Source: a virus. Taken from it: DNA of 64,000 nt. Position 1 is the stretch's first letter. Each line of letters opens with the position of its first letter. Positions 1 through 64,000 of this stretch are shown here, one piece after another. Below the pieces are notes generated by a model. It had not been told where the DNA came from. It ran no database searches and saw only the letters and a list, made by a program, of their open reading frames with translations. The DNA is taken from positions 1 to 64,000 of IMG/VR virus record IMGVR_UViG_3300037882_002640. One strand, 5' to 3'. A program made the translations under genes and the position numbers.

Positions 1-1
1 A

Positions 2-22
2 CTCTTAAAACTCTTATACTAA
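2..22 (+). CDS. C-terminal tail of an upstream gene (partial)
   Basis: The first bases read as six codons followed by TAA in one frame, and this TAA overlaps the ATG of the next gene as TAATG. The same stop-start overlap joins many gene pairs further along this strand, so this is probably the end of the previous tail gene. Nothing can be said about its product. Confidence 0.35.
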   Translation, partial: LLKLLY

Positions 23-3000
23 TGATAAAGTATTTTAAAATATTTATTTTTTTACTGTTTCCTATATTAGCCCAGTCGCAAGCAACTGTTTTAAGTTCTT
101 TTGGCGGTTATGGTGATATAGGAACTGTTACTGGTACCGGGCCTGTATTTACGATTACTGTAACGGGTTTCGTAGGTTCTCCTAGATTCCAAGCAGATGG
201 CCCTTATGCAGCCTTTGACGTATCTATAGGGGATGTTTTGTGGGCAGATTGTGCAAGATTCGTAGTTATGGGTATTTCTGCTCCTACGTTGTCAAGTGTA
301 ATTTTGACTGTAGAAGTACCTGCAAATGATTGGGCTTTAGGGGTTGGTGTTCCTTTTAATGGAACAAGGTGTGCTCTTGTACACGAAGAAATAGGTTTAC
401 TACCTGCTCTTCCCTCTCCTGCTGATGGTAATGCTGGTTCTTTGTCTGGTATAGATGTGAACCTCTATGCTTGTATGCAAAACCACTACAATCAGTCTTT
501 GTTAACTTCGATAAATAGTCTTAACGAAATTGTTGATTACACAGGTATCAAAGACGTTATTCCTGCGGTTGCTGCAAGCACTACTACCGGACAAACTTGG
601 AGAAATTCTGTTGGTCAATTATATTATTCTGATGGTGTTTCTTGGATGTCTGATTCAGATGTAAGATACTCTACTACTTCTTTACAAGGAGTTACAGCAG
701 GACTTTACAAAATAGGGATTGATACTGTTGGTGTTGATACTATGTACATTAATAATAACGGTACATTCCGTCGTTTTGAAGCGGGGGGTAGTGTGAGCCA
801 ATCTTGTTTGGATACTATTACGATTACAGGCATAACCCCAACCCCCGTTCTAGGCACTGCAATGGTACGAAACGGAACGGTGTGGGATAACATCTCAGGG
901 TACGTTCAATCAACTGCACCTGATGGTATGATTAGTTCCATACTAAGTCCTACTCAAGCAATAGTGCAATATTGCGGCTCGTTCTCAACTACTTTAGCAA
1001 CTGGGGCTTATTACGCAGATTCCATCTCTCTTACAGGCTCCACACAAACTCCACCTACCTCTGGTTTCGTAAGGCCACTTGGCCACGTTGCTGGCGGGCA
1101 GTTTATTGTATCTTCCCTCGGAACAGTCTTCTCAGCAGGAGGTTCTTCTGGTGGTGGTTCTACTACGGTTTTGGATGGCACTACACTGGATTTCACCCTG
1201 ACCGGACAACAACTTACTGGTGAGGTAAAGGTGCAGACGCTTGATTCTACGCACATAAAAGTAGGAGGAATAGAGTTAGAAGGATTGAGTCAGGATGGTG
1301 CTGCGATAGGGCAAATTCTTCGGTGGAACGGTACTGCTTGGGTTCCCGATACTGACTTGGCAAGGGAACAAAAGTACCGACTTCAATCTACTGCGCCTGA
1401 CACTACCTACACTTGGATAGACCAAAGTACTGCCGTATCAAACGTTGCAGATGTAAAAGATTATGTATTAGGCGAATGGGAGACAATTGGTTACTTTGAT
1501 ATTACTTCAAAAGCGTATTCAAACACACCTCCATTATACGTTCTTTCTTCGGGACAAAGCAATGCAACAAGTCGAGACGGCGGTGGGAATATAAGTACAA
1601 ATCCACTAAGCACGGTTTTTAATTATTTTACAAATTCATGGGAAATAGCAAGTCCGGGCAATGCTGTCTTTAAACCCCAACCCAATTGCTTTCCTTGTAA
1701 CAACTACGTTACCAATTTTGCAAAAGCGGCGAATGTTGATGGCCGAATTGTTAAAATAGTATCGTATTCCTTTGGAAACCAAAGCATTGGTCAATGGGCT
1801 GACCCGCCTCCGTCCCCTATGGGGGATAGTCTTTTGCTGGTGCTTAATAATTCCGGGATACCACGAGTTGACGTATTCCTATGGTTCCAAGGTGAAAGCG
1901 ACCACTTAATACCTCCTGCTGCATACCCCCCTCTTTTTCAAAACGTATTGGATAGGTTGGCGACTACAGGTAAATTTAATAAGCGCAGAACACCTGTGCT
2001 GATTGCCGAAATTCCCGGTGTAAACAACGCTATGAACGAAGCGTTCAACTTTCTTGCGAACGATACAATGTCTAACATTAGGGTTGTTCAAACAAGAGAT
2101 TTACCGTTGATTGACACAGACCACCTATCAGGTACAGGGTTAGAAGAGTTAGGAAAACGATTCTATGATGTTTTTGACAATGGATTAAAAACGAATGAAG
2201 ATATTTGGTCTTATCAATCCGACTTCAAGGCATACAATACACTAAAACGAAATATTGGCATTGGGGGAGAGGCTATAACCGGAGTAAAATTAAACGTTAT
2301 AGGTAGGGAAATAACAGTAGGTACAGATTTAGTAACAGCAAACGCTGATGTCTCAACGCTTTTAGACGGAACCAAAAACGGTTATTTCACAATGCACCCG
2401 TATTTATCTACGGCACAGCGAGTAATGGCTATTGGAGGCTTTATTGGCAGCAATAATAGTGAAATTGCTTTTGGTGGAGGTTCATCTGGTCATCAACCTG
2501 CTCAAAACGTATCTTTTTGGACAGGAGCATTCGGGACTTCTGGGGGCACTCCAAAAATGAACGTTGACCCATCAGGTTACGTGTGGGTACGAGAAAGGTT
2601 AGGTATCAATACTTTTTCTGGAACAGAAAGACTCACAGTCGATGGCAACGTAGATATAAGAGGCACAGCATCTCCTTATTTGCTATTAAAAAATGCTTTT
2701 CTACAGGCAGACGTTGACCAGTTTGCAAACAACGCTGGTGGAGATTATTACACCCTTAGAACACCCGTAGGGAAGGGAATATCTCTTTTTGTGGCGGGTT
2801 CTCCTGCTGCGGGAGTGGTTGTTGCCCCTAACTCTAATGTGGGCATTAATAGAAATGTGCCACTTAACACACTTCACGTTGGGAATCCCGCTGTTATAGG
2901 AACATCGGGCGTTAGGCATTCAGTTGCCAATTGGTTTTCAACAGGAATAAATGCGGATGGCGATGGTGTAGAAAGAGACGCGGTATATTTTCAAAGTAAC

Positions 3001-3273
3001 CTTTCCGTTGCGGGTGACATAACGGGAACGCTTTCTAATGCTCAAATTGCGCAACAAGGCGCGACAACAGGTCAGGCCCTTACTTGGAACGGTACTGATT
3101 GGGTTCCTACTACATTAGAAACTGTTCCAGCAAGTATTCCAGCAAATACATTTACAGGTAGCACATCAAGTGCTGCTATTGCTAATGCTGTTCTGGCTGG
3201 TAAAGTCGCTGGCGATAAAATATGGTGGAACATGGGCGCGGGTAATGGCATATCACTCTTAATTGTAAATTAA
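22..3273 (+). CDS. Tail-fibre-like protein with SGNH/sialate O-acetylesterase domain
   Basis: A 1083-residue protein. It starts with a clear signal peptide (residues 1-20: basic start, Phe/Ile/Leu-rich core, ending AQSQ). A central SGNH esterase of the sialate O-acetylesterase type shows GQSN at 511-514 (nucleophile Ser513), QGESD at 623-627 and a late Asp-x-x-His with His701. The flanking regions are Gly/Ser/Thr-rich and beta-like, and the element NGTxWVP occurs twice, which is typical of fibre linkers. The family removes O-acetyl groups from glycans, so this protein probably trims capsule or surface polysaccharide during adsorption (inferred). It is followed after 6 bp by a second SGNH fibre gene. 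The signal peptide is odd for a virion protein. The stop is TAA and there is no in-frame TGA. Confidence 0.8.
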   Translation: MIKYFKIFIFLLFPILAQSQATVLSSFGGYGDIGTVTGTGPVFTITVTGFVGSPRFQADGPYAAFDVSIGDVLWADCARFVVMGISAPTLSSVILTVEVPANDWALGVGVPFNGTRCALVHEEIGLLPALPSPADGNAGSLSGIDVNLYACMQNHYNQSLLTSINSLNEIVDYTGIKDVIPAVAASTTTGQTWRNSVGQLYYSDGVSWMSDSDVRYSTTSLQGVTAGLYKIGIDTVGVDTMYINNNGTFRRFEAGGSVSQSCLDTITITGITPTPVLGTAMVRNGTVWDNISGYVQSTAPDGMISSILSPTQAIVQYCGSFSTTLATGAYYADSISLTGSTQTPPTSGFVRPLGHVAGGQFIVSSLGTVFSAGGSSGGGSTTVLDGTTLDFTLTGQQLTGEVKVQTLDSTHIKVGGIELEGLSQDGAAIGQILRWNGTAWVPDTDLAREQKYRLQSTAPDTTYTWIDQSTAVSNVADVKDYVLGEWETIGYFDITSKAYSNTPPLYVLSSGQSNATSRDGGGNISTNPLSTVFNYFTNSWEIASPGNAVFKPQPNCFPCNNYVTNFAKAANVDGRIVKIVSYSFGNQSIGQWADPPPSPMGDSLLLVLNNSGIPRVDVFLWFQGESDHLIPPAAYPPLFQNVLDRLATTGKFNKRRTPVLIAEIPGVNNAMNEAFNFLANDTMSNIRVVQTRDLPLIDTDHLSGTGLEELGKRFYDVFDNGLKTNEDIWSYQSDFKAYNTLKRNIGIGGEAITGVKLNVIGREITVGTDLVTANADVSTLLDGTKNGYFTMHPYLSTAQRVMAIGGFIGSNNSEIAFGGGSSGHQPAQNVSFWTGAFGTSGGTPKMNVDPSGYVWVRERLGINTFSGTERLTVDGNVDIRGTASPYLLLKNAFLQADVDQFANNAGGDYYTLRTPVGKGISLFVAGSPAAGVVVAPNSNVGINRNVPLNTLHVGNPAVIGTSGVRHSVANWFSTGINADGDGVERDAVYFQSNLSVAGDITGTLSNAQIAQQGATTGQALTWNGTDWVPTTLETVPASIPANTFTGSTSSAAIANAVLAGKVAGDKIWWNMGAGNGISLLIVN

Positions 3274-3279
3274 AAAAAC

Positions 3280-5847
3280 ATGAAACATAAAAAGTATATA
3301 ATTTTATTTATGCTACTTCCTTTTATTTCTTTTTCACAAGGGAAAGGAGCAATTACTACAAACACTGAACCTACTGCTAATCAGGTATTAATATACAATG
3401 GTACAGAGTGGGTTCCCAAATATACAGATACGTTAACTGTTGTTTCGGATGGGCAATCTAATTCAGTTGGGCAAGGCGTTCCGTCTGGCTCGTTTACATT
3501 TAAAGCAAACTTAAAAGTTTGGAACAATACTGCATGGGTAGCACCAGTGCTTGGGCAAGCACCATTTAACCCGAGCGGTGCTAATAATGCTGCCTTGCAA
3601 TTTTGCGAAAAACTTGCACGAGAAAACCCTACAACCTTAGTTCGTCTTATTCAGACGGGCAATAGTGGTCAGCCAATTTCATATTGGATTAATGCACCTC
3701 AAACGGGATACACCACTACAAATTCTGCTGTTCTTGCTGCTCTTGGAGCAACTGGCAAGGTAGATGTACTGGTATGGATTCAGGGGGAATCGGACTACCT
3801 CCGAACTCCAGCCCAATACACAACGGATTTTTACACCTTACGAAGTTTGTGGATTAGTGCTGGCTGGCTCACACCTGCCACTAAACACTTGCTTGGTGGC
3901 TTATATATAGGTTCAGGGAGTACTTTAGGCTTCCAAGACGCCACCCTACGCGCAATAGGATTAGATAGTATTGTACAAACAGGTTATGCAAATCCGTTTG
4001 GGTTAACAACTTATGATAATCTACATTGGGATTCGCCTTCTCTTACAAAGTACGGTCAGGAGGTTTTGTATAATGCCTACCGAGCAACCCCCCACCCATA
4101 TACAAGTGGTACTTCTGGGATAGAAGGTACGATTAGCAACAATGTACTCGCAAAAGGTACTACTACAAACGGAATACAAAATAGTCGCCTCACAGACGTA
4201 TCAACACTGTTGACAATATCAGACCCGTTGACAAATACACTCCATATTGTTTCTGATGCTGCACCAACACAAGGACAAGGTAATGCAAAAATAAAGTTTT
4301 CTCAGCGTTGGGCTTCATCAATTGCTGCGGGTGGGGATGACTTTGGTACTGGTGAAATGCGTATGGTAAAGTCCACTGTCGTAAACAATGGCGGTACAGA
4401 CTTTGAGTTTTGGACAAGTGGATTCGGCGCTGGAGGATTAGCCAAGCGCGGTGCATTTACTTATGATGGTGCTGTTGATGCTGTTGCTGGCTTTCGTCAA
4501 GGAGGAACAGCCGCAAATGGTACTGTGCTTATTGGTGATGGCTCCGTATTTAAAGGACTTACTCCAACTGTTACACAAATTAATGCGTGGGGAGGAGTGT
4601 CAAGAGATAACTTGGGCGTTGACAATGGTGTATTACTAAAAAGCCCAACCGTTGTCAACGGAGCAACAACAGATACAACTCTTACTATGATACCGGGGGT
4701 TTTACCTTTATTACGAATGAGGGGGGGTATCGGCACTGGGCAAGGCCCAGTAATACAGATGTTCAAAGGCGGAAACTTGGCAATGGCGTTTGGGGTGAAA
4801 AGTGCATTTGATAATAGTAATAGTAATAACGGGGTGATTAATATCACAAACGGAGATTTTGATTTTTTGGGGCCAGCAGGTGACATGGTTACAGTAACAG
4901 CCGACAAAAATTTAATAATTCATGGTCAGGCTGGTGCAGGTGTTCATCTTGCTACTTTAAATACCAATGGCAAACTTGAAAGAAGCACAATTGACCCTGC
5001 AAATCTTGCAGTAAATCTTGACCAAGCCTACAACAACTTTGGGGCAACTGCCTCTAAGGTCGTAGTAGATGCGGCAGAAGGTCAAACAGGAGGATTAACA
5101 TTTGACCATTTTGGAGCCAATAATTACACTATTAATCTTAAAGGAACTGGTGATTTCCAAATCCGTGACTCAATCAACGCAACTACTAACCTTGCTGTGC
5201 TTAGGGTCTTCGACAACGGCTATACCTCAATAGGTACCCAACCACCCACTACCGACCAGAGACTATTAGTTACAGAGAACGGCACAGGATTAAAAGCCCC
5301 TGTGAGAATAACTAACGCAACAGAACCAGTAGACGGCGATGGTGTGTTTTTTCCTATGGGTGTTGGGTCTCAAGATAAGTTTGAAATCTCTACCTACAAC
5401 CCAGTGGGTGCAGTTGAAGAGGAAACTACAATTAGTTCTTACACGGGAAGTACTAAAATTCCTTCCTTAATACTTACCCCTGCAATTGCAGAAACCAGAT
5501 TCGAGAATGCTGTGGCTTACGAAGTCTTTAACGCAACTGCAACTACTGTTCAGTTAGACGGCAGAACATCTTATGTAGATGTTCCTTCTACAGGAACCAC
5601 TACTACAATGACGCTTCCTGAAATCGTTGCTGGGTTACCCGGAACAAATCAAGTGAGAGTAGGGTATGTCCTTCACTTAAGCGTAGAGAGGGCTGTTGCT
5701 GTCACAATTTCAAGATTTGGCAGTGATGATTTGATTTATGTAGATGGTGTTGCAGGCTCATCTACTTCAATTTCAACTACTGGTGGAACTTTCTTCGCAA
5801 AAAAGATTGTAGCCATCAGTGCTAACAAATGGGCAATATATCAATAA
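3280..5847 (+). CDS. Second tail-fibre-like protein with SGNH esterase domain
   Basis: An 855-residue protein with a signal peptide (about 1-20, ending SFSQ), then a YNGTEWVP linker, then an SGNH/sialate O-acetylesterase domain near the N-terminus: GQSN at 58-61, QGESD at 168-172 and DNLHWD with His249. The remaining 600 residues are beta-rich, low in charge and fibre-like. The domain is the same type as in the preceding protein but sits close to the N-terminus instead of mid-protein, so the two are not simple duplicates. The likely role is deacetylation of host surface glycan at the tail tip (inferred from family and position). The TAA stop overlaps the next ATG. Long antisense frames here are shadows. 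Confidence 0.8.
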   Translation: MKHKKYIILFMLLPFISFSQGKGAITTNTEPTANQVLIYNGTEWVPKYTDTLTVVSDGQSNSVGQGVPSGSFTFKANLKVWNNTAWVAPVLGQAPFNPSGANNAALQFCEKLARENPTTLVRLIQTGNSGQPISYWINAPQTGYTTTNSAVLAALGATGKVDVLVWIQGESDYLRTPAQYTTDFYTLRSLWISAGWLTPATKHLLGGLYIGSGSTLGFQDATLRAIGLDSIVQTGYANPFGLTTYDNLHWDSPSLTKYGQEVLYNAYRATPHPYTSGTSGIEGTISNNVLAKGTTTNGIQNSRLTDVSTLLTISDPLTNTLHIVSDAAPTQGQGNAKIKFSQRWASSIAAGGDDFGTGEMRMVKSTVVNNGGTDFEFWTSGFGAGGLAKRGAFTYDGAVDAVAGFRQGGTAANGTVLIGDGSVFKGLTPTVTQINAWGGVSRDNLGVDNGVLLKSPTVVNGATTDTTLTMIPGVLPLLRMRGGIGTGQGPVIQMFKGGNLAMAFGVKSAFDNSNSNNGVINITNGDFDFLGPAGDMVTVTADKNLIIHGQAGAGVHLATLNTNGKLERSTIDPANLAVNLDQAYNNFGATASKVVVDAAEGQTGGLTFDHFGANNYTINLKGTGDFQIRDSINATTNLAVLRVFDNGYTSIGTQPPTTDQRLLVTENGTGLKAPVRITNATEPVDGDGVFFPMGVGSQDKFEISTYNPVGAVEEETTISSYTGSTKIPSLILTPAIAETRFENAVAYEVFNATATTVQLDGRTSYVDVPSTGTTTTMTLPEIVAGLPGTNQVRVGYVLHLSVERAVAVTISRFGSDDLIYVDGVAGSSTSISTTGGTFFAKKIVAISANKWAIYQ

Positions 5848-7616
5848 TGAAACACTTAACTTTAATGTTTTTAGTTTTGGGGAGTAACTTGTATGGACAG
5901 GTTACTTTCCCCATTACGCCTGAAAATAGTATCTTACCTGTATCCTACCAACCCCCTCCTACAACATCTGCATCACAATGCGTAATGTGGGACGGAGATT
6001 CTTGGGAGTACACAGATTGGGATACTCACGGGCCTACCTTGTTCACCTCTTGGGGGTTGAATAACTTTGACGGTACTTGGGCTTCCTTGACTGGAAAACC
6101 AAGCACTTTCACCCCTTCTGTTCATAACCATACTATTGCAGAAATTACAGGACTCCAAAATGCTATTGATGCAAAGCAAGCCACTTTGGTAAGCGGAACA
6201 AATATTAAGACTGTAAACGGAATTACCTTACTTGGAGCAGGAGATATTACAGTTGGCGGAAGTGTTGCTTGGGGTTCTGTTACAGGAACTTTGAGCAGTC
6301 AGACTGATTTACAAAATGCGCTAAATGCTAAACAAGCAACCCTTGTTAGCGGTACAAACATCAGGACAATAGAAGGCCAAACTTTACTTGGTTCGACTAA
6401 TATTGATTTGGGTGCAAGTGATGTCGGTTTAGGTAATGTTACAAATGAAAGTAAAACAACGATGTTTGCCAGCCCAACTTTTACAGGTACGGTGTCTGGT
6501 GTCACTGCAGCCCATGTCGGTTTAGGGAATGTCAATAACACCTCTGACTTAAATAAACCAGTTAGTATAGCAACTCAAACTGCTTTAGATACTAAACACC
6601 CAGACATTACCTTTCAAGAAGAAGGTGTAGGATTGGGCAGTGCTGGCACGGCCACTACTGTAAACTTTACAGGGGCAGGTACAGCATCTTTTGCAGGAAA
6701 TACCCTTACTGTCAATATTCCGGCTGCTGGTTTAGGTGATGCTGTGATTGCAAACGGTCTTCAACAGTTTACAGGAACTACAAATGCAAATTTTGTAAAT
6801 CAAACCACCGTGCCTACAACCCCATCAAGTGGTAATGTTAGACTATACTCACAAGATGATATCGGAAAAATAAGATTCGTAGATGCAAATGGGCGAGTTA
6901 ATAGGTTAGAAGAGCACAGTGGGTTTTCCAACCAACGTCTCTGGTTGCCTAGTTCTGGTACTGGTGTTTCGGCAATAGGTTCAGCACCTACTAACTCTGG
7001 TACGGTATCTAATCCTACTTTGGCCACAACGTCTTTGAAAACCTCCTTAGACAGATTTACGGTAACTTCTGCCACAACAGCAGGGGCATTGGCTTATAAC
7101 AGGTCTGCTAAGTTGGAAGTTTTCAGAGGCAACGCAGCAGGCAGGGGAGGTTTCAATATGGTTGCCACTTTTAGCCTCTCCACTCTTCAGACAGGAAATA
7201 GATTTTTCGTAGGATTAAGCAGCACTGCTAACGTCAACCCCACAAATATAGACCCACTCACGAGTACAGCAGGAAGTAAGGTGGGGTTGGCCTTTAATCT
7301 CTCTACGGGAAATTTACAACTTGTTAATAACGTCAATCTAACCGCACCTACTGTACTAGATTTAGGGGCAAGTTTTCCGGTTAACAACACTAACGTTTAC
7401 AGACTTCAATTGTTCGCAGAGCCAAACGGTTCTTCGATTAATTACATAGTAGAAAACCTAACAACTCCCGCTACTGCGAGTGGTAGTTTGGCCACCAATA
7501 TTCCTGCAAATACAGATTTCCTTGGTAGGGTTATTTGGATGACAAACAACACAATTGCTGCATCTGTTGCCTATGACGTATCTAACTTCTTTTTAGAAAA
7601 TAAAATTTATCCGTAA
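5847..7616 (+). CDS. Tail fibre protein with repeat linkers
   Basis: A 589-residue protein. The start at 5847 is chosen because it overlaps the previous TAA (TAATG) and begins directly with a signal peptide (MKHLTLMFLVLGSN, ending YGQ). An in-frame ATG 18 bases earlier is unlikely. Two copies of a motif of the form LQNAxxAKQATLVSGTNI occur around residues 95-190, followed by two VGLGNV elements. These are familiar in phage tail fibres of many kinds. The C-terminal third looks like a beta-sandwich binding domain but was not recognised. Probably a receptor-binding or side-fibre component. The TAA stop overlaps the next start. Confidence 0.75.
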   Translation: MKHLTLMFLVLGSNLYGQVTFPITPENSILPVSYQPPPTTSASQCVMWDGDSWEYTDWDTHGPTLFTSWGLNNFDGTWASLTGKPSTFTPSVHNHTIAEITGLQNAIDAKQATLVSGTNIKTVNGITLLGAGDITVGGSVAWGSVTGTLSSQTDLQNALNAKQATLVSGTNIRTIEGQTLLGSTNIDLGASDVGLGNVTNESKTTMFASPTFTGTVSGVTAAHVGLGNVNNTSDLNKPVSIATQTALDTKHPDITFQEEGVGLGSAGTATTVNFTGAGTASFAGNTLTVNIPAAGLGDAVIANGLQQFTGTTNANFVNQTTVPTTPSSGNVRLYSQDDIGKIRFVDANGRVNRLEEHSGFSNQRLWLPSSGTGVSAIGSAPTNSGTVSNPTLATTSLKTSLDRFTVTSATTAGALAYNRSAKLEVFRGNAAGRGGFNMVATFSLSTLQTGNRFFVGLSSTANVNPTNIDPLTSTAGSKVGLAFNLSTGNLQLVNNVNLTAPTVLDLGASFPVNNTNVYRLQLFAEPNGSSINYIVENLTTPATASGSLATNIPANTDFLGRVIWMTNNTIAASVAYDVSNFFLENKIYP

Positions 7617-8887
7617 TGAATAAAATATTCTTTTTTACACTCTTACTGCTTTTTGCGGGAACTCTTAATGCTCAGGTAGTTTCTGTAGGTGGTGCAACTC
7701 CCAACGTAAGACCTGCTCTTACTATCCGGGCTACTCAATTTGCACAAGATACTTTTCTTGCTACTGAAAAAGCAGTGAGAACTTCGATAGATTTGTCTGC
7801 AACCCGTAACCTTAAGACTATTACTCAAGTTGCTCACGGCTTCACTGTAGGGCAGTGGTTGTATTTTGATGGTACGCAGTATGATTTAGCCTCTACATCT
7901 TCACTAACGACTTTGAATACTGTAGGAGTTGTTGAGCAAGTAATTGATGCTAATAACTTTGTGGTTGTTACAAGCGGTATCTCGACAATATTTACGGGAC
8001 TAACCCCAAACACTATTTACTATCTTGATGCAACAGCAGGGGCCATCACTTCTGCAAAACCTTCAAATAATATAAGAGTAGTTTTAACAAGCCTAAACAG
8101 TACAGACGGACTTGTTAACCAATACTCAACTGCGGATGATGCAACTACACAAGCCCTTACATCAGGTAGAGTAAATGCTTTATTAGATTTAGCATCTACT
8201 ACTCATATTAATACAGACCCCGGTACGAAAATCCCTTTTACGGGGACAGTTTATACAAATGGAATGACTACAAATGCTGGTAGTATCATTCCTAGCGTGA
8301 CGGGAAAGTACAGGGCAGATTGGCTTTGTATGGCAGCAAGTACTGAATTTTTAGCGGATGGTATATTCTTTGTTGTTCAAAATGGTGTAAGTGTAGGTCA
8401 AGTCTCATACAATATGAACGAAGCAAGTGCTGTAAATCAAAGTGCTGGTTTTATTGATGTTGACTTGGTGGCTAACCTACCTGTTAGTCTTCATTACAGA
8501 ACAAGGCATACAACCACTGATGGTATATCTTGGGATAGAGGTTCTTATTTTCAACTTACTCAACTTCCAACAACAGTAACTACGGTTTTGGATGGTACAA
8601 TACAGGCGTTAGACCAATCCTCAACAGGATACTTTGATATAGGTAATATGAGAATGCAATGGGGAACAGGAACTACAAATGGCATAAGTAATGTTACATT
8701 GCCAGCAGTCTTTGCTAATACCAATTACCGCGTAACAAGTTCTTTTGCTGGTAGTGGGTCGATTGTAGTAAATCCAACTGGTACAAAAACCACAGCAACA
8801 TTTCAAGTAAATTCATTTTTTGCACCTGATGGTGGGCCAAGTGGTTCTGTTAGTTTCAATTGGTTTGCTATTGGACAAAAACCTTAG
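7616..8887 (+). CDS. Tail fibre protein with gp53-like C-terminal domain
   Basis: A 423-residue protein with a signal peptide (about 1-19, ending NAQ). The middle region is beta-rich. The last 90 residues contain the pattern G-x-MRMQWGT ... VTLP..F.NTNYRV, which fits the gp53-like C-terminal domain of phage tail fibres, a small beta-sandwich often at the tip of receptor-binding fibres. This is the fourth consecutive large tail gene with a signal peptide. The stop is TAG, 4 bp before the next start. Confidence 0.72.
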   Translation: MNKIFFFTLLLLFAGTLNAQVVSVGGATPNVRPALTIRATQFAQDTFLATEKAVRTSIDLSATRNLKTITQVAHGFTVGQWLYFDGTQYDLASTSSLTTLNTVGVVEQVIDANNFVVVTSGISTIFTGLTPNTIYYLDATAGAITSAKPSNNIRVVLTSLNSTDGLVNQYSTADDATTQALTSGRVNALLDLASTTHINTDPGTKIPFTGTVYTNGMTTNAGSIIPSVTGKYRADWLCMAASTEFLADGIFFVVQNGVSVGQVSYNMNEASAVNQSAGFIDVDLVANLPVSLHYRTRHTTTDGISWDRGSYFQLTQLPTTVTTVLDGTIQALDQSSTGYFDIGNMRMQWGTGTTNGISNVTLPAVFANTNYRVTSSFAGSGSIVVNPTGTKTTATFQVNSFFAPDGGPSGSVSFNWFAIGQKP

Positions 8888-8891
8888 TAAA

Positions 8892-9092
8892 ATGAAAACA
8901 ATGATTTACAGTACAATTAGCCTCGCATTTATATCCACTATGGGTGGTTTGTGGAGTACTTTAATAAGTATTACTGGAGGTGTATTGTTTTTATTAGTAC
9001 AGCTTACCACCCTCAAAGAAAAAATAAATACTAACCATGAGGGCAGTTTGTCTAAATGGATTAAATCGGTATTTTTTAAATGGAAAAAATAA
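8892..9092 (+). CDS. Small membrane protein, holin-like in form
   Basis: 66 residues. The start at 8892 follows the preceding TAG by 4 bp. A longer reading from 8820 would lie inside the fibre gene and is rejected. The protein has a hydrophobic stretch (about residues 8-40, one or two membrane passes) and a very basic C-terminus rich in Lys and Trp. Size, hydrophobicity, basic tail and position before other membrane genes fit a class II-like holin, but no family-specific motif is visible. Its stop overlaps the next gene by 13 bp. Confidence 0.6.
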   Translation: MKTMIYSTISLAFISTMGGLWSTLISITGGVLFLLVQLTTLKEKINTNHEGSLSKWIKSVFFKWKK

Positions 9093-9367
9093 TAACTATA
9101 TTATCTGTATTTGCTATCGGGTACAACACAATGCAATTTTCAAAGGTATTGTTTAAAAGTAAAGTTAAATATGATTATCCTAACGTTTTTGTAACAACAA
9201 AAATAGTTCTAAGTTCTTTACTTGTGTGTTACTTGCAAGTACTATACTCCACACTCTTTGAAAACTATATTCCGACACCAGGGCAAACAAGCGCTAATTT
9301 CTTAGTTGCTTCATTGCTTACGTTAGGAAATTTTATACATAAAAACTACATATTAAATAGGGAATAA
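9080..9367 (+). CDS. Small membrane protein
   Basis: 95 residues with an N-terminal hydrophobic segment (about 4-18), a middle one (about 41-60) and a third near 72-86. Not recognised. It overlaps the genes before and after it (13 bp and 1 bp), so it is translationally coupled to two other membrane proteins. It may belong to a lysis or envelope-passage cassette between the fibre and neck genes (inferred only from context). Confidence 0.6.
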   Translation: MEKIITILSVFAIGYNTMQFSKVLFKSKVKYDYPNVFVTTKIVLSSLLVCYLQVLYSTLFENYIPTPGQTSANFLVASLLTLGNFIHKNYILNRE

Positions 9368-9825
9368 TGAGATATTTAATTCTTTTATTGCTTGGGCTCG
9401 TAGCTACTATTTGCGGGGCTCAAGACACCATTACAGTAAGCGACATACCGTCTCTAAGTCTTAAAGAGACTTTAGGAATTGATAGTCATAGTTTACCTGC
9501 AGTGTTGGTTGCTAATATATTAATAATTATAGGGTTTTACTCTCCTATACTTTACAACTATGCTGTAGCTGGCAAAATAGAAAGTACTTTTCTGCAGAAG
9601 AAACAATTGATAGCTATGAATATACTCATGTCTATAGTAGCTACTACCCTAGTGCTAATTCCAAGTTTAGTTTCTTTGCTCAGTAGTGTCGGATTTACTT
9701 TTGATGTTGAGAACACCAAGCCAGCATTTGTTATACTAGGGGGTTCCTTATATTTGGCTAAGTTGAATCAAAAACTACTTAGCGATAAAACAATACAAGA
9801 TAATGACAACAGAATTAACCTGTAG
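9367..9825 (+). CDS. Membrane protein with signal peptide
   Basis: 152 residues. Residues 1-18 form a signal peptide ending CGAQ, like those on the four fibre proteins upstream. Two further hydrophobic segments follow (about 45-65 and 85-108), and the C-terminus is polar. No family recognised. Third gene of the membrane-protein trio; the end overlaps the next gene by 23 bp. A role in lysis or in anchoring to the envelope is possible but unproven. Confidence 0.6.
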   Translation: MRYLILLLLGLVATICGAQDTITVSDIPSLSLKETLGIDSHSLPAVLVANILIIIGFYSPILYNYAVAGKIESTFLQKKQLIAMNILMSIVATTLVLIPSLVSLLSSVGFTFDVENTKPAFVILGGSLYLAKLNQKLLSDKTIQDNDNRINL

Positions 9826-10243
9826 TCAACTGACTATAACGTCCCCCAATCTTTTGGGGGACAATCAGTATACTAAAATAAATCTATATAAAGACTGCAG
9901 CACTACAGCAGTTACTTACACAGTTCTTCCACAACCAGTGGGCAGTATAGTTCTGAATACTGTAAACTTCTACCCTATAATGACATCTGGAATATATAAT
10001 GTAGAGTTAGTGGTTAAGAATTTAGCAGGCACAGTTATAAAAGAAAGTGACTGCAAGTTCTTAGACTGCACTTCTTTGGAGTGTGGGGTAGTTAAAGACT
10101 TAGATAACACTGATAAGCTAATTGCTTACTATGGTTTAAAAGCTAGTAACGAATGTGCTAACTGCAGTTGCGAAGATATGTGTAGAATTTATGCTAAACT
10201 AACTAACAATGAATGTACAGAATGCTGCGTGTGCACTAAGTAG
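9803..10243 (+). CDS. Cys-rich structural-region protein, unknown
   Basis: 146 residues. The N-terminal half looks like a beta domain. The C-terminal third is Cys-rich, with C-x2-C-x-C and ECTECCVC elements that could bind metal or form disulfides. The codons for about residues 13-20 carry a perfect 9-bp inverted repeat. Start overlaps the previous gene by 23 bp and the end overlaps the next by 35 bp. Its position between fibre/membrane genes and the terminator suggests a tail-associated role (inferred). Confidence 0.6.
   Translation: MTTELTCSQLTITSPNLLGDNQYTKINLYKDCSTTAVTYTVLPQPVGSIVLNTVNFYPIMTSGIYNVELVVKNLAGTVIKESDCKFLDCTSLECGVVKDLDNTDKLIAYYGLKASNECANCSCEDMCRIYAKLTNNECTECCVCTK
9841..9862 (+). 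repeat. Perfect 9-bp stem hairpin in the start of a gene
   Basis: GTCCCCCAA, a 4-base loop TCTT, then TTGGGGGAC: a perfect inverted repeat with five G:C pairs in a row in an otherwise AT-rich region. It lies 38 bases after the ATG at 9803. No T-run follows, so it is not a simple rho-independent terminator. Confidence 0.75.
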
Positions 10244-11477
10244 ACTCTCTTTAAAGTATTTTAAAGATAAAACTTATATCATAGATGTCTGCTCAGATGA
10301 AGTCAAGAAAGCGTTAGGGTACTACCTAGCTAGCACTACTGAATGTGAATATGATTATTCTAAGGTAAAATGTTTTACTGAGGACTATAAACCATGCGTA
10401 AAAACGGAATCAATGACTTGCGAGGATCAGATTACTTTTGCATTAAGTAAAGTATCCACTCCCTGCAACTTTAGGGCAGATGTTGTTAATCCTTTAGATA
10501 ATTCTAAGTATGCTGAACTTACTTTAGTTAACAATCTAGTGTATCAAAATGCTACACTTAAGACTAACTTTATTAATAATTGTAAATTCAGCACTACATC
10601 CACTGTAAACAGTGGATGCTCATCCGTAACCTGTGTTCCCGAGTTTAATCCTTTCTTTGAAACCTCTGTAACCCTGCAGAATGTTTTAACAAACGCTAAT
10701 GGTTTCATAAAGGATATAAGACTGTTTAGAACCGAGAATAATGGTAGTAGCCCTTTAACTGCTATTAGTGTAGATATATCCCCAGCTAATTTTGCTAGTT
10801 GGAATTCCTGTGGTACATGTGTAAGCTTTTACACAGCTGCAGACTTACTATTTGGTAGTGTGAATTTTACAGCCGCTTTAACGGATATTTTGAATAATGT
10901 CGCAAAGACATTACTTGGAGGGAATTTCTCTGAGTTTACGGTTAAGAAATCCGGCAATGATGTTATCATATCTTCTAAGGTTAAACACAATCCTAATAGT
11001 TATTGGGTAGGTATAAACCCTGATTCCTGCTTTATCAGTTGGGTTAATAATGCTAGCGCTCAAACGAATATAGAGTTTGCTCCCCGCTCAACCCTTCTAA
11101 GAGTTGAGAATACTGCTTATGCTAGGATGTATAGTAGTTTATCTTATTATACTCCTTGCGGCAACTACAATTTCGCTGTAGATTTCCTCCCTTTATGGAG
11201 TGTGAATACATCAGCCACTAATATAAACTTCGCCAGTTTACTCTCTAGTAAATCAAATACTCCGTTCACCATCACATATCCGTTGTTACCTTGTTTAGCC
11301 ACTACGCTAAAAGCAACAGTAACTACTAATGGGGTGATAAATACTAGGGCGTGGAGAGATTCTAGTAATCTACTACTATCCTCAACTAACGAAGCTATTG
11401 TGTATTCCCCTGGAACATACACATTTACAGCCACAACTAATAATGGCTGCACACAATCAACAAGCGCAATAGTGTAA
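10209..11477 (+). CDS. Cys-rich beta protein, probable tail component
   Basis: 422 residues, starting at an ATG inside the end of the preceding gene. About 16 Cys are spread over the first 200 residues, and the rest reads as beta-rich. The last 80 residues (T..GVINTRAWRDSSN, then YSPGTYTFTATTNNGC) resemble an Ig/PKD-like extracellular repeat, a fold common in phage and Bacteroidota surface proteins. No enzyme motif seen. The TAA stop overlaps the next ATG. Probably a virion surface or adhesion protein. Confidence 0.62.
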   Translation: MNVQNAACALSRLSLKYFKDKTYIIDVCSDEVKKALGYYLASTTECEYDYSKVKCFTEDYKPCVKTESMTCEDQITFALSKVSTPCNFRADVVNPLDNSKYAELTLVNNLVYQNATLKTNFINNCKFSTTSTVNSGCSSVTCVPEFNPFFETSVTLQNVLTNANGFIKDIRLFRTENNGSSPLTAISVDISPANFASWNSCGTCVSFYTAADLLFGSVNFTAALTDILNNVAKTLLGGNFSEFTVKKSGNDVIISSKVKHNPNSYWVGINPDSCFISWVNNASAQTNIEFAPRSTLLRVENTAYARMYSSLSYYTPCGNYNFAVDFLPLWSVNTSATNINFASLLSSKSNTPFTITYPLLPCLATTLKATVTTNGVINTRAWRDSSNLLLSSTNEAIVYSPGTYTFTATTNNGCTQSTSAIV

Positions 11478-11917
11478 TGAAACTTAAACTAGTAAGAAAG
11501 ATATTTTTAGAAGACAGAGTTATCAGTAACCTATATATAGATGGAGTTCTATACTGCCAAGTATTAGAGGATACTGATAGAGGTCTAGACTCTAAAATGT
11601 CTTTAGATGAAATTAAGAAATTAAAGATATGGGGCAAGACTTGTATACCTTACGGTACATACGAAGTCATTATCTCATTCTCTAATAAATTCCAAAAGAT
11701 GCTTCCACTACTGGTTAACGTGCCAGGGTACTTAGGGATAAGAATACATTCAGGTGTGCTCCCTGAACACACAGAAGGCTGCTTACTTCCTGGTGTCTAT
11801 AACAACGGAGAATTCAAAAATTCCAGAATTATGACTACCAAGCTTATCTCCTTAGTAGAGAAAGCGAAAAAGCGAAGCAAAATCACCATTGAAATCACAA
11901 AAGAGGTAACCAGTTAA
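11477..11917 (+). CDS. DUF5675 family protein
   Basis: 146 residues matching the DUF5675 pattern: a short beta start, LYIDGVLYCQVLED, then W-GKT-IP-GTYEV, then P-LxNVPGYLGIRIHSG followed by HTEGCLLPG. The conserved His, Thr and Gly-Cys in the IRIHSG/TEGC segment suggest an enzyme-like site, but the activity of the family is not settled. It is found in phages and Bacteroidota. Last gene before a terminator whose stem contains its own TAA. A role in lysis or cell-wall contact is possible. Confidence 0.75.
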   Translation: MKLKLVRKIFLEDRVISNLYIDGVLYCQVLEDTDRGLDSKMSLDEIKKLKIWGKTCIPYGTYEVIISFSNKFQKMLPLLVNVPGYLGIRIHSGVLPEHTEGCLLPGVYNNGEFKNSRIMTTKLISLVEKAKKRSKITIEITKEVTS

Positions 11918-11936
11918 TGGTTACCTTTTTTTATTT
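11904..11936 (+). terminator. Rho-independent terminator overlapping a stop codon
   Basis: AGGTAACCA (11904-11912), loop GTTAA, TGGTTACCT (11918-11926), then six T and ATTT. Perfect 9-bp stem. The stop codon of the DUF5675 gene lies in the loop and 3' arm, so translation to the end would cover the hairpin. It divides the + strand into an upstream fibre/membrane block and a downstream neck/cargo block. Confidence 0.85.
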
Positions 11937-11968
11937 CTGTAAACTCAAATAACATAAGATATTTGTAT

Positions 11969-12643
11969 ATGAAAACAATAGAGCATGTTTACGCTATAAA
12001 AAATATTCTCTCTAAAGGAGAGGTTTCAGACGACTACTCCTACTCTAATAAATTAATACTTCACTTTTTAGAGGTATCCAGAGCTAGGCTAATCGAAGAA
12101 AAAGCAAATAAGTACCACCACATCTCAGAACAATCTTATTCATCACTTTGTATGGATTTAGAGAAAGGAACTTTTCACAACTGCTGTACTGGCCCTGATG
12201 ATAAGTGCTTATTGAAATCAGTAAAAGAAATACCAAAAACTATAAATACTAGGTTTGGAAACTTAACTAAGGTTACTGACCTAGCTGGTAATGTAATACC
12301 CATGGGGAGTATAACTACAGACTCTTTATCCCAATACTCCATAACAGCTAAGAATAGCACTGTATGGTTTATTCATGATAGTAAACTATACATCAAGAAT
12401 AATAACGATTTAGAGAAAGTGGTTGTAAATGGTCTTTTCCTTAATCCAGAAGATTCTCTGGAAGAATGTCCAGACTCGACAACTATTAACTGTCCTAGTT
12501 ACTTAGATACAGAGTTTCCAATAGATAGTGATTTAATTGACGCTATGTACCAACTCACCCTGCGCTACCTAACACTGCCAGTACAAAAAGATTTAATGAA
12601 TGACGCAAGAGAAAATATGGAAGGTGGTCAACCTCAAGGATAG
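11969..12643 (+). CDS. Neck/ring-type structural protein (crAss-like)
   Basis: 224 residues. ATG 11969 is preferred over an upstream TTG. No enzymatic motif. It has an alpha-helical start, a middle beta region with Cys, and an acidic helical C-terminus. First gene after the terminator and in the place where crAss-like phages encode ring or connector proteins just before the tail hub. Function is assigned from gene order rather than from a motif. Its 3' end overlaps the next gene by 44 bp. Confidence 0.55.
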   Translation: MKTIEHVYAIKNILSKGEVSDDYSYSNKLILHFLEVSRARLIEEKANKYHHISEQSYSSLCMDLEKGTFHNCCTGPDDKCLLKSVKEIPKTINTRFGNLTKVTDLAGNVIPMGSITTDSLSQYSITAKNSTVWFIHDSKLYIKNNNDLEKVVVNGLFLNPEDSLEECPDSTTINCPSYLDTEFPIDSDLIDAMYQLTLRYLTLPVQKDLMNDARENMEGGQPQG

Positions 12644-13040
12644 TTATAAAGACTACAAGGAAGAAGTAGATTATAATACCTATAAGAAAGTTATATATGC
12701 TATGTATGATATCATGATGGACAATATGATGAACAAAGGAATAGTGTATAAATTACCACATAATATAGGTGTTATAGGATGTTTCCAAAGAACTACCTAT
12801 GGACGAGGAGTTATGGATTTTAAACTTCATAAAGAGACTGGAATAAAAAGATATATTAAGAATTATCATTCTGAAGAAAGAGTAATAGTATTTAATTTGG
12901 ATACTTCATACCACTCTGGTATAACTAACCAATTCCGTAAACTGTATAAGTTTACTGCCTCTCGCTCTAGAAAAAGACAACTCGCTAGCATTATTAAATC
13001 AAAAGTAGATATTTGCACCTACAACAATTTAGATGAGTAA
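12600..13040 (+). CDS. Conserved neck-region protein, unknown
   Basis: 146 residues, basic (especially the last 50, with SRSRKRQ). The element KGIVYKLPHNIGVIGCFQR followed by charged beta strands is of the kind seen in small neck-region proteins of crAss-like phages. I cannot name it. It sits between a ring-type protein and the tail hub, overlapping both (44 and 8 bp), which supports a role in virion assembly. Confidence 0.55.
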   Translation: MTQEKIWKVVNLKDSYKDYKEEVDYNTYKKVIYAMYDIMMDNMMNKGIVYKLPHNIGVIGCFQRTTYGRGVMDFKLHKETGIKRYIKNYHSEERVIVFNLDTSYHSGITNQFRKLYKFTASRSRKRQLASIIKSKVDICTYNNLDE

Positions 13041-13731
13041 AACAAATTATATTTCAATAAAGTCAGTATTATTTGACTTAAGTACCTTATTAGAAGATAG
13101 GTACTATAACCAAGCTAAAATGCTTGAATGGGCAGTTAAAGGTTATCAGTCTTTGAAGTTAGAAGATAAGTTCATTAAGAAAGTATTTCACTCTAAAGTA
13201 GATAATCACAAAGTTCAGTTACCTATAGATTTGAAGTTCATACTAATGGTAGCTTTAAAAGATAAGGACAGGGTTAGAGCACTAGTTCCTGCTAGTACAC
13301 AACTAACTATGGAAAAGTGTTTACTTCCTAATACCTGCCATAATTGCAAAACTGACTACACTGTAGATCATAACTTAGTTCTAACCCTAAGTAGTAATGA
13401 AGGGGATGTCTATGTTGAATATTTAGCCTATCCTACAGAGGATGGAGAGTTCTTAATACCAGATCATGAAGATGTAAAGGAAGCTATCGTTAACTATATC
13501 TTATGGAAATACTGGCTATCTAAATCTTTAATGAAAGAACAAGGAGCAGACAATAAGACAGAGTATTTTAGAAACCTATATGTTATGTACTCCAACAAGG
13601 CTTTGTCCTTATCAATGCCTGATGTTGGGCAAATGGAGAACATTAAACGACAGTTTAATTCTTTAGTTCCTAAGGATGATTTCAGTAACCTGTTTGTAAC
13701 TTTAAATAACCAAGAAAATGGAAACAGCTAA
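13033..13731 (+). CDS. Tail hub/adaptor protein (P22 gp4-like)
   Basis: 232 residues. The N-terminal pattern LEWAVKGYQSL, then beta-strand LPIDLKFILMVAL, a central Cys pair (NTCHNC), and a helical C-terminal half fit the head-tail adaptor/hub proteins that crAss-like phages share with podoviruses. Directly upstream of the muzzle protein, as expected for a short tail. Such proteins form a ring below the portal. It overlaps its neighbours by 8 and 14 bp. Confidence 0.65.
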   Translation: MSKTNYISIKSVLFDLSTLLEDRYYNQAKMLEWAVKGYQSLKLEDKFIKKVFHSKVDNHKVQLPIDLKFILMVALKDKDRVRALVPASTQLTMEKCLLPNTCHNCKTDYTVDHNLVLTLSSNEGDVYVEYLAYPTEDGEFLIPDHEDVKEAIVNYILWKYWLSKSLMKEQGADNKTEYFRNLYVMYSNKALSLSMPDVGQMENIKRQFNSLVPKDDFSNLFVTLNNQENGNS

Positions 13732-16700
13732 CTTACCTATAAAAGGTTTAAATACAGATGTCTTGGAAAAATTCCAAGAAGAAGGAACCTACAGGTTTGC
13801 TTTGAATGCGGTACTTGAAACAGAAGATGGGGATTTAAGGGGGATATCAAACGAGCATGGAACTACTCTTTGTAATACATCCTTTCCAGCAGGTAAGAAG
13901 GTGATTGGTCACGTATTAACTGATACTAGTGATATAGTATTATTTCTATTTGATCCAGCGACTGTACGACCAGCACATGAGATAGGAATACTCAATTCTG
14001 AATCCTGTGTTTACACAACCATTGCTAGGGGGGAGTGCTTAAACTTCAAAAGGGAAAATCAGATAAATGCTATATTCAGGATTAAAGACGGGTGCACTAG
14101 ATATGTTTACTTTACCGATAATTTAAATCCTTACAGAGTAGTTAATATCACTGATACTACTGATTGGGTTAATCAGACAACTAAGAATATTCTTAGCTGC
14201 GATAAAATTAAATTTACTCGTGATGCCCCACCCCCACAGATTACTGGCTATAACTTAAATGGTTACGATAGCGGTGTAGCTGACTTTGGTGGGGTACTGG
14301 AGTATGGAACTTATTCCTTCTCATTTAGATACCTAGATTATGATGGTAATCCAACTGATTGGATTCAACCCACTAGGTACTTCCCTGTAATGACTGGTCG
14401 CCGTAGCGATTTAGAGAATGACAGGACTGCCGCTTTCCACACAGGGGCTGTAAATGTGAGTACAGAAAATGGATATAGACCAGCATCTGGAAAGTCCATT
14501 GCTTTGAATATAAACAGATTAAGTACACAATTCTCCCACTATGAAATTGCAGTAATTAAAAGAGGAGCATCTTCTGGAGAGATTACTGCAGTTAACATCC
14601 TACCTAAGAAGCCTATCCTTAACCCAAGCAATCTATCTTTAGTATCAGATGTGTTTATCTACACTGGTGGAGAGTCTGTAGTATTATCTTCCTTAGAGGA
14701 GATTTTCTCAGAGACTGTTAAGTTGGATAGGGTGGTAGCACATACTCAAGCAGACAATAGATTATTAGTTGCTGGAGTAACTAATCCAGCAAGAGATTAT
14801 ACTGGATTCCAACGACATGCCTCCTCTATAGAAACAAGGTGGCTACACCAAGCACAGGATATCTTTATGGCTAATTCCAAGTCCGCTACTGGATACCAGC
14901 TTTTTAGTGGGTTAATGCATGATGAGGTATATGCTTTTGGAATTGTATACGTGTTTAAGGATGGCAGCACTTCCCCAGTATTCCATATCCCTGGCAGAAA
15001 GATTGACATTACTACCCCTTTACTAGCAGGCAATGTACACATAACCGATAATAACCCGTTAGACTCCTTCACCTTACCAAATACTGACCCTAACATATTT
15101 GATATTAATGTTGATAAGAGGTGGCAAGTGTATAACACTTACACCAAATTAAACAGTACTGCTACAGAAGGGTACATGGGGTACTACGAAAGTAGTGATA
15201 CCAATTACCCAACTAAAGTAATTCCTTGTGATACTAATCCCGATGGATACTGGGGTAGAGATTTTTCAGGTGATTTACTAACGGGTAAGATAAGGCATCA
15301 TAGAACCCCAACATACTCTCCAAAAACAAGTTTGGGTGGTAATTTTGTAGGAGAGCATGACATATGTGGTGTTAAATTTATAATGGATGAAGAGTATCCA
15401 CACTCAGATATTATTGGGCACTATTATGTTAATGGGGATAGAAGTTCAGGAGATAAAACTGTATTAGATGTAGGGGTGTTATCGAGGAGTTTGTTATCTC
15501 CAGATGAGGGATCCCCTACGCTCTTCCCTAATTCCACATTCTCAGACTTGGCAAGTATTATTAACGATAGCAGGTTTAATGGTGGAACTACTACAGAAAC
15601 TAAGGATCATTTTTTCCTATCTAATAAAACTCAGTATTTAGAGAAGATGGAAGAAGGTTCTTATTTAAGAGTATTAGATTTCATCATATCAAAAAATTTA
15701 ACTACTGTGGCCAATGCAAGCGCCCAGTTTTACCCTCCTAATAAAACTGTAGATTTAAATGTAGTTAGAGATTTTGAGCAGGACTGGTTTGCTCGTCCTT
15801 TAGCTAATTTCAACTATGATATTGAAGGCTCTGCTTACTTAGGAAGGAGTGTTAACTACTTAAATCGCACTAGTGTAGGTGGGGTGGGATTCTTTGAAGG
15901 TAATAGTGTAACAACTATAAACGAGGAGAATATGGTTAACCGCTCATCTTCTATAAATCTTGGGGTTGTCTCTTTAGATAGAGGGGTTGTAGGCCCAAAT
16001 ACTACTACGAACTGCTTAGCTAGAGTCGCTATAAAAAGCCATAGAAATGTATTCAATACTCTGGACAAGATTATATACAAAGCACTAGGAACTACCTATG
16101 CTATTAAAGCCCCAGGAGTTACTCTTAATACTTCAATCTATAGCGGGGATATAATAAACTCCCAACCTTACTTCTCAGAAAGTTTTATTGTTGAAAATAA
16201 TGCTAATACATTCTTCTCGGATTATAGTTTCCTAACTGTAATACTCGAATCAGACATCAATACTACAAGTAGATTAAACGATAGGGAGAACAACACATTT
16301 AAACACTTCACTGGTGGCTACACAATATTCGATGCTACTGCTGACTCGTTACTTTCCTATCTAAAAAGTAAGTTACAAACTAGTGGAGATGTCATTACAT
16401 ATGACTACGAAAGGCATTACTACTCTAAAGCATATGATTTTTTCCAGTCTGATAAACCTTACTTCCCATTAGATGAGGACTTTAATGTTTGTAATGAATG
16501 TTATGATGAGGAGTATCCTTACAGGATATACTACTCCCAGCAAGATACCTTAGAGAGTGGTAGGGATTACTATAGGACTATACTTCCCAATAACTATAAA
16601 GATTTAGATGGGTACATAGGGAAGATTACAGACTTATTCACATTCAAAAGTAAGTTGTTTGCTTTAACTACTAATTCATGTGTGATGCTTCCTTTCCGCC

Positions 16701-17878
16701 CACAAGTAGTTCAAACTAATGAGGGAACTGCGTATATAGGTGCTGGAGAATTCTTATCTCTACCATTAGTTCCCCTTAAGACTACTGACTACGCATTTGG
16801 TGGAACTTCCCATTTTAAGTCTAGAGTAATTACAGAGTATGGGGCAGTGTTTGTAGACGACATATCTGGAAGACCTTTTGTAGTGGATGAGAACTTAACT
16901 GACTTATCTTTATCTGGTATGCGGAACTTCTTCCAGCAGGAAGGAACTCTCTCACTAGTAAGTCAGATGAAGTCTAAGGGAATCAACTATAATATCTATT
17001 CTACCTCATCCCCTGTAGGTGTTGGTTATATAACTACCTATGAGCCTAGATTTAAAAGATTAATAATCACTAAGAAAGACTTCTCTATCCTCCCTTCCTT
17101 CTTATCCGCGTTTAGCTTCACAACTACACCAATTAATAATACCTTATCTTGGGATGGCGCAAGGTTTGTTTACAAGGATAACAATGGAGTGCTATCTTAC
17201 CCTGAATTAAGTAACCCCTTCTTCTTTGAGAATAAGTCCTTTACTCTGTCCTTCTCTTTCCTAACTAACTCATTTGTATCTTTCCATAGTTATCTTCCAG
17301 AGTACCTGTTTAATAACTATCGTAACTTCTTCAGTAACTCACTTTACAAGCACACAGGAGACTACCAGTATTACTATGATAGAAAGTATGATTTTGTTGT
17401 GGACTATATTGCTAATCTAAATACTAAGGAGATAAAAACATTCTCTCATGTAACTCTTCGTAACAGAACTTACTACAATGGGTTTACTAATAATACTTTT
17501 GATAGGATATTAGCTTACAATACTCATCAATCTAGTGGGGTTATATTTTTAGATAAGGATAAGAACTTTGATTTGTCCCATAATAATCTGTACTCCCCTG
17601 TAAAGTCAGTGGGCGATACTTATCGTATAAATGGACTAAGAGATAATACTATTAGTAATTCTTTACCAATATGGGACTACTCTTGGACTACTAAGTCTCA
17701 GCAATACTATATTGATAAGTTACCTAATATACTTAACATTAATACCAATCCTAACCTATTCGAGCAACAACGATTAAAGGATTACTACTTAGGATTGAGG
17801 CTATTCTACAAGCCTGTTTATAATGAAAAAATAACTGTGGACATCTTAGATACCACCTATTCAAATAGAAATAGATAA
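13718..17878 (+). CDS. Tail muzzle/stabilisation protein
   Basis: 1386 residues. The first 100 residues match the crAss-like tail stabilisation (muzzle) protein: a KGLNTD-like start, EEGTYRFALNAVL, a GxxRGISNEHGT segment, then IGHVL and a beta-propeller-like body. The region around 925-1010 has NECYDEEYPYRIYYS, then a TDLFTFKSKLFALT strand. In crAss-like virions this protein closes the tail tube, analogous to P22 gp10. No signal peptide and no enzyme motif. The TAA stop overlaps the next ATG. All Trp codons are TGG. Confidence 0.8.
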   Translation: METANLPIKGLNTDVLEKFQEEGTYRFALNAVLETEDGDLRGISNEHGTTLCNTSFPAGKKVIGHVLTDTSDIVLFLFDPATVRPAHEIGILNSESCVYTTIARGECLNFKRENQINAIFRIKDGCTRYVYFTDNLNPYRVVNITDTTDWVNQTTKNILSCDKIKFTRDAPPPQITGYNLNGYDSGVADFGGVLEYGTYSFSFRYLDYDGNPTDWIQPTRYFPVMTGRRSDLENDRTAAFHTGAVNVSTENGYRPASGKSIALNINRLSTQFSHYEIAVIKRGASSGEITAVNILPKKPILNPSNLSLVSDVFIYTGGESVVLSSLEEIFSETVKLDRVVAHTQADNRLLVAGVTNPARDYTGFQRHASSIETRWLHQAQDIFMANSKSATGYQLFSGLMHDEVYAFGIVYVFKDGSTSPVFHIPGRKIDITTPLLAGNVHITDNNPLDSFTLPNTDPNIFDINVDKRWQVYNTYTKLNSTATEGYMGYYESSDTNYPTKVIPCDTNPDGYWGRDFSGDLLTGKIRHHRTPTYSPKTSLGGNFVGEHDICGVKFIMDEEYPHSDIIGHYYVNGDRSSGDKTVLDVGVLSRSLLSPDEGSPTLFPNSTFSDLASIINDSRFNGGTTTETKDHFFLSNKTQYLEKMEEGSYLRVLDFIISKNLTTVANASAQFYPPNKTVDLNVVRDFEQDWFARPLANFNYDIEGSAYLGRSVNYLNRTSVGGVGFFEGNSVTTINEENMVNRSSSINLGVVSLDRGVVGPNTTTNCLARVAIKSHRNVFNTLDKIIYKALGTTYAIKAPGVTLNTSIYSGDIINSQPYFSESFIVENNANTFFSDYSFLTVILESDINTTSRLNDRENNTFKHFTGGYTIFDATADSLLSYLKSKLQTSGDVITYDYERHYYSKAYDFFQSDKPYFPLDEDFNVCNECYDEEYPYRIYYSQQDTLESGRDYYRTILPNNYKDLDGYIGKITDLFTFKSKLFALTTNSCVMLPFRPQVVQTNEGTAYIGAGEFLSLPLVPLKTTDYAFGGTSHFKSRVITEYGAVFVDDISGRPFVVDENLTDLSLSGMRNFFQQEGTLSLVSQMKSKGINYNIYSTSSPVGVGYITTYEPRFKRLIITKKDFSILPSFLSAFSFTTTPINNTLSWDGARFVYKDNNGVLSYPELSNPFFFENKSFTLSFSFLTNSFVSFHSYLPEYLFNNYRNFFSNSLYKHTGDYQYYYDRKYDFVVDYIANLNTKEIKTFSHVTLRNRTYYNGFTNNTFDRILAYNTHQSSGVIFLDKDKNFDLSHNNLYSPVKSVGDTYRINGLRDNTISNSLPIWDYSWTTKSQQYYIDKLPNILNINTNPNLFEQQRLKDYYLGLRLFYKPVYNEKITVDILDTTYSNRNR

Positions 17879-19749
17879 TGAATAAAAAATTAAAATATAA
17901 TACTGGAGGAATGACTCCAGGAACTCAAAGAGACTTATCCCAAGTTCTAGGGGTGGTGTCTAGTGTGGCTCCTATGTTTGGCCCAATTGGTATTGGCGTT
18001 GGAGTAGCTGCTGGGTTAGGTTCCAACTTCTTAGGTAAGAAATACGAAGAGAATGTTAGAGCTCCACACATGGCTAGCTTTCAAGGCTACAGAGATGGAG
18101 GTATGTTGCCACTTAGTAATAACGCACAAGAGGTAGTTACCAATCCTAACAAAGTAGATGCTTACTTTGACCCCACACGTGGAGTTCGTCTTGACGATGC
18201 TGAAGTAATTAAATCTGATTTTGTTTTCTCCAACCGTGTAGTTAATCCAATAACTAATCGTACCTTTGCTAAGGATGCGAAAAGAGTTGAAATGAAGACA
18301 GGAATGGCTGAGAAGAAGAATGAAATTTATGGGGATACTATTTCCAAGAATACTGTTAGTTTTAATAATCAAATTAGTGGGGGTTTAGCTTCTCTACAAG
18401 AGCAGGTAGCTACATCTATGGGGATGAGAGATTCTGCTCCTAGAGGTTATACTAAGGGTGGCCCAATAGACCCACCTTATATGCGTACAATGAGAACTGC
18501 TACTGATGGTATATACTACGACCCCTTTAGCGATACCTTTGTTAAACGCAGTAGCCAGACAGGGAAATACACTCCAGCATTGTTGTCTCCTTCTGATAAG
18601 GAGGCCATCCGACCTACTCCAGAAGCTGTGCAGGTTCATAGAACTACATATGCTAGAACCCCTGTACCGAACAATGTCCCGCAGTTTCCTATACCAGGGT
18701 TACCTATTAATTCTAATTTAAATAGACCACTGGTAGAAAGTAATATCCCGCAGTTCCCAATTTCTGGCTTACCCATTAACCAAAACTTGGATGCGCCCCC
18801 CTCACCAATTCCGAACTTACTAAACTTTGGTTTTGGGGATAATCCTGCAGTGCAAAGCCAAGTTGAGCAGCCCGCTATAAATACCCCACAGCCTGTACCT
18901 AACCCCACAGCAGTCACATCAAGACCTGTTACTAGTGCACGGCCCACCACAAGAACACAACCCCAAGGCACCCCACCCGCTCTTGCGCAAGATCCTGTAG
19001 GCCCCTTCAACATACCCGATCAAGAAGGTGGTAGAAGTTACGCGGCTTACCCTAGGAATATTGACCCACTACCTTTGCCACTTCCAGGACTAGGTGGAGT
19101 TCAAAGCCAAACTAATCCTGTTGTTGATGTCCGTAATAATCTAGCCAACTACAAAACCCCTACTACAGGAGCTGAGGGTGTAACCCCTAAGGCTGGTCTA
19201 GGAACTGGGTTCACTACTGGGGATTACATGCAGTTAGGTGCTGGATTATCCAGACTTGCTTTCTTCCAGTCTCCTGAAGTTGAACGTCAGTATAATGATA
19301 ACACTGACATCACTAAACAGAGTTATGATGTAAACCCAGTACTTGCTGCTAACAACACAAATTTCCAAAACTCGGTAAACAATACTGAAACTTATTCCCC
19401 TAATCTAAGGAGGGCAGTAATGAATCAATTGTATGCTAAGAAATTAGCACAGGATGGGCAGACTATTGGGCAGTATCAAACAATGAATAACCAAGCTGTG
19501 ACAGACTACGAGAACAGGTTGTCTAACCAAACTAGATATAATAACCAGCAAACTATTGGAACTAACGATATAAACGCTAGAAATCGTGCAGCTGCTCGTC
19601 AGTCACAGTTTGCAGCGTTTGACCAGTTAGGCACATTTGGGGTTATGTTAAATCAAAAGAAATCCAATGCTGCGTACATAGAGGCTTTGAAACTTAGGTA
19701 TCCTGATGTTTCTACAAACGTATTAAATTCACTGTTAAATGGTCAATAG
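17878..19749 (+). CDS. Internal virion (cargo-type) protein with Pro-rich repeats
   Basis: 623 residues. A glycine-rich hydrophobic segment (about 22-58) could be membrane-active. The motif RGVRLDDAEVIKSDFVFSN at about 100-120 is of a kind seen in large internal proteins of Bacteroidota phages. A near-duplicated segment (about residues 262-306: PQFPIPGLPIN, then PQFPISGLPIN) leads into a long Pro/Gln/Thr-rich stretch. The C-terminus is Asn/Gln-rich and helical. Between the muzzle gene and the polymerase polyprotein, the place of crAss cargo proteins that are packed in the head and ejected with DNA. Confidence 0.65.
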   Translation: MNKKLKYNTGGMTPGTQRDLSQVLGVVSSVAPMFGPIGIGVGVAAGLGSNFLGKKYEENVRAPHMASFQGYRDGGMLPLSNNAQEVVTNPNKVDAYFDPTRGVRLDDAEVIKSDFVFSNRVVNPITNRTFAKDAKRVEMKTGMAEKKNEIYGDTISKNTVSFNNQISGGLASLQEQVATSMGMRDSAPRGYTKGGPIDPPYMRTMRTATDGIYYDPFSDTFVKRSSQTGKYTPALLSPSDKEAIRPTPEAVQVHRTTYARTPVPNNVPQFPIPGLPINSNLNRPLVESNIPQFPISGLPINQNLDAPPSPIPNLLNFGFGDNPAVQSQVEQPAINTPQPVPNPTAVTSRPVTSARPTTRTQPQGTPPALAQDPVGPFNIPDQEGGRSYAAYPRNIDPLPLPLPGLGGVQSQTNPVVDVRNNLANYKTPTTGAEGVTPKAGLGTGFTTGDYMQLGAGLSRLAFFQSPEVERQYNDNTDITKQSYDVNPVLAANNTNFQNSVNNTETYSPNLRRAVMNQLYAKKLAQDGQTIGQYQTMNNQAVTDYENRLSNQTRYNNQQTIGTNDINARNRAAARQSQFAAFDQLGTFGVMLNQKKSNAAYIEALKLRYPDVSTNVLNSLLNGQ

Positions 19750-21724
19750 ATATTTTAATCCCACAGTATTCAGGGGGGAGTTCTACTCCCCCCCTGTTGG
19801 TCTTTTGGAGGATGTGCTAAAGCAAGCCCAAGTAAAATATGACCAAAACTATGAGGCTAGCGAGAAATTGCGTGGTCTCCAAATACAAGCTTTAGAAGCA
19901 GACAAGCCTAGAGCAGATGCTTTAATAGCAGAAAGAAATAATAAGATAGATGACATCGTCACTAGGTATGGTGGGGATTATTCCCTAGCTACTAAGGATT
20001 TAAATTCCTTATTGTCTCAAATACGTACCGAACATCGCCCTGGTGGTGAAATTGCTACCATGGAAGAGAACTATGGAAGGTACAATGATTTCTTAGAGAG
20101 GGAACGTAAAAGGGTTGCAGAAGGTAAGATTGTCGCTGAGGATTTAAATGCTTACAATGATATGTTATTAAATTCTTACACAGGAGTTGGTACTCCTAGC
20201 AAGACTGGGTTATATAACAGACTGGACCCACAATCATTAGCTGAATATACAGATGGGTCTAAACTAGTTACTGAAGCTATAGGAAAGGTTAAACCTAGGA
20301 AACAAGCGATTACTAAGTCCAAATTGGATAAGAGTGGAAACTGGTTTAACGTAAGCGAAGAAGTTGAATGGGTTGATCCAGAGGAAATGAATAATGCTAT
20401 TACAAATGCATTAACATCTGACGATAAGTGGATGGCCTATAATATGCAGAAAGCGCAATTAAATGGAGTTTCCCCAGAAGAGTACTTAACCATGCAGGTT
20501 GACCAGTACCAAAAAACTTATACTCCAATCTACTCGGGAGAATTTTCCCGTGGGGAGAAGGAGGAGTATAAAGGATTTGATGAAGCAACTAAGTTTAGAT
20601 TGCAGAAAGCGCATGAGAAAGATATGCTCGCTCGTCGCGAAGCATCTGCTAAACGAATTGCTAAGTTTAAAAAGGACTTAGACAAAGAAGAGGAAGAAAA
20701 TCAATTTGGAGATAGACCATTTGAATTAGTTGGTAATAACATCAACAATACTTTCCAATTCAAGCCAGTAAAACCACAGCCTGGTGAAGTAGGTGGGGCA
20801 TTTGGAAATACCAGTTCGTTCTTAGGTAATGCTTTTAATTTTGGTGGTAGGGATGTTAATATCTACCCTAATGTAAATGGTATACTATCAGGGAGTGAAC
20901 CTCGTAAGGATGTCAACATGGCTCTGTTACAGCAGATTAAGAACTCTAAACCTTCTTGGGGTGCGGACGAAGAAATCTGGAAGGCCTATAATAGCGCACT
21001 ACAAATGCAGGAGAACTTTGCCTCACAAATCTACATGGACCCTTATGTACAAGTAGAACAGCAGAGAGAAGCTGCAGATCAGTTAATACCTAGGTTCATG
21101 AACTCTCCTGTTCATATGTGGGAAGTTGACGGTAACGGTCAAATGGTTGAAATAATTTCTCAAGCAGATAAAGCTGAGAAGTTAAAAGGGATGTATGATT
21201 TCGATAAAAGAACTGCTAAAGTTCCTGTTGTTGGGACTAGTCGCTCCTTCTCAGGGGATGCTCCTGCTGGACACGTTGTTAAGGATGGGGGCAAAACTTA
21301 TATCATAGCAGAGAATAATGCTGTAATGAATCGTTACAATATATCTAACAATAACTATAAGTCTGTAAAAGAAAGAGCCTTCGGTTTTGTAAAGAAAGGA
21401 TTGACTCAATCTGAAGAGCCCTTTGAGATGATTGGCCCAGATGGAAGAAACGTACCTACTATGGGTGTAACTGAAATTATCAATGGTGAACCAGTGCTCC
21501 GTTATTACCCAGCAATAGCAGATAGACTAAGTGGAAGACTAATTCCAGATAAAACTGACCCATGGACTAAAGTAGATTTAGATGGACGGGTAGTTCCTAT
21601 GAATGCTGCTGATATCGAAAAAGCTGTCTTAGGTAATCAGTTTAACTTTATGAGACAAAAGCAAAAACTTTCTCCTAAAAAAGAATATAATCAAGCTTTT
21701 GATAATTATGAAATAGAATACTAA
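19739..21724 (+). CDS. Internal virion (cargo-type) protein
   Basis: 661 residues. Starts 11 bp before the end of the previous gene. The N-terminal 150 residues are strongly helical and charged and fit the start of crAss-like internal proteins (a YFNPTVFRGEFYSPPVGLLEDVL beginning broken by Pro, then coiled coil). The middle has an acidic-basic helix (about 290-325, rich in Glu/Lys). The C-terminus is a beta-like domain. Probably ejected ahead of or with the polymerase polyprotein. No catalytic motif found. Confidence 0.62.
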   Translation: MVNRYFNPTVFRGEFYSPPVGLLEDVLKQAQVKYDQNYEASEKLRGLQIQALEADKPRADALIAERNNKIDDIVTRYGGDYSLATKDLNSLLSQIRTEHRPGGEIATMEENYGRYNDFLERERKRVAEGKIVAEDLNAYNDMLLNSYTGVGTPSKTGLYNRLDPQSLAEYTDGSKLVTEAIGKVKPRKQAITKSKLDKSGNWFNVSEEVEWVDPEEMNNAITNALTSDDKWMAYNMQKAQLNGVSPEEYLTMQVDQYQKTYTPIYSGEFSRGEKEEYKGFDEATKFRLQKAHEKDMLARREASAKRIAKFKKDLDKEEEENQFGDRPFELVGNNINNTFQFKPVKPQPGEVGGAFGNTSSFLGNAFNFGGRDVNIYPNVNGILSGSEPRKDVNMALLQQIKNSKPSWGADEEIWKAYNSALQMQENFASQIYMDPYVQVEQQREAADQLIPRFMNSPVHMWEVDGNGQMVEIISQADKAEKLKGMYDFDKRTAKVPVVGTSRSFSGDAPAGHVVKDGGKTYIIAENNAVMNRYNISNNNYKSVKERAFGFVKKGLTQSEEPFEMIGPDGRNVPTMGVTEIINGEPVLRYYPAIADRLSGRLIPDKTDPWTKVDLDGRVVPMNAADIEKAVLGNQFNFMRQKQKLSPKKEYNQAFDNYEIEY

Positions 21725-21725
21725 C

Positions 21726-24700
21726 ATGCCATTATATAACAACAAAATAAAAAGAGGCCCATTAGACCACACAGGTCAAGCAGACCCCAACCTCAATCAT
21801 TCCAACTCAGGAGCTAAAAGGATTGGATCTGGAGATGGGTTACTCTCTGGAGGTAGTTATGACTTCAATATTGATGCTACTGCTAGCCAGAACCAGCAAA
21901 GGTTTGGTAACCAAGGTTGGTACAATTGGGCTGGGTACAGTCTCGCTAAACTAGGAGGACGTACAGCCACAGGAGTTGCTGAAGGTATTGGCTCTATAAC
22001 TGCCTTAGGCTCTTCTCCAGGGTTCCTAATAAAGGATAAGGAGTTTATGGATAAGGTAGATAAGAGTCCTGTCGCTACCCTATTAGCCTCACCTTACTAT
22101 TATTTAAAAGGTAATAGTTTTCATAATGCTTTTGAGCAAAATCCTATTCTTGTAGGAACTAAAGCAATAAATACCTTTATTGACGATAACACTACTGTTT
22201 ACCAAGAAGATGGATTCAATGATTTAAATTTTGGGCAGCAGTTATCTAGATTTAGTCAGTTAACCTCTGGCAGTATTGAAAGTTTAGCGTTTTTAACTTC
22301 ATCTGCTTTTGGTGCTGGCTTGCTTGGCAAACTAAATGCTGGTAATAAATTAGTATCTTCATTTGCTAAGGCTAAGAACTTAGATGCAGTATTAGATGGG
22401 GCAAAAGCTGCTGATTACGCAGGTAAGGCAGCAAAAATAGACTTTGCTATATCGCACGGGGCTTTAACAACTTCAGAATCAGCCACAGAAGCAGCAGATG
22501 CTTTCTCAACTATTAAGCGTAAGTTAGAGGATGATCGCTCTAGAGGTAAAAACACAATGTCTGATGAAGAGATAGAAAACGAGGCCAATGGTAAAGCTAG
22601 AAACGTATTCTGGTTAAACATGGCCACTGCCTCTATTACCAATATTCCAACCACTAAACTGTTTAAAGGAGTATTCTCTAAAGCACTTAAGAGTGATATT
22701 GATTTAGGAATTAAACTGGGTGGTAAGGGATTTGAAGCTGAGAACTTAACTGGGCTCAATAGAATGCTTTACTCTAAAGAGTTTCTACCTAAGGTCAGCC
22801 GTGACTTGTTTACTAATATAGTTGCTGAAGGGCTTGAAGAGTCTCTTCAATATTCCATACAAGACATAAACGAGAAGAGTAAAGGAGAGCTATCTCTTAA
22901 GGATTCCTTTAAGAAGTTCTTTTCCGCTGAGAATGCGGTCGCCTCTACTGAAGGTATTTTTACTGATAAGGAACGAGGTAAGGCTGCAGGCCTTGGTGCC
23001 TTAATAGGTGCTGCCAGTGTTGGTGTTGCAGCTATGGCTGATAGAAATTTGTACGCTAATCATGTTACTGCTAGGGATGCCGCTATTGAGGGTTTGAATT
23101 CTCAGTACAAAGATTTTTTAACTTCCACCCCTTACCTAAGAACAGAGGGTAAGTCTTATGAGGTATCTAGAACTGAGAATCCAGATGGTTCCTTTAGTTA
23201 CAATATGACTTCAGGAACTGAGAGTAAATCATTAACTACAACTGAGTTTACTGAACTTACTGCTAAGCATGACCTATCTCCAGAAGGAGGTAAGTTTGTA
23301 GAAAAGGGTACTCACATATTGGATGCTAATGGCAATCCTACTTTAGATACTGAAAGATTAGCTGAGTCTATATCTACTCTCCAAACTCATAGAGCTTTGG
23401 ATGACTTGATTGAGAACGAGGAATTGTATGGTAAATCGGATAAAGTTAAACTAGACTTATTGCGGGCTGAAAAACTTCGTGTACTTGCTCAAACAGCTTT
23501 GGAAAGTGGAACTATGGATTTACTTATTGAAAGGTTTGAAGCGACCAAAGCAGATACTGAGAATCATGAGAAGTATGAGTTGAAGTCTGAAGAGTTAGAT
23601 GAAACTATCAACGAGCTAAAGAAACTTGCGAATCTCTACGAGAATGTGAATAAGGATTTACTAGCTACCTCTACTGAAGGAAATAGATTAAACTCTATTA
23701 GAAAGAAAAGGATGTTCACTCTAGGAGCTAGAGCTGCCACCTTGCAGTCCTTACTCGCTAAGAGTGAACAAGAGAACACAAGGCTTAAATCTGATATCAT
23801 GTTTAAGGCTGGAGAAGATTTCACAGGGAATAGTCAAAACAGGTCTGCTGTTATGGATGCTGTTGAATCTTCTATCGACTTGATGGCTAAGGAGAAATTC
23901 AAACTTAATGAGTTAGAAAACACTATCAGGGATTTGGCAACAGAGCAAGGCATACAGGACAGCAAAAAAATAACTGCCCTTTACGCTAAGATTGCTAGCA
24001 CCCAAGAGGAGATAGACAATCTAAAGAATCAAAGAGAAGAGTTAAAGACAATACAAGGAGCTAAAAACTTCCTAAGACCTGGAGATGTAGAAACGCTAGT
24101 CAACAACTCTTTAAAGAATATGGAGTTGAAGGAAGCTTTGAGACAAACCTCTGAAGTCTATGACAGTTACTTAACTACCAAAGATTTGGATAAAGTTAAA
24201 GGTATTGAGGATACTGCGTTCTTAACTAGAGATGAGTTTGCTGACCCTAACATTCCAATCAATGCTAACACTACTGCCAAAGCGTTGTCTGCATTTGTTG
24301 CCTATAAAGCAAAAAAGTTAAACAACACTAGTAAAAGGGAATATGCGTTTCGGCAGTTCATGAATGAGATTACTAGGAGAGTTGCCCAGAGTTATTCTGG
24401 GGCTAGTTTATTTAGCCTTAATGATTTAAACGCTTTGATAAAACAGTTAGAGTCAATGCCAGAAGGCATTGATATTCAAACTTATAACATTGCATTTGAT
24501 ATAGTACAGAGTATTCGTGCCACTGTACTTGATCCTAGTGAGCAAGTTAGACAATATTTCGAGGACGAGGCTAACGATACTGGTGAAGAGTATGATGAGG
24601 TAGTTGATGATTACATACGCATCTTAGATGACTTTCAAAGTAAGTTAAGTAACCTTAAAGTTATTAACGGGGATTTCATACAGAACATGGACGAATCAAC

Positions 24701-27700
24701 TGAAGAAGCCAAACGCTCTTTGTATAGGACTGGTCTAAGTGTGATGATGGACTTCAATACTGCTCCTGATGAGTACGAGGACTTAGCATCTGCTAAAACA
24801 GAGATTGTTAAGCTCACTAAACTTCTTGAGTTGTTTAAAGAACTTGAGTATGATACTAGGGAACTTGAAACTATCCTAAGTAATCTACAAGCGGCTCTTC
24901 CCCTAATCGAAAAAAATCTCCTTAATAAGGAGTTGAAGAACGCAAAGCAAAACAGATTAGTTGGGGAAGCAATCATCCCAATACTCAATAACCCTGAGTT
25001 CTTGGAGATGCTCACTGCTGCAGGTAATGTGGATGTGCCAGCACTGCTGGAACTAACCAAACAAGATCCTTATCTAGCGTACCTGACACTAGTACAGGCT
25101 CTGTGGGCTGGTAATACCAATGCTAGTTTAGAAGTTATAACTAGGTTGAAAGAGGAGTTAGACTCTAGAGTCTCCACCTTACTTCCCAACTCGCAGGATA
25201 AGAAGATCAGTGTTAACCCCATTAAGTTCTTGATATACTACATATCACAGAAGTATGGGCATAGTAGTTTGGGCGGAGCACAAAAGACTCCAGCTATACA
25301 AGCCTTTTTGGAAGACTATGACCTAGTCAAGTTCATGAACGGAATTGAGAACGAGGCTAACGAAGAAATAAAAGGTCTGCTTAGAGATGTACTAACTGGC
25401 ATAGCTCTTAATGATTTGACACACTCCTTAACTAGTGAAATTAATGCTACTGATATCTTAAGTAAGATTAAATCCTTGGTGGAGAGGTCAAAAGATGTTC
25501 CAGCCCCATCAGTTGCACAGGAAAGAGCCTTACTTCAATTAGGATTATTTCTTTCTTCCAAGAATGACTCCACACAACCACATAAGAATATAACAGCTTT
25601 AAAGGCTCCTCCAGGAGCAGGTAAGACCCTTCTTATTATACCATATATAAAACATATACTTGGTATAACTAACGACGAGTTACTCCCAGTAGCCACCCAA
25701 CAACGTGCATCAGATAATCTCGCTAAAGGCATCGGCCTTAATAAAGGTTATACATCTGAGCAGTTAGTTGATATGTTTGATAACAATGAGATACCTGATG
25801 ATGTTAAAGTTATCATACTGGATGAAGCAGCTTCTCAGACTAATGAATCAGCATACACAGTAGCTAAAGCATTTACTAAGTGGCAGAGGAGAAACGATAA
25901 TGATGCGAGGAATGTTAAGATTATTTATCTTTATGACCCTAACCAAGGACTAGAATCTGCTGATGGCTCATCCCCATTTGAAGCTTCCCCTTACAATACT
26001 CCAACTACTAATGTGCAAAGCATAGAGGAAGGCGGCAATACTCCATTTGGAGCGATGTATTACTCACATAATATATTTGATGTTTTACCTCTCCCCGTAT
26101 CCTATCGCTCAGATATTCCACAGATTCTTTCTCTGCAGAATAGATTCTTAGACAAGGTTAATGTTCCATCTGATATGGAAGCATCTACCTCTAAGGATGC
26201 ATCTGATATGAAGGATATCATGGGTACTTATGTAGAGACAGGTACTGCTAGGCTGTTGGCTATGTACGATAGTTCAGCAGTTAAAAATCCAGATAGGACT
26301 AGAATAATCATAGTGAGTAACGAGCAGGCTAAATCTAAATACCCTGGTAAGGAAGCGCTTACTGCTAAAGAAGCAGTAGGTTTAACCTTTGATGAGGTGT
26401 ATGTAGATATGCCTAGCAACACCACAGCATCTGTTCAGTCCTATAACCAACAGGTTTATACTGCAATATCTAGAGCAAGACTGTTTACTTATTTAGGCAA
26501 CTACTCAGGTACTAACTCGCTAGATACTAGTATGGCTGATAAGATTGAACTCAACCGTACTTTTAAATCCTCACGTCATGATGAATCAGTAGTTGAGAAA
26601 AATCATCAGATTGATGTAATTAATAGTATTGTTACTTTAACAGCAGCACAGGCTACACCTGTAGTCGCCCCTGTATCCACTCCAAGCCCCGTTAATGTAC
26701 TACAGACCATAACCGAACCTGAAATAGAGGTAGTTGAGGATATAGTACTCGATGCTTTCAATGAGACTCCTGCTGGCAACCACTTAAACGTTAACCAAAT
26801 TGACCCCCTACCTCAAAACGAGGGAAGAATTTATCCAAATAACTCTGTAGTTAAGCAGTTACTTGAATCAGGGCAATCAGACTTACGGTTAGTAAAAGAG
26901 TACGATAATGGTTTATTTAGATATAGGTTAATCCATATGTACAATAGTACTAGTGGATTTGATGTAGCCATCTTAGATGAGCTTGCCTTTATGGCTTTAA
27001 ACATTGGAGATTTAAATACTGTAGAACTTAGTGGGGGAGAAATAAAAAACCTGGATAAGCAGAGTGGCTCACTTAGTTTTCCTGCTTCTGTTGGGAGTGC
27101 TATAATGGCATCAACTAAATTAGAACTCGACCCGCAATCTCACACTGTTAGATATATTTATGGAAACACCCCAACTGAAGATTTCAGTAGCCCTGATTCT
27201 TATAGAGGTTTAGTCACTAGGTTCCTAGAGTCATACTCTAAGGAGTACCCTGTTAGTAACGTGGAAGAGATACTTGATAACTTAGATGCCCACACTAATG
27301 TAGTCGTATTCACCTCTGATTCGCAAGTGTTACTCGCAGGTTTCACTAGAGAGCAGGCTCTTAACATCCCATTAGGAAAGCCTTTACTTATTATTAGGGA
27401 TATCGCTAATGTTCAAGGAACTACGCTTACACAATTCATTGAACTACAGACTCCTGTAATTGATCCTACCTCTAAAGAATTTGAAAGAATTCACGGTAAA
27501 GAATTAACTAGATTTACTGAACAACTTAATAAGTTTGAGGATGTATTATCCAAAGCTAACCTAAGTCCAGAATTATTAAACTATACACTGCTAAGGGCAG
27601 GGCAAGCGTTAACAAATGGGGATAAAAGTTATTACCCTTTCCATGCTTTTGTGGTTGCTTTATCTGAATACCGTAAGACTGGAAGATTCTCTATGGCTCC

Positions 27701-30700
27701 CGATAATGTGACTAATGCATTTAACAGGATGAATCCTAACATTGCCTTACCAGTGACTAATGGGAGTTCCTTCCCCAAAGAGTTGGTTGACTTAGCAGTG
27801 GAGTTAGATACCCTACTTCATGGGGAACCTGTTGAAGGTAAAACTTTCAGAAGGAACTATGGGGGTAAAGCACAGTTTGCATTTGATAAGATTGCTAGTT
27901 CAAATATGATTGTTGAGTTGCCTAACATGACTGTTAAGGTGTTAAGGAGTACCCGTAGAAGATCTGGAACTAACGATACTTATGTAGGAGGGTTAACAAT
28001 GCTTGGCCCGATTACATTTGCTGTGCAAGAAGTAACTACACATGGGGCAACATACCAAATAGGCATGCCTTATAACCAGCTGTTCCCACCAGAAGTAATT
28101 AGCCAGATTTCAGAAAGACTCGCCCGTAATCCTAGACTTAGGTGGGGTGAAGCTCCAGCAATCAAAGCATTACTATCAGGAGATGATAGATTGCACACTG
28201 TACTGATGACATCTGAAGACTTATCTTCTATGTTACTTAATGGTGGATACTCTAAGTCTAATTCTGGTTTTGGTTTGAGAATGCCTCTTTACATAAAGGA
28301 CATGAATCAGTTCAACGCTAGAAATGATACAAGATTTGATTTGCACGGGTCATTACAAAGCACTTTCTTAGGCGTAATGCCTACCCGGATAGGTATAGTA
28401 AACCCAGAAACTGGGTTGAGTTCTTTCCAGGAAATTCCTATACCTGTAGAAGAGGTTGAGACAGAGCCAGTAGCTGAGATAAAGGAACAAATAAGGGAAA
28501 GTGTAGTTACTGGGGAAGAAGTAGTATTTACCCCTGCTCAAGAGGCGGAGTTTAAAGCGGAGACCGGTGTATCAATAGAAGAAGCTAGAGATAACTTTGA
28601 ATCACAAACAGTTGCAGAGTTCTTAAAGAAACCAAACTTTGGTAAACTTATGAGGACAGTACTTGGGATGACTACAAATTCTCTAACTGAAACCTTTGCC
28701 CAGTTATTCAATGCCGCTAACCAAGCTGTGGATAGAGAACTGCGGAAAGCACCTAGGGATTTTGTAGCTTCGTTTGTTGTTGCTAGACTGCTAAAGGAAA
28801 CATCTGCAGGCAGTTTCATGTCTAATGGTAGGGCCTTATCTAAAGTATTGCCTATCATTGAGTACTACTACTCCTCCACTAAGAGTGATGTTAAGACTAA
28901 CACTGACTTTGCTAATCGAATTTTAAAATTAGCCTCAATAGAGCAAATTAAGAGCGAGGCAAAAGACATTAATGAGAGTTTAGAAGAACTTGCTAATAAG
29001 TTTGGCGTTCCTTTTACATCTACTAATATTAATTCAGAAATGGATATACTTCCATTCGTACGCTCTGTAGTCTTAATGTCTTCTGAGTTTAGGAAGATGA
29101 GTATAACCCCAGAGGTTAATGCAGTAGCTGCTGTTGAAAGTGGGGCTATTGCCCTGTTAAGGGAGAACAGTTCTAAACCTACTGAGGAAGTGCTTACCCT
29201 GCTCAAAGCGCAATTCCCCGAAGATGAGTTAACTCTTCACGTAGAGAAGAGTTTAAATAGAGATGAAGATGTTGAGGTAATTGATATCTTGCACAGTATA
29301 GATGACGCTAGAGGCTTCTCTTTACCCTTAGAGTTTGAGGAGCTAAATCCTGTGAGTTACGAAGCGGCTTCCCGCCAGTACCGCCAGATATTCAATCCTT
29401 TCGGTTTCAATTTCATTAAAAGGATATTTTTCTCTAAGAAAGGGGAAAACTTCAGGATAGTATCTGCTAATAGTTTAATACGTCAGTTTGGTAAAGAATT
29501 ATGGGGTGTATACTCTAGAGGAGTAATACAGGTAGTAGGTCAAGATGGCAGAGTTGGTATGAGCGTAGTTCTCCACGAGGCTATACACAAAGTAATTGAC
29601 TTGTATCTCACCCCTAAAGAAAAGATTAGACTATTCAACCTCGCTAAGAAACGGTATGGGGACTTACCTGTGTTGGAGTTAGAGGAAAGGATAGCAAATG
29701 ACTTTATGGCATATCAAAGAAAGGAAAAGAAATTCTCTGAAAAGATTACCTCTATCTTCAGAAAGATTGCCAGGTTCTTTAACTTTACTTACAACAATCT
29801 TAACTCCTTGGAAGATTTCTTCGAGTCTACCTTAGATGGTAACTTCAAAGACAAAGTTGGATACTCCAAGACTACTAGGTTCATGGAGATTGAACGATTC
29901 TACAAAGACCTAGCTGAGTTTACTACAGCTAAGAATCTAGTGCTGGACTTATTTAAAGAGGTTAAGAATTCCGCTTCGGATAAAATATTATCTTTCGATG
30001 AGATTATTGGTGAGGTGTTTAACCAATTAATTAACGCCACCATTAGTCAGGAATTAACTTCTGCTGAGGCAGCAGCTATCAAAAATCTAGTTGCTAATCG
30101 TACTGCCCTAAACCAATTCACTGCCTACTTCTTTGGTAATACCCCTGCCATCAGCAGCATTAATAAAGCTACTGCAGAGGCGAGGAAAGATATCGAGGAT
30201 GCTATCGCTGAGTTAACTGACAAGATTAATAATATTGACAGGGAAGCAGACGAGGACGGACTAGAGGTTAATGAATCTGAGCGGCAGGAACTAATCCAGC
30301 TTAAAGAAGAACTTACAGGTTTATCCAAAGCTAGTATCTTAAATGAGACAGTAGACTCTGATGCAGTGGATCCTGAATCTAAATTAACTGGTGTCGTTAA
30401 ACAACGATTGGTAGCAGTGGAGTACAGAAAGAACCGGCAGGTAGTAAGGGCTGACTTTACTAAGCTATATGGCATCCTAATGAATCTTGTATCCTCTGTG
30501 GATAATTCATCGTTTGATAACTTGGTGGATTCTATTAAAGATAGAACACGAAGCCTTATCCCTAGAAGAACTGCTGCCTCTCATAGTGAATACGTCGCTA
30601 ACAACGAAAGGGAAGCAGCCGCTTTGTTTATCGAAGCGGAGTTAGATAGTTACGAGAAATTAAAAGCGTCTAGACCAAAAAATATCTCATTCTTAAAGGA

Positions 30701-33700
30701 CGCTAACTCTAAGTATGAATACATGTTGTTTCATCCAACTAAGGATGTAAGTAACCTGACTTATACTACAGCTAAAAAAGATCCTTCAATAACTATATCC
30801 TTCTACGACCCGTCACTTAGTTATGATGCTTGGGTTAGAGGTGTAGTGGGGGAAAACTACAGTGATGCTAAGACTGCTTTTGATTTCTATGAGCAATCTA
30901 ATTTTGTTAAATCACTAGTTGGCGCTGTGTCTTCTCTAAGAAGGAACAGACCCGCTGTTGGTGTGAGAACTTACGATGAAGGAGTCTACAAGACTAGTTA
31001 CATAGGTGTAAAAGAATCTGGAGCTCGTGCTGTACTTGAGAATGATATTATCAATGGTTTCATGAGGGCTAATGATAAGGCAGATAAGAAGATATTCAGT
31101 GACGAGATTCTAAAAGAACTCGCTAATTTCAAGTTCAGTGAAGACTACGATACTACCTACAACCTTGCTAAAAGACTGCTCTTAACGTTTGGTATCAAGA
31201 TTAAGAAGGGAGATGCGTCTTCACTGGAACTTCAGAACTTCATAAAAAGATCTAAGACCGTTTTACCTAAGATAAACGAGAAGACTGACACCCCTTACAA
31301 TGTTATTACCAACGAATCTAGTTTAATTAGTTTGATTATTGAAGCTGCATCCACAACGGCTAATCTAGTCCAGCCTACCTCATTTATGCGGGGAGATGGT
31401 AAGAAAGCCTTCTTGTGGGTTGATGCTTCGTATCAAACATCCATCCTCACATCTATTGTAAACTCGATAAACGGGTTGAAGGGTATGAGGACTAGGTACT
31501 TCAGTATCAACAAAGGAGAATTAAAGTCTACTTCCCCATTCCTTACGAACAATATATTCTTTAATGGCTTATCTAGGATATATTCATTTTTAGATCATGA
31601 TTCTATAAAATGGAAGGGTAGAGAAGAGAACGCTAAGATTCTACATCGTGAGGGTCCAACAGAAGCCTTGATACGGGCATTTGATTTAGGTTTTATAAAC
31701 AAGGCTGCTAATGGTGATACTTATATTCAATTCCTACCAATACCTTCTAATAGAAGAACTATTAATGGAGTTGAGGTAAGTAGGCTTTCACCTAAACAAT
31801 TAGATTCTGCCTTAATGGGTTTAATCAAATCCCAAAAGAATCGACCTGAACCTACAGGTAAACTTGCTAACAATGATAACTACCTTAAGAATTACAAGAA
31901 ATTTAATCTTCCTGGTCTAGATGGACTGGATGTCAACTCCCTTACTGAAGCAGAAGCTTTGAAGAAGTTGAAAGAAGCACTCGCAGAGATTAAGGAAGAT
32001 TACAAGTCTAAAATACTTGAGTACCTTGTTCGGGAATCTACTGGAACTGAGGTTAGTGAATCTAATTTGCAGGTAGATGTTGACTCTTTACTAAGGACTT
32101 ACACTAAGATTAGTAGCAAGAAAGCTAACTTATCTAGAGCTGGTGAGTACCGTAAGAAATTAGCTGCATATAAAGCAGAGATTGATAAACTTAGTTTAGC
32201 TGGTGATACCGATGCAGCTTTAAAGATTACTGAAGAGGCTAATGAGTTTGTTAAGAGTAGAACCGCATCTCTAAATGATATTCTGGACACTGTGGTTGAG
32301 AATTTTGTAGCAAATCATGTTGTAAACTCTTATAACCTTTCTCAGATGCTTTATGGGGATGGCACCTTCTACAAATCAAAAGAAGATTTAACTAAACGTA
32401 TTCAAGTATTTACTGCAACTGGTGATGTACCTATTGTAGACGAAGCGGATGGTTATCCACCAGTATCTAGGATTGGTGTAATTCAAGACATAGAATCTGC
32501 TTTGGAAGAGTTAGAAGATATGAGAGATGAGGCTGCTAGAGAAACAGTTAATGAAGCGGATGGGCAAGGATTCATGTTACCAGAGGCTTACGAACAGCTC
32601 GCAAAGGCTCGTGGTAGGCATACTGAAGATGACATTACTCTTAAGACAGTGTACTCATCAACTGATGAACTTGGCATACCAACCCTCCTCAAGTATTCCA
32701 TCATTGTTCTTACTGACGAGCTTATTGGGTACAACGCTGGTAAACCTATTAATGTTGCCTTACACAACTTAAGGGAAGCAATGCGCAACCCTGCAGACGG
32801 TAAGGGGAGGTTAGACCAAGCTATATTTTCATCTGGTGTTAAATCAGGTGGTCCAAGCAATAAGAACCAGGCTAGGGTTAACATGGAGGACATGAGTATA
32901 TCATTCCAAGATTCTTCAATTATCAGTATTGACAATCGTCACTTTAGGTTCCAGTTGAATCCTGCGAGTGAAGTTGAGAAGACTGTGGCTAACCCGTCAC
33001 AGATAACTGCCTTTATAGACAGCAATGGTATCAACCCAAACGAAGCTTATGAAGTACATAAGTTGAATGCAGGTATAATGGCTGTGGGTATGCGATTGAT
33101 TTCACATAAGTTGGGTATATCAAGGAAAGGAAGACTTACCAAATCTTCAGAGAATGTAATGCGTAAAAGAGCAATACAAGCAAATGAAGGTATGACGGGT
33201 AAGGAATCTTTAGTGAATGCGTTAGCCGCTAAACGTAATGGTAAGTACTCCGTATCTCTTAACCTACCTATGATTGGAGATGGTCTGGTATCATCCTTAG
33301 CCTCTATTGTTTCTTCTTCTACAGTTGGATTTCGATTTCCAGGCTCTAAGCTTGTTCTTCAATCAGAATTCGGTACATATACCAATACTAAGGAGAAACT
33401 CAAGTTCAAAGATAAAGATGGCTTTACAGAAGTAATGCTTCCAGAAGTCTTCAGGGAGTTCCTGTCAGAAGGTGATGTAGTTGCTAATGATGCAATGGTT
33501 GGATTCCGTATTCCATCCACAAACTACCACTCTGCTATTGCTCTAAGGGTAGTAGGATTCTATAAAGTTCCACCAGGTTCTGCAGGTAATATTGTGATTG
33601 CTCCTGCTGCACTTGTGTTCTATCATGGTTCAGACTTTGACGTTGACTCTCTATTTCTTATTAAAAAGGATAAACTTAAAGAGGATATATCATTAGACAC

Positions 33701-36700
33701 CATCATCTCCAAGTACACTAAAGACAAGACTTCCTTGAAGTTTAAGAAAGGGGATAGGATTGGCGCTGATAAGACTATAGATATGGTTGGAGGACTTAAG
33801 TTAACTGAGTACTTAGAAAGACTCGTTGGTATAATCGACAATGCTATACAAAGTATTAGATCCTCAGATTCATCAGCAGCTGCTGCAATGGAAGATGATT
33901 TAAGGACAGTAGCCAGTATGTATAACATAGCTGCTCAAAACAGTATTGTGCATATACTCTCGTCTAACATTAGGAATATAAAGAACCGTAAGGATTTGCT
34001 AACTCCTATCTCTTTCGCTCGTGTGTCTAAAATGAAAGCAGATATTCTTAAGAATTTTATATCTGATTTTGATAACATTAAGAAAGATATACTATCCTCT
34101 GGGTTGGCTACTAAAGAGGAATTGGAAGAGAAGAAGGAGTTGTTATTTACTGAAGGTATTGATGTTCTGGACAAGAAAGACTTAACACCTAAAGCGCAGG
34201 CATTAATAAACAAGTACTCACTAAAGAGTGAGGATACTGTTATTGAAATGATTGCTAAGTTAGAAGCAACAAAAGAAGGTTTAGATGGAAGTAGGTTAAG
34301 TGGGACAGAGGCTGGAAGGTTAGTTAACCCTAAAGGAACCATGCACTCTCCAACTACCCAACTTCAAATACACTCTAATACTTACTCTGGTGTATCTCTA
34401 ACGGGTGTAGCTGCCAATACAGGTAAGATTCTTTCTTATCTATTCTCTGCTGCCAGAATTCTTTCTATAAAGAAAGGAGATGTTATCCTAGAGTTTACTA
34501 GGGATGGTAAATACTCATCAGAGCAGATGAGGGAGATGCTAAACTCACAAGACCTACCATCAATTAATTCTGCCTTAGCGTCTGGCTGGGAAATTGTTAC
34601 AAGGGAAGAACCTAAGTTGAAGGAAGGCTCACGGATTAAGTTCCTAAACCATACCTTTGACAGTTTATCTAGGAATGAAAAGAACTTGGATGGTACACCT
34701 AAGATGGCTTACAAGTATGGGGATACTTTAATCAACATATTTGAAACTATTGATACGGTCATTAACTTAGCGATTGATAATGTTAAAGAGCAGAAATTAT
34801 TCGTGCTCGGTATCACCAACTTTAACTCTAATGCTTTCCTCGCTGGAATATCTTTAGGTATCCCTCTTAACACAGTTGTGATGATGTTTAAGACTCCATT
34901 CATGGCGAAAGCTTCTTTATCCCCTCTAAATACCTCTAAGATGTCTAAAGACATGTTGAAAGAACTTTCAAACCTGGATATAAATGAAGTAATAAACATG
35001 GTTGAAGAGTACTCACATTCACAGGTAGGGCAGTTTAAAACTGCTTTAGCTAATGGATTAGAAGCGGCTTTGAAGACTCTTAGTATAAATCCAGACTACT
35101 TAGAGCGCTCTTACTTGGGAGATTCTAATGTTGTAGGAGATTTCGTGTTAAATAGGTACGTAGGGAAGCTAAATGATTTAGGTACTGAGTTATATGATAA
35201 CTCTGAATTGTTCTCTATACTACGAGGCATGCCTTCAACTAAAGAGGATATAGATACTGCTGTAGATGCAGGTCTAAAGTACCAAACTATTCAATCACTA
35301 GAGGCCACTAATACAGACGACTCTATACGTGATCAGTTAAAGACACAAGTTATTAAGGAGAAGTTAGAAGCTATACGCTCATCTGATTTGTATAAAAATA
35401 GTTCACCTGTAAAACAATCTAGCCTAGAGGATTTATCTATAGTGGATAGTTTAATAGAAGCTGAGGTGGAGAGAAGGTACAATGCCACACTTGTAACTAA
35501 GATAGTTAGCAATAAAGTGGCTAAGAACTTCAGAACTAAACAAAACTCAGTATTTGAGGATCTCTCAGTATTTAATCTTCCCCATATGTTCCAAGCATGG
35601 AACATTGTTAAGAGATTGCAATATTTGATTGAGAACACATTTGCTTTGTACTCATCAGACTTGAAAGAATATGCAGATAAGATAGCAGATCATTTAGGTG
35701 TTACTTATGGGAAGGGCCCTCTACGCTACCTAGTAGCTAAAGAGTTCTTTAAGTTTATAACATCTGATATGAAAATTATTTTACCTTACGGGACAGTAGA
35801 CTTTAAAGTACCTAATAACATCACACAAGTTGTTATGAGTGAAAGAGGGGATACCACTCTATACGGCGCAGATGCTTGGGCTCATAACTTTACTAATAAG
35901 TTTGAGAACTTCAGAAAGCAGTATCCTGTTGAAAATGAGTTCCTAAAATCAGTTGAAGTAGTTTCAGACTTTAAAGGAAGAAAATCACTAAAGATTACTT
36001 CTGATAAGACCACTAATCCTGAAACTATTCTTAAGATTAAGGAAGGAGTTCTTTCGTTACTACAAGAGGAGGAGATAACAGAACTAGGGGTAATTATAAG
36101 GCCTAGAGAAATGGTACTTGATTTATTTAAGTATGCAGCTTTAAGTCAGGGTATGTTCTACTCTAGAACTGGCTTTGCTTTAGTATTCCCAGTAGTTTTC
36201 TCTGAGGCTTACTCCAACCACTTAGATGACGCTTTAGATCGTGTGTTCTCACGAGACGAGAGAGGAAACATAAGTCCTCTTTACACTTCAGCTAATACCA
36301 GCAGACTGTTTAATACCTTTATGTACCAGTTAGTTAGAAATAATCCTGACATACTTCCTTACAGGAAAGGGGCTATAAAAACAGCTGGCTACACCAATGC
36401 TAAAGGGGACTACAAGAGAATTTACACTGGAAACAAAGATGGAGTGTTTTTTGATTTGTCTTACCCTAATGCAGGTGATACCCCTCCTGTGTTTATAAGT
36501 GATTTTAATAAAGAAGTCTTTATGTTTGTCACTACTAAGAATGGTACGGACTATTATCGTAAGTTAACCTCAAAAAATAAACTCACCCTACACCAATTCC
36601 CCACTTATTATGCTAAGAATGAGGAGCTTGATTTAAGTGTGTTCTCTGATCCAAACCTTGATGGACCTATGTTCGATGCTAAACTTCTACAGGGCAGAAC

Positions 36701-37520
36701 AATTAACTACCCTGTGGATAGGAAAGTAGTTTCAGAAGGAGATGTTGTTTATATACACGATTACTCTAATCCTAACCCAACTGAGATATCTACTAGCGTT
36801 GTAACCAATGTTGAGAAGACAGCAGGAGGGTACTCTATAACTATAGGTGAGAAGAAAAGTATGAGTTTATTGAAGGGAACATCAAAAGAAGTGTTATCTT
36901 TGTTACCTGTTTTAGCTTCGTCTAAGTTTATTGATACTCCCCTTAACATGGGGGCTAAGACCATTGGAGATACAAACTCTGATATTAACTTAGATTTAGC
37001 GAAGGGATTTGAGCATGTACTACAGGCTATTAAAGACCTTCCTGACGGCATATACAAAGCCTACAGAACACTATTTAATGGTTACTACGCTAACAACCCA
37101 ACTGAGGCTATAACTCTCGCTAAGGCCCTTTCTGCGAAGACTAGGACTAGGTTTGATATCTTAGATATTAGAGAAACTGTAACCCCGGAAGATGTTGTAA
37201 GCGATGAAGTTAGTTTCACACCAGAGATGTACAATGAAGATGGAATCTATTACTCTATTAAAAAATCAGAGTCTAAAAAGACTTCCACGCACACTAGAGA
37301 ATACGCCTCTCTACAAGTAGGTAACATATACTTTGCTGGCATGTCAGATGGTAATCCTGTTTACTTCTTAGTAAGTTCCGAATCTACTAAGTCTAAGAAA
37401 GGGTTACTGTTAGATGGTGCAGTTGTACAGGCTCTTATTGATAATAACTATATAGTAGACTCACAATTCAATCCTGAAAACATAGAAAATGAACTGCAGA
37501 AATTAATTGAATCTTGCTAA
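21726..37520 (+). CDS. Giant virion polyprotein: SF1 helicase, HExxH peptidase, RNA polymerase
   Basis: 5264 residues in one uninterrupted frame. About 560-800 is coiled coil. An SF1 helicase follows: Walker A APPGAGKT at 1294-1301, DEAA at 1366-1369, YRSD near 1460, a TAKEAVGLTFDEVYVD segment near 1550 and motif VI YTAISRAR near 1578. A Pro-rich linker lies near 1640 and an acidic one near 2240. A metallopeptidase motif HEAIH (2617-2621) is followed by EERIANDF as a likely third ligand. The virion RNA polymerase core has DFDVD at 3970-3974, preceded by FRIPSTNYHS and followed by an AIDNVKEQK segment, as in the phi14:2-type two-barrel polymerase. By analogy it is packed in the head, enters the cell and transcribes early genes. 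Known relatives are near 2200 residues, so this is a very large fusion. The HExxH unit could cleave it (inference). Confidence 0.85.
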   Translation: MPLYNNKIKRGPLDHTGQADPNLNHSNSGAKRIGSGDGLLSGGSYDFNIDATASQNQQRFGNQGWYNWAGYSLAKLGGRTATGVAEGIGSITALGSSPGFLIKDKEFMDKVDKSPVATLLASPYYYLKGNSFHNAFEQNPILVGTKAINTFIDDNTTVYQEDGFNDLNFGQQLSRFSQLTSGSIESLAFLTSSAFGAGLLGKLNAGNKLVSSFAKAKNLDAVLDGAKAADYAGKAAKIDFAISHGALTTSESATEAADAFSTIKRKLEDDRSRGKNTMSDEEIENEANGKARNVFWLNMATASITNIPTTKLFKGVFSKALKSDIDLGIKLGGKGFEAENLTGLNRMLYSKEFLPKVSRDLFTNIVAEGLEESLQYSIQDINEKSKGELSLKDSFKKFFSAENAVASTEGIFTDKERGKAAGLGALIGAASVGVAAMADRNLYANHVTARDAAIEGLNSQYKDFLTSTPYLRTEGKSYEVSRTENPDGSFSYNMTSGTESKSLTTTEFTELTAKHDLSPEGGKFVEKGTHILDANGNPTLDTERLAESISTLQTHRALDDLIENEELYGKSDKVKLDLLRAEKLRVLAQTALESGTMDLLIERFEATKADTENHEKYELKSEELDETINELKKLANLYENVNKDLLATSTEGNRLNSIRKKRMFTLGARAATLQSLLAKSEQENTRLKSDIMFKAGEDFTGNSQNRSAVMDAVESSIDLMAKEKFKLNELENTIRDLATEQGIQDSKKITALYAKIASTQEEIDNLKNQREELKTIQGAKNFLRPGDVETLVNNSLKNMELKEALRQTSEVYDSYLTTKDLDKVKGIEDTAFLTRDEFADPNIPINANTTAKALSAFVAYKAKKLNNTSKREYAFRQFMNEITRRVAQSYSGASLFSLNDLNALIKQLESMPEGIDIQTYNIAFDIVQSIRATVLDPSEQVRQYFEDEANDTGEEYDEVVDDYIRILDDFQSKLSNLKVINGDFIQNMDESTEEAKRSLYRTGLSVMMDFNTAPDEYEDLASAKTEIVKLTKLLELFKELEYDTRELETILSNLQAALPLIEKNLLNKELKNAKQNRLVGEAIIPILNNPEFLEMLTAAGNVDVPALLELTKQDPYLAYLTLVQALWAGNTNASLEVITRLKEELDSRVSTLLPNSQDKKISVNPIKFLIYYISQKYGHSSLGGAQKTPAIQAFLEDYDLVKFMNGIENEANEEIKGLLRDVLTGIALNDLTHSLTSEINATDILSKIKSLVERSKDVPAPSVAQERALLQLGLFLSSKNDSTQPHKNITALKAPPGAGKTLLIIPYIKHILGITNDELLPVATQQRASDNLAKGIGLNKGYTSEQLVDMFDNNEIPDDVKVIILDEAASQTNESAYTVAKAFTKWQRRNDNDARNVKIIYLYDPNQGLESADGSSPFEASPYNTPTTNVQSIEEGGNTPFGAMYYSHNIFDVLPLPVSYRSDIPQILSLQNRFLDKVNVPSDMEASTSKDASDMKDIMGTYVETGTARLLAMYDSSAVKNPDRTRIIIVSNEQAKSKYPGKEALTAKEAVGLTFDEVYVDMPSNTTASVQSYNQQVYTAISRARLFTYLGNYSGTNSLDTSMADKIELNRTFKSSRHDESVVEKNHQIDVINSIVTLTAAQATPVVAPVSTPSPVNVLQTITEPEIEVVEDIVLDAFNETPAGNHLNVNQIDPLPQNEGRIYPNNSVVKQLLESGQSDLRLVKEYDNGLFRYRLIHMYNSTSGFDVAILDELAFMALNIGDLNTVELSGGEIKNLDKQSGSLSFPASVGSAIMASTKLELDPQSHTVRYIYGNTPTEDFSSPDSYRGLVTRFLESYSKEYPVSNVEEILDNLDAHTNVVVFTSDSQVLLAGFTREQALNIPLGKPLLIIRDIANVQGTTLTQFIELQTPVIDPTSKEFERIHGKELTRFTEQLNKFEDVLSKANLSPELLNYTLLRAGQALTNGDKSYYPFHAFVVALSEYRKTGRFSMAPDNVTNAFNRMNPNIALPVTNGSSFPKELVDLAVELDTLLHGEPVEGKTFRRNYGGKAQFAFDKIASSNMIVELPNMTVKVLRSTRRRSGTNDTYVGGLTMLGPITFAVQEVTTHGATYQIGMPYNQLFPPEVISQISERLARNPRLRWGEAPAIKALLSGDDRLHTVLMTSEDLSSMLLNGGYSKSNSGFGLRMPLYIKDMNQFNARNDTRFDLHGSLQSTFLGVMPTRIGIVNPETGLSSFQEIPIPVEEVETEPVAEIKEQIRESVVTGEEVVFTPAQEAEFKAETGVSIEEARDNFESQTVAEFLKKPNFGKLMRTVLGMTTNSLTETFAQLFNAANQAVDRELRKAPRDFVASFVVARLLKETSAGSFMSNGRALSKVLPIIEYYYSSTKSDVKTNTDFANRILKLASIEQIKSEAKDINESLEELANKFGVPFTSTNINSEMDILPFVRSVVLMSSEFRKMSITPEVNAVAAVESGAIALLRENSSKPTEEVLTLLKAQFPEDELTLHVEKSLNRDEDVEVIDILHSIDDARGFSLPLEFEELNPVSYEAASRQYRQIFNPFGFNFIKRIFFSKKGENFRIVSANSLIRQFGKELWGVYSRGVIQVVGQDGRVGMSVVLHEAIHKVIDLYLTPKEKIRLFNLAKKRYGDLPVLELEERIANDFMAYQRKEKKFSEKITSIFRKIARFFNFTYNNLNSLEDFFESTLDGNFKDKVGYSKTTRFMEIERFYKDLAEFTTAKNLVLDLFKEVKNSASDKILSFDEIIGEVFNQLINATISQELTSAEAAAIKNLVANRTALNQFTAYFFGNTPAISSINKATAEARKDIEDAIAELTDKINNIDREADEDGLEVNESERQELIQLKEELTGLSKASILNETVDSDAVDPESKLTGVVKQRLVAVEYRKNRQVVRADFTKLYGILMNLVSSVDNSSFDNLVDSIKDRTRSLIPRRTAASHSEYVANNEREAAALFIEAELDSYEKLKASRPKNISFLKDANSKYEYMLFHPTKDVSNLTYTTAKKDPSITISFYDPSLSYDAWVRGVVGENYSDAKTAFDFYEQSNFVKSLVGAVSSLRRNRPAVGVRTYDEGVYKTSYIGVKESGARAVLENDIINGFMRANDKADKKIFSDEILKELANFKFSEDYDTTYNLAKRLLLTFGIKIKKGDASSLELQNFIKRSKTVLPKINEKTDTPYNVITNESSLISLIIEAASTTANLVQPTSFMRGDGKKAFLWVDASYQTSILTSIVNSINGLKGMRTRYFSINKGELKSTSPFLTNNIFFNGLSRIYSFLDHDSIKWKGREENAKILHREGPTEALIRAFDLGFINKAANGDTYIQFLPIPSNRRTINGVEVSRLSPKQLDSALMGLIKSQKNRPEPTGKLANNDNYLKNYKKFNLPGLDGLDVNSLTEAEALKKLKEALAEIKEDYKSKILEYLVRESTGTEVSESNLQVDVDSLLRTYTKISSKKANLSRAGEYRKKLAAYKAEIDKLSLAGDTDAALKITEEANEFVKSRTASLNDILDTVVENFVANHVVNSYNLSQMLYGDGTFYKSKEDLTKRIQVFTATGDVPIVDEADGYPPVSRIGVIQDIESALEELEDMRDEAARETVNEADGQGFMLPEAYEQLAKARGRHTEDDITLKTVYSSTDELGIPTLLKYSIIVLTDELIGYNAGKPINVALHNLREAMRNPADGKGRLDQAIFSSGVKSGGPSNKNQARVNMEDMSISFQDSSIISIDNRHFRFQLNPASEVEKTVANPSQITAFIDSNGINPNEAYEVHKLNAGIMAVGMRLISHKLGISRKGRLTKSSENVMRKRAIQANEGMTGKESLVNALAAKRNGKYSVSLNLPMIGDGLVSSLASIVSSSTVGFRFPGSKLVLQSEFGTYTNTKEKLKFKDKDGFTEVMLPEVFREFLSEGDVVANDAMVGFRIPSTNYHSAIALRVVGFYKVPPGSAGNIVIAPAALVFYHGSDFDVDSLFLIKKDKLKEDISLDTIISKYTKDKTSLKFKKGDRIGADKTIDMVGGLKLTEYLERLVGIIDNAIQSIRSSDSSAAAAMEDDLRTVASMYNIAAQNSIVHILSSNIRNIKNRKDLLTPISFARVSKMKADILKNFISDFDNIKKDILSSGLATKEELEEKKELLFTEGIDVLDKKDLTPKAQALINKYSLKSEDTVIEMIAKLEATKEGLDGSRLSGTEAGRLVNPKGTMHSPTTQLQIHSNTYSGVSLTGVAANTGKILSYLFSAARILSIKKGDVILEFTRDGKYSSEQMREMLNSQDLPSINSALASGWEIVTREEPKLKEGSRIKFLNHTFDSLSRNEKNLDGTPKMAYKYGDTLINIFETIDTVINLAIDNVKEQKLFVLGITNFNSNAFLAGISLGIPLNTVVMMFKTPFMAKASLSPLNTSKMSKDMLKELSNLDINEVINMVEEYSHSQVGQFKTALANGLEAALKTLSINPDYLERSYLGDSNVVGDFVLNRYVGKLNDLGTELYDNSELFSILRGMPSTKEDIDTAVDAGLKYQTIQSLEATNTDDSIRDQLKTQVIKEKLEAIRSSDLYKNSSPVKQSSLEDLSIVDSLIEAEVERRYNATLVTKIVSNKVAKNFRTKQNSVFEDLSVFNLPHMFQAWNIVKRLQYLIENTFALYSSDLKEYADKIADHLGVTYGKGPLRYLVAKEFFKFITSDMKIILPYGTVDFKVPNNITQVVMSERGDTTLYGADAWAHNFTNKFENFRKQYPVENEFLKSVEVVSDFKGRKSLKITSDKTTNPETILKIKEGVLSLLQEEEITELGVIIRPREMVLDLFKYAALSQGMFYSRTGFALVFPVVFSEAYSNHLDDALDRVFSRDERGNISPLYTSANTSRLFNTFMYQLVRNNPDILPYRKGAIKTAGYTNAKGDYKRIYTGNKDGVFFDLSYPNAGDTPPVFISDFNKEVFMFVTTKNGTDYYRKLTSKNKLTLHQFPTYYAKNEELDLSVFSDPNLDGPMFDAKLLQGRTINYPVDRKVVSEGDVVYIHDYSNPNPTEISTSVVTNVEKTAGGYSITIGEKKSMSLLKGTSKEVLSLLPVLASSKFIDTPLNMGAKTIGDTNSDINLDLAKGFEHVLQAIKDLPDGIYKAYRTLFNGYYANNPTEAITLAKALSAKTRTRFDILDIRETVTPEDVVSDEVSFTPEMYNEDGIYYSIKKSESKKTSTHTREYASLQVGNIYFAGMSDGNPVYFLVSSESTKSKKGLLLDGAVVQALIDNNYIVDSQFNPENIENELQKLIESC

Positions 37521-40500
37521 TGATTTGTCCAATAAATAAAAAAGTGGAGGGGCTTAAGGCTCCTCCACCTATTAAATCCCCATTAAGAGATTTAATAAAA
37601 GAACAACTCCTAACCTACAAAAAATATTTTAGGGAAAACTACCCAGAGCTTAAAGATGGTAATCTCACGAAGTCAATCAATTACTTCTATAACCCAGTAA
37701 AAGATTTGAGGGGCAGGGTAGCTGGTAATAATATTATTACCAACAATACGGTAGTTAGTATATTCCCTAAGGGAACTCCTGATACCAAACCTAACTCCAA
37801 CTTAATTTTTGTTCTAGACATGATGAAGAGCAGGTTCAACTTCCCTTACATAATTGTCCATGAGCCTGAAAGTAATTTTAAAGGTAAGTACCTAAACATA
37901 GATGGGCAGAAGACTGTAGTAATAAACACAGCTCATGCAACTGATGATACTCCCTTCCATGAATACTTCCACCCATTTGTAAGGTTAATGAAGAATGAAA
38001 ATCCTGAGTTGTTTAGCTTGATTGCTAAGGAAGCGTCCTTCTTAAAAATGGAAGAAGAGGAAGCGGTAACTGAATACTTAGGTAAGGTCGCAGCATCCAC
38101 CTACCGTAACAGTTTATTCCATAAGTTCATAGACTTTGTATCAAGAGTACTCTCTGAATATTTTGGGGTACCCTTTAGGTATAACCCATCTGATACTGTT
38201 AAGGAGCTTGTAGATAGATTGCTTGTTACTGGTGCTGATGTTAGTTCAGAGAACACACTCTCTGAAGCCTTCCAGCTTTTAAACACTATTGACAATACTA
38301 CCGGTGTTTTATCCAAAGAGGATAGACGTACTGATATCTTAGGTAAACTAAAATCCTTAACCAAAGACTTCACTACAGATGATACTACAGATTACTATAC
38401 CTCACCCACTGGAACCTTTAGGCGCTTAACAAGTTTTGTATCTTCTAAAGAGAAAGGAGCATTTACAACTGTATTCGCTAACTTTAAGTCTTGGGATGCT
38501 AACCATAAAGCTGCTTTGAAGTATAAGGCAGAGAATCTAGATAAGTCCCAGAAGATAACAATCAATGGAACTGAACTTACATTTGATGAGCTTGTGCAAG
38601 CTTACGAATTAAATGAGAAGACCCCTATACTTATAGGTAAGCTCACACACGCCTATATAGAATACCTCTTAACTAAATCAAGAGAAGCTCTTGCTAAGAC
38701 AGAATCTTATGCTGCTGCCTTAGGTGTACCTTATATTGATTTAGATAAGCATCCTAATCTTCGTGAAATACATGATAACTTTGGAGAGATAGTTCGGCTA
38801 TCTGGTATTACAATAGGTGAAAAGCAAAGTAAGTTTGATGATAATATTGGTAGTGAAGTAACACTCAAGTCTGATATATTAAAGGATTCTGAAGGTTATA
38901 ATCTTGCCTCCACAGCTGACTTGATAACTGAGAAGTTTAATGGTGATATAGGTCTTGTTGACTTCAAATCAGGTAATATCACATCTAACTACTCCACATC
39001 GATTTTTATGCCTCATGGAGCTAAATTTGGTGTTAGGGACACTAAACTTAATCACGCTTTCATGGAGTTAGCTCTCCGTGCTATAATGATTAAGGAGGCT
39101 AATCCTGACGCCAAATTCTCCTACCTACGAATTGTAAAGACTAGTAAATATGGCCATCATGAGATGTACGAGGGGGAATTAGAATTATTCCTAAACGTGA
39201 TAGGCAACTACTACAAGACTACTAATCCTTCAGTGTACGCCCAGTTAGAGGAGAAGGGATTACTTGATGTTAATAACTATCAAGGAACTTCAATGTCTTC
39301 CTTAAAGTATTACTCTAAAATACAGGGTAAAAGCCGAGAAGAGTCAATAGCAATTATAAACTCTGAATTAGATAGATTACACTCTATACCATTTACTGGT
39401 AAGCAACCTGACTATATTCGTGAAGGTATAAAGGAACTAACTGAAGTCCGTTTGGAACTAGAGGGTATAAAGGATATCAAAGCTGATTTGACTACTGATA
39501 AAGGTTTCATGGCTAAAATCTCTACCTTATCCGATTTAGATAAGAAATCTATTAAGGGCTTGAATAAACTTTTAATAGAGGCAAGGGACAAAGAAACAAA
39601 AGAGGTTGGAACTATTTTTAACCAGTGGGATAAACTTCTGGAAGATGTGTATGCAGAAAGACCTAACTATGGTAGTAAGAAACAAATGATAGGTAAAACT
39701 GCTGCTACTCTCTCAATACTTTTTGGTGTAGCTACTTTAAATCCTTTTATTCTAGGCATGGGCATAGCTGGGGCGTACGCAGTACGCAGGAGCATTCAGA
39801 ATCCCAAAGATGCTTTTGGATTTATGTATGTTAAATCAACCGATCCTGATAGGCCTGGATATTTCCTAAATAACACAGACTCCCATAATGGAGTCAAGTT
39901 AACTAAAGCTGAGAGATCTCTAAGAGATTACTACAAAGCAAAACTTGCTTCTCTTTACCAAGATAGTATGTCTGTCGTAGTGGATATGAAGGGTAGCATG
40001 GAGATAACTAAGGCGATGGCTATGAGAATGCCACCTACCTTACCTGACAACTTTATTGTTCGCCCTCCTAAGACATTGGATGAGTATAAAGCAGAATCAG
40101 AACTTCTCTCTTCCTTCTTTGGTGTAAAAGACTATCTCAAACACACAATGGCTGCTAATGTAGTTTCCCTGCTAGAGCGTGATGCAGGTATCTCCCAAAA
40201 AGATTCCCTCTACTATCCTGTAAAGAACTTCTATACTAGTGGTAAGGTAGTGGAATCAGAGATGCACTCATTTGATGCTGATCTAGGCTTTAAGATGATG
40301 GTTGGTAACTTAGTTCATAAGAAACACTTTGACACCCTTTACCCTGTGGCTCAAGGAGTTATTAATATAGTAGAGGATGCAACTACTCCAGATGGACGAA
40401 AAGCATTACCTAATATACTGGAGGCTTTGGATAGGCATGTAACCATGCAAGTACACAGTAAAACCTCTGAGGTTCGCTTTAGAAGCACTCCCATAACCAT

Positions 40501-41878
40501 GAAGGTTGGTGATAAGCTATCCTCTATACTAGGCGTTCCTAAGGGAGAATATGAGGTTAACCAAGATAAGATTGCAAGAGCTTTAAAGACAGGTCTTGGC
40601 TTTACAACCATGGCGTTCAAAACTGTAACTGCAACTAAGAACTTTGCGATTATATCCTTTACTAATGGTACTAAAATCCTCTCTCAATTCCTCTCTAAGA
40701 GATTTGGGGTAGAATCTAATGATGATGACTTTACTAAAGGAACTGCCTTAGCCTTAAAGGAGATGACTAATTATTGGAAGGATTGGATGTTAGGTAAACA
40801 GAAACAGAATAAACTTTACCTCTTATCAGAACATTTAAATTGGATGCCAGATAACTTTGCTTATGGTAAGGCTAAGAATAACCTTCTTAGAGATATATCT
40901 AAACCAACTATTGGGGGTACTGCCTATATGTTCCATAATTTCACTGAAACATATGGCGCTTTAACCCATCTTGCTGCTGCTCTTAACTCCTCTTTTGTGC
41001 TGGTGAATGGGAAGAAAACTTCTCTTTATGATGCTTATGATGTAGTTAATGGAGAAGTGGTTTGGAAAGGGGGTACTAGAGGTGTGAATACTCTAGGGCA
41101 AGAACTAACTGAGTTAGATGCTAATGAGGTTAAGTCCTTTAAGAGGATATACGAAAGAACCCAAGGTTCCTACCGAGCTGAGGAAAGAACTGCAATGGAA
41201 TACCACATTTTAGGGCAGTTTGTGATGCAGTTTAAAAAGTACTTCTACACCTATGCTAAAAACCAGTTTCAATCTGAATTAGAAGATCCAACTATGGGCA
41301 GGTATGTAGCTAATAAGGATATTACCAGGCCTGATGGCCTAACTACTTTCGAGTGGGAGTCTGAGATAATGAAGGGAAGGTTAAACACTCTTGTTGGCTC
41401 TTTGATACTTGCAGGTAAGTCAGGTAAATTTATACGTGGCGGTAAGCAGGGAAAAGGCGATAAGAAAAGACTTGCTGAACTTCTCTCTACTGCTATATTC
41501 ATGACCTTACTCTACTGGCTGCTAGTAGGCTTTGATGACGATGAGGACGAATCTCCACGAGAAAGAATCTATCGCTCACTCATTTACGACATATCACAAG
41601 GTTTAAATGTTAGAGATTATTTGTCAACAGCTACTGAACCAGTAGTACTTTTTACCAGAGGTTCCCAACTTGTTAAAGCCACTCTTGATTTAATGACTGT
41701 GAGTGGGGAGACTTCAAAAGGTAAATCAGACAGAAGGAAAGCGCGTAGAACCATTGAGAAGACAGTACCATTCTTATCTAATAAAGATATGATGACTGAA
41801 CTTCTATCTAATGCTAAAATAAAAAGCACAGAAAGTTTCTGGGATAAACTATTCACAGATTCAAGTACTAAGCGGTAA
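37520..41878 (+). CDS. Large virion protein: HExxH peptidase plus PD-(D/E)XK nuclease
   Basis: 1452 residues. ATG 37520 overlaps the previous TAA (TAATG). A second zincin-like motif, HEYFH, lies at about 147-151 within THATDDTPFHEYFHP-type context. A PD-(D/E)XK nuclease core follows: a GKLTHAYIEYLL helix near 373, ADLI with Asp near 467, and GLVDFKSG with Asp481 and Lys483. Two hydrophobic segments (near 728-755 and 1320-1340) could span a membrane, and the C-terminus is Lys/Arg-rich. In crAss-like phages the proteins next to the virion polymerase are ejected cargo. A nuclease here could act on host DNA on entry (inferred). Last gene of the + strand, ended by a bidirectional terminator. Confidence 0.75.
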   Translation: MICPINKKVEGLKAPPPIKSPLRDLIKEQLLTYKKYFRENYPELKDGNLTKSINYFYNPVKDLRGRVAGNNIITNNTVVSIFPKGTPDTKPNSNLIFVLDMMKSRFNFPYIIVHEPESNFKGKYLNIDGQKTVVINTAHATDDTPFHEYFHPFVRLMKNENPELFSLIAKEASFLKMEEEEAVTEYLGKVAASTYRNSLFHKFIDFVSRVLSEYFGVPFRYNPSDTVKELVDRLLVTGADVSSENTLSEAFQLLNTIDNTTGVLSKEDRRTDILGKLKSLTKDFTTDDTTDYYTSPTGTFRRLTSFVSSKEKGAFTTVFANFKSWDANHKAALKYKAENLDKSQKITINGTELTFDELVQAYELNEKTPILIGKLTHAYIEYLLTKSREALAKTESYAAALGVPYIDLDKHPNLREIHDNFGEIVRLSGITIGEKQSKFDDNIGSEVTLKSDILKDSEGYNLASTADLITEKFNGDIGLVDFKSGNITSNYSTSIFMPHGAKFGVRDTKLNHAFMELALRAIMIKEANPDAKFSYLRIVKTSKYGHHEMYEGELELFLNVIGNYYKTTNPSVYAQLEEKGLLDVNNYQGTSMSSLKYYSKIQGKSREESIAIINSELDRLHSIPFTGKQPDYIREGIKELTEVRLELEGIKDIKADLTTDKGFMAKISTLSDLDKKSIKGLNKLLIEARDKETKEVGTIFNQWDKLLEDVYAERPNYGSKKQMIGKTAATLSILFGVATLNPFILGMGIAGAYAVRRSIQNPKDAFGFMYVKSTDPDRPGYFLNNTDSHNGVKLTKAERSLRDYYKAKLASLYQDSMSVVVDMKGSMEITKAMAMRMPPTLPDNFIVRPPKTLDEYKAESELLSSFFGVKDYLKHTMAANVVSLLERDAGISQKDSLYYPVKNFYTSGKVVESEMHSFDADLGFKMMVGNLVHKKHFDTLYPVAQGVINIVEDATTPDGRKALPNILEALDRHVTMQVHSKTSEVRFRSTPITMKVGDKLSSILGVPKGEYEVNQDKIARALKTGLGFTTMAFKTVTATKNFAIISFTNGTKILSQFLSKRFGVESNDDDFTKGTALALKEMTNYWKDWMLGKQKQNKLYLLSEHLNWMPDNFAYGKAKNNLLRDISKPTIGGTAYMFHNFTETYGALTHLAAALNSSFVLVNGKKTSLYDAYDVVNGEVVWKGGTRGVNTLGQELTELDANEVKSFKRIYERTQGSYRAEERTAMEYHILGQFVMQFKKYFYTYAKNQFQSELEDPTMGRYVANKDITRPDGLTTFEWESEIMKGRLNTLVGSLILAGKSGKFIRGGKQGKGDKKRLAELLSTAIFMTLLYWLLVGFDDDEDESPRERIYRSLIYDISQGLNVRDYLSTATEPVVLFTRGSQLVKATLDLMTVSGETSKGKSDRRKARRTIEKTVPFLSNKDMMTELLSNAKIKSTESFWDKLFTDSSTKR

Positions 41879-41890
41879 TCCCCTAGTAAA

Positions 41891-41935
41891 AAATAAACCC
41901 CCATGACTAATCAAAGTCATGGGGGTTTTGTGTTT
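41891..41935. terminator. Bidirectional terminator between convergent operons
   Basis: A near-perfect stem AAACCCCCATGACT (41895-41908), loop AATCAA, AGTCATGGGGGTTT (41915-41928). On the + strand it is followed by TGTGTTTT, and on the - strand by TTTATTTTTTACT. It therefore can stop transcription from both directions between the last late gene and the last gene of the - strand block. Confidence 0.9.
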
Positions 41936-41946
41936 TGGGGGTGTAG

Positions 41947-42051
41947 TTAGTTGATTACACCTGATAAGCAGGCAACGCTGAAGAAGAATGCCCAGATTTG
42001 CTCAAATCCCGCATTAACTATTCTCCACGCGATTTTGTGGACTCGGTCCAT
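41947..42051 (-). CDS. 34-residue membrane peptide, putative
   Basis: ATG at 42051, TAA at 41947-41949, 34 residues, overlapping the end of the 81-residue membrane protein gene by 38 bp. It has a basic amphipathic start (MDRVHKIAWRIV) and a hydrophobic stretch (WAFFFSVACLSGVI). It fills the otherwise empty space before the terminator and matches the membrane-peptide character of its neighbours. Two Trp codons, both TGG. Too short to be sure; conservation in relatives would decide. Confidence 0.45.
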   Translation of the reverse strand: MDRVHKIAWRIVNAGFEQIWAFFFSVACLSGVIN

Positions 42052-42265
42052 ATATTCCGTTAGCTGTGGTTAGTAATAACAATACAAACGAGATGACTGT
42101 AAGGAATAGCAATACTCCTAAGTCTTCTTCGCAGTTGTATGTGGTACCGTAAAATGTAGAGGTTAGTCCACACTTACCTTTGGAACAGTCGTATAGATTG
42201 AGCGACAGGGATACACATAATATAATCAGTGCTCCTGCCACTACTAATGCGAGTGCCCTTCTCAT
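42014..42265 (-). CDS. Small two-pass membrane protein
   Basis: 83 residues from ATG 42265, chosen because this start overlaps the preceding TGA as ATGA; an upstream ATG at 42313 is inside the neighbour. Two hydrophobic helices (MRRALALVVAGALIILCVSLS, broken in two here, at 1-20, and about 50-67) flank a Cys-containing loop. Not recognised. Member of a run of very small membrane proteins at the end of the - strand. Confidence 0.55.
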   Translation of the reverse strand: MRRALALVVAGALIILCVSLSLNLYDCSKGKCGLTSTFYGTTYNCEEDLGVLLFLTVISFVLLLLTTANGIYGPSPQNRVENS

Positions 42266-42606
42266 AGTTTTCTTACTATTGTTTCGTATTCCTCTAGTTT
42301 TTTCAGTATCCACTCGTAAGTTCCAGCAAATACTTCAAACACAGGATAACCTTTTCTGTTAGTGTTAATTATCAGTATTGCTGGTAAGTTAGTGTAGGCG
42401 CTTGAAATGTTTAAACTTATGTTTATAGTGCGGGACTGTTCTGACTTATCATTGGTAATAGTTAACCTAGCAAGCTTTTTTTCTAAAGTCAGCCCCTTAA
42501 TTTTCATGTCTTTGGCTAACTTTTCATAATCAATTTGGCGTATCCCCCCTGAAAAAATGACAACCCCAATGCCCACTTTAATCCACTTGTTACTATTTCT
42601 TTTCAT
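42262..42606 (-). CDS. Paralogue A of a tandem pair, unknown
   Basis: 114 residues ending at TGA (42262-42264), or 119 if TGA is read as Trp and translation continues to TAG at 42244. It aligns with the next upstream gene: W-x-K-x-G near 8-12, GG at about 20-21, a KGLTLEK element, and both end 21 residues after a Gly-Thr with a (K/R)KL-type terminus. PH-like or small beta-sandwich fold is possible. Function unknown. Overlaps both neighbours by 4 bp. Confidence 0.55.
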   Translation of the reverse strand: MKRNSNKWIKVGIGVVIFSGGIRQIDYEKLAKDMKIKGLTLEKKLARLTITNDKSEQSRTINISLNISSAYTNLPAILIINTNRKGYPVFEVFAGTYEWILKKLEEYETIVRKL

Positions 42607-42953
42607 AATCTACGCAATTTTTGTTCAGTTAACTCCATGACATGTGCGACACTGCGCATAGTTCCATGCACTGCCTTGTATAATGATTGCCCTTTTCTAG
42701 TTACATCAATAACTGCAATATCGGGCAACATGAAAGACCAGCCATTACTTCTAATTTTCATTACGCGAGGTTCGGCACCTTCCACCATCTTTTTCAGTTT
42801 TAGAGTATCCCCAATCTTTTCAAGAAGGAGCCCTCTTTTTTTAAGATCTTCGCAAAGTACAGCAAATTCAGCTTCACTTTCTATGGCTCCCCCCACTATG
42901 AGCAACCAATTACCTATTTTGTACCATCTTTTGACTATAATTTTACCTTGCAT
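42603..42953 (-). CDS. Paralogue B of a tandem pair, unknown
   Basis: 116 residues, start ATG 42953, end TGA (42603-42605) overlapping the ATG of paralogue A. Reading TGA as Trp would add 27 residues up to a TAG. Equal distance from the shared Gly-Thr to the end in both copies argues that TGA is a real stop here. Shares W-Y-K-IGNWLLIVGGAI and KRGLLLEK blocks with its neighbour. No known family. Confidence 0.55.
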   Translation of the reverse strand: MQGKIIVKRWYKIGNWLLIVGGAIESEAEFAVLCEDLKKRGLLLEKIGDTLKLKKMVEGAEPRVMKIRSNGWSFMLPDIAVIDVTRKGQSLYKAVHGTMRSVAHVMELTEQKLRRL

Positions 42954-43326
42954 TATTAAGATGTTTTAAAATTAAGTTAACTAATTGTGTGTCTTTAGGC
43001 ATACCATCAGGACTGAGGTTAGACTTAGGTAATTTCTTTCTAAGCCTACTAAGTATGATGTAATCTCTAAATTTCTTATCCCCCAATATGACTGAGCCTA
43101 AGGCATCTAACTTCCCTTTCTCTTCCTCGTACACTACGATTTCCTCAGGAGATAATTCTATCTTACCAGCCTGATGTAGTATGAGGTACTTGGATGTTAC
43201 TACTGGAGATAGGTTTTGCTTCTCTAGTTCCTCTAAAAGTTTTCTATTGTTTGGATTAGACATTAGCCACACGTATGTGGCTAACAGTATAATGCACAAA
43301 CTAAGTAAGGCTACTAGGGTTTTCAT
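42943..43326 (-). CDS. Small membrane-anchored protein, unknown
   Basis: 127 residues. One N-terminal hydrophobic helix (MKTLVALLSLCIILLATYVW at 1-20), then a charged helical domain. No lipobox. Start overlaps the previous gene's TAA (TAATG). Not recognised. Confidence 0.55.
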   Translation of the reverse strand: MKTLVALLSLCIILLATYVWLMSNPNNRKLLEELEKQNLSPVVTSKYLILHQAGKIELSPEEIVVYEEEKGKLDALGSVILGDKKFRDYIILSRLRKKLPKSNLSPDGMPKDTQLVNLILKHLNNAR

Positions 43327-43553
43327 TAGAAGGGTAAAGGATTATCTGCCTCTTCATAATACTGAACGCCCCCACGAGTACCGCTGGGCAAAGATATAAT
43401 GAAGTCTTGATTTTTTGGAATCTCCATATCAGCAGCAGGTACAAGCGTTATCCGCTCATCTATGCTTTCTGGGTAGAATTCTTGGACTAACGCCCCTACA
43501 AATTTTCCAGTAAGGTCAAACAAATGACCTTCTTCGTTTAAATACAAATTCAT
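43326..43553 (-). CDS. Small acidic protein with SSB-like C-terminal tip
   Basis: 75 residues, no membrane segment, in contrast to its neighbours. Its end, YYEEADNPLPF, resembles the acidic tip of single-stranded DNA-binding proteins (DDDIPF type) that recruits repair and replication proteins. The rest is unrecognised. It may interact with SSB partners or mimic the tip (inference). Joined by TAATG downstream and ATGA upstream. Confidence 0.55.
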   Translation of the reverse strand: MNLYLNEEGHLFDLTGKFVGALVQEFYPESIDERITLVPAADMEIPKNQDFIISLPSGTRGGVQYYEEADNPLPF

Positions 43554-43750
43554 CTTTTTTTATCTTTGTTATGTATGGCGTGAAGGGCAGAATACCATAC
43601 AAGTAGAACAAAAGTAACTACTAAAGTAAGGATTAACACCCCTGAACTTTTTATTAGTTTTATCACCCTTATAAACTCTTTTGAAGTTACAAAAGTTATA
43701 ATCAAATTTACAGTGATAAATATTAATATTAGTAGGACTAGCAGAATCAT
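43550..43750 (-). CDS. Small two-pass membrane protein
   Basis: 66 residues with two hydrophobic helices (about 2-19 and 35-55) and a short basic end. Ends in TGA overlapping the next ATG (ATGA). Read as Trp it would gain only three more residues before TAA. No family recognised; shape is holin-like but it lies in the early region. Confidence 0.5.
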   Translation of the reverse strand: MILLVLLILIFITVNLIITFVTSKEFIRVIKLIKSSGVLILTLVVTFVLLVWYSALHAIHNKDKKR

Positions 43751-43752
43751 AA

Positions 43753-44070
43753 TTAATATATATTTGATACTTCTTCTAGTAAATGGTTAATTAAATGCCT
43801 TCTAAAGACAAAGATGTTTTTAGAATCTAGGATTTCAGTAATCTCCTCAACGTGTAGCGCTATCCTCAGAGATACTGTATCGGGGCTACCATTAACTTTT
43901 ATCGCCGTTACATCAGCCATAAACTTGTTATGTAGGGATATAATTTGAGCGTTATAAGTTAATGCTCCTATGGCGGATAATTGTTTTTTTGGGGGTTTGC
44001 CTCTGTAGAAGGTCAAATAGCTCCAAACTATTATTAGCGCGAATATGATACTAATTATTGTTGTAATCAT
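43753..44070 (-). CDS. Small membrane-anchored protein, unknown
   Basis: 105 residues. Hydrophobic helix at 2-20, then a soluble domain containing H-x2-FM-x2-V-x3-K, a pattern loosely repeated in the next gene upstream (44105-44401). The two may be distant paralogues. TAA stop. Function unknown. Confidence 0.5.
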   Translation of the reverse strand: MITTIISIIFALIIVWSYLTFYRGKPPKKQLSAIGALTYNAQIISLHNKFMADVTAIKVNGSPDTVSLRIALHVEEITEILDSKNIFVFRRHLINHLLEEVSNIY

Positions 44071-44104
44071 TTTATTTCACTGATTAAATCCATTACGTAA
44101 ATGG

Positions 44105-44401
44105 TTAGTTCTTTTTTTTTGATACCCAAGCGTTATTGATATATGTTTGTTCCCTAACATAATTAATATGGTAATCAGTAAGTGTAGGTATTTGATTACC
44201 ATCACCACTACGTTTGTATCTAGCCACACGGTTCATAAATATCCCATGTGCTTCTACTATAGAGGGGGTATACTTCAAAGCCTCTTCTGGGTCTAAAAAT
44301 TTGCGCGACATATTTATATCCAACGCCTTTACAAACTCATGTAGAAGGACTAATACTCCTAAGCCCATGAATGCAAGAAATACAATTTGTTTTGTGTCCA
44401 T
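44105..44401 (-). CDS. Small membrane-anchored protein, unknown
   Basis: 98 residues with an N-terminal hydrophobic helix (about 5-22), then a soluble helical domain with HGIFMNRVARYK. First gene of the small-protein block after the terminator at 44410-44446; only about 50 bp separate it from the previous gene, most of it hairpin, so no separate promoter is evident. Not recognised. Confidence 0.5.
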   Translation of the reverse strand: MDTKQIVFLAFMGLGVLVLLHEFVKALDINMSRKFLDPEEALKYTPSIVEAHGIFMNRVARYKRSGDGNQIPTLTDYHINYVREQTYINNAWVSKKKN

Positions 44402-44409
44402 AATTAAAA

Positions 44410-44446
44410 TAAAAAAGGGCCAGTACTTAAATGTACTGGCCCTAGG
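44410..44446 (-). terminator. Rho-independent terminator after the replication operon
   Basis: Read on the - strand: AGGGCCAGTAC, loop ATTTAA, GTACTGGCCCT, then six T and ATTTTAATTA. Perfect 11-bp GC-containing stem. It follows the gene ending at 44454 and precedes the small membrane-protein block, which probably depends on read-through. Confidence 0.9.
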
Positions 44447-44453
44447 TTAGTGA

Positions 44454-44903
44454 TTAGGTTCTTCTTTTTACAATGAGACGCATAGCTAAAAATATTATTC
44501 CAGCTATATCCGCATTCCCTTTCGGGAAGTCTTCCTTTACGAGTTTAGACATTTTCATTCTAATCTCTCCCTCAGTTAGGATGTTGATTGATCCAATCTT
44601 GTCCTTGTGCTTATTATATAACTCTTTGAGGAGTTTAAGGTGTGAGGTGTAGACTTCATCTGTTGTTTCAGTCTTGCCTTCAGGTTTAACTGAGGCATTT
44701 TTTCGTAATTCCGCAAGTTGCTCTGTAGTGATTGCTAATTTATCACAGCAGAACTTTTTAAGCCCTTTATCGTTCACTTCTTTTAGTAGTGCTAGTGCTC
44801 TAGTGGTTTGGGCATCCGTTGGAACTTCAACTTTTTTAGCCTCTGGTTTAGGCTCTGGTTTAGGTGCTGGTTTGCGTCCAAGCAGTGAATCCATTAAACT
44901 CAT
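44454..44903 (-). CDS. Unknown protein with Lys-Pro-rich linker
   Basis: 149 residues. Begins MSLMDSLLGRK, then a linker of alternating Lys/Glu/Pro (about 11-25), then a compact helical domain with Cys-Cys near 52. No known motif. Last gene before the terminator. The start overlaps the previous gene by 44 bp. Confidence 0.55.
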   Translation of the reverse strand: MSLMDSLLGRKPAPKPEPKPEAKKVEVPTDAQTTRALALLKEVNDKGLKKFCCDKLAITTEQLAELRKNASVKPEGKTETTDEVYTSHLKLLKELYNKHKDKIGSINILTEGEIRMKMSKLVKEDFPKGNADIAGIIFLAMRLIVKRRT

Positions 44904-45357
44904 ATTTTTCTACTGTTAAATCAGGTATGCTCCAGACTTCTCCTGAAGGATTTAGTGTAATATCAACTCCCTTTAAAGCCCAGTACTCGACCATCGCAGG
45001 GTCTGCATCAAATATCAGCCTATTAGAGTATAGAGGATGGGTGGGGTTCCTAGGAAAGTGTTTGTCCACATAAGTCCTGTCGACTTGTGTGTATTTACCC
45101 TTAATAAAGGGTTCGACAACCTTCTTATAGTCACCCTCGCTTATAGTGAACGTATAAACGGCTTTTTCCCCGTCTCTCTGCATGTTGACGAATGTGGGGG
45201 CAGTAGAGAGTTTGTTATGTGTTTGTTCATCGAAAGTACTATATACTACCTGTAAGGTGTTACCCTCACCAATATAAGTATTTTCAAATGTTTCTGTGGT
45301 TAATCCACTAACTCCAATGAGTGGAGTCAGGAAAGCTGATGTTTTATTGTACGCCAT
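44860..45357 (-). CDS. Unknown soluble protein
   Basis: 165 residues, alpha/beta mix. Not recognised. It follows the RecE-like nuclease with a 14-bp overlap, so it could be a partner in recombination or DNA processing, for example the annealing or accessory subunit often found with such nucleases, but no single-strand annealing motif is visible. TAA stop. Confidence 0.55.
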   Translation of the reverse strand: MAYNKTSAFLTPLIGVSGLTTETFENTYIGEGNTLQVVYSTFDEQTHNKLSTAPTFVNMQRDGEKAVYTFTISEGDYKKVVEPFIKGKYTQVDRTYVDKHFPRNPTHPLYSNRLIFDADPAMVEYWALKGVDITLNPSGEVWSIPDLTVEKYEFNGFTAWTQTST

Positions 45358-46357
45358 CGAACACGTCTAGTTTTATTACCCCTCCTGAATCGAAGAGATA
45401 CTTGGGCATATCCCAGTAGTCGTTACTGCTATGCCATAGGTAGTCGTCTAATAAGCCCTCTATACCTGGGTATGTCCTGGTGCCTATCTTTCCCCCCTTC
45501 AGACCAGCTAAACGATCGTTGGGGGAAGTGACGAATATTATTGCAGATCTTGTCGATTTCACATTTGTTTCTGCGACTATGAAAACAAAGTCGAGAAGTT
45601 TATATCCTTCCTCTAGTAAGTGCTTTATTGGGGACTGCCCACTGAGCAGCGCTTGCTCATAGAATGCACATTGTCTATAATATCCAAAGGAAAGGAAGGA
45701 ATCTGGAAAATCAAGCACAGATTTGCCTGTTGTCTTTAAATCAAAGGGCTGAATGGTTTTATCAATGTGATTAATTCTAATCCCATCTAATAAAGCTTTA
45801 CATTCAACACCTTTGAAGTCAAAATAAATATCCACCTGGTGCATTAATTCATCCCCATACTCTGACAGTTGAAAGTAACCAATTGTGGGGGGGTTTGATA
45901 GTAGTAGTTCTTTAGCTTTACTTACTGAAGCCATCATATCCTTGGTTAGGAGGATACGCTCATCCTTACTACGCACCTCGTTATAGTACGCTACAGCACT
46001 ATGATCATTTCAGAACATCCCAATAACCCTTGTTAAGGAAATTTTATATCCCGATTTATTGTAGGCTTCTTCATAGTCTTCTTTTTGAGACATCGGGGAT
46101 ATACCTTCGGGTAAGGCGTTAACAAAATTAGCCATGAAGCTAGTCGGCTTTTCTATATCCACTACCCTAAAATCTTCCTCTCAACGCTCTGGTGAGGTTA
46201 GAAGACAATCCACTGCTGCGCCTACACTAAAGAAGGATTTCTCCTCTTCCACTATTACCCCATCCATCTGAAGTTTCATGTAGCGGGGATTTTGTAGCGC
46301 TGAGAGCAGGGAGTTTGATACCCTCTTGGTTTGGAAGTATTGTTTTATCTTGTCCAC
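45344..46357 (-). CDS. RecE-like PD-(D/E)XK exonuclease, two TGA-Trp codons
   Basis: 337 residues when TGA is read as Trp. Start GTG 46355-46357 is the first start after an in-frame TAG. The N-terminal VSNSLLSALQNPRY, then FSVGAAVDCLL-SPERW-EDF, is typical of RecE/Cas4-like exonucleases. Catalytic residues: Asp191 in LLDGIR and Asp206-x-Lys208 in FDLKTTG. Two in-frame TGA codons: 46181-46183 (the W of PERW) and 46010-46012 (GMFW). Read with the standard code, the gene would look like a 210-residue ORF starting after the second TGA. Probably digests duplex DNA from ends for recombination or replication. Overlaps the resolvase gene by 131 bp. Confidence 0.8.
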
Positions 46358-46724
46358 CTAGTTCTTTTATGATTTCTATACATTCGTCTAATTGTTTATT
46401 GTTCCTAGGCATTAATAATGTATAAGGAGCACCTAAGGTGTGGAGCATATGTTTAAACAATTTCCACCTCAAATCGAAATCAGGGCGTCTATGCCCCTTT
46501 ACCTCCATTATCCAGTTACTACCCACAAAGTCTGGTTTATAGGTTATTGGCAAGACCAATTTCCTTTTCTTTACCAATTGCCTACCTCTTCCTTCGTAAA
46601 CATCTCCTTCAAAACTGAACTGAGGCGAAAGAATTATACTCACAGGTTCGTAAGTAAAACTTATATTCGCCTCAGTCAGTTTGTCTCATGCCCTATCTTC
46701 CAAGGGGGATCTCAATTTTTGCAT
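46227..46724 (-). CDS. T7 endonuclease I-like Holliday junction resolvase, one TGA-Trp
   Basis: 165 residues from ATG 46724 (TAATG with the upstream gene). Matches the phage T7 endonuclease I pattern: LRSPLEDRAWDKL....ISFTYEP at 4-26, then Y-K-PDF with Asp65 and W-I-MEVKG with Glu74 and Lys76; Glu9 fits the first acidic ligand. The Trp at 13 is TGA (46686-46688), so a standard-code reading would lose the N-terminus including Glu9. Such enzymes cut four-way junctions and branched DNA during replication. TAA stop at 46227. Confidence 0.8.
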
Positions 46725-47413
46725 TACTTTAATGACACTGGACCTCTTAGTGCCCCAGTATTTTCAATCTGCTCTACTGCTTCTTCTACCGCGTCCTCGA
46801 CAATTACTTCTGCTATAGCCCCCACTATTCTATCTTCCATGGCGTTTTTTACAATGTATGGAATCAACTCTTTAGGCACTTCGCCTATTTCCAGAGTATT
46901 GGCATCCACCACTGAGTACCCTCCATTCGGGGCTTTAGCAAGTACAACCACCGCTATTGCTAGGTCTAAAGCCCTGGCCACGCCCATAGCTGTTTTTGCA
47001 GCGTGCGGATTCACTTGTTCGTGATTCACTACCCCATGTTTAACGTAGTTCGTAGGGTCGCCCAAGTACACTTTTCCTTGGGAAGCTGCTGCAGGACATA
47101 CTGTGACAGAGGTTACGGTTTTAGGATTAACATTCGCCTGAATGATTGACCCTGGGGTTTCAGCGTGTTTACCAATGGAGGTTAACTTCTGTATGAAACC
47201 GCCTCCCATTTCGCCGATTTGACCACCTGCCATGATACGTGTACCATACCCACAATCAAGTGAATCTAATTCTCTCTCAGAGAAGGAGTTCCCGACAGGT
47301 AGATAACTTGGCACGTTGAAGCCAGTCTTCTTGGCCAACTCCATCAGCATCAATTTATCTTGTGTCAGTGCTTGGTCCTCTTCGAGGATGTTTAATAGAT
47401 TTTGCATATGCAT
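46724..47413 (-). CDS. Unknown protein
   Basis: 229 residues (ATG 47413, or 47407 as the second Met). Gly/Ala-rich middle (about 50-130) with no clear motif; the C-terminus is acidic and helical (VEDAVEEAVEQIE). No membrane segment. Sits between a membrane protein and the resolvase; the TAA overlaps the resolvase ATG. I do not recognise it. Confidence 0.55.
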   Translation of the reverse strand: MHMQNLLNILEEDQALTQDKLMLMELAKKTGFNVPSYLPVGNSFSERELDSLDCGYGTRIMAGGQIGEMGGGFIQKLTSIGKHAETPGSIIQANVNPKTVTSVTVCPAAASQGKVYLGDPTNYVKHGVVNHEQVNPHAAKTAMGVARALDLAIAVVVLAKAPNGGYSVVDANTLEIGEVPKELIPYIVKNAMEDRIVGAIAEVIVEDAVEEAVEQIENTGALRGPVSLK

Positions 47414-47421
47414 ATTAACAG

Positions 47422-47715
47422 TTAAAATTTTAAAATTTCAAAATAAATCGTGTCCGCTATGGATTCTCCTTGGTCGTACCTGTAGTACTGCATGGAGTCC
47501 TGCATAATTTCTTGCACTACTATACGCCTATCGAAACGAGTGACCCCGAATTCTACCAGCGTATCCCTCACCACCTCTTCTCCCCTGTCAGAATGCTCTG
47601 TGTAAACTATTGTTGTTTTTTGAGTGTACGTTGTGGGGTTAACAGCATGTACTAAAAGTGCAGTTAAAAAAGCAGTCACGATAATCACGATGATTGCGCT
47701 AATATGGGACTTCAT
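47422..47715 (-). CDS. Small membrane-anchored protein
   Basis: 97 residues: hydrophobic helix at 5-24 (ISAIIVIIVTAFLTALLVHA), then an external domain predicted as beta. No lipobox. Overlaps the primase gene end by 17 bp. Unknown function. Confidence 0.55.
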   Translation of the reverse strand: MKSHISAIIVIIVTAFLTALLVHAVNPTTYTQKTTIVYTEHSDRGEEVVRDTLVEFGVTRFDRRIVVQEIMQDSMQYYRYDQGESIADTIYFEILKF

Positions 47716-48703
47716 AGTTTGAATTTGTTGTTTTTAGCACTTTGGACAAGCGCTTTTTTAAGTAGCGAAATGAAAAGTGGCTTTTCCGCAATTTCACTAA
47801 ATCTGATATGTCCTTCGCTGCATATAAGAACATTAGTTTTAAACGATATTCTCCGCTCAATCTGTGTCCATGCTTAAGACCGCTCTCATCGTTATCATAC
47901 AACACTACGATATGTTCAAACCTTTCTTTCAAATTGTTGAATAAATCCTCAAAAATCCCATCTCGATAGCCCATACCCTCTCCATTAAACGAAATCGCAG
48001 GAATCCCCATTTCATAGAGAACCATCACATCCTTCATAGACTTTGTAACTATTAGAAGTTTGCCCTTTTTAGGGAGTTGCTGTAAACCAGCTATGTCGTC
48101 TATAGACGAATTGCCTCTTCATTTCTTAGTCTTATCTGGACTCAATGGCCTATATAATTTGATTCTTCCTGATGGAAAGTAATAAGCAAAAATTGGATTG
48201 TCGGTAGTCGCTCGAAATTGTATTTTCTTATTTCTGTACACGCTCTGGACGCCATGTACATTAAACTTCTTTAGAGTCTCTGGCGTGATCCCAAACAGGG
48301 AAAAGTATGGGTGTAATTTTTCGGAAACTACTACATCAAGCTCCACATCCTCTTCCTCCAACTTGCTTACATTTACAGCCTTAATCAAGTTTCGATCTTC
48401 TCTTATTTTCTCCAACGCATGTGCATAAGTGAGGTTGTACTTGCACCGAACTATTGATGCCCACGAGTAGTGCACTCCAGTCGCAAAGTCATGAAAGAAC
48501 AAGGTATCATTTTTACTGTAGTAAAAACCGCAACTAGGATTATTATCTTTCCTTAGTGGATTGCGGAAAAGCACACCCAATTTTATCTCTAGACCTAAAT
48601 AGAAGCTAAGAATTTGCTCCTGAGTTAAGTCCAGGTAGGTTTTGGTTGTTATTATTCAGTCTTTAGCTCTGAATTGTAGTGATTGGTTCGTATGGTTCGA
48701 CAC
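47699..48703 (-). CDS. DnaG-type primase, two TGA-Trp codons
   Basis: 334 residues when TGA is Trp. The N-terminal half has YLGLEIKLGVLFRNPLRKD, broken here from NNPSCGFYY; this segment is typical of phage primases. The C-terminal half is a Toprim domain: LIVTKSMKDVMVL, then ISFNGEG and VVLYDNDESGLKHG. TGA codons: 48656-48658 near residue 16 and 48119-48121 between the two halves (KTKKW-RGN). The standard code would give two unlinked fragments. Start GTG 48701-48703 is the only start after an upstream in-frame TAA that includes the whole domain; the TTG at 48578-48580 is less likely. The product makes RNA primers for replication with the nearby DnaB-like helicase. Confidence 0.8.
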
Positions 48704-48938
48704 TTGATTTTGTTATTTCTACTGTATTTAATCTCTTTGTTTCCATAAGATAACACTCAATTTGCCATATTGGGCAGATGTACGGGGACACTACTCGTAT
48801 CCCCGTACCACCTACTTTTTTGTTTAGACTGTTAACTCCTGAATAGGAGAACCTTACGACTACAAATTCATTGATTTGCTCTTGAACTACTTGTATTATC
48901 TCCTCGCTGTTCTTCTTTAAGAAATCTGATACTTTCAT
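48663..48938 (-). CDS. Unknown small protein
   Basis: 91 residues, helical start followed by a beta domain. Overlaps the primase start by 41 bp and the upstream small ORF by 71 bp. No motif. Possibly a helicase or primase accessory protein, inferred from position alone. Confidence 0.45.
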   Translation of the reverse strand: MKVSDFLKKNSEEIIQVVQEQINEFVVVRFSYSGVNSLNKKVGGTGIRVVSPYICPIWQIECYLMETKRLNTVEITKSSVEPYEPITTIQS

Positions 48939-49086
48939 ATAGCGTGGCTATTGGTGGGTAGAATTTGCGGACATAAACATCCTTTCTATTCACCCTAGTG
49001 GAATGATGCATTTTTAATACTAGAAACAGGAAAATTCCAGCTTCTCGTGTACTCAGCCCCAGACTTCTCATAGTTTCATTCCACAC
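48868..49086 (-). CDS. Small putative protein ending at TGA
   Basis: About 72 residues from a GTG at 49084-49086, just after the SSB-like gene; ATG 49071 is an alternative. The protein has basic and hydrophobic helices (AGIFLFLVL). It ends in TGA at 48868-48870; as Trp it would run 12 residues more to TAA. The 71-bp overlap with the next gene in another frame makes the true end uncertain. Confidence 0.35.
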   Translation of the reverse strand: MWNETMRSLGLSTREAGIFLFLVLKMHHSTRVNRKDVYVRKFYPPIATLYESIRFLKEEQRGDNTSSSRANQ

Positions 49087-49093
49087 CTCAAGG

Positions 49094-49681
49094 TTAGAAT
49101 GGGTGGTCAGGGGCTTCTTCTTTTTTACCGTCTGAGTTGCTACTTGCAATGTCTTTGAGTTCTTTTTGTGAAAAATTTAAAGTTGAGGGGACCCCTTCTG
49201 TGTACAATTCCATATACCCATTGTATGCTGGTATGTTAGCATACACAGTGGTTCCACCCTCTTTCTTTTTGGTTACTTTAGGTACAACCTTTAGATTTAC
49301 CTTTGTCCCTTTAAAGCCGTTGGTTATAGTGATTGCTTTTTCTGCAAATTCCGTGTACGTTTTCGCGGTTAATTTGTCTATGCTCGCTTCGTCCCCTACT
49401 ACACTTAGTACGTAGGTCAGTGCGACCACATTTCTGTGTTGTTCCCGTTCAAGCGCTTCGGCGGGAGTTTCCATCACTTTATCAGCCTTCTCGAAAGGCA
49501 TTGCGCCAGTTGGTTTGAACAACCGTTTACGCGCAAACCGTTTTTCTGTATCTATAAATGTGATATCTATGGAGTCTCCATCCTTTACCAGTCCGCTAAA
49601 GGTTACACCTTCGTGTATCCCTACTGGTATACTACCTACCGACGCTAGGTCGCTCTCGAAAATTAATTTTGCTTGAAACAT
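49094..49681 (-). CDS. Putative single-stranded DNA-binding protein
   Basis: 195 residues. Mixed beta-rich body and a Lys-rich middle (about 140-150). The C-terminus is disordered and acidic and ends EEAPDHPF, which fits the tip of SSB proteins. It lies between Sak4-like ATPase and primase, a usual place for a phage SSB. No OB-fold motif is certain by eye, so the call rests on the tip, size and neighbours. Confidence 0.6.
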   Translation of the reverse strand: MFQAKLIFESDLASVGSIPVGIHEGVTFSGLVKDGDSIDITFIDTEKRFARKRLFKPTGAMPFEKADKVMETPAEALEREQHRNVVALTYVLSVVGDEASIDKLTAKTYTEFAEKAITITNGFKGTKVNLKVVPKVTKKKEGGTTVYANIPAYNGYMELYTEGVPSTLNFSQKELKDIASSNSDGKKEEAPDHPF

Positions 49682-49685
49682 TGTT

Positions 49686-50345
49686 TTATCCTTCTTTTTC
49701 TATAATTGTGTCCACAACGAACTTCAAGTCGTTGGGAATTCTTGGTGGGAATACTCCCATCACAGACCTAGCCTCATTTATTCCGTTAGAATTGGTCTGT
49801 AATTCATAAAGTGGCTCTCCAGCGTCAAAAGTTAGATCTGTATAGAGATTGTATGTGAGAAATGAATTCAGGTTAATCTTAGTGAGCTTCTTGCCATTAG
49901 TTTTTATCCTTAAGCATTGCGCACCATTCATCTCGTAAGCCTCTACATGAGACATTACGATTACTGTAAAATCTTCCCGACTCAAGTCTCTAATTGCTTT
50001 AAACAGATCATAGACCTCGCTTGCTAAGTCAGCCCATTGGTCTCTTGATGGGTTCTTGAGTATCTCCATCTCTGCATTTGTCATTAAAGTAGAGATGGTG
50101 TCAATAACTACTACCTTAACTTCTGGCACCTTATCATGGATACTCTTTACAAAAGTCTCAGCTTGCTTTGCAGTGCTGACCTTAAAGTAATTTTTATTTG
50201 CAGTATTGTAATCTTTCTTTCACCCCACCCAAGCCATTCCTTTGCCATCGCCATCTAGGAATACTGTGCTTTTAGGATCTAACGTCATTACTCCTGTGGT
50301 CTTCCCTGTTGATGGGAATCCCGAAATCATTATTAATCTACTCAT
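49686..50345 (-). CDS. Sak4-like RecA-type ATPase, one TGA-Trp
   Basis: 219 residues from ATG 50345. Walker A GFPSTGKT at 9-16, a GDGKGMAWVGW segment near 35-45 in which the last Trp is TGA (50220-50222), Walker B VVVIDT near 77-82 and VIVMSHVE as the sensor strand. This fits the short RecA-like recombination ATPases (Sak4/AAA_24 type), which promote annealing together with SSB. Without TGA readthrough the Walker A part would be lost. Overlaps the DnaB-like gene by 8 bp. TAA stop. Confidence 0.8.
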
Positions 50346-51336
50346 TTGGGTTTCTCTCGCTTATTTGGTTCTTATTGAATTGCTCTATACATGCTATCAC
50401 TACTGGAGTTCCAAACCGCTCCTTAATAACATGCAGATATATCATGGATTTATTTAGAGTGGGGTGTATTACTGGAAGTCCATGTGGAAACCCATCTCTT
50501 GGGGGCCCATAGTATGCACCCATTCCTGAAACCACCACAGGCCTATGAAGTATCACAACATAATCAGAGCATTGATACGCTGAAGATGATGCGAATAAGT
50601 CATTCTGGGTGGGGTAGTGTAATTTAGGGTTTGATACCCTCTCGTTACTTTGTATATCACGATTAAGTTGAGACAAAAGTACGAACATTATTTTGATATT
50701 TTCGTGTGAAAAATGTTTTTTTAATTCCACGAGTGATAAATAAAGTTCGTCCACCCTTTGCTTTTCAGCCTCTCCTTTATTGTTTTTAGTTAGGAGGGTG
50801 TGATCAATAGTCACTACTAATCCTTTGTTTTCACTTTGGAGATTTCTAACCTCAGCAAAATTAAGTATTGTCTGAGTAATATCTCTCGCTGTACCAACCT
50901 TATCTACATAGAATATAGGCAGCAAAGCAATATTCTCAACTTCATTCTCAATTTTGTTGTATAAATCCTGTGATATTGGAGTTTCAGAGGAATATATTTC
51001 CTTTAGGCCTACACCTAAACTGCTAGATAAATCTCTAGCAATTTGGTCTTCCATGCGCATCTCGAACTCAAACGAAAGTATTTCAAAATTCTGGTCTTTG
51101 TTCAACGCAATGAAATCTCTTCGCAACTCTGATAAGAATGTGGACTTACCACTTCCTGGCAAGCCCGCAACTGTTGTTATCCTTCACCAATCAAGGCCAT
51201 TCAAGAAAGTCTTGTTAAACTTACTTTTAGAGGTCTTAAGTGACTTTATCTCCCCTGTTCGTAGAGAATGGATAAATTTCTTGGAAGAGGTAGCTGCATG
51301 AGATATGTGTCTTACATTAAGCGAGATCTGTTCCAT
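50338..51336 (-). CDS. DnaB-like replicative helicase, one TGA-Trp
   Basis: 332 residues from ATG 51336. RecA-type ATPase core: FLNGLDWWRITTVAGLPG with Walker A GLPGSGKS at about 58-65, Walker B-like VVTIDH and the DnaB-type SQLNRDIQ near 225. The second Trp of LDWW (residue 51) is TGA (51184-51186). It lacks the usual N-terminal domain of DnaB, so it is shorter than the family norm. It unwinds duplex DNA at the fork, paired with the primase. TAG stop. Confidence 0.8.
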
Positions 51337-51856
51337 AGGTTACCGTTCTTGCTGGGGCTGCCACTTCGTAATCTAGAAACGTTTTAGACTTCAGAAAACT
51401 ACTAGGCCCCTTCATATATGTAACTTTGTTTTCAGTATAGGAAGTTTTCTTTAGATATTCATAGTAGGCTTTAAGCCCTTCTATTATCACATCGAGGTCA
51501 TACCTTAACCTCGCTTTAGTAAACTCTAGTTTAGATTCATCTCGATTTGTCCGTATGACTCTAGTTGACTCAAATCTGCCAAAACTATTGTCAAGAGGGT
51601 ATGCCTTTCAGAACTTCTCGAACTCATCCTCATCAGATTCTACCCCACCTTCTAATTCTGTTACTAAAACATAGAAAGTGTTGGTGAGGTTACCAGCCCT
51701 ATCTAAAAACCCTAAAGTTTTCATTTTATTCATACTCTCTGTTGTTGGGTAGTTACCCCAATCCTCGTCTAAATACAGAGAGTAAAGATACGCAAATTCT
51801 TCTAAATCAAGAAGTAATTTCGTAACCGTTTTGTATAATTTATTAGTAAAATACAT
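51317..51856 (-). CDS. Unknown protein, one TGA-Trp
   Basis: 179 residues when TGA (51608-51610) is read as Trp; a standard-code reading would stop after 82. The join reads DEFEKF-W-KAYPLDNSFGRF. The N-terminal part is helical and acidic; the C-terminal part is basic then beta-like. The TAA at 51317-51319 overlaps the helicase start by 20 bp. No family recognised; helicase-loader-like small proteins often occupy this position, which is only a guess. Confidence 0.65.
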
Positions 51857-52109
51857 ATTCTTTTATGCCTTCTCGACCATTCGTTATATGGTCGAGTTCC
51901 GCTCTTTTTAGATCATCTATTGCTTTACCCCACGTTTCCCACAAATCTTTAGTCTGTTGGGAACCGTTGCTGGAGACCAGTACTTTCCGTTTACCTCCCT
52001 TCAAATAGTAATATATCTGAACATTCCATAAACCCTCATTTCTGTAGACATGTATTTTGTAATCCTTGTAGTTGAACTTTATGTTATCTTTGATATTTTT
52101 TTTTGCCAT
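51843..52109 (-). CDS. Unknown small basic protein
   Basis: 88 residues, rich in Lys, Tyr and Trp, starting MAKKNIKDNIKFNYKDYK; a single beta-sheet domain seems likely. No motif. Overlaps the next gene by 14 bp. Could bind nucleic acid (inferred from charge). Confidence 0.5.
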   Translation of the reverse strand: MAKKNIKDNIKFNYKDYKIHVYRNEGLWNVQIYYYLKGGKRKVLVSSNGSQQTKDLWETWGKAIDDLKRAELDHITNGREGIKEYVFY

Positions 52110-52111
52110 AC

Positions 52112-52339
52112 CTAGTAACGAAATAATATTTTTTCCAGGGATTCACATTCATCCTGTATATTGTAGTACAGAGAGAAATTTATGTCATACTCCCTAATAG
52201 ATTTAGCTTCATCCTTTTTTCCTGGGTAGGAGCCTACAAAAAAGTAACATATCACAGTGTTTGTATTGTTACTTGGCCTGTACTGGCTAGTTACCTGCAC
52301 GCAAAACCTACCAATATGGATAACTTTTATCTCCTCCAT
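52112..52339 (-). CDS. Unknown small protein
   Basis: 75 residues, beta-like, no motif, no membrane segment. TAG stop. One base overlap with the preceding zinc-ribbon gene. Product unknown. Confidence 0.5.
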   Translation of the reverse strand: MEEIKVIHIGRFCVQVTSQYRPSNNTNTVICYFFVGSYPGKKDEAKSIREYDINFSLYYNIQDECESLEKILFRY

Positions 52340-53388
52340 TAGAAAGGGTAATCCAAATCAAAATCAATTTTTCTTTGTAAATTGAAATCAGGTTTAATAG
52401 TTTCAAGTTTTAGCACTTTGGTTACATTATGGTTATGAAATACCATCTTGTAGATGTAGTCTCTTTTGTTGTTAAAGACATAAACCACTTTGTCTGCGCT
52501 TCTTTTTACTATGATGGGGGCCTTACCTTCGTGATTGCAGATCTTGCAAAGGTATGACTGGCCTTTTAAGTCCCAGTCTAGTTGTTCCCTGCTAAGCATC
52601 AAGTCAATTTCTTGTACTATATCACATTCACAGGTGAAGTGATTATACCTTTGAGTAACTCCTATACCTATAGTGTATGGGCTCATTCTTGAGTCGTGTG
52701 CTCTTTGGATCGCTGTACATTCACCACAAAGATATGTATAATCTGCGATGACTGCAAATTTTCTCCAACTTTTTTCAGAGTTATCAATGAGATAATCTTC
52801 GTTGCAGTGTGCGCACACTCTGCTGTAACTCCTAAAGGAAAAGAGGTTCTCTCTTTTCCTACCGCTTGTATTTTTGATAAATGTTTCACAACTATCACAA
52901 ACTTTAACTCTGCCTCCTGTAGTTTCGTTGTTCAAGTTAGAGTATTCCCTAGATACTGGTATATTTACTATTATCGAAAACATAGGCATGGCAGTTTCAC
53001 AGAGGATACAGTACTCACTAAGGTCCATACCATCATAATATTTAGCATGTGAGTAGTAGTTACCTAATCGTGGAAGACCATAATTATGTATCATAGTATA
53101 CCTGTCCAAGATTTTATGATTCTTTCTTTCCATGACTTTCTTTTTTTCTGTTTTGATGCTATTTTGACATTCTTCGCAGGCAAATATGTGAAGGTTAAGT
53201 TCATTATACTCACTTGTAGACATAGAGTGTGTTGTCCTCACTTCATTTACGTGGAAGTAACACTCTCCCATTCTCGCCCCTGCCGTGACATTAGGCAACC
53301 ATGTGTCATCAACAAACCTAAAGTCATGTTCAATGTACCGTCTTAGCCTCCAAGGGTATCTGGGGAGGTCGGAATTGATTTCAACCAT
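52339..53388 (-). CDS. Multi-zinc-ribbon protein with SSB-like tip
   Basis: 349 residues with at least five C-x2-C pairs (for example CEEC near 72, CILC, CDSC, CAHC, CGEC, CKIC), so several zinc ribbons. The end, KIDFDLDYPF, resembles an SSB acidic tip. Trp codons are TGG. It is downstream of the SF2 helicase and overlaps it by 46 bp. Probably binds nucleic acid or bridges replication proteins (inferred). Homing-endonuclease-like ribbons are another possibility, but no catalytic motif is seen. Confidence 0.6.
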   Translation of the reverse strand: MVEINSDLPRYPWRLRRYIEHDFRFVDDTWLPNVTAGARMGECYFHVNEVRTTHSMSTSEYNELNLHIFACEECQNSIKTEKKKVMERKNHKILDRYTMIHNYGLPRLGNYYSHAKYYDGMDLSEYCILCETAMPMFSIIVNIPVSREYSNLNNETTGGRVKVCDSCETFIKNTSGRKRENLFSFRSYSRVCAHCNEDYLIDNSEKSWRKFAVIADYTYLCGECTAIQRAHDSRMSPYTIGIGVTQRYNHFTCECDIVQEIDLMLSREQLDWDLKGQSYLCKICNHEGKAPIIVKRSADKVVYVFNNKRDYIYKMVFHNHNVTKVLKLETIKPDFNLQRKIDFDLDYPF

Positions 53389-54500
53389 ATAGGTTTAATT
53401 TTTAAAGTTTTAGTTTTTACCCATTTTTCTTCCCTTGTTCCTTCAGTGTAAAGATTAAAGAATAAGGCTTTCTTATCCTTACCTAACCTCACTGTACGCC
53501 CAAGAGCTTGGGTAAATACCAGTAACGATGAGTCTCCTGACACTGAAATGCCAGCATCTAGACTAGGAATGTCTAACCCTTCATTTAGAGCATCAACACC
53601 TATTAACCTACTTACTTTACCAGTTTCCATCCTTTCAAGGACCTCTGCTTTTGCTTTCTTGCTCATCTTAGAATGGTAAACTGCTGAATTAGGTAGTAGT
53701 TTTCCGCAAATTTCAGCTTCTTTAATACTTTTGAAGAAGATTATCCATCTTCTCCCTGGGTATTGATTAACCAACTTTATAACGGCGTCCATCTTGTTAC
53801 CGTTACTTCATACCGCTTGCTTCCGCATAGTCATTGCCCCCCAAAATTCCTTACTAGCACTACTAACCTCCTTATCAGGATGATTTCTATAGTGTTTAGC
53901 GTTCTCGAAGGGGGATGAATATTCCAGGTTTTTTTCTTTGGCTAATCTCGCTAAATTCTTAGACGCTTGAATTAATTTAGCGTTGAACACTGAGTACCTC
54001 TTCCCATTCGACTTATCGTTGGGTAAGGCTATGTTGTATACCGTGAAATCACTTATTGCCCCATCTTCTAGGGCTTCATCAACTGTTTTCTCCTTTGCTA
54101 TTGGCGCAATGCTCACCATAAAATCCAGGTACTCTAGATTAGATGGGGCTGTTGCTGTTAACAGTAAGGTGTAGTTTCTGCTTATGTTGGAGTATAAACT
54201 CCTGTAGGCTGGGGAAAGGCTTCGGTGCGCCTCATCAACTATGAGTAGATTAACGCTTTTCTTCTGCTTGTACGCTGAATTAATTGTTGTAACCTCAGCC
54301 TTTCCCCCCACCACTTTTTTTCATGCCTCAACTAAATTTACTCTAGATGAGACGATCAGTACTTCTCCTCCAATAAGCTCTACTGCCATTTGACCGACCC
54401 TGGTCTTACCATATCCTGTCGGGAGAAGCACTGTGACGTGTTTATGTTCTACTAATTTATTTACCGAATCCAATTGCTCGGCATCTCTGATGGTTTTCAT
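53343..54500 (-). CDS. SF2 DEAH-type helicase, two TGA-Trp codons
   Basis: 385 residues when TGA is read as Trp, from ATG 54500. Motif I LPTGYGKTR at 26-34, motif Ia LIVSSRVNL near 48-57, DEAH at 89-92, motif III TATAPS near 112, then a second RecA domain with motif VI QALGRTVR at 331-338. TGA codons at 54321-54323 (VEAW-KK) and 53808-53810 (KQAVW-SN) otherwise split it into three pieces. Similar short helicases occur in crAss-like phages and may act in replication or repair. Flanked by two zinc-ribbon proteins; TAATG joins it to the upstream one. Confidence 0.82.
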
Positions 54501-55357
54501 TAGTTATGGGCATTACATATTTTATATTTAGCCGATATTTGGGTATTACACCCAGACACCTGGCATTCGTGTGTAGTTAACTTACAGCCTCTGCATATTT
54601 CGCCTCCTGAAGATACCCGACTTGTTGCGCACCTAGCACAATAATGTATTTTTCTGCTGTCGCAATTGTCACATAAACCTTCACGAGTCAAGTCATATCC
54701 TCCAGGTAGCCTAACATATGCGCCACATCTCAAGCAGTTATCTGCTGAATCCTTTTCACATGTATTGCAGAGAGTCTTGGTGTAGTCATTACTCTCGAAT
54801 CTGCACTTACAATTAGAGCAAACATTTGAATGCTCTAGACAGAACTTAGATCCATTTATGGTGTGTTCACTGCATATTAAGCAGTAATTTGGGAAAATAC
54901 TCCCACAATGATCGCATTCTCTGTCTTTACCTAAGTATACGTCACACTTTGGGCATTTCCTGTTACAAGACTTGCATGTAGTATCGGCCAATAAATCATC
55001 CCCACAACCGGGGCATATACCAAAGGTACAACCTCTGCATATATTATCCGAATTTATTTTCTTAAACAAATTACACTTAAAACATTTACCTAGTTTAGGG
55101 CCGTTATCAACGCTTACACAATCATGGACAGTCGTAGAAGGGTATACTTCCGCACAAGTTTTGCACGTTACATGATGCTCTTTTAAGCAGTCAATACACA
55201 TTGCTTTTGCAACTGCTCTGTCTTCTGCAGGGCTTACCCATACACCCACTGTTAAATTGGCCGTCTTACCACACTCTTGGCAAGGACTGTGTATACACAT
55301 GTCGCATAGTTCTTTAGTGGAACTAATAAGTGTATCACATTTAAAGCATGTGTTCAT
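54500..55357 (-). CDS. Multi-zinc-ribbon protein
   Basis: 285 residues made almost entirely of repeated C-x2-C zinc-ribbon knuckles (more than a dozen pairs, for example CFKC, CDMC, CQEC, CKTC, CRGC, CPGC, CPKC, CDHC). Start ATG 55357. The frame stays open upstream for about 90 bp with more Cys and no good start, so the N-terminus may be longer. Nearest idea is a nucleic-acid-binding scaffold for the helicase it is coupled to. No known family name. Confidence 0.6.
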   Translation of the reverse strand: MNTCFKCDTLISSTKELCDMCIHSPCQECGKTANLTVGVWVSPAEDRAVAKAMCIDCLKEHHVTCKTCAEVYPSTTVHDCVSVDNGPKLGKCFKCNLFKKINSDNICRGCTFGICPGCGDDLLADTTCKSCNRKCPKCDVYLGKDRECDHCGSIFPNYCLICSEHTINGSKFCLEHSNVCSNCKCRFESNDYTKTLCNTCEKDSADNCLRCGAYVRLPGGYDLTREGLCDNCDSRKIHYCARCATSRVSSGGEICRGCKLTTHECQVSGCNTQISAKYKICNAHN

Positions 55358-55446
55358 ACAAACACACTGCGCACCTAAGGTGCACTTCTTTACCTTCCTG
55401 CCAAAGTGTGGCGACGACCTATTTATACATGTGAATGTACGGGTAA

Positions 55447-56457
55447 CTAGTTTGGGAGTACTATACCTAGGCCACCATCAAGGATGGAATCCTCAAAGAG
55501 AGCTCTAACAGCGTCGACTTCGGGTTTTTTACCCTCGTTAATCCTGTTGCTGATTTCAGCAAATGTTAGCATTAGTTTGATTGCAGATTCTTTTTCTGCT
55601 TCATCATCAGATGACGAGTATCTATCCTTTGCTTCCACCACCTCTGCGTATATCTTGTCTGTTTTGGTCTTATCAGTTATACCGATATACTTAAGCAAAT
55701 TAAGCACAACAGATTTATCCTTGTCTGGATTCTTGGGCTTATCATCTCCGCTACTAGCAGGGGTTGTACTTTGCTGCCCTTTATCATCCTTCATGTAGTT
55801 CTCGCTATTAGTTCCTAGTGAGTAGAATATCTCCACCACTAAGATTAAATAGTGTACTACTATAGTGGCGATCATTAAGATTATTGGAGCAGCTAGTATT
55901 GCCCAAGGAGAGGTGTAGACCCTTAATCCCATTTGCAAGCACTCTTGCACATACTCCTGTTTATTAGTGAACGGGGATATCCATGAGTAAAACAATCCTA
56001 GGTGTGGAATTTCTCCCAAACCCGCAGCCATTATGGTCAAGTTGAAGTAGGGCGGTAGAAACAGCCCCAAAAAAGAAACCCCCATGATAATGACGTTTAT
56101 CAACATTGTCCCGAATTTCGACTTAATAAAACTGTCATAGATTGCTGCCATGGTGGAGGCAATAATCATACCAGATACAAACTGGTAAAATCCTAGGATT
56201 ATATGAGTCATAATCCTAGCTATAGGATTAATTTCCACCTTAGCCCCCGCTAAATGGGTAGTGGCCGCAACAAGACATTCCCCCACTGTGGCTATCAGTA
56301 GGATGACTAGCAACCACCCCGAAAAATCATTTCGGAATTGGTTCAGAATTAAATCTGTCAGTTTTTCATCCGGGTTTGAGTTTTTTAGGCGGATGAGTAC
56401 TATGGCCACGCCAATAATCCCGCAGACAGCGAGAATTGAAATTAATAGATCCGACAT
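55447..56457 (-). CDS. Multi-pass membrane protein
   Basis: 336 residues. Hydrophobic segments near 3-22, 47-65, 85-108, 118-135, 140-165 and 185-210, then a polar tail with acidic, Ser-rich stretch and helical end. Not recognised. It starts directly before the stop of the DNA polymerase gene. A membrane protein in a replication operon could anchor replication to the envelope or remodel the cell (inferred). Confidence 0.6.
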   Translation of the reverse strand: MSDLLISILAVCGIIGVAIVLIRLKNSNPDEKLTDLILNQFRNDFSGWLLVILLIATVGECLVAATTHLAGAKVEINPIARIMTHIILGFYQFVSGMIIASTMAAIYDSFIKSKFGTMLINVIIMGVSFLGLFLPPYFNLTIMAAGLGEIPHLGLFYSWISPFTNKQEYVQECLQMGLRVYTSPWAILAAPIILMIATIVVHYLILVVEIFYSLGTNSENYMKDDKGQQSTTPASSGDDKPKNPDKDKSVVLNLLKYIGITDKTKTDKIYAEVVEAKDRYSSSDDEAEKESAIKLMLTFAEISNRINEGKKPEVDAVRALFEDSILDGGLGIVLPN

Positions 56458-58305
56458 TTATTTTGTCCATATTGTAGAGTGAGAAGTGTCACTCTTTGGT
56501 GAGCAATTTTTTAGTAAGAGTTTCCCAGCCTGCATCATGGCGGAGCTAACTACTTGCTTTACTTTTTCCACATCTTCATCCCTGCACCTAATAACCCATT
56601 CATCATGGATTAAGATACATATCTCGAAATTGTGGATACTGCTTAATTTTCTTAAGAGATTACCAGCTAGTTTAATCATATCCGCTCCAGTTGACTGAAT
56701 TGGGTAATTAAATGCTTTTCTCCTTACTTGGGATTCAAACTTATTAATCCATTCCTTCATCGCTTGGTTCTCGTAGCCCCTTGCAATTAAGTCCGAATAA
56801 ATTTTCTTAGCTTTTAGGTACTCGTCATGCCCTTCAAATAGTATTCTCCTTTTAGAGTAATTGTTGGTTATTACGTAACCATCTATTAGGGCCTGTGCGG
56901 CCTTCTTTTCCAATCCCTCTATCAGAGTAGGGTACAACGCTTTAACGTCCTCTACGGCCTTTCTAGCCACCTTCATAGGCAATCCGAATTGACTTGCAAT
57001 CTTTCCTGGACCACCACCATACAGAATTGTAAATACGATGGTTTTCGCAATCTGCCTATGTAGTGATGGAATCATATTCTCACCCCAGACTACACTTGCA
57101 GTTTTCAAATGCAAATCAACTCCTTCCTTAAACCAGTCAAGAATTTTAGTCTCCCCATATAAATCCGCAGCTATTAACACCTCTTGTGAGGAGTAGTCAG
57201 CAGTTACAAAGGAATAACCTTCTCCTGCTTCAAAACAGTTGCGGTACTCATTCATCCTAGGAATTTGCTGCATATTAGGATTAGACGATGAAGTTCGTCC
57301 CGTGTCCACCATTTGCATGTAACTACTATGGATTTTGCCAGTAAGTGGGCTAATCTTTGATAGAAATTTCTCACCATATGATGTCTTAAGTTTCATTAAC
57401 TTCTTATACTCCAAATACAAATGTACAAGTTCATTATCAATCTTAGACAGGACAGTGGAGTTTACCCCCTCTTTTATTTCACCTGTTTTCTTATCTATAA
57501 ACGAAACTGATACACCAGTATTTTTCATCAAATCTAGAACTTGCTTTGGCGAGTTCCAGTTGATATCCCCATACACCGAAAGTTTTTCCAGAGACTTTTC
57601 AATTTCATTTTCCTGGTGCTTAATTAAAGCATTTCATTTATCGCGGTTAACATCCACACCATTAAGTTCCATGTCCGCTAAAACCAAAATAAATTCCTTT
57701 TCGACTAGGTTGTAGACATCCAGTAACCCGTCTTTTTCCATTTTAGCATGTAGGACTTCATATAGTGTGTACGTGTATTCTGTGTCTTTTGCAGCATATG
57801 CTGCTTGCTGTGGGGTTAGCTTCCCACCAAATGTTCGTCGGATGTCCTTAGTTACAGTGTAATCAAATAAGTCAGTCTGTAGCGTATACGCATACTTGTC
57901 AACATATTCCCTAGCCATACTTTCTAATGAAAAAGTACCTTTAGGGTTTGTTAAACCTAACTTAATTAACTGCCCCATAACCATGGTATCATCTACATCA
58001 TTATGTACGTATCCTGTGTGTCTTTTTATCACAGAATAATCGAATTTGCCATTATGGCAAATCCACCCTATCTTTTTTAACTTCCCTAGGAGCATCTTAG
58101 AAAATCCTTCCTGAACATCCACTAGTATAGTATAATCTTTACCTGTTATCTGTACAGTAAGAATCTCTTTGGCCTCATCCCAAGTAGTTTCCGTGTCCAG
58201 GGCTACCTTATCTTTTATTTTACTACAAGCCTCAACTAAACTAATATTAATAAAGCCGTCAATCTTATAGTCCCCTACGAAATACCTAGTAAATTTCTTT
58301 GCCAT
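56458..58305 (-). CDS. Family A DNA polymerase with 3'-5' exonuclease, one TGA-Trp
   Basis: 615 residues from ATG 58305. The exonuclease has LDTET with Asp37 and Glu39 and a late YAAKDTEYT motif. The polymerase has TGRTSSSNPNMQQIP, motif A FVTADYSSQE (Asp370), motif B RQIAKTIVFTILYGG (Arg417, Lys421) and motif C HDEW near 567-570. Trp224, in the linker NRDKW-NALI, is TGA (57634-57636); the standard code would split the exonuclease from the polymerase. Replicates the phage genome. Overlaps the upstream small gene by 20 bp. Trp elsewhere is TGG. Confidence 0.9.
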
Positions 58306-58591
58306 CGATTTCTAAAAATCTGTCTATTTTGTAAGATGAGCTCGTAAACTCATCCATATTCCTTACCACTCCCTTACTAGATACCACCCTACGTATCTTC
58401 CTAATGCAGGTGAAATTATTTAACTTCACCTTTCACTTATCGTGTTGATAGGTAACTTGGTATTTGTCAGGCACCTCATCTAGGATGAAGGGAAGGCCCT
58501 TACCCATGTATTCCACAAGTTCAGCCTCCCCTTCGTAACCTAAATTTTGATAAGGGTCAAGGTACACTGGTACCATCTGCCCTACCTTCAT
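58286..58591 (-). CDS. Unknown small protein revealed by TGA=Trp
   Basis: 101 residues, ATG 58591 to TAG at 58286. Contains one in-frame TGA (58433-58435, HDKW-KVK), so it is invisible in the standard code. Starts MKVGQMVPVYLDPYQ and is beta-like in the first half, basic in the second. Fits exactly between its neighbours (3 bp before the start, 20 bp overlap with the polymerase start). Possibly a polymerase accessory protein. Confidence 0.65.
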
Positions 58592-58593
58592 AC

Positions 58594-59184
58594 TTACATT
58601 TCTATATGTATGTGACTTCCTGTAGCGCTGGGGTTGTAAAATATATAAGGCTTACATTCCTCGCGTGTAGCGTAAGTTTCCACCTCTTTACATCCTGGCT
58701 TGCCTTCGATGTACATAGTTAGCCCATGTTCTTGTAGCCATTTCTTACCAGATTCTGATACTAAATAATCTACAAGGTCTTGAGACAAATCTAAGTCGCA
58801 GGCTTTGCCATGTTCATGTTCTGACTTTGTCCCCCAATTCCTACGAAGTGAGGTTATCATTGCCTTGGGACCACTGTACTCCCCCAGTGCTGTTTTTAAG
58901 GCACTACAAATATCCGTGTTTACACCTCTATACAGTACAAACCCTAGAAAGTTAGCTTTGCAGCTACCGAATTTTTTACTTTTCGGATTCTTTCATGGGT
59001 GTATTTTCAGTAGTGTATCTAGTTGTAGTTTAATGGAGTCTGTTACTCCACCATACTCTAAAACCTCCATTTTAAGGTGTTCAAGAGCATCACGTTGGTC
59101 GTCGATAATCCTATTTTGTTTTATTTGAAAACTAATAAGTGCTGCGACCATTATACCCTGTAGTGCCAATCGTATGTCATTCAT
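58594..59184 (-). CDS. Membrane-anchored M15-type peptidase, one TGA-Trp
   Basis: 196 residues from ATG 59184. A hydrophobic N-terminal helix (about 8-20), a charged linker, then the zinc site of the M15/DD-carboxypeptidase fold: SxHxxGxAxD at 121-130 (His123, Asp130) and HIH near 191-193. TGA at 58993-58995 (IHPW-KN) joins the anchor to the catalytic part; the standard code would give two small proteins. The family cuts D-Ala-D-Ala or peptidoglycan cross-links, so a cell-wall role is likely. Unusual in being among early replication genes. Confidence 0.72.
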
Positions 59185-59229
59185 ATGTTTGCTGTCTTGT
59201 ATTTACTAGTGCTCTAGTTCCAAGCACTT

Positions 59230-59517
59230 CTAGTTAGCGGGGTATAAAAGCTTGTAAGCTTTGTTTACTACAAAGAACTCCGCCACTTGGGCACCTGTAT
59301 TTGGATGGTTACGAGGAACAAACTTTTCGACTATTACGCCGTCTGATTTATTTCCGTTCCTATCGTAATACAAGTTAACGCCCCTTTTATCAGTAGTTCA
59401 TGTCAGTCCCACCTCGCTGTATGACACATTTAGCGCCATTCCAGTCCTGGCGGACCTCAAAACTACCAATCCACTGTTACTTAAGTAAGTAACAGCTCGC
59501 TCATCAATATTGTTCAT
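59230..59517 (-). CDS. Unknown small protein revealed by TGA=Trp
   Basis: 95 residues, ATG 59517, TAG at 59230-59232. One in-frame TGA (59398-59400) at residue 40 in GLTW-TTDK. Beta-rich, no motif recognised; the ATG overlaps no stop but sits 2 bp before the preceding TAA. Without recoding this 300-bp stretch would look empty. Confidence 0.6.
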
Positions 59518-59518
59518 T

Positions 59519-60079
59519 TTAACTTAGAATTGAAACAGGCCTTGGTCCATCCAAGTCCTCTCTTGGCAGTAGTAATTTCTGGAACTCTAAGTCCCATGAA
59601 ATATACTCCCCACCTATCAACATGGCGTTGTTAGCCACGAAGCATCTCTTTTTATCATCGAATTGGATAGGATCGCGATAATCGCTTATCTTCACTATCC
59701 CCCCTTCGATAATTAGTTTTACTGTCAACTCGTTCGCAACCTGCCACATGCAGGCCATCATAATAAAGGAGTTCCCTTCACATATTATCCTTACACTACG
59801 GTCATATAAATATCTGTAATGCTTGTCACGTACAAACCCTTCTATGTGGTTTGGCCAATTACCAATTGGGGGTTTCCCATGTGGGTAATTGAAGAAGTGT
59901 GGGATATTGGTAGAGAACCCCTCAAAGTGGGGAATGTACAGGTAGTCCATTTTACTGGTACTGTCCCCAGGTAAAATTAACTTAACACTGTATCCCAACT
60001 CTAGGAGTTTGGATATATCGGGCAACTTTAATGGGTCCACCAAGACCCCTATTGTTACCTGTGAATTATTTTTGATCAT
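59519..60079 (-). CDS. Unknown protein
   Basis: 186 residues, alpha/beta. The start (VTIGVLVDPLKLPD) suggests a Rossmann-like strand-helix, and a later segment ICEGNSFIMMACMWQ could be mistaken for a nucleophile elbow, but no catalytic Cys is placed as in glutamine amidotransferases. Not identified. TAA stop; the start overlaps the previous gene by 14 bp. Confidence 0.5.
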   Translation of the reverse strand: MIKNNSQVTIGVLVDPLKLPDISKLLELGYSVKLILPGDSTSKMDYLYIPHFEGFSTNIPHFFNYPHGKPPIGNWPNHIEGFVRDKHYRYLYDRSVRIICEGNSFIMMACMWQVANELTVKLIIEGGIVKISDYRDPIQFDDKKRCFVANNAMLIGGEYISWDLEFQKLLLPREDLDGPRPVSILS

Positions 60080-60239
60080 TAGCCAGTTTCTTTAGGCGAG
60101 TCAATAACTCATACAAAAGTATGGATTTATTTTGACTGCACAAATTTATTTCCTTAAAGAAATTTTTTTTTGTGTGTTGAGGAGCAAATACTCTATGCAT
60201 GCCCTCTTCTTCTGCTATAAATATACCTAGGCGGTTCAT
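60066..60239 (-). CDS. Unknown small protein
   Basis: 57 residues from ATG 60239, chosen because it follows a GGGGAG ribosome-binding-like site and the TGA of the upstream gene. Helical and basic. Longer starts at 60344 or 60398 would overlap the upstream gene in a different frame by 98 or 152 bp. Confidence 0.45.
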   Translation of the reverse strand: MNRLGIFIAEEEGMHRVFAPQHTKKNFFKEINLCSQNKSILLYELLTRLKKLANDQK

Positions 60240-60246
60240 TGCCAAT

Positions 60247-60564
60247 TCAAGCTCCCCGTAGGTACGCTGCCTGCACTTGAATCTCTTGCCTAAGCTCTTC
60301 GATTTTGCGGGTGTATACAGTGATTTGTTTTTTGGCCCTGCCATACTTGATTTTTCTTTTATTATTGTACACTGCAATATCTTGGTACTTACGAACAACC
60401 CTACGTGCTTCTACAATGATTCCATGGAACCTGTTGTGTGCTGTGTTTACTTTTTCGTAGAGAAAAACTTCTTCCTTTTCATCAGGGGTGGGGAAATCGG
60501 GGAGTGGGTCAATACCGAGGTCTTCAAACCCCTCCCCTTTCAACCATCTTCTTTTTGCGTCCAT
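60247..60564 (-). CDS. Unknown basic helical protein ending at TGA
   Basis: 105 residues from ATG 60564 (an earlier ATG at 60624 lies in the neighbour). Long helix in the second half with many Arg and Lys, so coiled coil or nucleic-acid contact is possible. It ends at TGA (60247-60249); as Trp it would continue about 32 residues in a frame that does not look protein-like. Confidence 0.5.
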   Translation of the reverse strand: MDAKRRWLKGEGFEDLGIDPLPDFPTPDEKEEVFLYEKVNTAHNRFHGIIVEARRVVRKYQDIAVYNNKRKIKYGRAKKQITVYTRKIEELRQEIQVQAAYLRGA

Positions 60565-60574
60565 GGTTAGTGAA

Positions 60575-61117
60575 TTAATAGTTAATGATTTGCCCCACTT
60601 TTGGGATTTTTGGAATGGCTTCACTAGGAATCCCTAATGCCTGTAAGACTTTTCGGGTTTCTCCAGGCCTTACTACATGCGTCTTAGTAACCTTCCTTGA
60701 ATTGGATGGTAAAACGGCTGTGTACGCTATGTTACCTAGGTAAATTACTTGATTTGTTGTGTCAACCCGAACCGAATATATTTCCACCACTTTTCGTGGG
60801 AAATGATTTATTCGATATCCAACAGCCCCATCCCCTAGTGAAAATATATCCCCTTGTGATATATGAACCGTATCTAAATCGACAACAATATTCTCTGGGG
60901 TAATAAGGAACTTCTTAGGTTCCTCCACTATGGATTGATTTTCTAATATGAACTTGGTGAAGACTTCCACCTCACACTCTTCGCAGAACCCTGTAAGTTC
61001 TGGATTAGTTTGAGGAGTTGTAAACTCCTGTGGCAGGGCTTCGTTGCCACCGCATCTGGTGAGCAGTATAAGTAGTAATACCAGAATTGTTCTGGCGTAA
61101 TAAACAATTGGTTGCAT
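60575..61117 (-). CDS. Putative lipoprotein with LysM-like C-terminus
   Basis: 180 residues. N-terminal signal: hydrophobic helix ILVLLLILLTR followed by Cys22, a possible lipobox, then a disordered stretch with C-x2-C and a beta domain. The end, VVRPGETRKVLQALGIPSEAI, has the shape of a LysM motif, which binds peptidoglycan. Overlaps the upstream gene by 175 bp in another frame. Could modify the cell surface of the infected host (inference). Confidence 0.6.
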   Translation of the reverse strand: MQPIVYYARTILVLLLILLTRCGGNEALPQEFTTPQTNPELTGFCEECEVEVFTKFILENQSIVEEPKKFLITPENIVVDLDTVHISQGDIFSLGDGAVGYRINHFPRKVVEIYSVRVDTTNQVIYLGNIAYTAVLPSNSRKVTKTHVVRPGETRKVLQALGIPSEAIPKIPKVGQIINY

Positions 61118-61563
61118 AAATTTTTAGGTGATGCCAAGAGAGCGGCGATTTGTATATGGTCGCTCCCTTGAAGGTTATCGAAATTTATTTTTAGTAGGTC
61201 TGAGGATGCAAAGTTAGGGTTTTCTTCCATGGCTCGCTTTATTGCTACTGGAAAATAATTATTCAGTTTTTCCCTGCAAAGCAACTCGTTTGCCAATTCC
61301 TGTTCCATCCTAGGCATCCGTGTACACCATAATGGGCAATATTTATCCCGTAACAGGGAAGTGTATGCTACTTCTCTACTAAAAATAGTAGTGCAGCGGA
61401 TTTCCCACATCTTTTTACCCTTATTGAGGACCATAATCGATGGGCCATAGGAACTCCCGTCTTCATACTTAAATTCAGGGGTAGCGTGCACAAAGTATCG
61501 GCTAGACCCTGTGTTAGATTGTAGTTCTACTTTATATGTAGGACCTGTATCGGTATTCTCCAT
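60943..61563 (-). CDS. Unknown protein, long 3' overlap
   Basis: 206 residues, Cys-containing, alpha/beta. No motif recognised. The last 58 residues are coded in the 175-bp overlap with the lipoprotein gene; either end could be a shadow, or the overlap is real. TAG stop. The start overlaps the previous gene by 37 bp. Confidence 0.5.
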   Translation of the reverse strand: MENTDTGPTYKVELQSNTGSSRYFVHATPEFKYEDGSSYGPSIMVLNKGKKMWEIRCTTIFSREVAYTSLLRDKYCPLWCTRMPRMEQELANELLCREKLNNYFPVAIKRAMEENPNFASSDLLKINFDNLQGSDHIQIAALLASPKNLCNQLFITPEQFWYYYLYCSPDAVATKPCHRSLQLLKLIQNLQGSAKSVRWKSSPSSY

Positions 61564-62138
61564 AGCGTTCCGTTTACTTCACACATGATTACTCGGTTTA
61601 TGTGGGAAGGTAAGCCAATTAGGGGCTCTTGGGCATTTCTGCTTATATGCTCATGTAGCCACATTTTCTTACCCCTTCTTGTCAGCTGATAACGTACAAT
61701 GATTTCAAACATAGACACCGCGTATTGCGGAGCCAGAAAATCCATCATTCTACCTACATCAGCCTCGAAGTACTTGATTTCGTCGTCTACCTCTATTTGT
61801 TCTTTATCTCCCACCATTTGGTGATGGTATCTGTTATTCCACTTATATATGATTAAATCACACTTTGACTCCTCATCTCTGAAGACGTTAGGGCCAAATA
61901 GTGGTTTTAACATGTAATCTTCTGCATAGTCTTTATGGTACAACGCGTAGTACATTGGATGTAGATGGTTCCAATATATGCAGAATGGGAAGATAAAACA
62001 GGGAAGTGTAAACTTAATACCATTAACAGCAACCTCAAGTATTTGAGTCTTTTCGTTTTTTGATATTATTTCTACACTTCCCTTGAATGTGGCTTCTCTA
62101 GGCAGTTGGACCGCTGCCTTTTGCTTGTGCCTGGTCAT
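61527..62138 (-). CDS. Unknown protein
   Basis: 203 residues, rich in aromatic residues (HLHPMYYALYHKDYAEDY region). No family recognised. Follows the AAA+ ATPase gene with a 41-bp overlap and may be its partner. TAG stop. Confidence 0.5.
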   Translation of the reverse strand: MTRHKQKAAVQLPREATFKGSVEIISKNEKTQILEVAVNGIKFTLPCFIFPFCIYWNHLHPMYYALYHKDYAEDYMLKPLFGPNVFRDEESKCDLIIYKWNNRYHHQMVGDKEQIEVDDEIKYFEADVGRMMDFLAPQYAVSMFEIIVRYQLTRRGKKMWLHEHISRNAQEPLIGLPSHINRVIMCEVNGTLWRIPIQVLHIK

Positions 62139-63405
62139 AGATTTCTGACAATGAGAAGGACGATACTCCTTCTGGTAAAGTTGTTACTTTACCTCCAGAT
62201 ATGAGGTTAACCACTTGCTTCGCGGCTTCCACCTTAAATTTGGTTATCTCGACTACTAGGCTTCTTCCAGGGCGATAGAAGGCTGGGCATGCCTTCTTTG
62301 CCACAGCTACATCTGTATTTGTCACAAATACATAGGATATAGAAGGAGAGGCTAATCCGTCAAGAAATTTGCACATATCCCTAATTACAGCAGACTCCAT
62401 GTTGAAGTCATCCATAATGAGTATAACTTTCTTCCCCAATCCTGCTACAAAAGCCACAAATTCGGTGTAATTTTCCGATACAGCGGTGAGTATCAACTCA
62501 CTTGCGAACACAGCTACAGTTTGATCTAGAGATCTTGCAATTGTTTTAGCAATTGTAGTTTTTCCAGTGCCAGGATGCCCAAAAAGAGTTAGGGATCGTC
62601 CCCCTCCTTGGTTCAGGTATTTAATGGCCTGATCCGTAAACACTTGGGGGTCCATCTCTGTACCTCCCATTAGAATGGGGGCATAGTACTCCATTCGTGT
62701 CTCTGTATTAATTACAGATAGTGGGTTGAGCTTGAAGCCCCCCGTATAACTTAGCGCATATAAAGGAGCAGAAGTGCCATACTGACGTTGTACTTTGAAT
62801 TTATCGAATTCCTTGAAATGAACACGCATTACGTCGATACACTCGTCGTTGCAATTCACCAGACTAAAGGCCACTTGAACTTTACAAACGGATGGGACGG
62901 AAACTCCGTCTTTAACGAATATATTTGGAGCACTTTGGTCTTCGGTAACCTCTAAGATTACTTGCTGCCCGTTCACCTCCCAAGAATAATAAGAAACTGC
63001 CCCCCTATCCGTTTCGCTACGGTGGTGCATTGTTTTTGGCTGAGCATTGACCCATGCCATCACATCAGATGTTGAGAGGAAATCATCCCCTATCTGCTTA
63101 AAAAATACAGACGTGTTGGGGAATAGTACCCCAGCATACCCCTTAAGGCCGTTGGCAACTACTGAGACCATTAGTTCGTTTGTTAACGACCTCTGGGCCA
63201 AGGCTTTTAAGCCATTGGTTACTGTGCGTAGGGCACTTGTAGCCACAGCTACTTCTTCAACAGCAGCGGTTACCTCTGCAACCGCCTCTACCTTTGCTTG
63301 GCTGGCCGCTTTATGGTTAAGGTTCATGTTGACAACCACAACCACCAAAACGATGAGAAGGGATGCCATCAGCCATAGCGCACCAGTGATGGATAGTAAT
63401 ATCAT
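62098..63405 (-). CDS. Membrane-anchored AAA+ ATPase, BCS1-like
   Basis: 435 residues. One N-terminal membrane helix (about 1-26), an Ala/Val/Glu-rich coiled coil, an unknown middle domain, then an AAA+ core: Walker A GHPGTGKT at 276-283, Walker B VILIMDDF near 323-330, a VFVTNTD sensor strand and an RPGR segment like the arginine finger of BCS1-type ATPases. It likely remodels proteins at the host membrane (inferred). All Trp are TGG. TAG stop. Confidence 0.75.
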   Translation of the reverse strand: MILLSITGALWLMASLLIVLVVVVVNMNLNHKAASQAKVEAVAEVTAAVEEVAVATSALRTVTNGLKALAQRSLTNELMVSVVANGLKGYAGVLFPNTSVFFKQIGDDFLSTSDVMAWVNAQPKTMHHRSETDRGAVSYYSWEVNGQQVILEVTEDQSAPNIFVKDGVSVPSVCKVQVAFSLVNCNDECIDVMRVHFKEFDKFKVQRQYGTSAPLYALSYTGGFKLNPLSVINTETRMEYYAPILMGGTEMDPQVFTDQAIKYLNQGGGRSLTLFGHPGTGKTTIAKTIARSLDQTVAVFASELILTAVSENYTEFVAFVAGLGKKVILIMDDFNMESAVIRDMCKFLDGLASPSISYVFVTNTDVAVAKKACPAFYRPGRSLVVEITKFKVEAAKQVVNLISGGKVTTLPEGVSSFSLSEIYDQAQAKGSGPTA

Positions 63406-63407
63406 AA

Positions 63408-63662
63408 TTAAAATTTTATTGTCTCAGCAATCTTACTGAGCTTTTGAATGTTTTGTTGAAAAGTCTCGTCGTGCTCTTCTATCGGGTGCATAACACCTTC
63501 TATAACGAACACTTTGAAATCGAAATATACTGTTCCTCCTGCCAAGTATCTAAAGCGGACTATTGTCCTGTCCATCAAGTCTATGTCGACTTCGTACTCT
63601 AGTAGGGTTACCCCTACGAAAATGGTGGTGGCAGGTACCGCTATATAGTTTGCAAGCCTCAC
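63408..63662 (-). CDS. Unknown small protein
   Basis: 84 residues from GTG 63660-63662, which overlaps the TGA of the upstream gene as GTGA; a GTG at 63735-63737 would give a longer reading inside the neighbour. Beta domain followed by a helix. No motif. TAA stop. Confidence 0.5.
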   Translation of the reverse strand: MRLANYIAVPATTIFVGVTLLEYEVDIDLMDRTIVRFRYLAGGTVYFDFKVFVIEGVMHPIEEHDETFQQNIQKLSKIAETIKF

Positions 63663-64000
63663 AGTATAGAGACTGCTCTGCGTGGTGAACTTACAGGCAG
63701 CACAGGCTTTGGGGCTTTCTCGTAGCCCACCTTCCACAGGTAGTCTTCTACTACGTATTGCAAAAGGACTCTTTGAGGGATGTCTTTAGGCGCTGGTTTG
63801 GCCTGGGTTCCACCCATCATCAGGCTGGTAAATTGGCTGTATACGTCTTTAGGTTGTACTGCCATACTCTCGTTGTAGTACCGTAATACTACAACTTCTC
63901 CAGCAAACACTGCGCTGCCGATTTCCCTGCCCGCCTTTACTATTACAAGACTAGTCAGGCCGCTGTCTATTACAGTAGATCCCCTTGTTGTCAGTATGTT
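63659..64000 (-). CDS. Unknown protein, 5' end cut by window edge
   Basis: The frame is open from the window edge to TGA at 63659-63661, about 113 residues. Beta-like start (SLVIVKAG), then YYNESMAVQPKDVYSQF and a helical end. The end shares GTGA with the next gene. Read as Trp it would gain five residues and end at TAG. Function unknown. Confidence 0.5.
   Translation of the reverse strand, partial: NILTTRGSTVIDSGLTSLVIVKAGREIGSAVFAGEVVVLRYYNESMAVQPKDVYSQFTSLMMGGTQAKPAPKDIPQRVLLQYVVEDYLWKVGYEKAPKPVLPVSSPRRAVSIL

Follow-up and report, generated by a model that had tools for sequence, protein, structure and literature searches.

Assembly of tailed-phage virions is understood to take place in the cytoplasm, and for the tailspikes of P22 and the fibres of T4 attachment to particles outside cells is established. 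Among the crAss-like phages (Crassvirales), phi14:2, crAss001 and relatives in IMG/VR have tail rings, muzzle, large terminase (TerL) and gene order in common with the phage described here (the window phage), whereas their fibres lack the signal peptides that it encodes. The acetylesterase tailspikes of Salmonella Vi phages (Vi01, Vi II-E1, Kayfunavirus) have a SASA/DUF303 domain homologous to that in two of its proteins, with the same motifs. They are ordinary cytoplasmic virion spikes, and the Kayfunavirus fibre examined has no signal peptide. Tsp2 of Vi01 carries the same DUF303 domain, acting on acetylated Vi capsule (PMC3220722).

In Bacteroidetes about 71% of the SPI substrates expose a Gln, which is later cyclised to pyroglutamate (PMC5837995). 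Porphyromonas gingivalis phages have Q-rule signal peptides on phage proteins, as the window phage has; the five genes are of unknown function, are not described as tail fibres, and a part in modifying the host envelope was proposed for their products (PMC10367356). Fibre blocks in which successive genes have Q-rule signals, again as in the window phage, are found in Cellulophaga phages phi10:1 and phi19:1 (Assiduviridae), phi39:1, phi13:2 and phi46:3 (Pachyviridae) and in phage Ingeline (Duneviridae), and several of the signal-bearing Cellulophaga phage proteins are recorded in virions by MS/MS. The records consulted for these phages do not mention the signal peptides. Their fibre blocks differ from that of the window phage in having no sequence similarity to its proteins and in encoding pectate lyases, not acetylesterases, and the phages are not crAss-like.

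The window, i.e., the whole stretch of DNA analyzed, comprises positions 1-64000 of a linear IMG/VR virus record of 94,810 nt. The record starts 21 nt upstream of gene 22 (genes are named by their start position) and breaks off within the gene for the major capsid protein; whatever lies between that gene and gene 22 is absent from it and could include further fibres. From homologue comparison the phage is crAss-like: crAss-type ring, muzzle and terminase homologues are present in order, the large terminase and its counterpart in Cellulophaga phage phi14:2 share 33% identity, and a GroEL gene is present as in phi14:2. The two genes assigned as probable tail-hub genes match genes of the relatives at 31-32% over 90 aa. 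The annotated L,D-carboxypeptidase/transpeptidase gp30 of crAss001 looks, by eye only, like a homologue of the DUF5675 protein. Searching with exact peptides turned up no relatives of gene 22, gene 3280 or the muzzle. Because no relatives of the phage were found in GTDB genomes searched by TerL, the host is placed no further than Bacteroidota.

Table 1. Features of the 94,810-nt record referred to in the text.
Feature	Coordinates	Strand	Remarks
Fibre/spike-like protein, 1083 aa	22..3273	+	Q-rule signal peptide 22-78; ORF 5'-open at record edge
Fibre/spike-like protein, 855 aa	3280..5847	+	Q-rule signal peptide 3280-3336
Tail-fibre-like protein, 589 aa	5847..7616	+	Q-rule signal peptide 5847-5897; fibre repeats; TAATG start
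Tail-fibre-like protein, 423 aa	7616..8887	+	Q-rule signal peptide 7616-7672; TAATG start
Two small membrane proteins, 90 and 95 aa	8820..9367	+	Probable lysis cassette, from sequence and position
Membrane protein, 152 aa	9367..9825	+	Q-rule signal peptide 9367-9420, then about 3 more hydrophobic spans
Probable tail-hub genes, Cys-rich, 146 and 422 aa	9803..11477	+	Adjoin ring 2 as crAss001 gp38-gp40; no signal peptide
DUF5675 protein	11477..11917	+	PF18925, E 1.7e-24
Ring 2, IHF-like, ring 1 and muzzle genes (crAss-like tail anchor)	11963..17878	+	PF25702, PF24228, PF25731; no signal peptides
Q-rule signal peptide outside tail module	73516-73196	-	Own scorer
Q-rule signal peptide outside tail module	74678-74388	-	Own scorer
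Q-rule signal peptide outside tail module	83191-83520	+	Own scorer

Signal peptides were scored with our own rule-based scorer, which evaluates a positive n-region, a hydrophobic core, small residues at -1 and -3 and the residue at +1. The N-termini (slash, predicted cleavage) are MIKYFKIFIFLLFPILAQS/QATV for gene 22, MKHKKYIILFMLLPFISFS/QGKG for gene 3280, MKHLTLMFLVLGSNLYG/QVTF for gene 5847, MNKIFFFTLLLLFAGTLNA/QVVS for gene 7616 and MRYLILLLLGLVATICGA/QDTI for gene 9367. All five scored as a Sec signal peptide with Q at +1, the scorer giving a bonus for Gln that makes counts of Q at +1 lean towards Gln. At the sequence level they have the n-region, core, small -1 residue and Gln at +1 of Bacteroidota Sec/SPase I (Q-rule) substrates. 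When residues 2-40 were permuted 20,000 times the observed score was reached in at most 0.13% of the permutations for each of the five proteins, and none of 371 internal Met positions in the same genome scored as a signal peptide. These two controls rule out chance hydrophobic N-termini, and together with the scores they bear out the claim of the earlier note that the five N-termini are Sec-type signal peptides of the Bacteroidota Q form. Mis-called starts were ruled out as well, by the TAATG stop/start overlaps in which genes 22, 5847, 7616 and 9367 begin and by the lack of plausible alternatives; gene 3280 starts 7 nt after the preceding stop. Such signals also occur outside the tail module, where at least three more Q-rule signals (Table 1) and a few lipoprotein-like proteins are encoded in the record. 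A Pfam scan found no T9SS C-terminal sorting domain, which speaks against T9SS cargo, and the four fibre-like proteins have no lipobox.

These four proteins combine fibre-type domains with a position in the tail module. Genes 22 and 3280 encode a SASA acetylesterase domain, which is central in gene 22 (approximately 1546-2169; PF03629, E 1.6e-10) and begins about 30-40 residues past the signal peptide in gene 3280 (approximately 3451-4059; PF03629, E 2.1e-8), and the SASA/CE6 motifs GQSN, QGExD and DxxH are all intact in both. The gene 3280 protein matches tail fibres of Salmonella and Mesorhizobium phages at 30-31%. Gene 5847 matches phrog_13925 (E 2.5e-51) and several tail-fibre PHROGs; its C-terminal domain (approximately 6798-7601) is common to fibres of unrelated phages, and its C-terminal 290 aa match Rhodobacter phage RcCWillis at 39%. 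Gene 7616 ends in a gp53-like fibre C-terminus (approximately 8654-8875; PF21882, E 7.6e-6). No N-terminal domain is common to the four, which are all of the visible tail-fibre-like proteins of the phage (signals on 4/4).

Gene 9367 lacks the fibre-type features, and no Pfam family was found for it above the family's cut-off. As it has several membrane spans and adjoins two other small membrane proteins, it was placed in the lysis cassette and is probably a membrane protein of that cassette, not a tail protein. Of the five tail-module proteins originally proposed, four were thus upheld as fibre- or spike-like and one was not. Contig G003 has a signal-bearing gene of 151 aa, to which gene 9367 bears no likeness.

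Signals on fibres are not a general crAss-like trait. No fibre gene with a signal peptide was found in phi14:2, Flavobacterium phage Fpv20, crAss001 or the late-region loci of 20 IMG/VR viruses, which are the nearest sampled relatives of the window phage, and of 530 complete genes in the crAss-like comparison sets two scored as Q-rule, neither of them a fibre. The fibre-block genes of phi14:2 carry an MS/MS annotation. Nor are the signals a property of the domains, as they are absent from nearly all other proteins with the C-terminal domain of gene 5847 and from most with SASA, or a trait of all Bacteroidota phages, since the fibres of phi12:1, phi17:2, phi38:1, phi46:1, P2559Y and FCL-2 have none. 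Q-rule signals were found across the fibre blocks of the isolates phi10:1, phi19:1, phi39:1, phi13:2, phi46:3, Ingeline and Nekkels and on fibre-like proteins of the unrelated viral contigs G022, G023 and G024. The signal-bearing blocks tend to adjoin probable lysis genes. No report of signal peptides on tail fibres was found in a literature search outside which most subscription papers lay, so that absence is unproven; the nearest case found was that of the Q-rule proteins of P. gingivalis phages (PMC10367356).

In the GenBank records, gp91-gp94 of phi10:1, gp25-gp26 of phi39:1 and gp101-gp104 of phi19:1 bear a note of MS/MS evidence as virion proteins. Q-rule signals are present on nine of the ten, and the remaining one, phi19:1 gp104, has a signal-like start without Q. 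The virion evidence is a GenBank note and not peptide data, and proteins that are exported could be carried along when particles are purified. Because signal-bearing fibre-block proteins are noted as virion proteins, secretion does not exclude virion membership, and the earlier premise that virion proteins should not be exported is at odds with the records of these three phages. For the window phage, virion membership of the fibre-like proteins is argued by analogy, because they have no sequence similarity to those of the Cellulophaga set. The predicted mature N-termini are pyroGlu-GVAPLVDQVR for phi19:1 gp101, pyroGlu-VEQVEAVVLAK for phi39:1 gp25, pyroGlu-TTDVVK for phi10:1 gp91 and pyroGlu-TVEGTVGSDGSLIPYNVSGGLDETAVDTK for phi10:1 gp94.

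The set of signal-bearing fibre-like proteins numbers 33, drawn from 11 phages or contigs and with 24 distinct signal sequences, and 32 of them have Gln at the predicted +1 position; the proteins of isolates in this set were chosen by gene position in fibre blocks, and the scorer bonus applies to this count too. The Cellulophaga fibres have short common N-terminal modules of which the signal peptide is a part, and where a fibre body has exchanged its N-terminus a different signal peptide stands in place of the first. The bodies of phi46:3 gp81 and phi10:1 gp93 are 93.5% identical over 707 aa and their signal peptides differ; the same swap was seen between phi13:2 gp87 and phi39:1 gp26 and between phi13:2 gp84 and phi19:1 gp101. 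The signal codons of the pectate-lyase set had 30 synonymous and no nonsynonymous pairwise differences (the counts are not independent), and amino-acid variation was present in the other two signal sets. Judged from the sequences, the signals are real and selected.

We assign a probability of about 0.5 to the explanation that the four proteins are glycan-binding or glycan-modifying fibres or spikes with working, selected Sec/SPase I signals, which are exported and join the virions at lysis. Late in infection the fibres would be exported to the periplasm; the signal would then be removed, the new N-terminal Gln would be cyclised, and the fibres would fold in the periplasm. Lysis would mix periplasm and cytoplasm, and the fibres would attach to finished particles. 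The acetylesterase fibres of genes 22 and 3280 would deacetylate surface polysaccharide, like the Vi-phage spikes. Processing before assembly, one of three options named in the earlier note, is the best fit of the three. Several other Bacteroidota phages, like the sampled crAss-like relatives, have signal-less fibres; this counts against the proposal, and export therefore cannot be needed for fibre assembly in general.

The main rival, less likely but live, is that the proteins are free exported enzymes or adhesins derived from tail fibres, not working parts of the virion, and that their presence in virion preparations is carry-over. They would build up in the periplasm and be released at lysis, or act on glycans earlier, and would block superinfection or re-adsorption to debris. 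The secreted glycan-stripping enzymes suggested earlier gain from the intact acetylesterase motifs in two of the proteins, but the virion notes speak against them. The contig G023, a relative of Flavobacterium phage 11b, fits the free proteins, since the 11b fibre gp46 is split in two there: a gene of its own (225 aa) encodes the gp46 anchor (residues 4-147), and the body (162-516) lies behind a signal peptide. The short distance from signal to esterase in gene 3280, which leaves little room for an N-terminal anchor, the ordinary fibres of the sampled crAss-like relatives and the host-envelope role proposed for the P. gingivalis phage proteins (PMC10367356) point the same way. However, MS/MS notes place nine to ten such proteins, encoded by three phages, in virions, which weakens a purely non-virion role as drawn from the 11b/G023 split. 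In phi10:1, phi19:1 and phi39:1, moreover, no fibre of the module is recognisable outside the signal-bearing proteins, whose conserved N-termini with swapped bodies are as in virion fibres.

We regard it as improbable that the signal-like N-termini are unused, either because folding outpaces Sec or because the hydrophobic segment is an anchor or trimer plug, with assembly in the cytoplasm and an intact N-terminus. Virion presence would then be explained without a new assembly route, and the crAss001 fibre gp22 does dock via its N-terminal residues 1-26 (PMC10172136), but that N-terminus is not signal-like. Conservation of the Gln despite so many different signal sequences, together with the replacement of signals by signals in the N-terminal swaps, disfavours this reading. 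Display on the surface of the infected cell would suit exported proteins with adhesin or esterase domains, but with neither a T9SS sorting domain nor a lipobox found it gained no specific support and is very improbable.

Returning to export with attachment at lysis, we suggest tentatively that tailed Bacteroidota phages of several unrelated lineages carry out the final step of building the virion outside the cytoplasm, with Sec export, maturation by host signal peptidase and glutaminyl cyclase, and fitting of the fibres at or after lysis. If attachment at lysis were shown, the finding would be more than tail fibres with export signals. Selected export signals on fibres for which virion records also exist would mean a different route of assembly, in which maturation of the receptor-binding proteins depends on the host and the supply of fibres is tied to the timing of lysis. 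This bears on the expression and annotation of receptor-binding proteins of Bacteroidota phages.

Q-rule signal peptides were also found outside the fibre genes of the record. Three small proteins of the early/middle region carry them and are candidates for a role in envelope modification. Further lipoprotein-like starts were located at 71794, 75986, and 61117, all on the minus strand. The early region of phi14:2 likewise encodes two Q-rule proteins, g001 and g002 (3-266 and 283-1278 of locus L007), one of which contains an OmpA domain.

Small Q-rule signal-peptide proteins of the early/middle region (full-record coordinates)
Position	Strand	Remark
73516-73196	-	Lipobox-like Cys as well
74678-74388	-	
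83191-83520	+	

A single open reading frame of 5264 aa occupies 21726-37520, flanked by cargo-type genes and a strand switch, the position at which crAss-like phages encode their virion RNA polymerase proteins. The phage GroEL gene (8669-10237 of L003) adjoins the terminase, and phi14:2 has a GroEL gene too.

Since the neighbouring fibre genes gp81 and gp82 of phi46:3 (L322, 9671-12371) share one signal-peptide module, a duplication of this N-terminal module is suggested. In contig G023 (L305, 11520-15412) a fibre resembling gp46 of phage 11b is split in two: one gene encodes the anchor and another the body, which carries a signal peptide and has gained an acetylesterase domain.

Fibre-like proteins with signal peptides were also found in contig G025 (L123, 1958-5932; 58% GC) and a Sphingorhabdus MAG (L223, 2716-4284). 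As both look proteobacterial, signal-bearing fibres may extend beyond phages of Bacteroidota.
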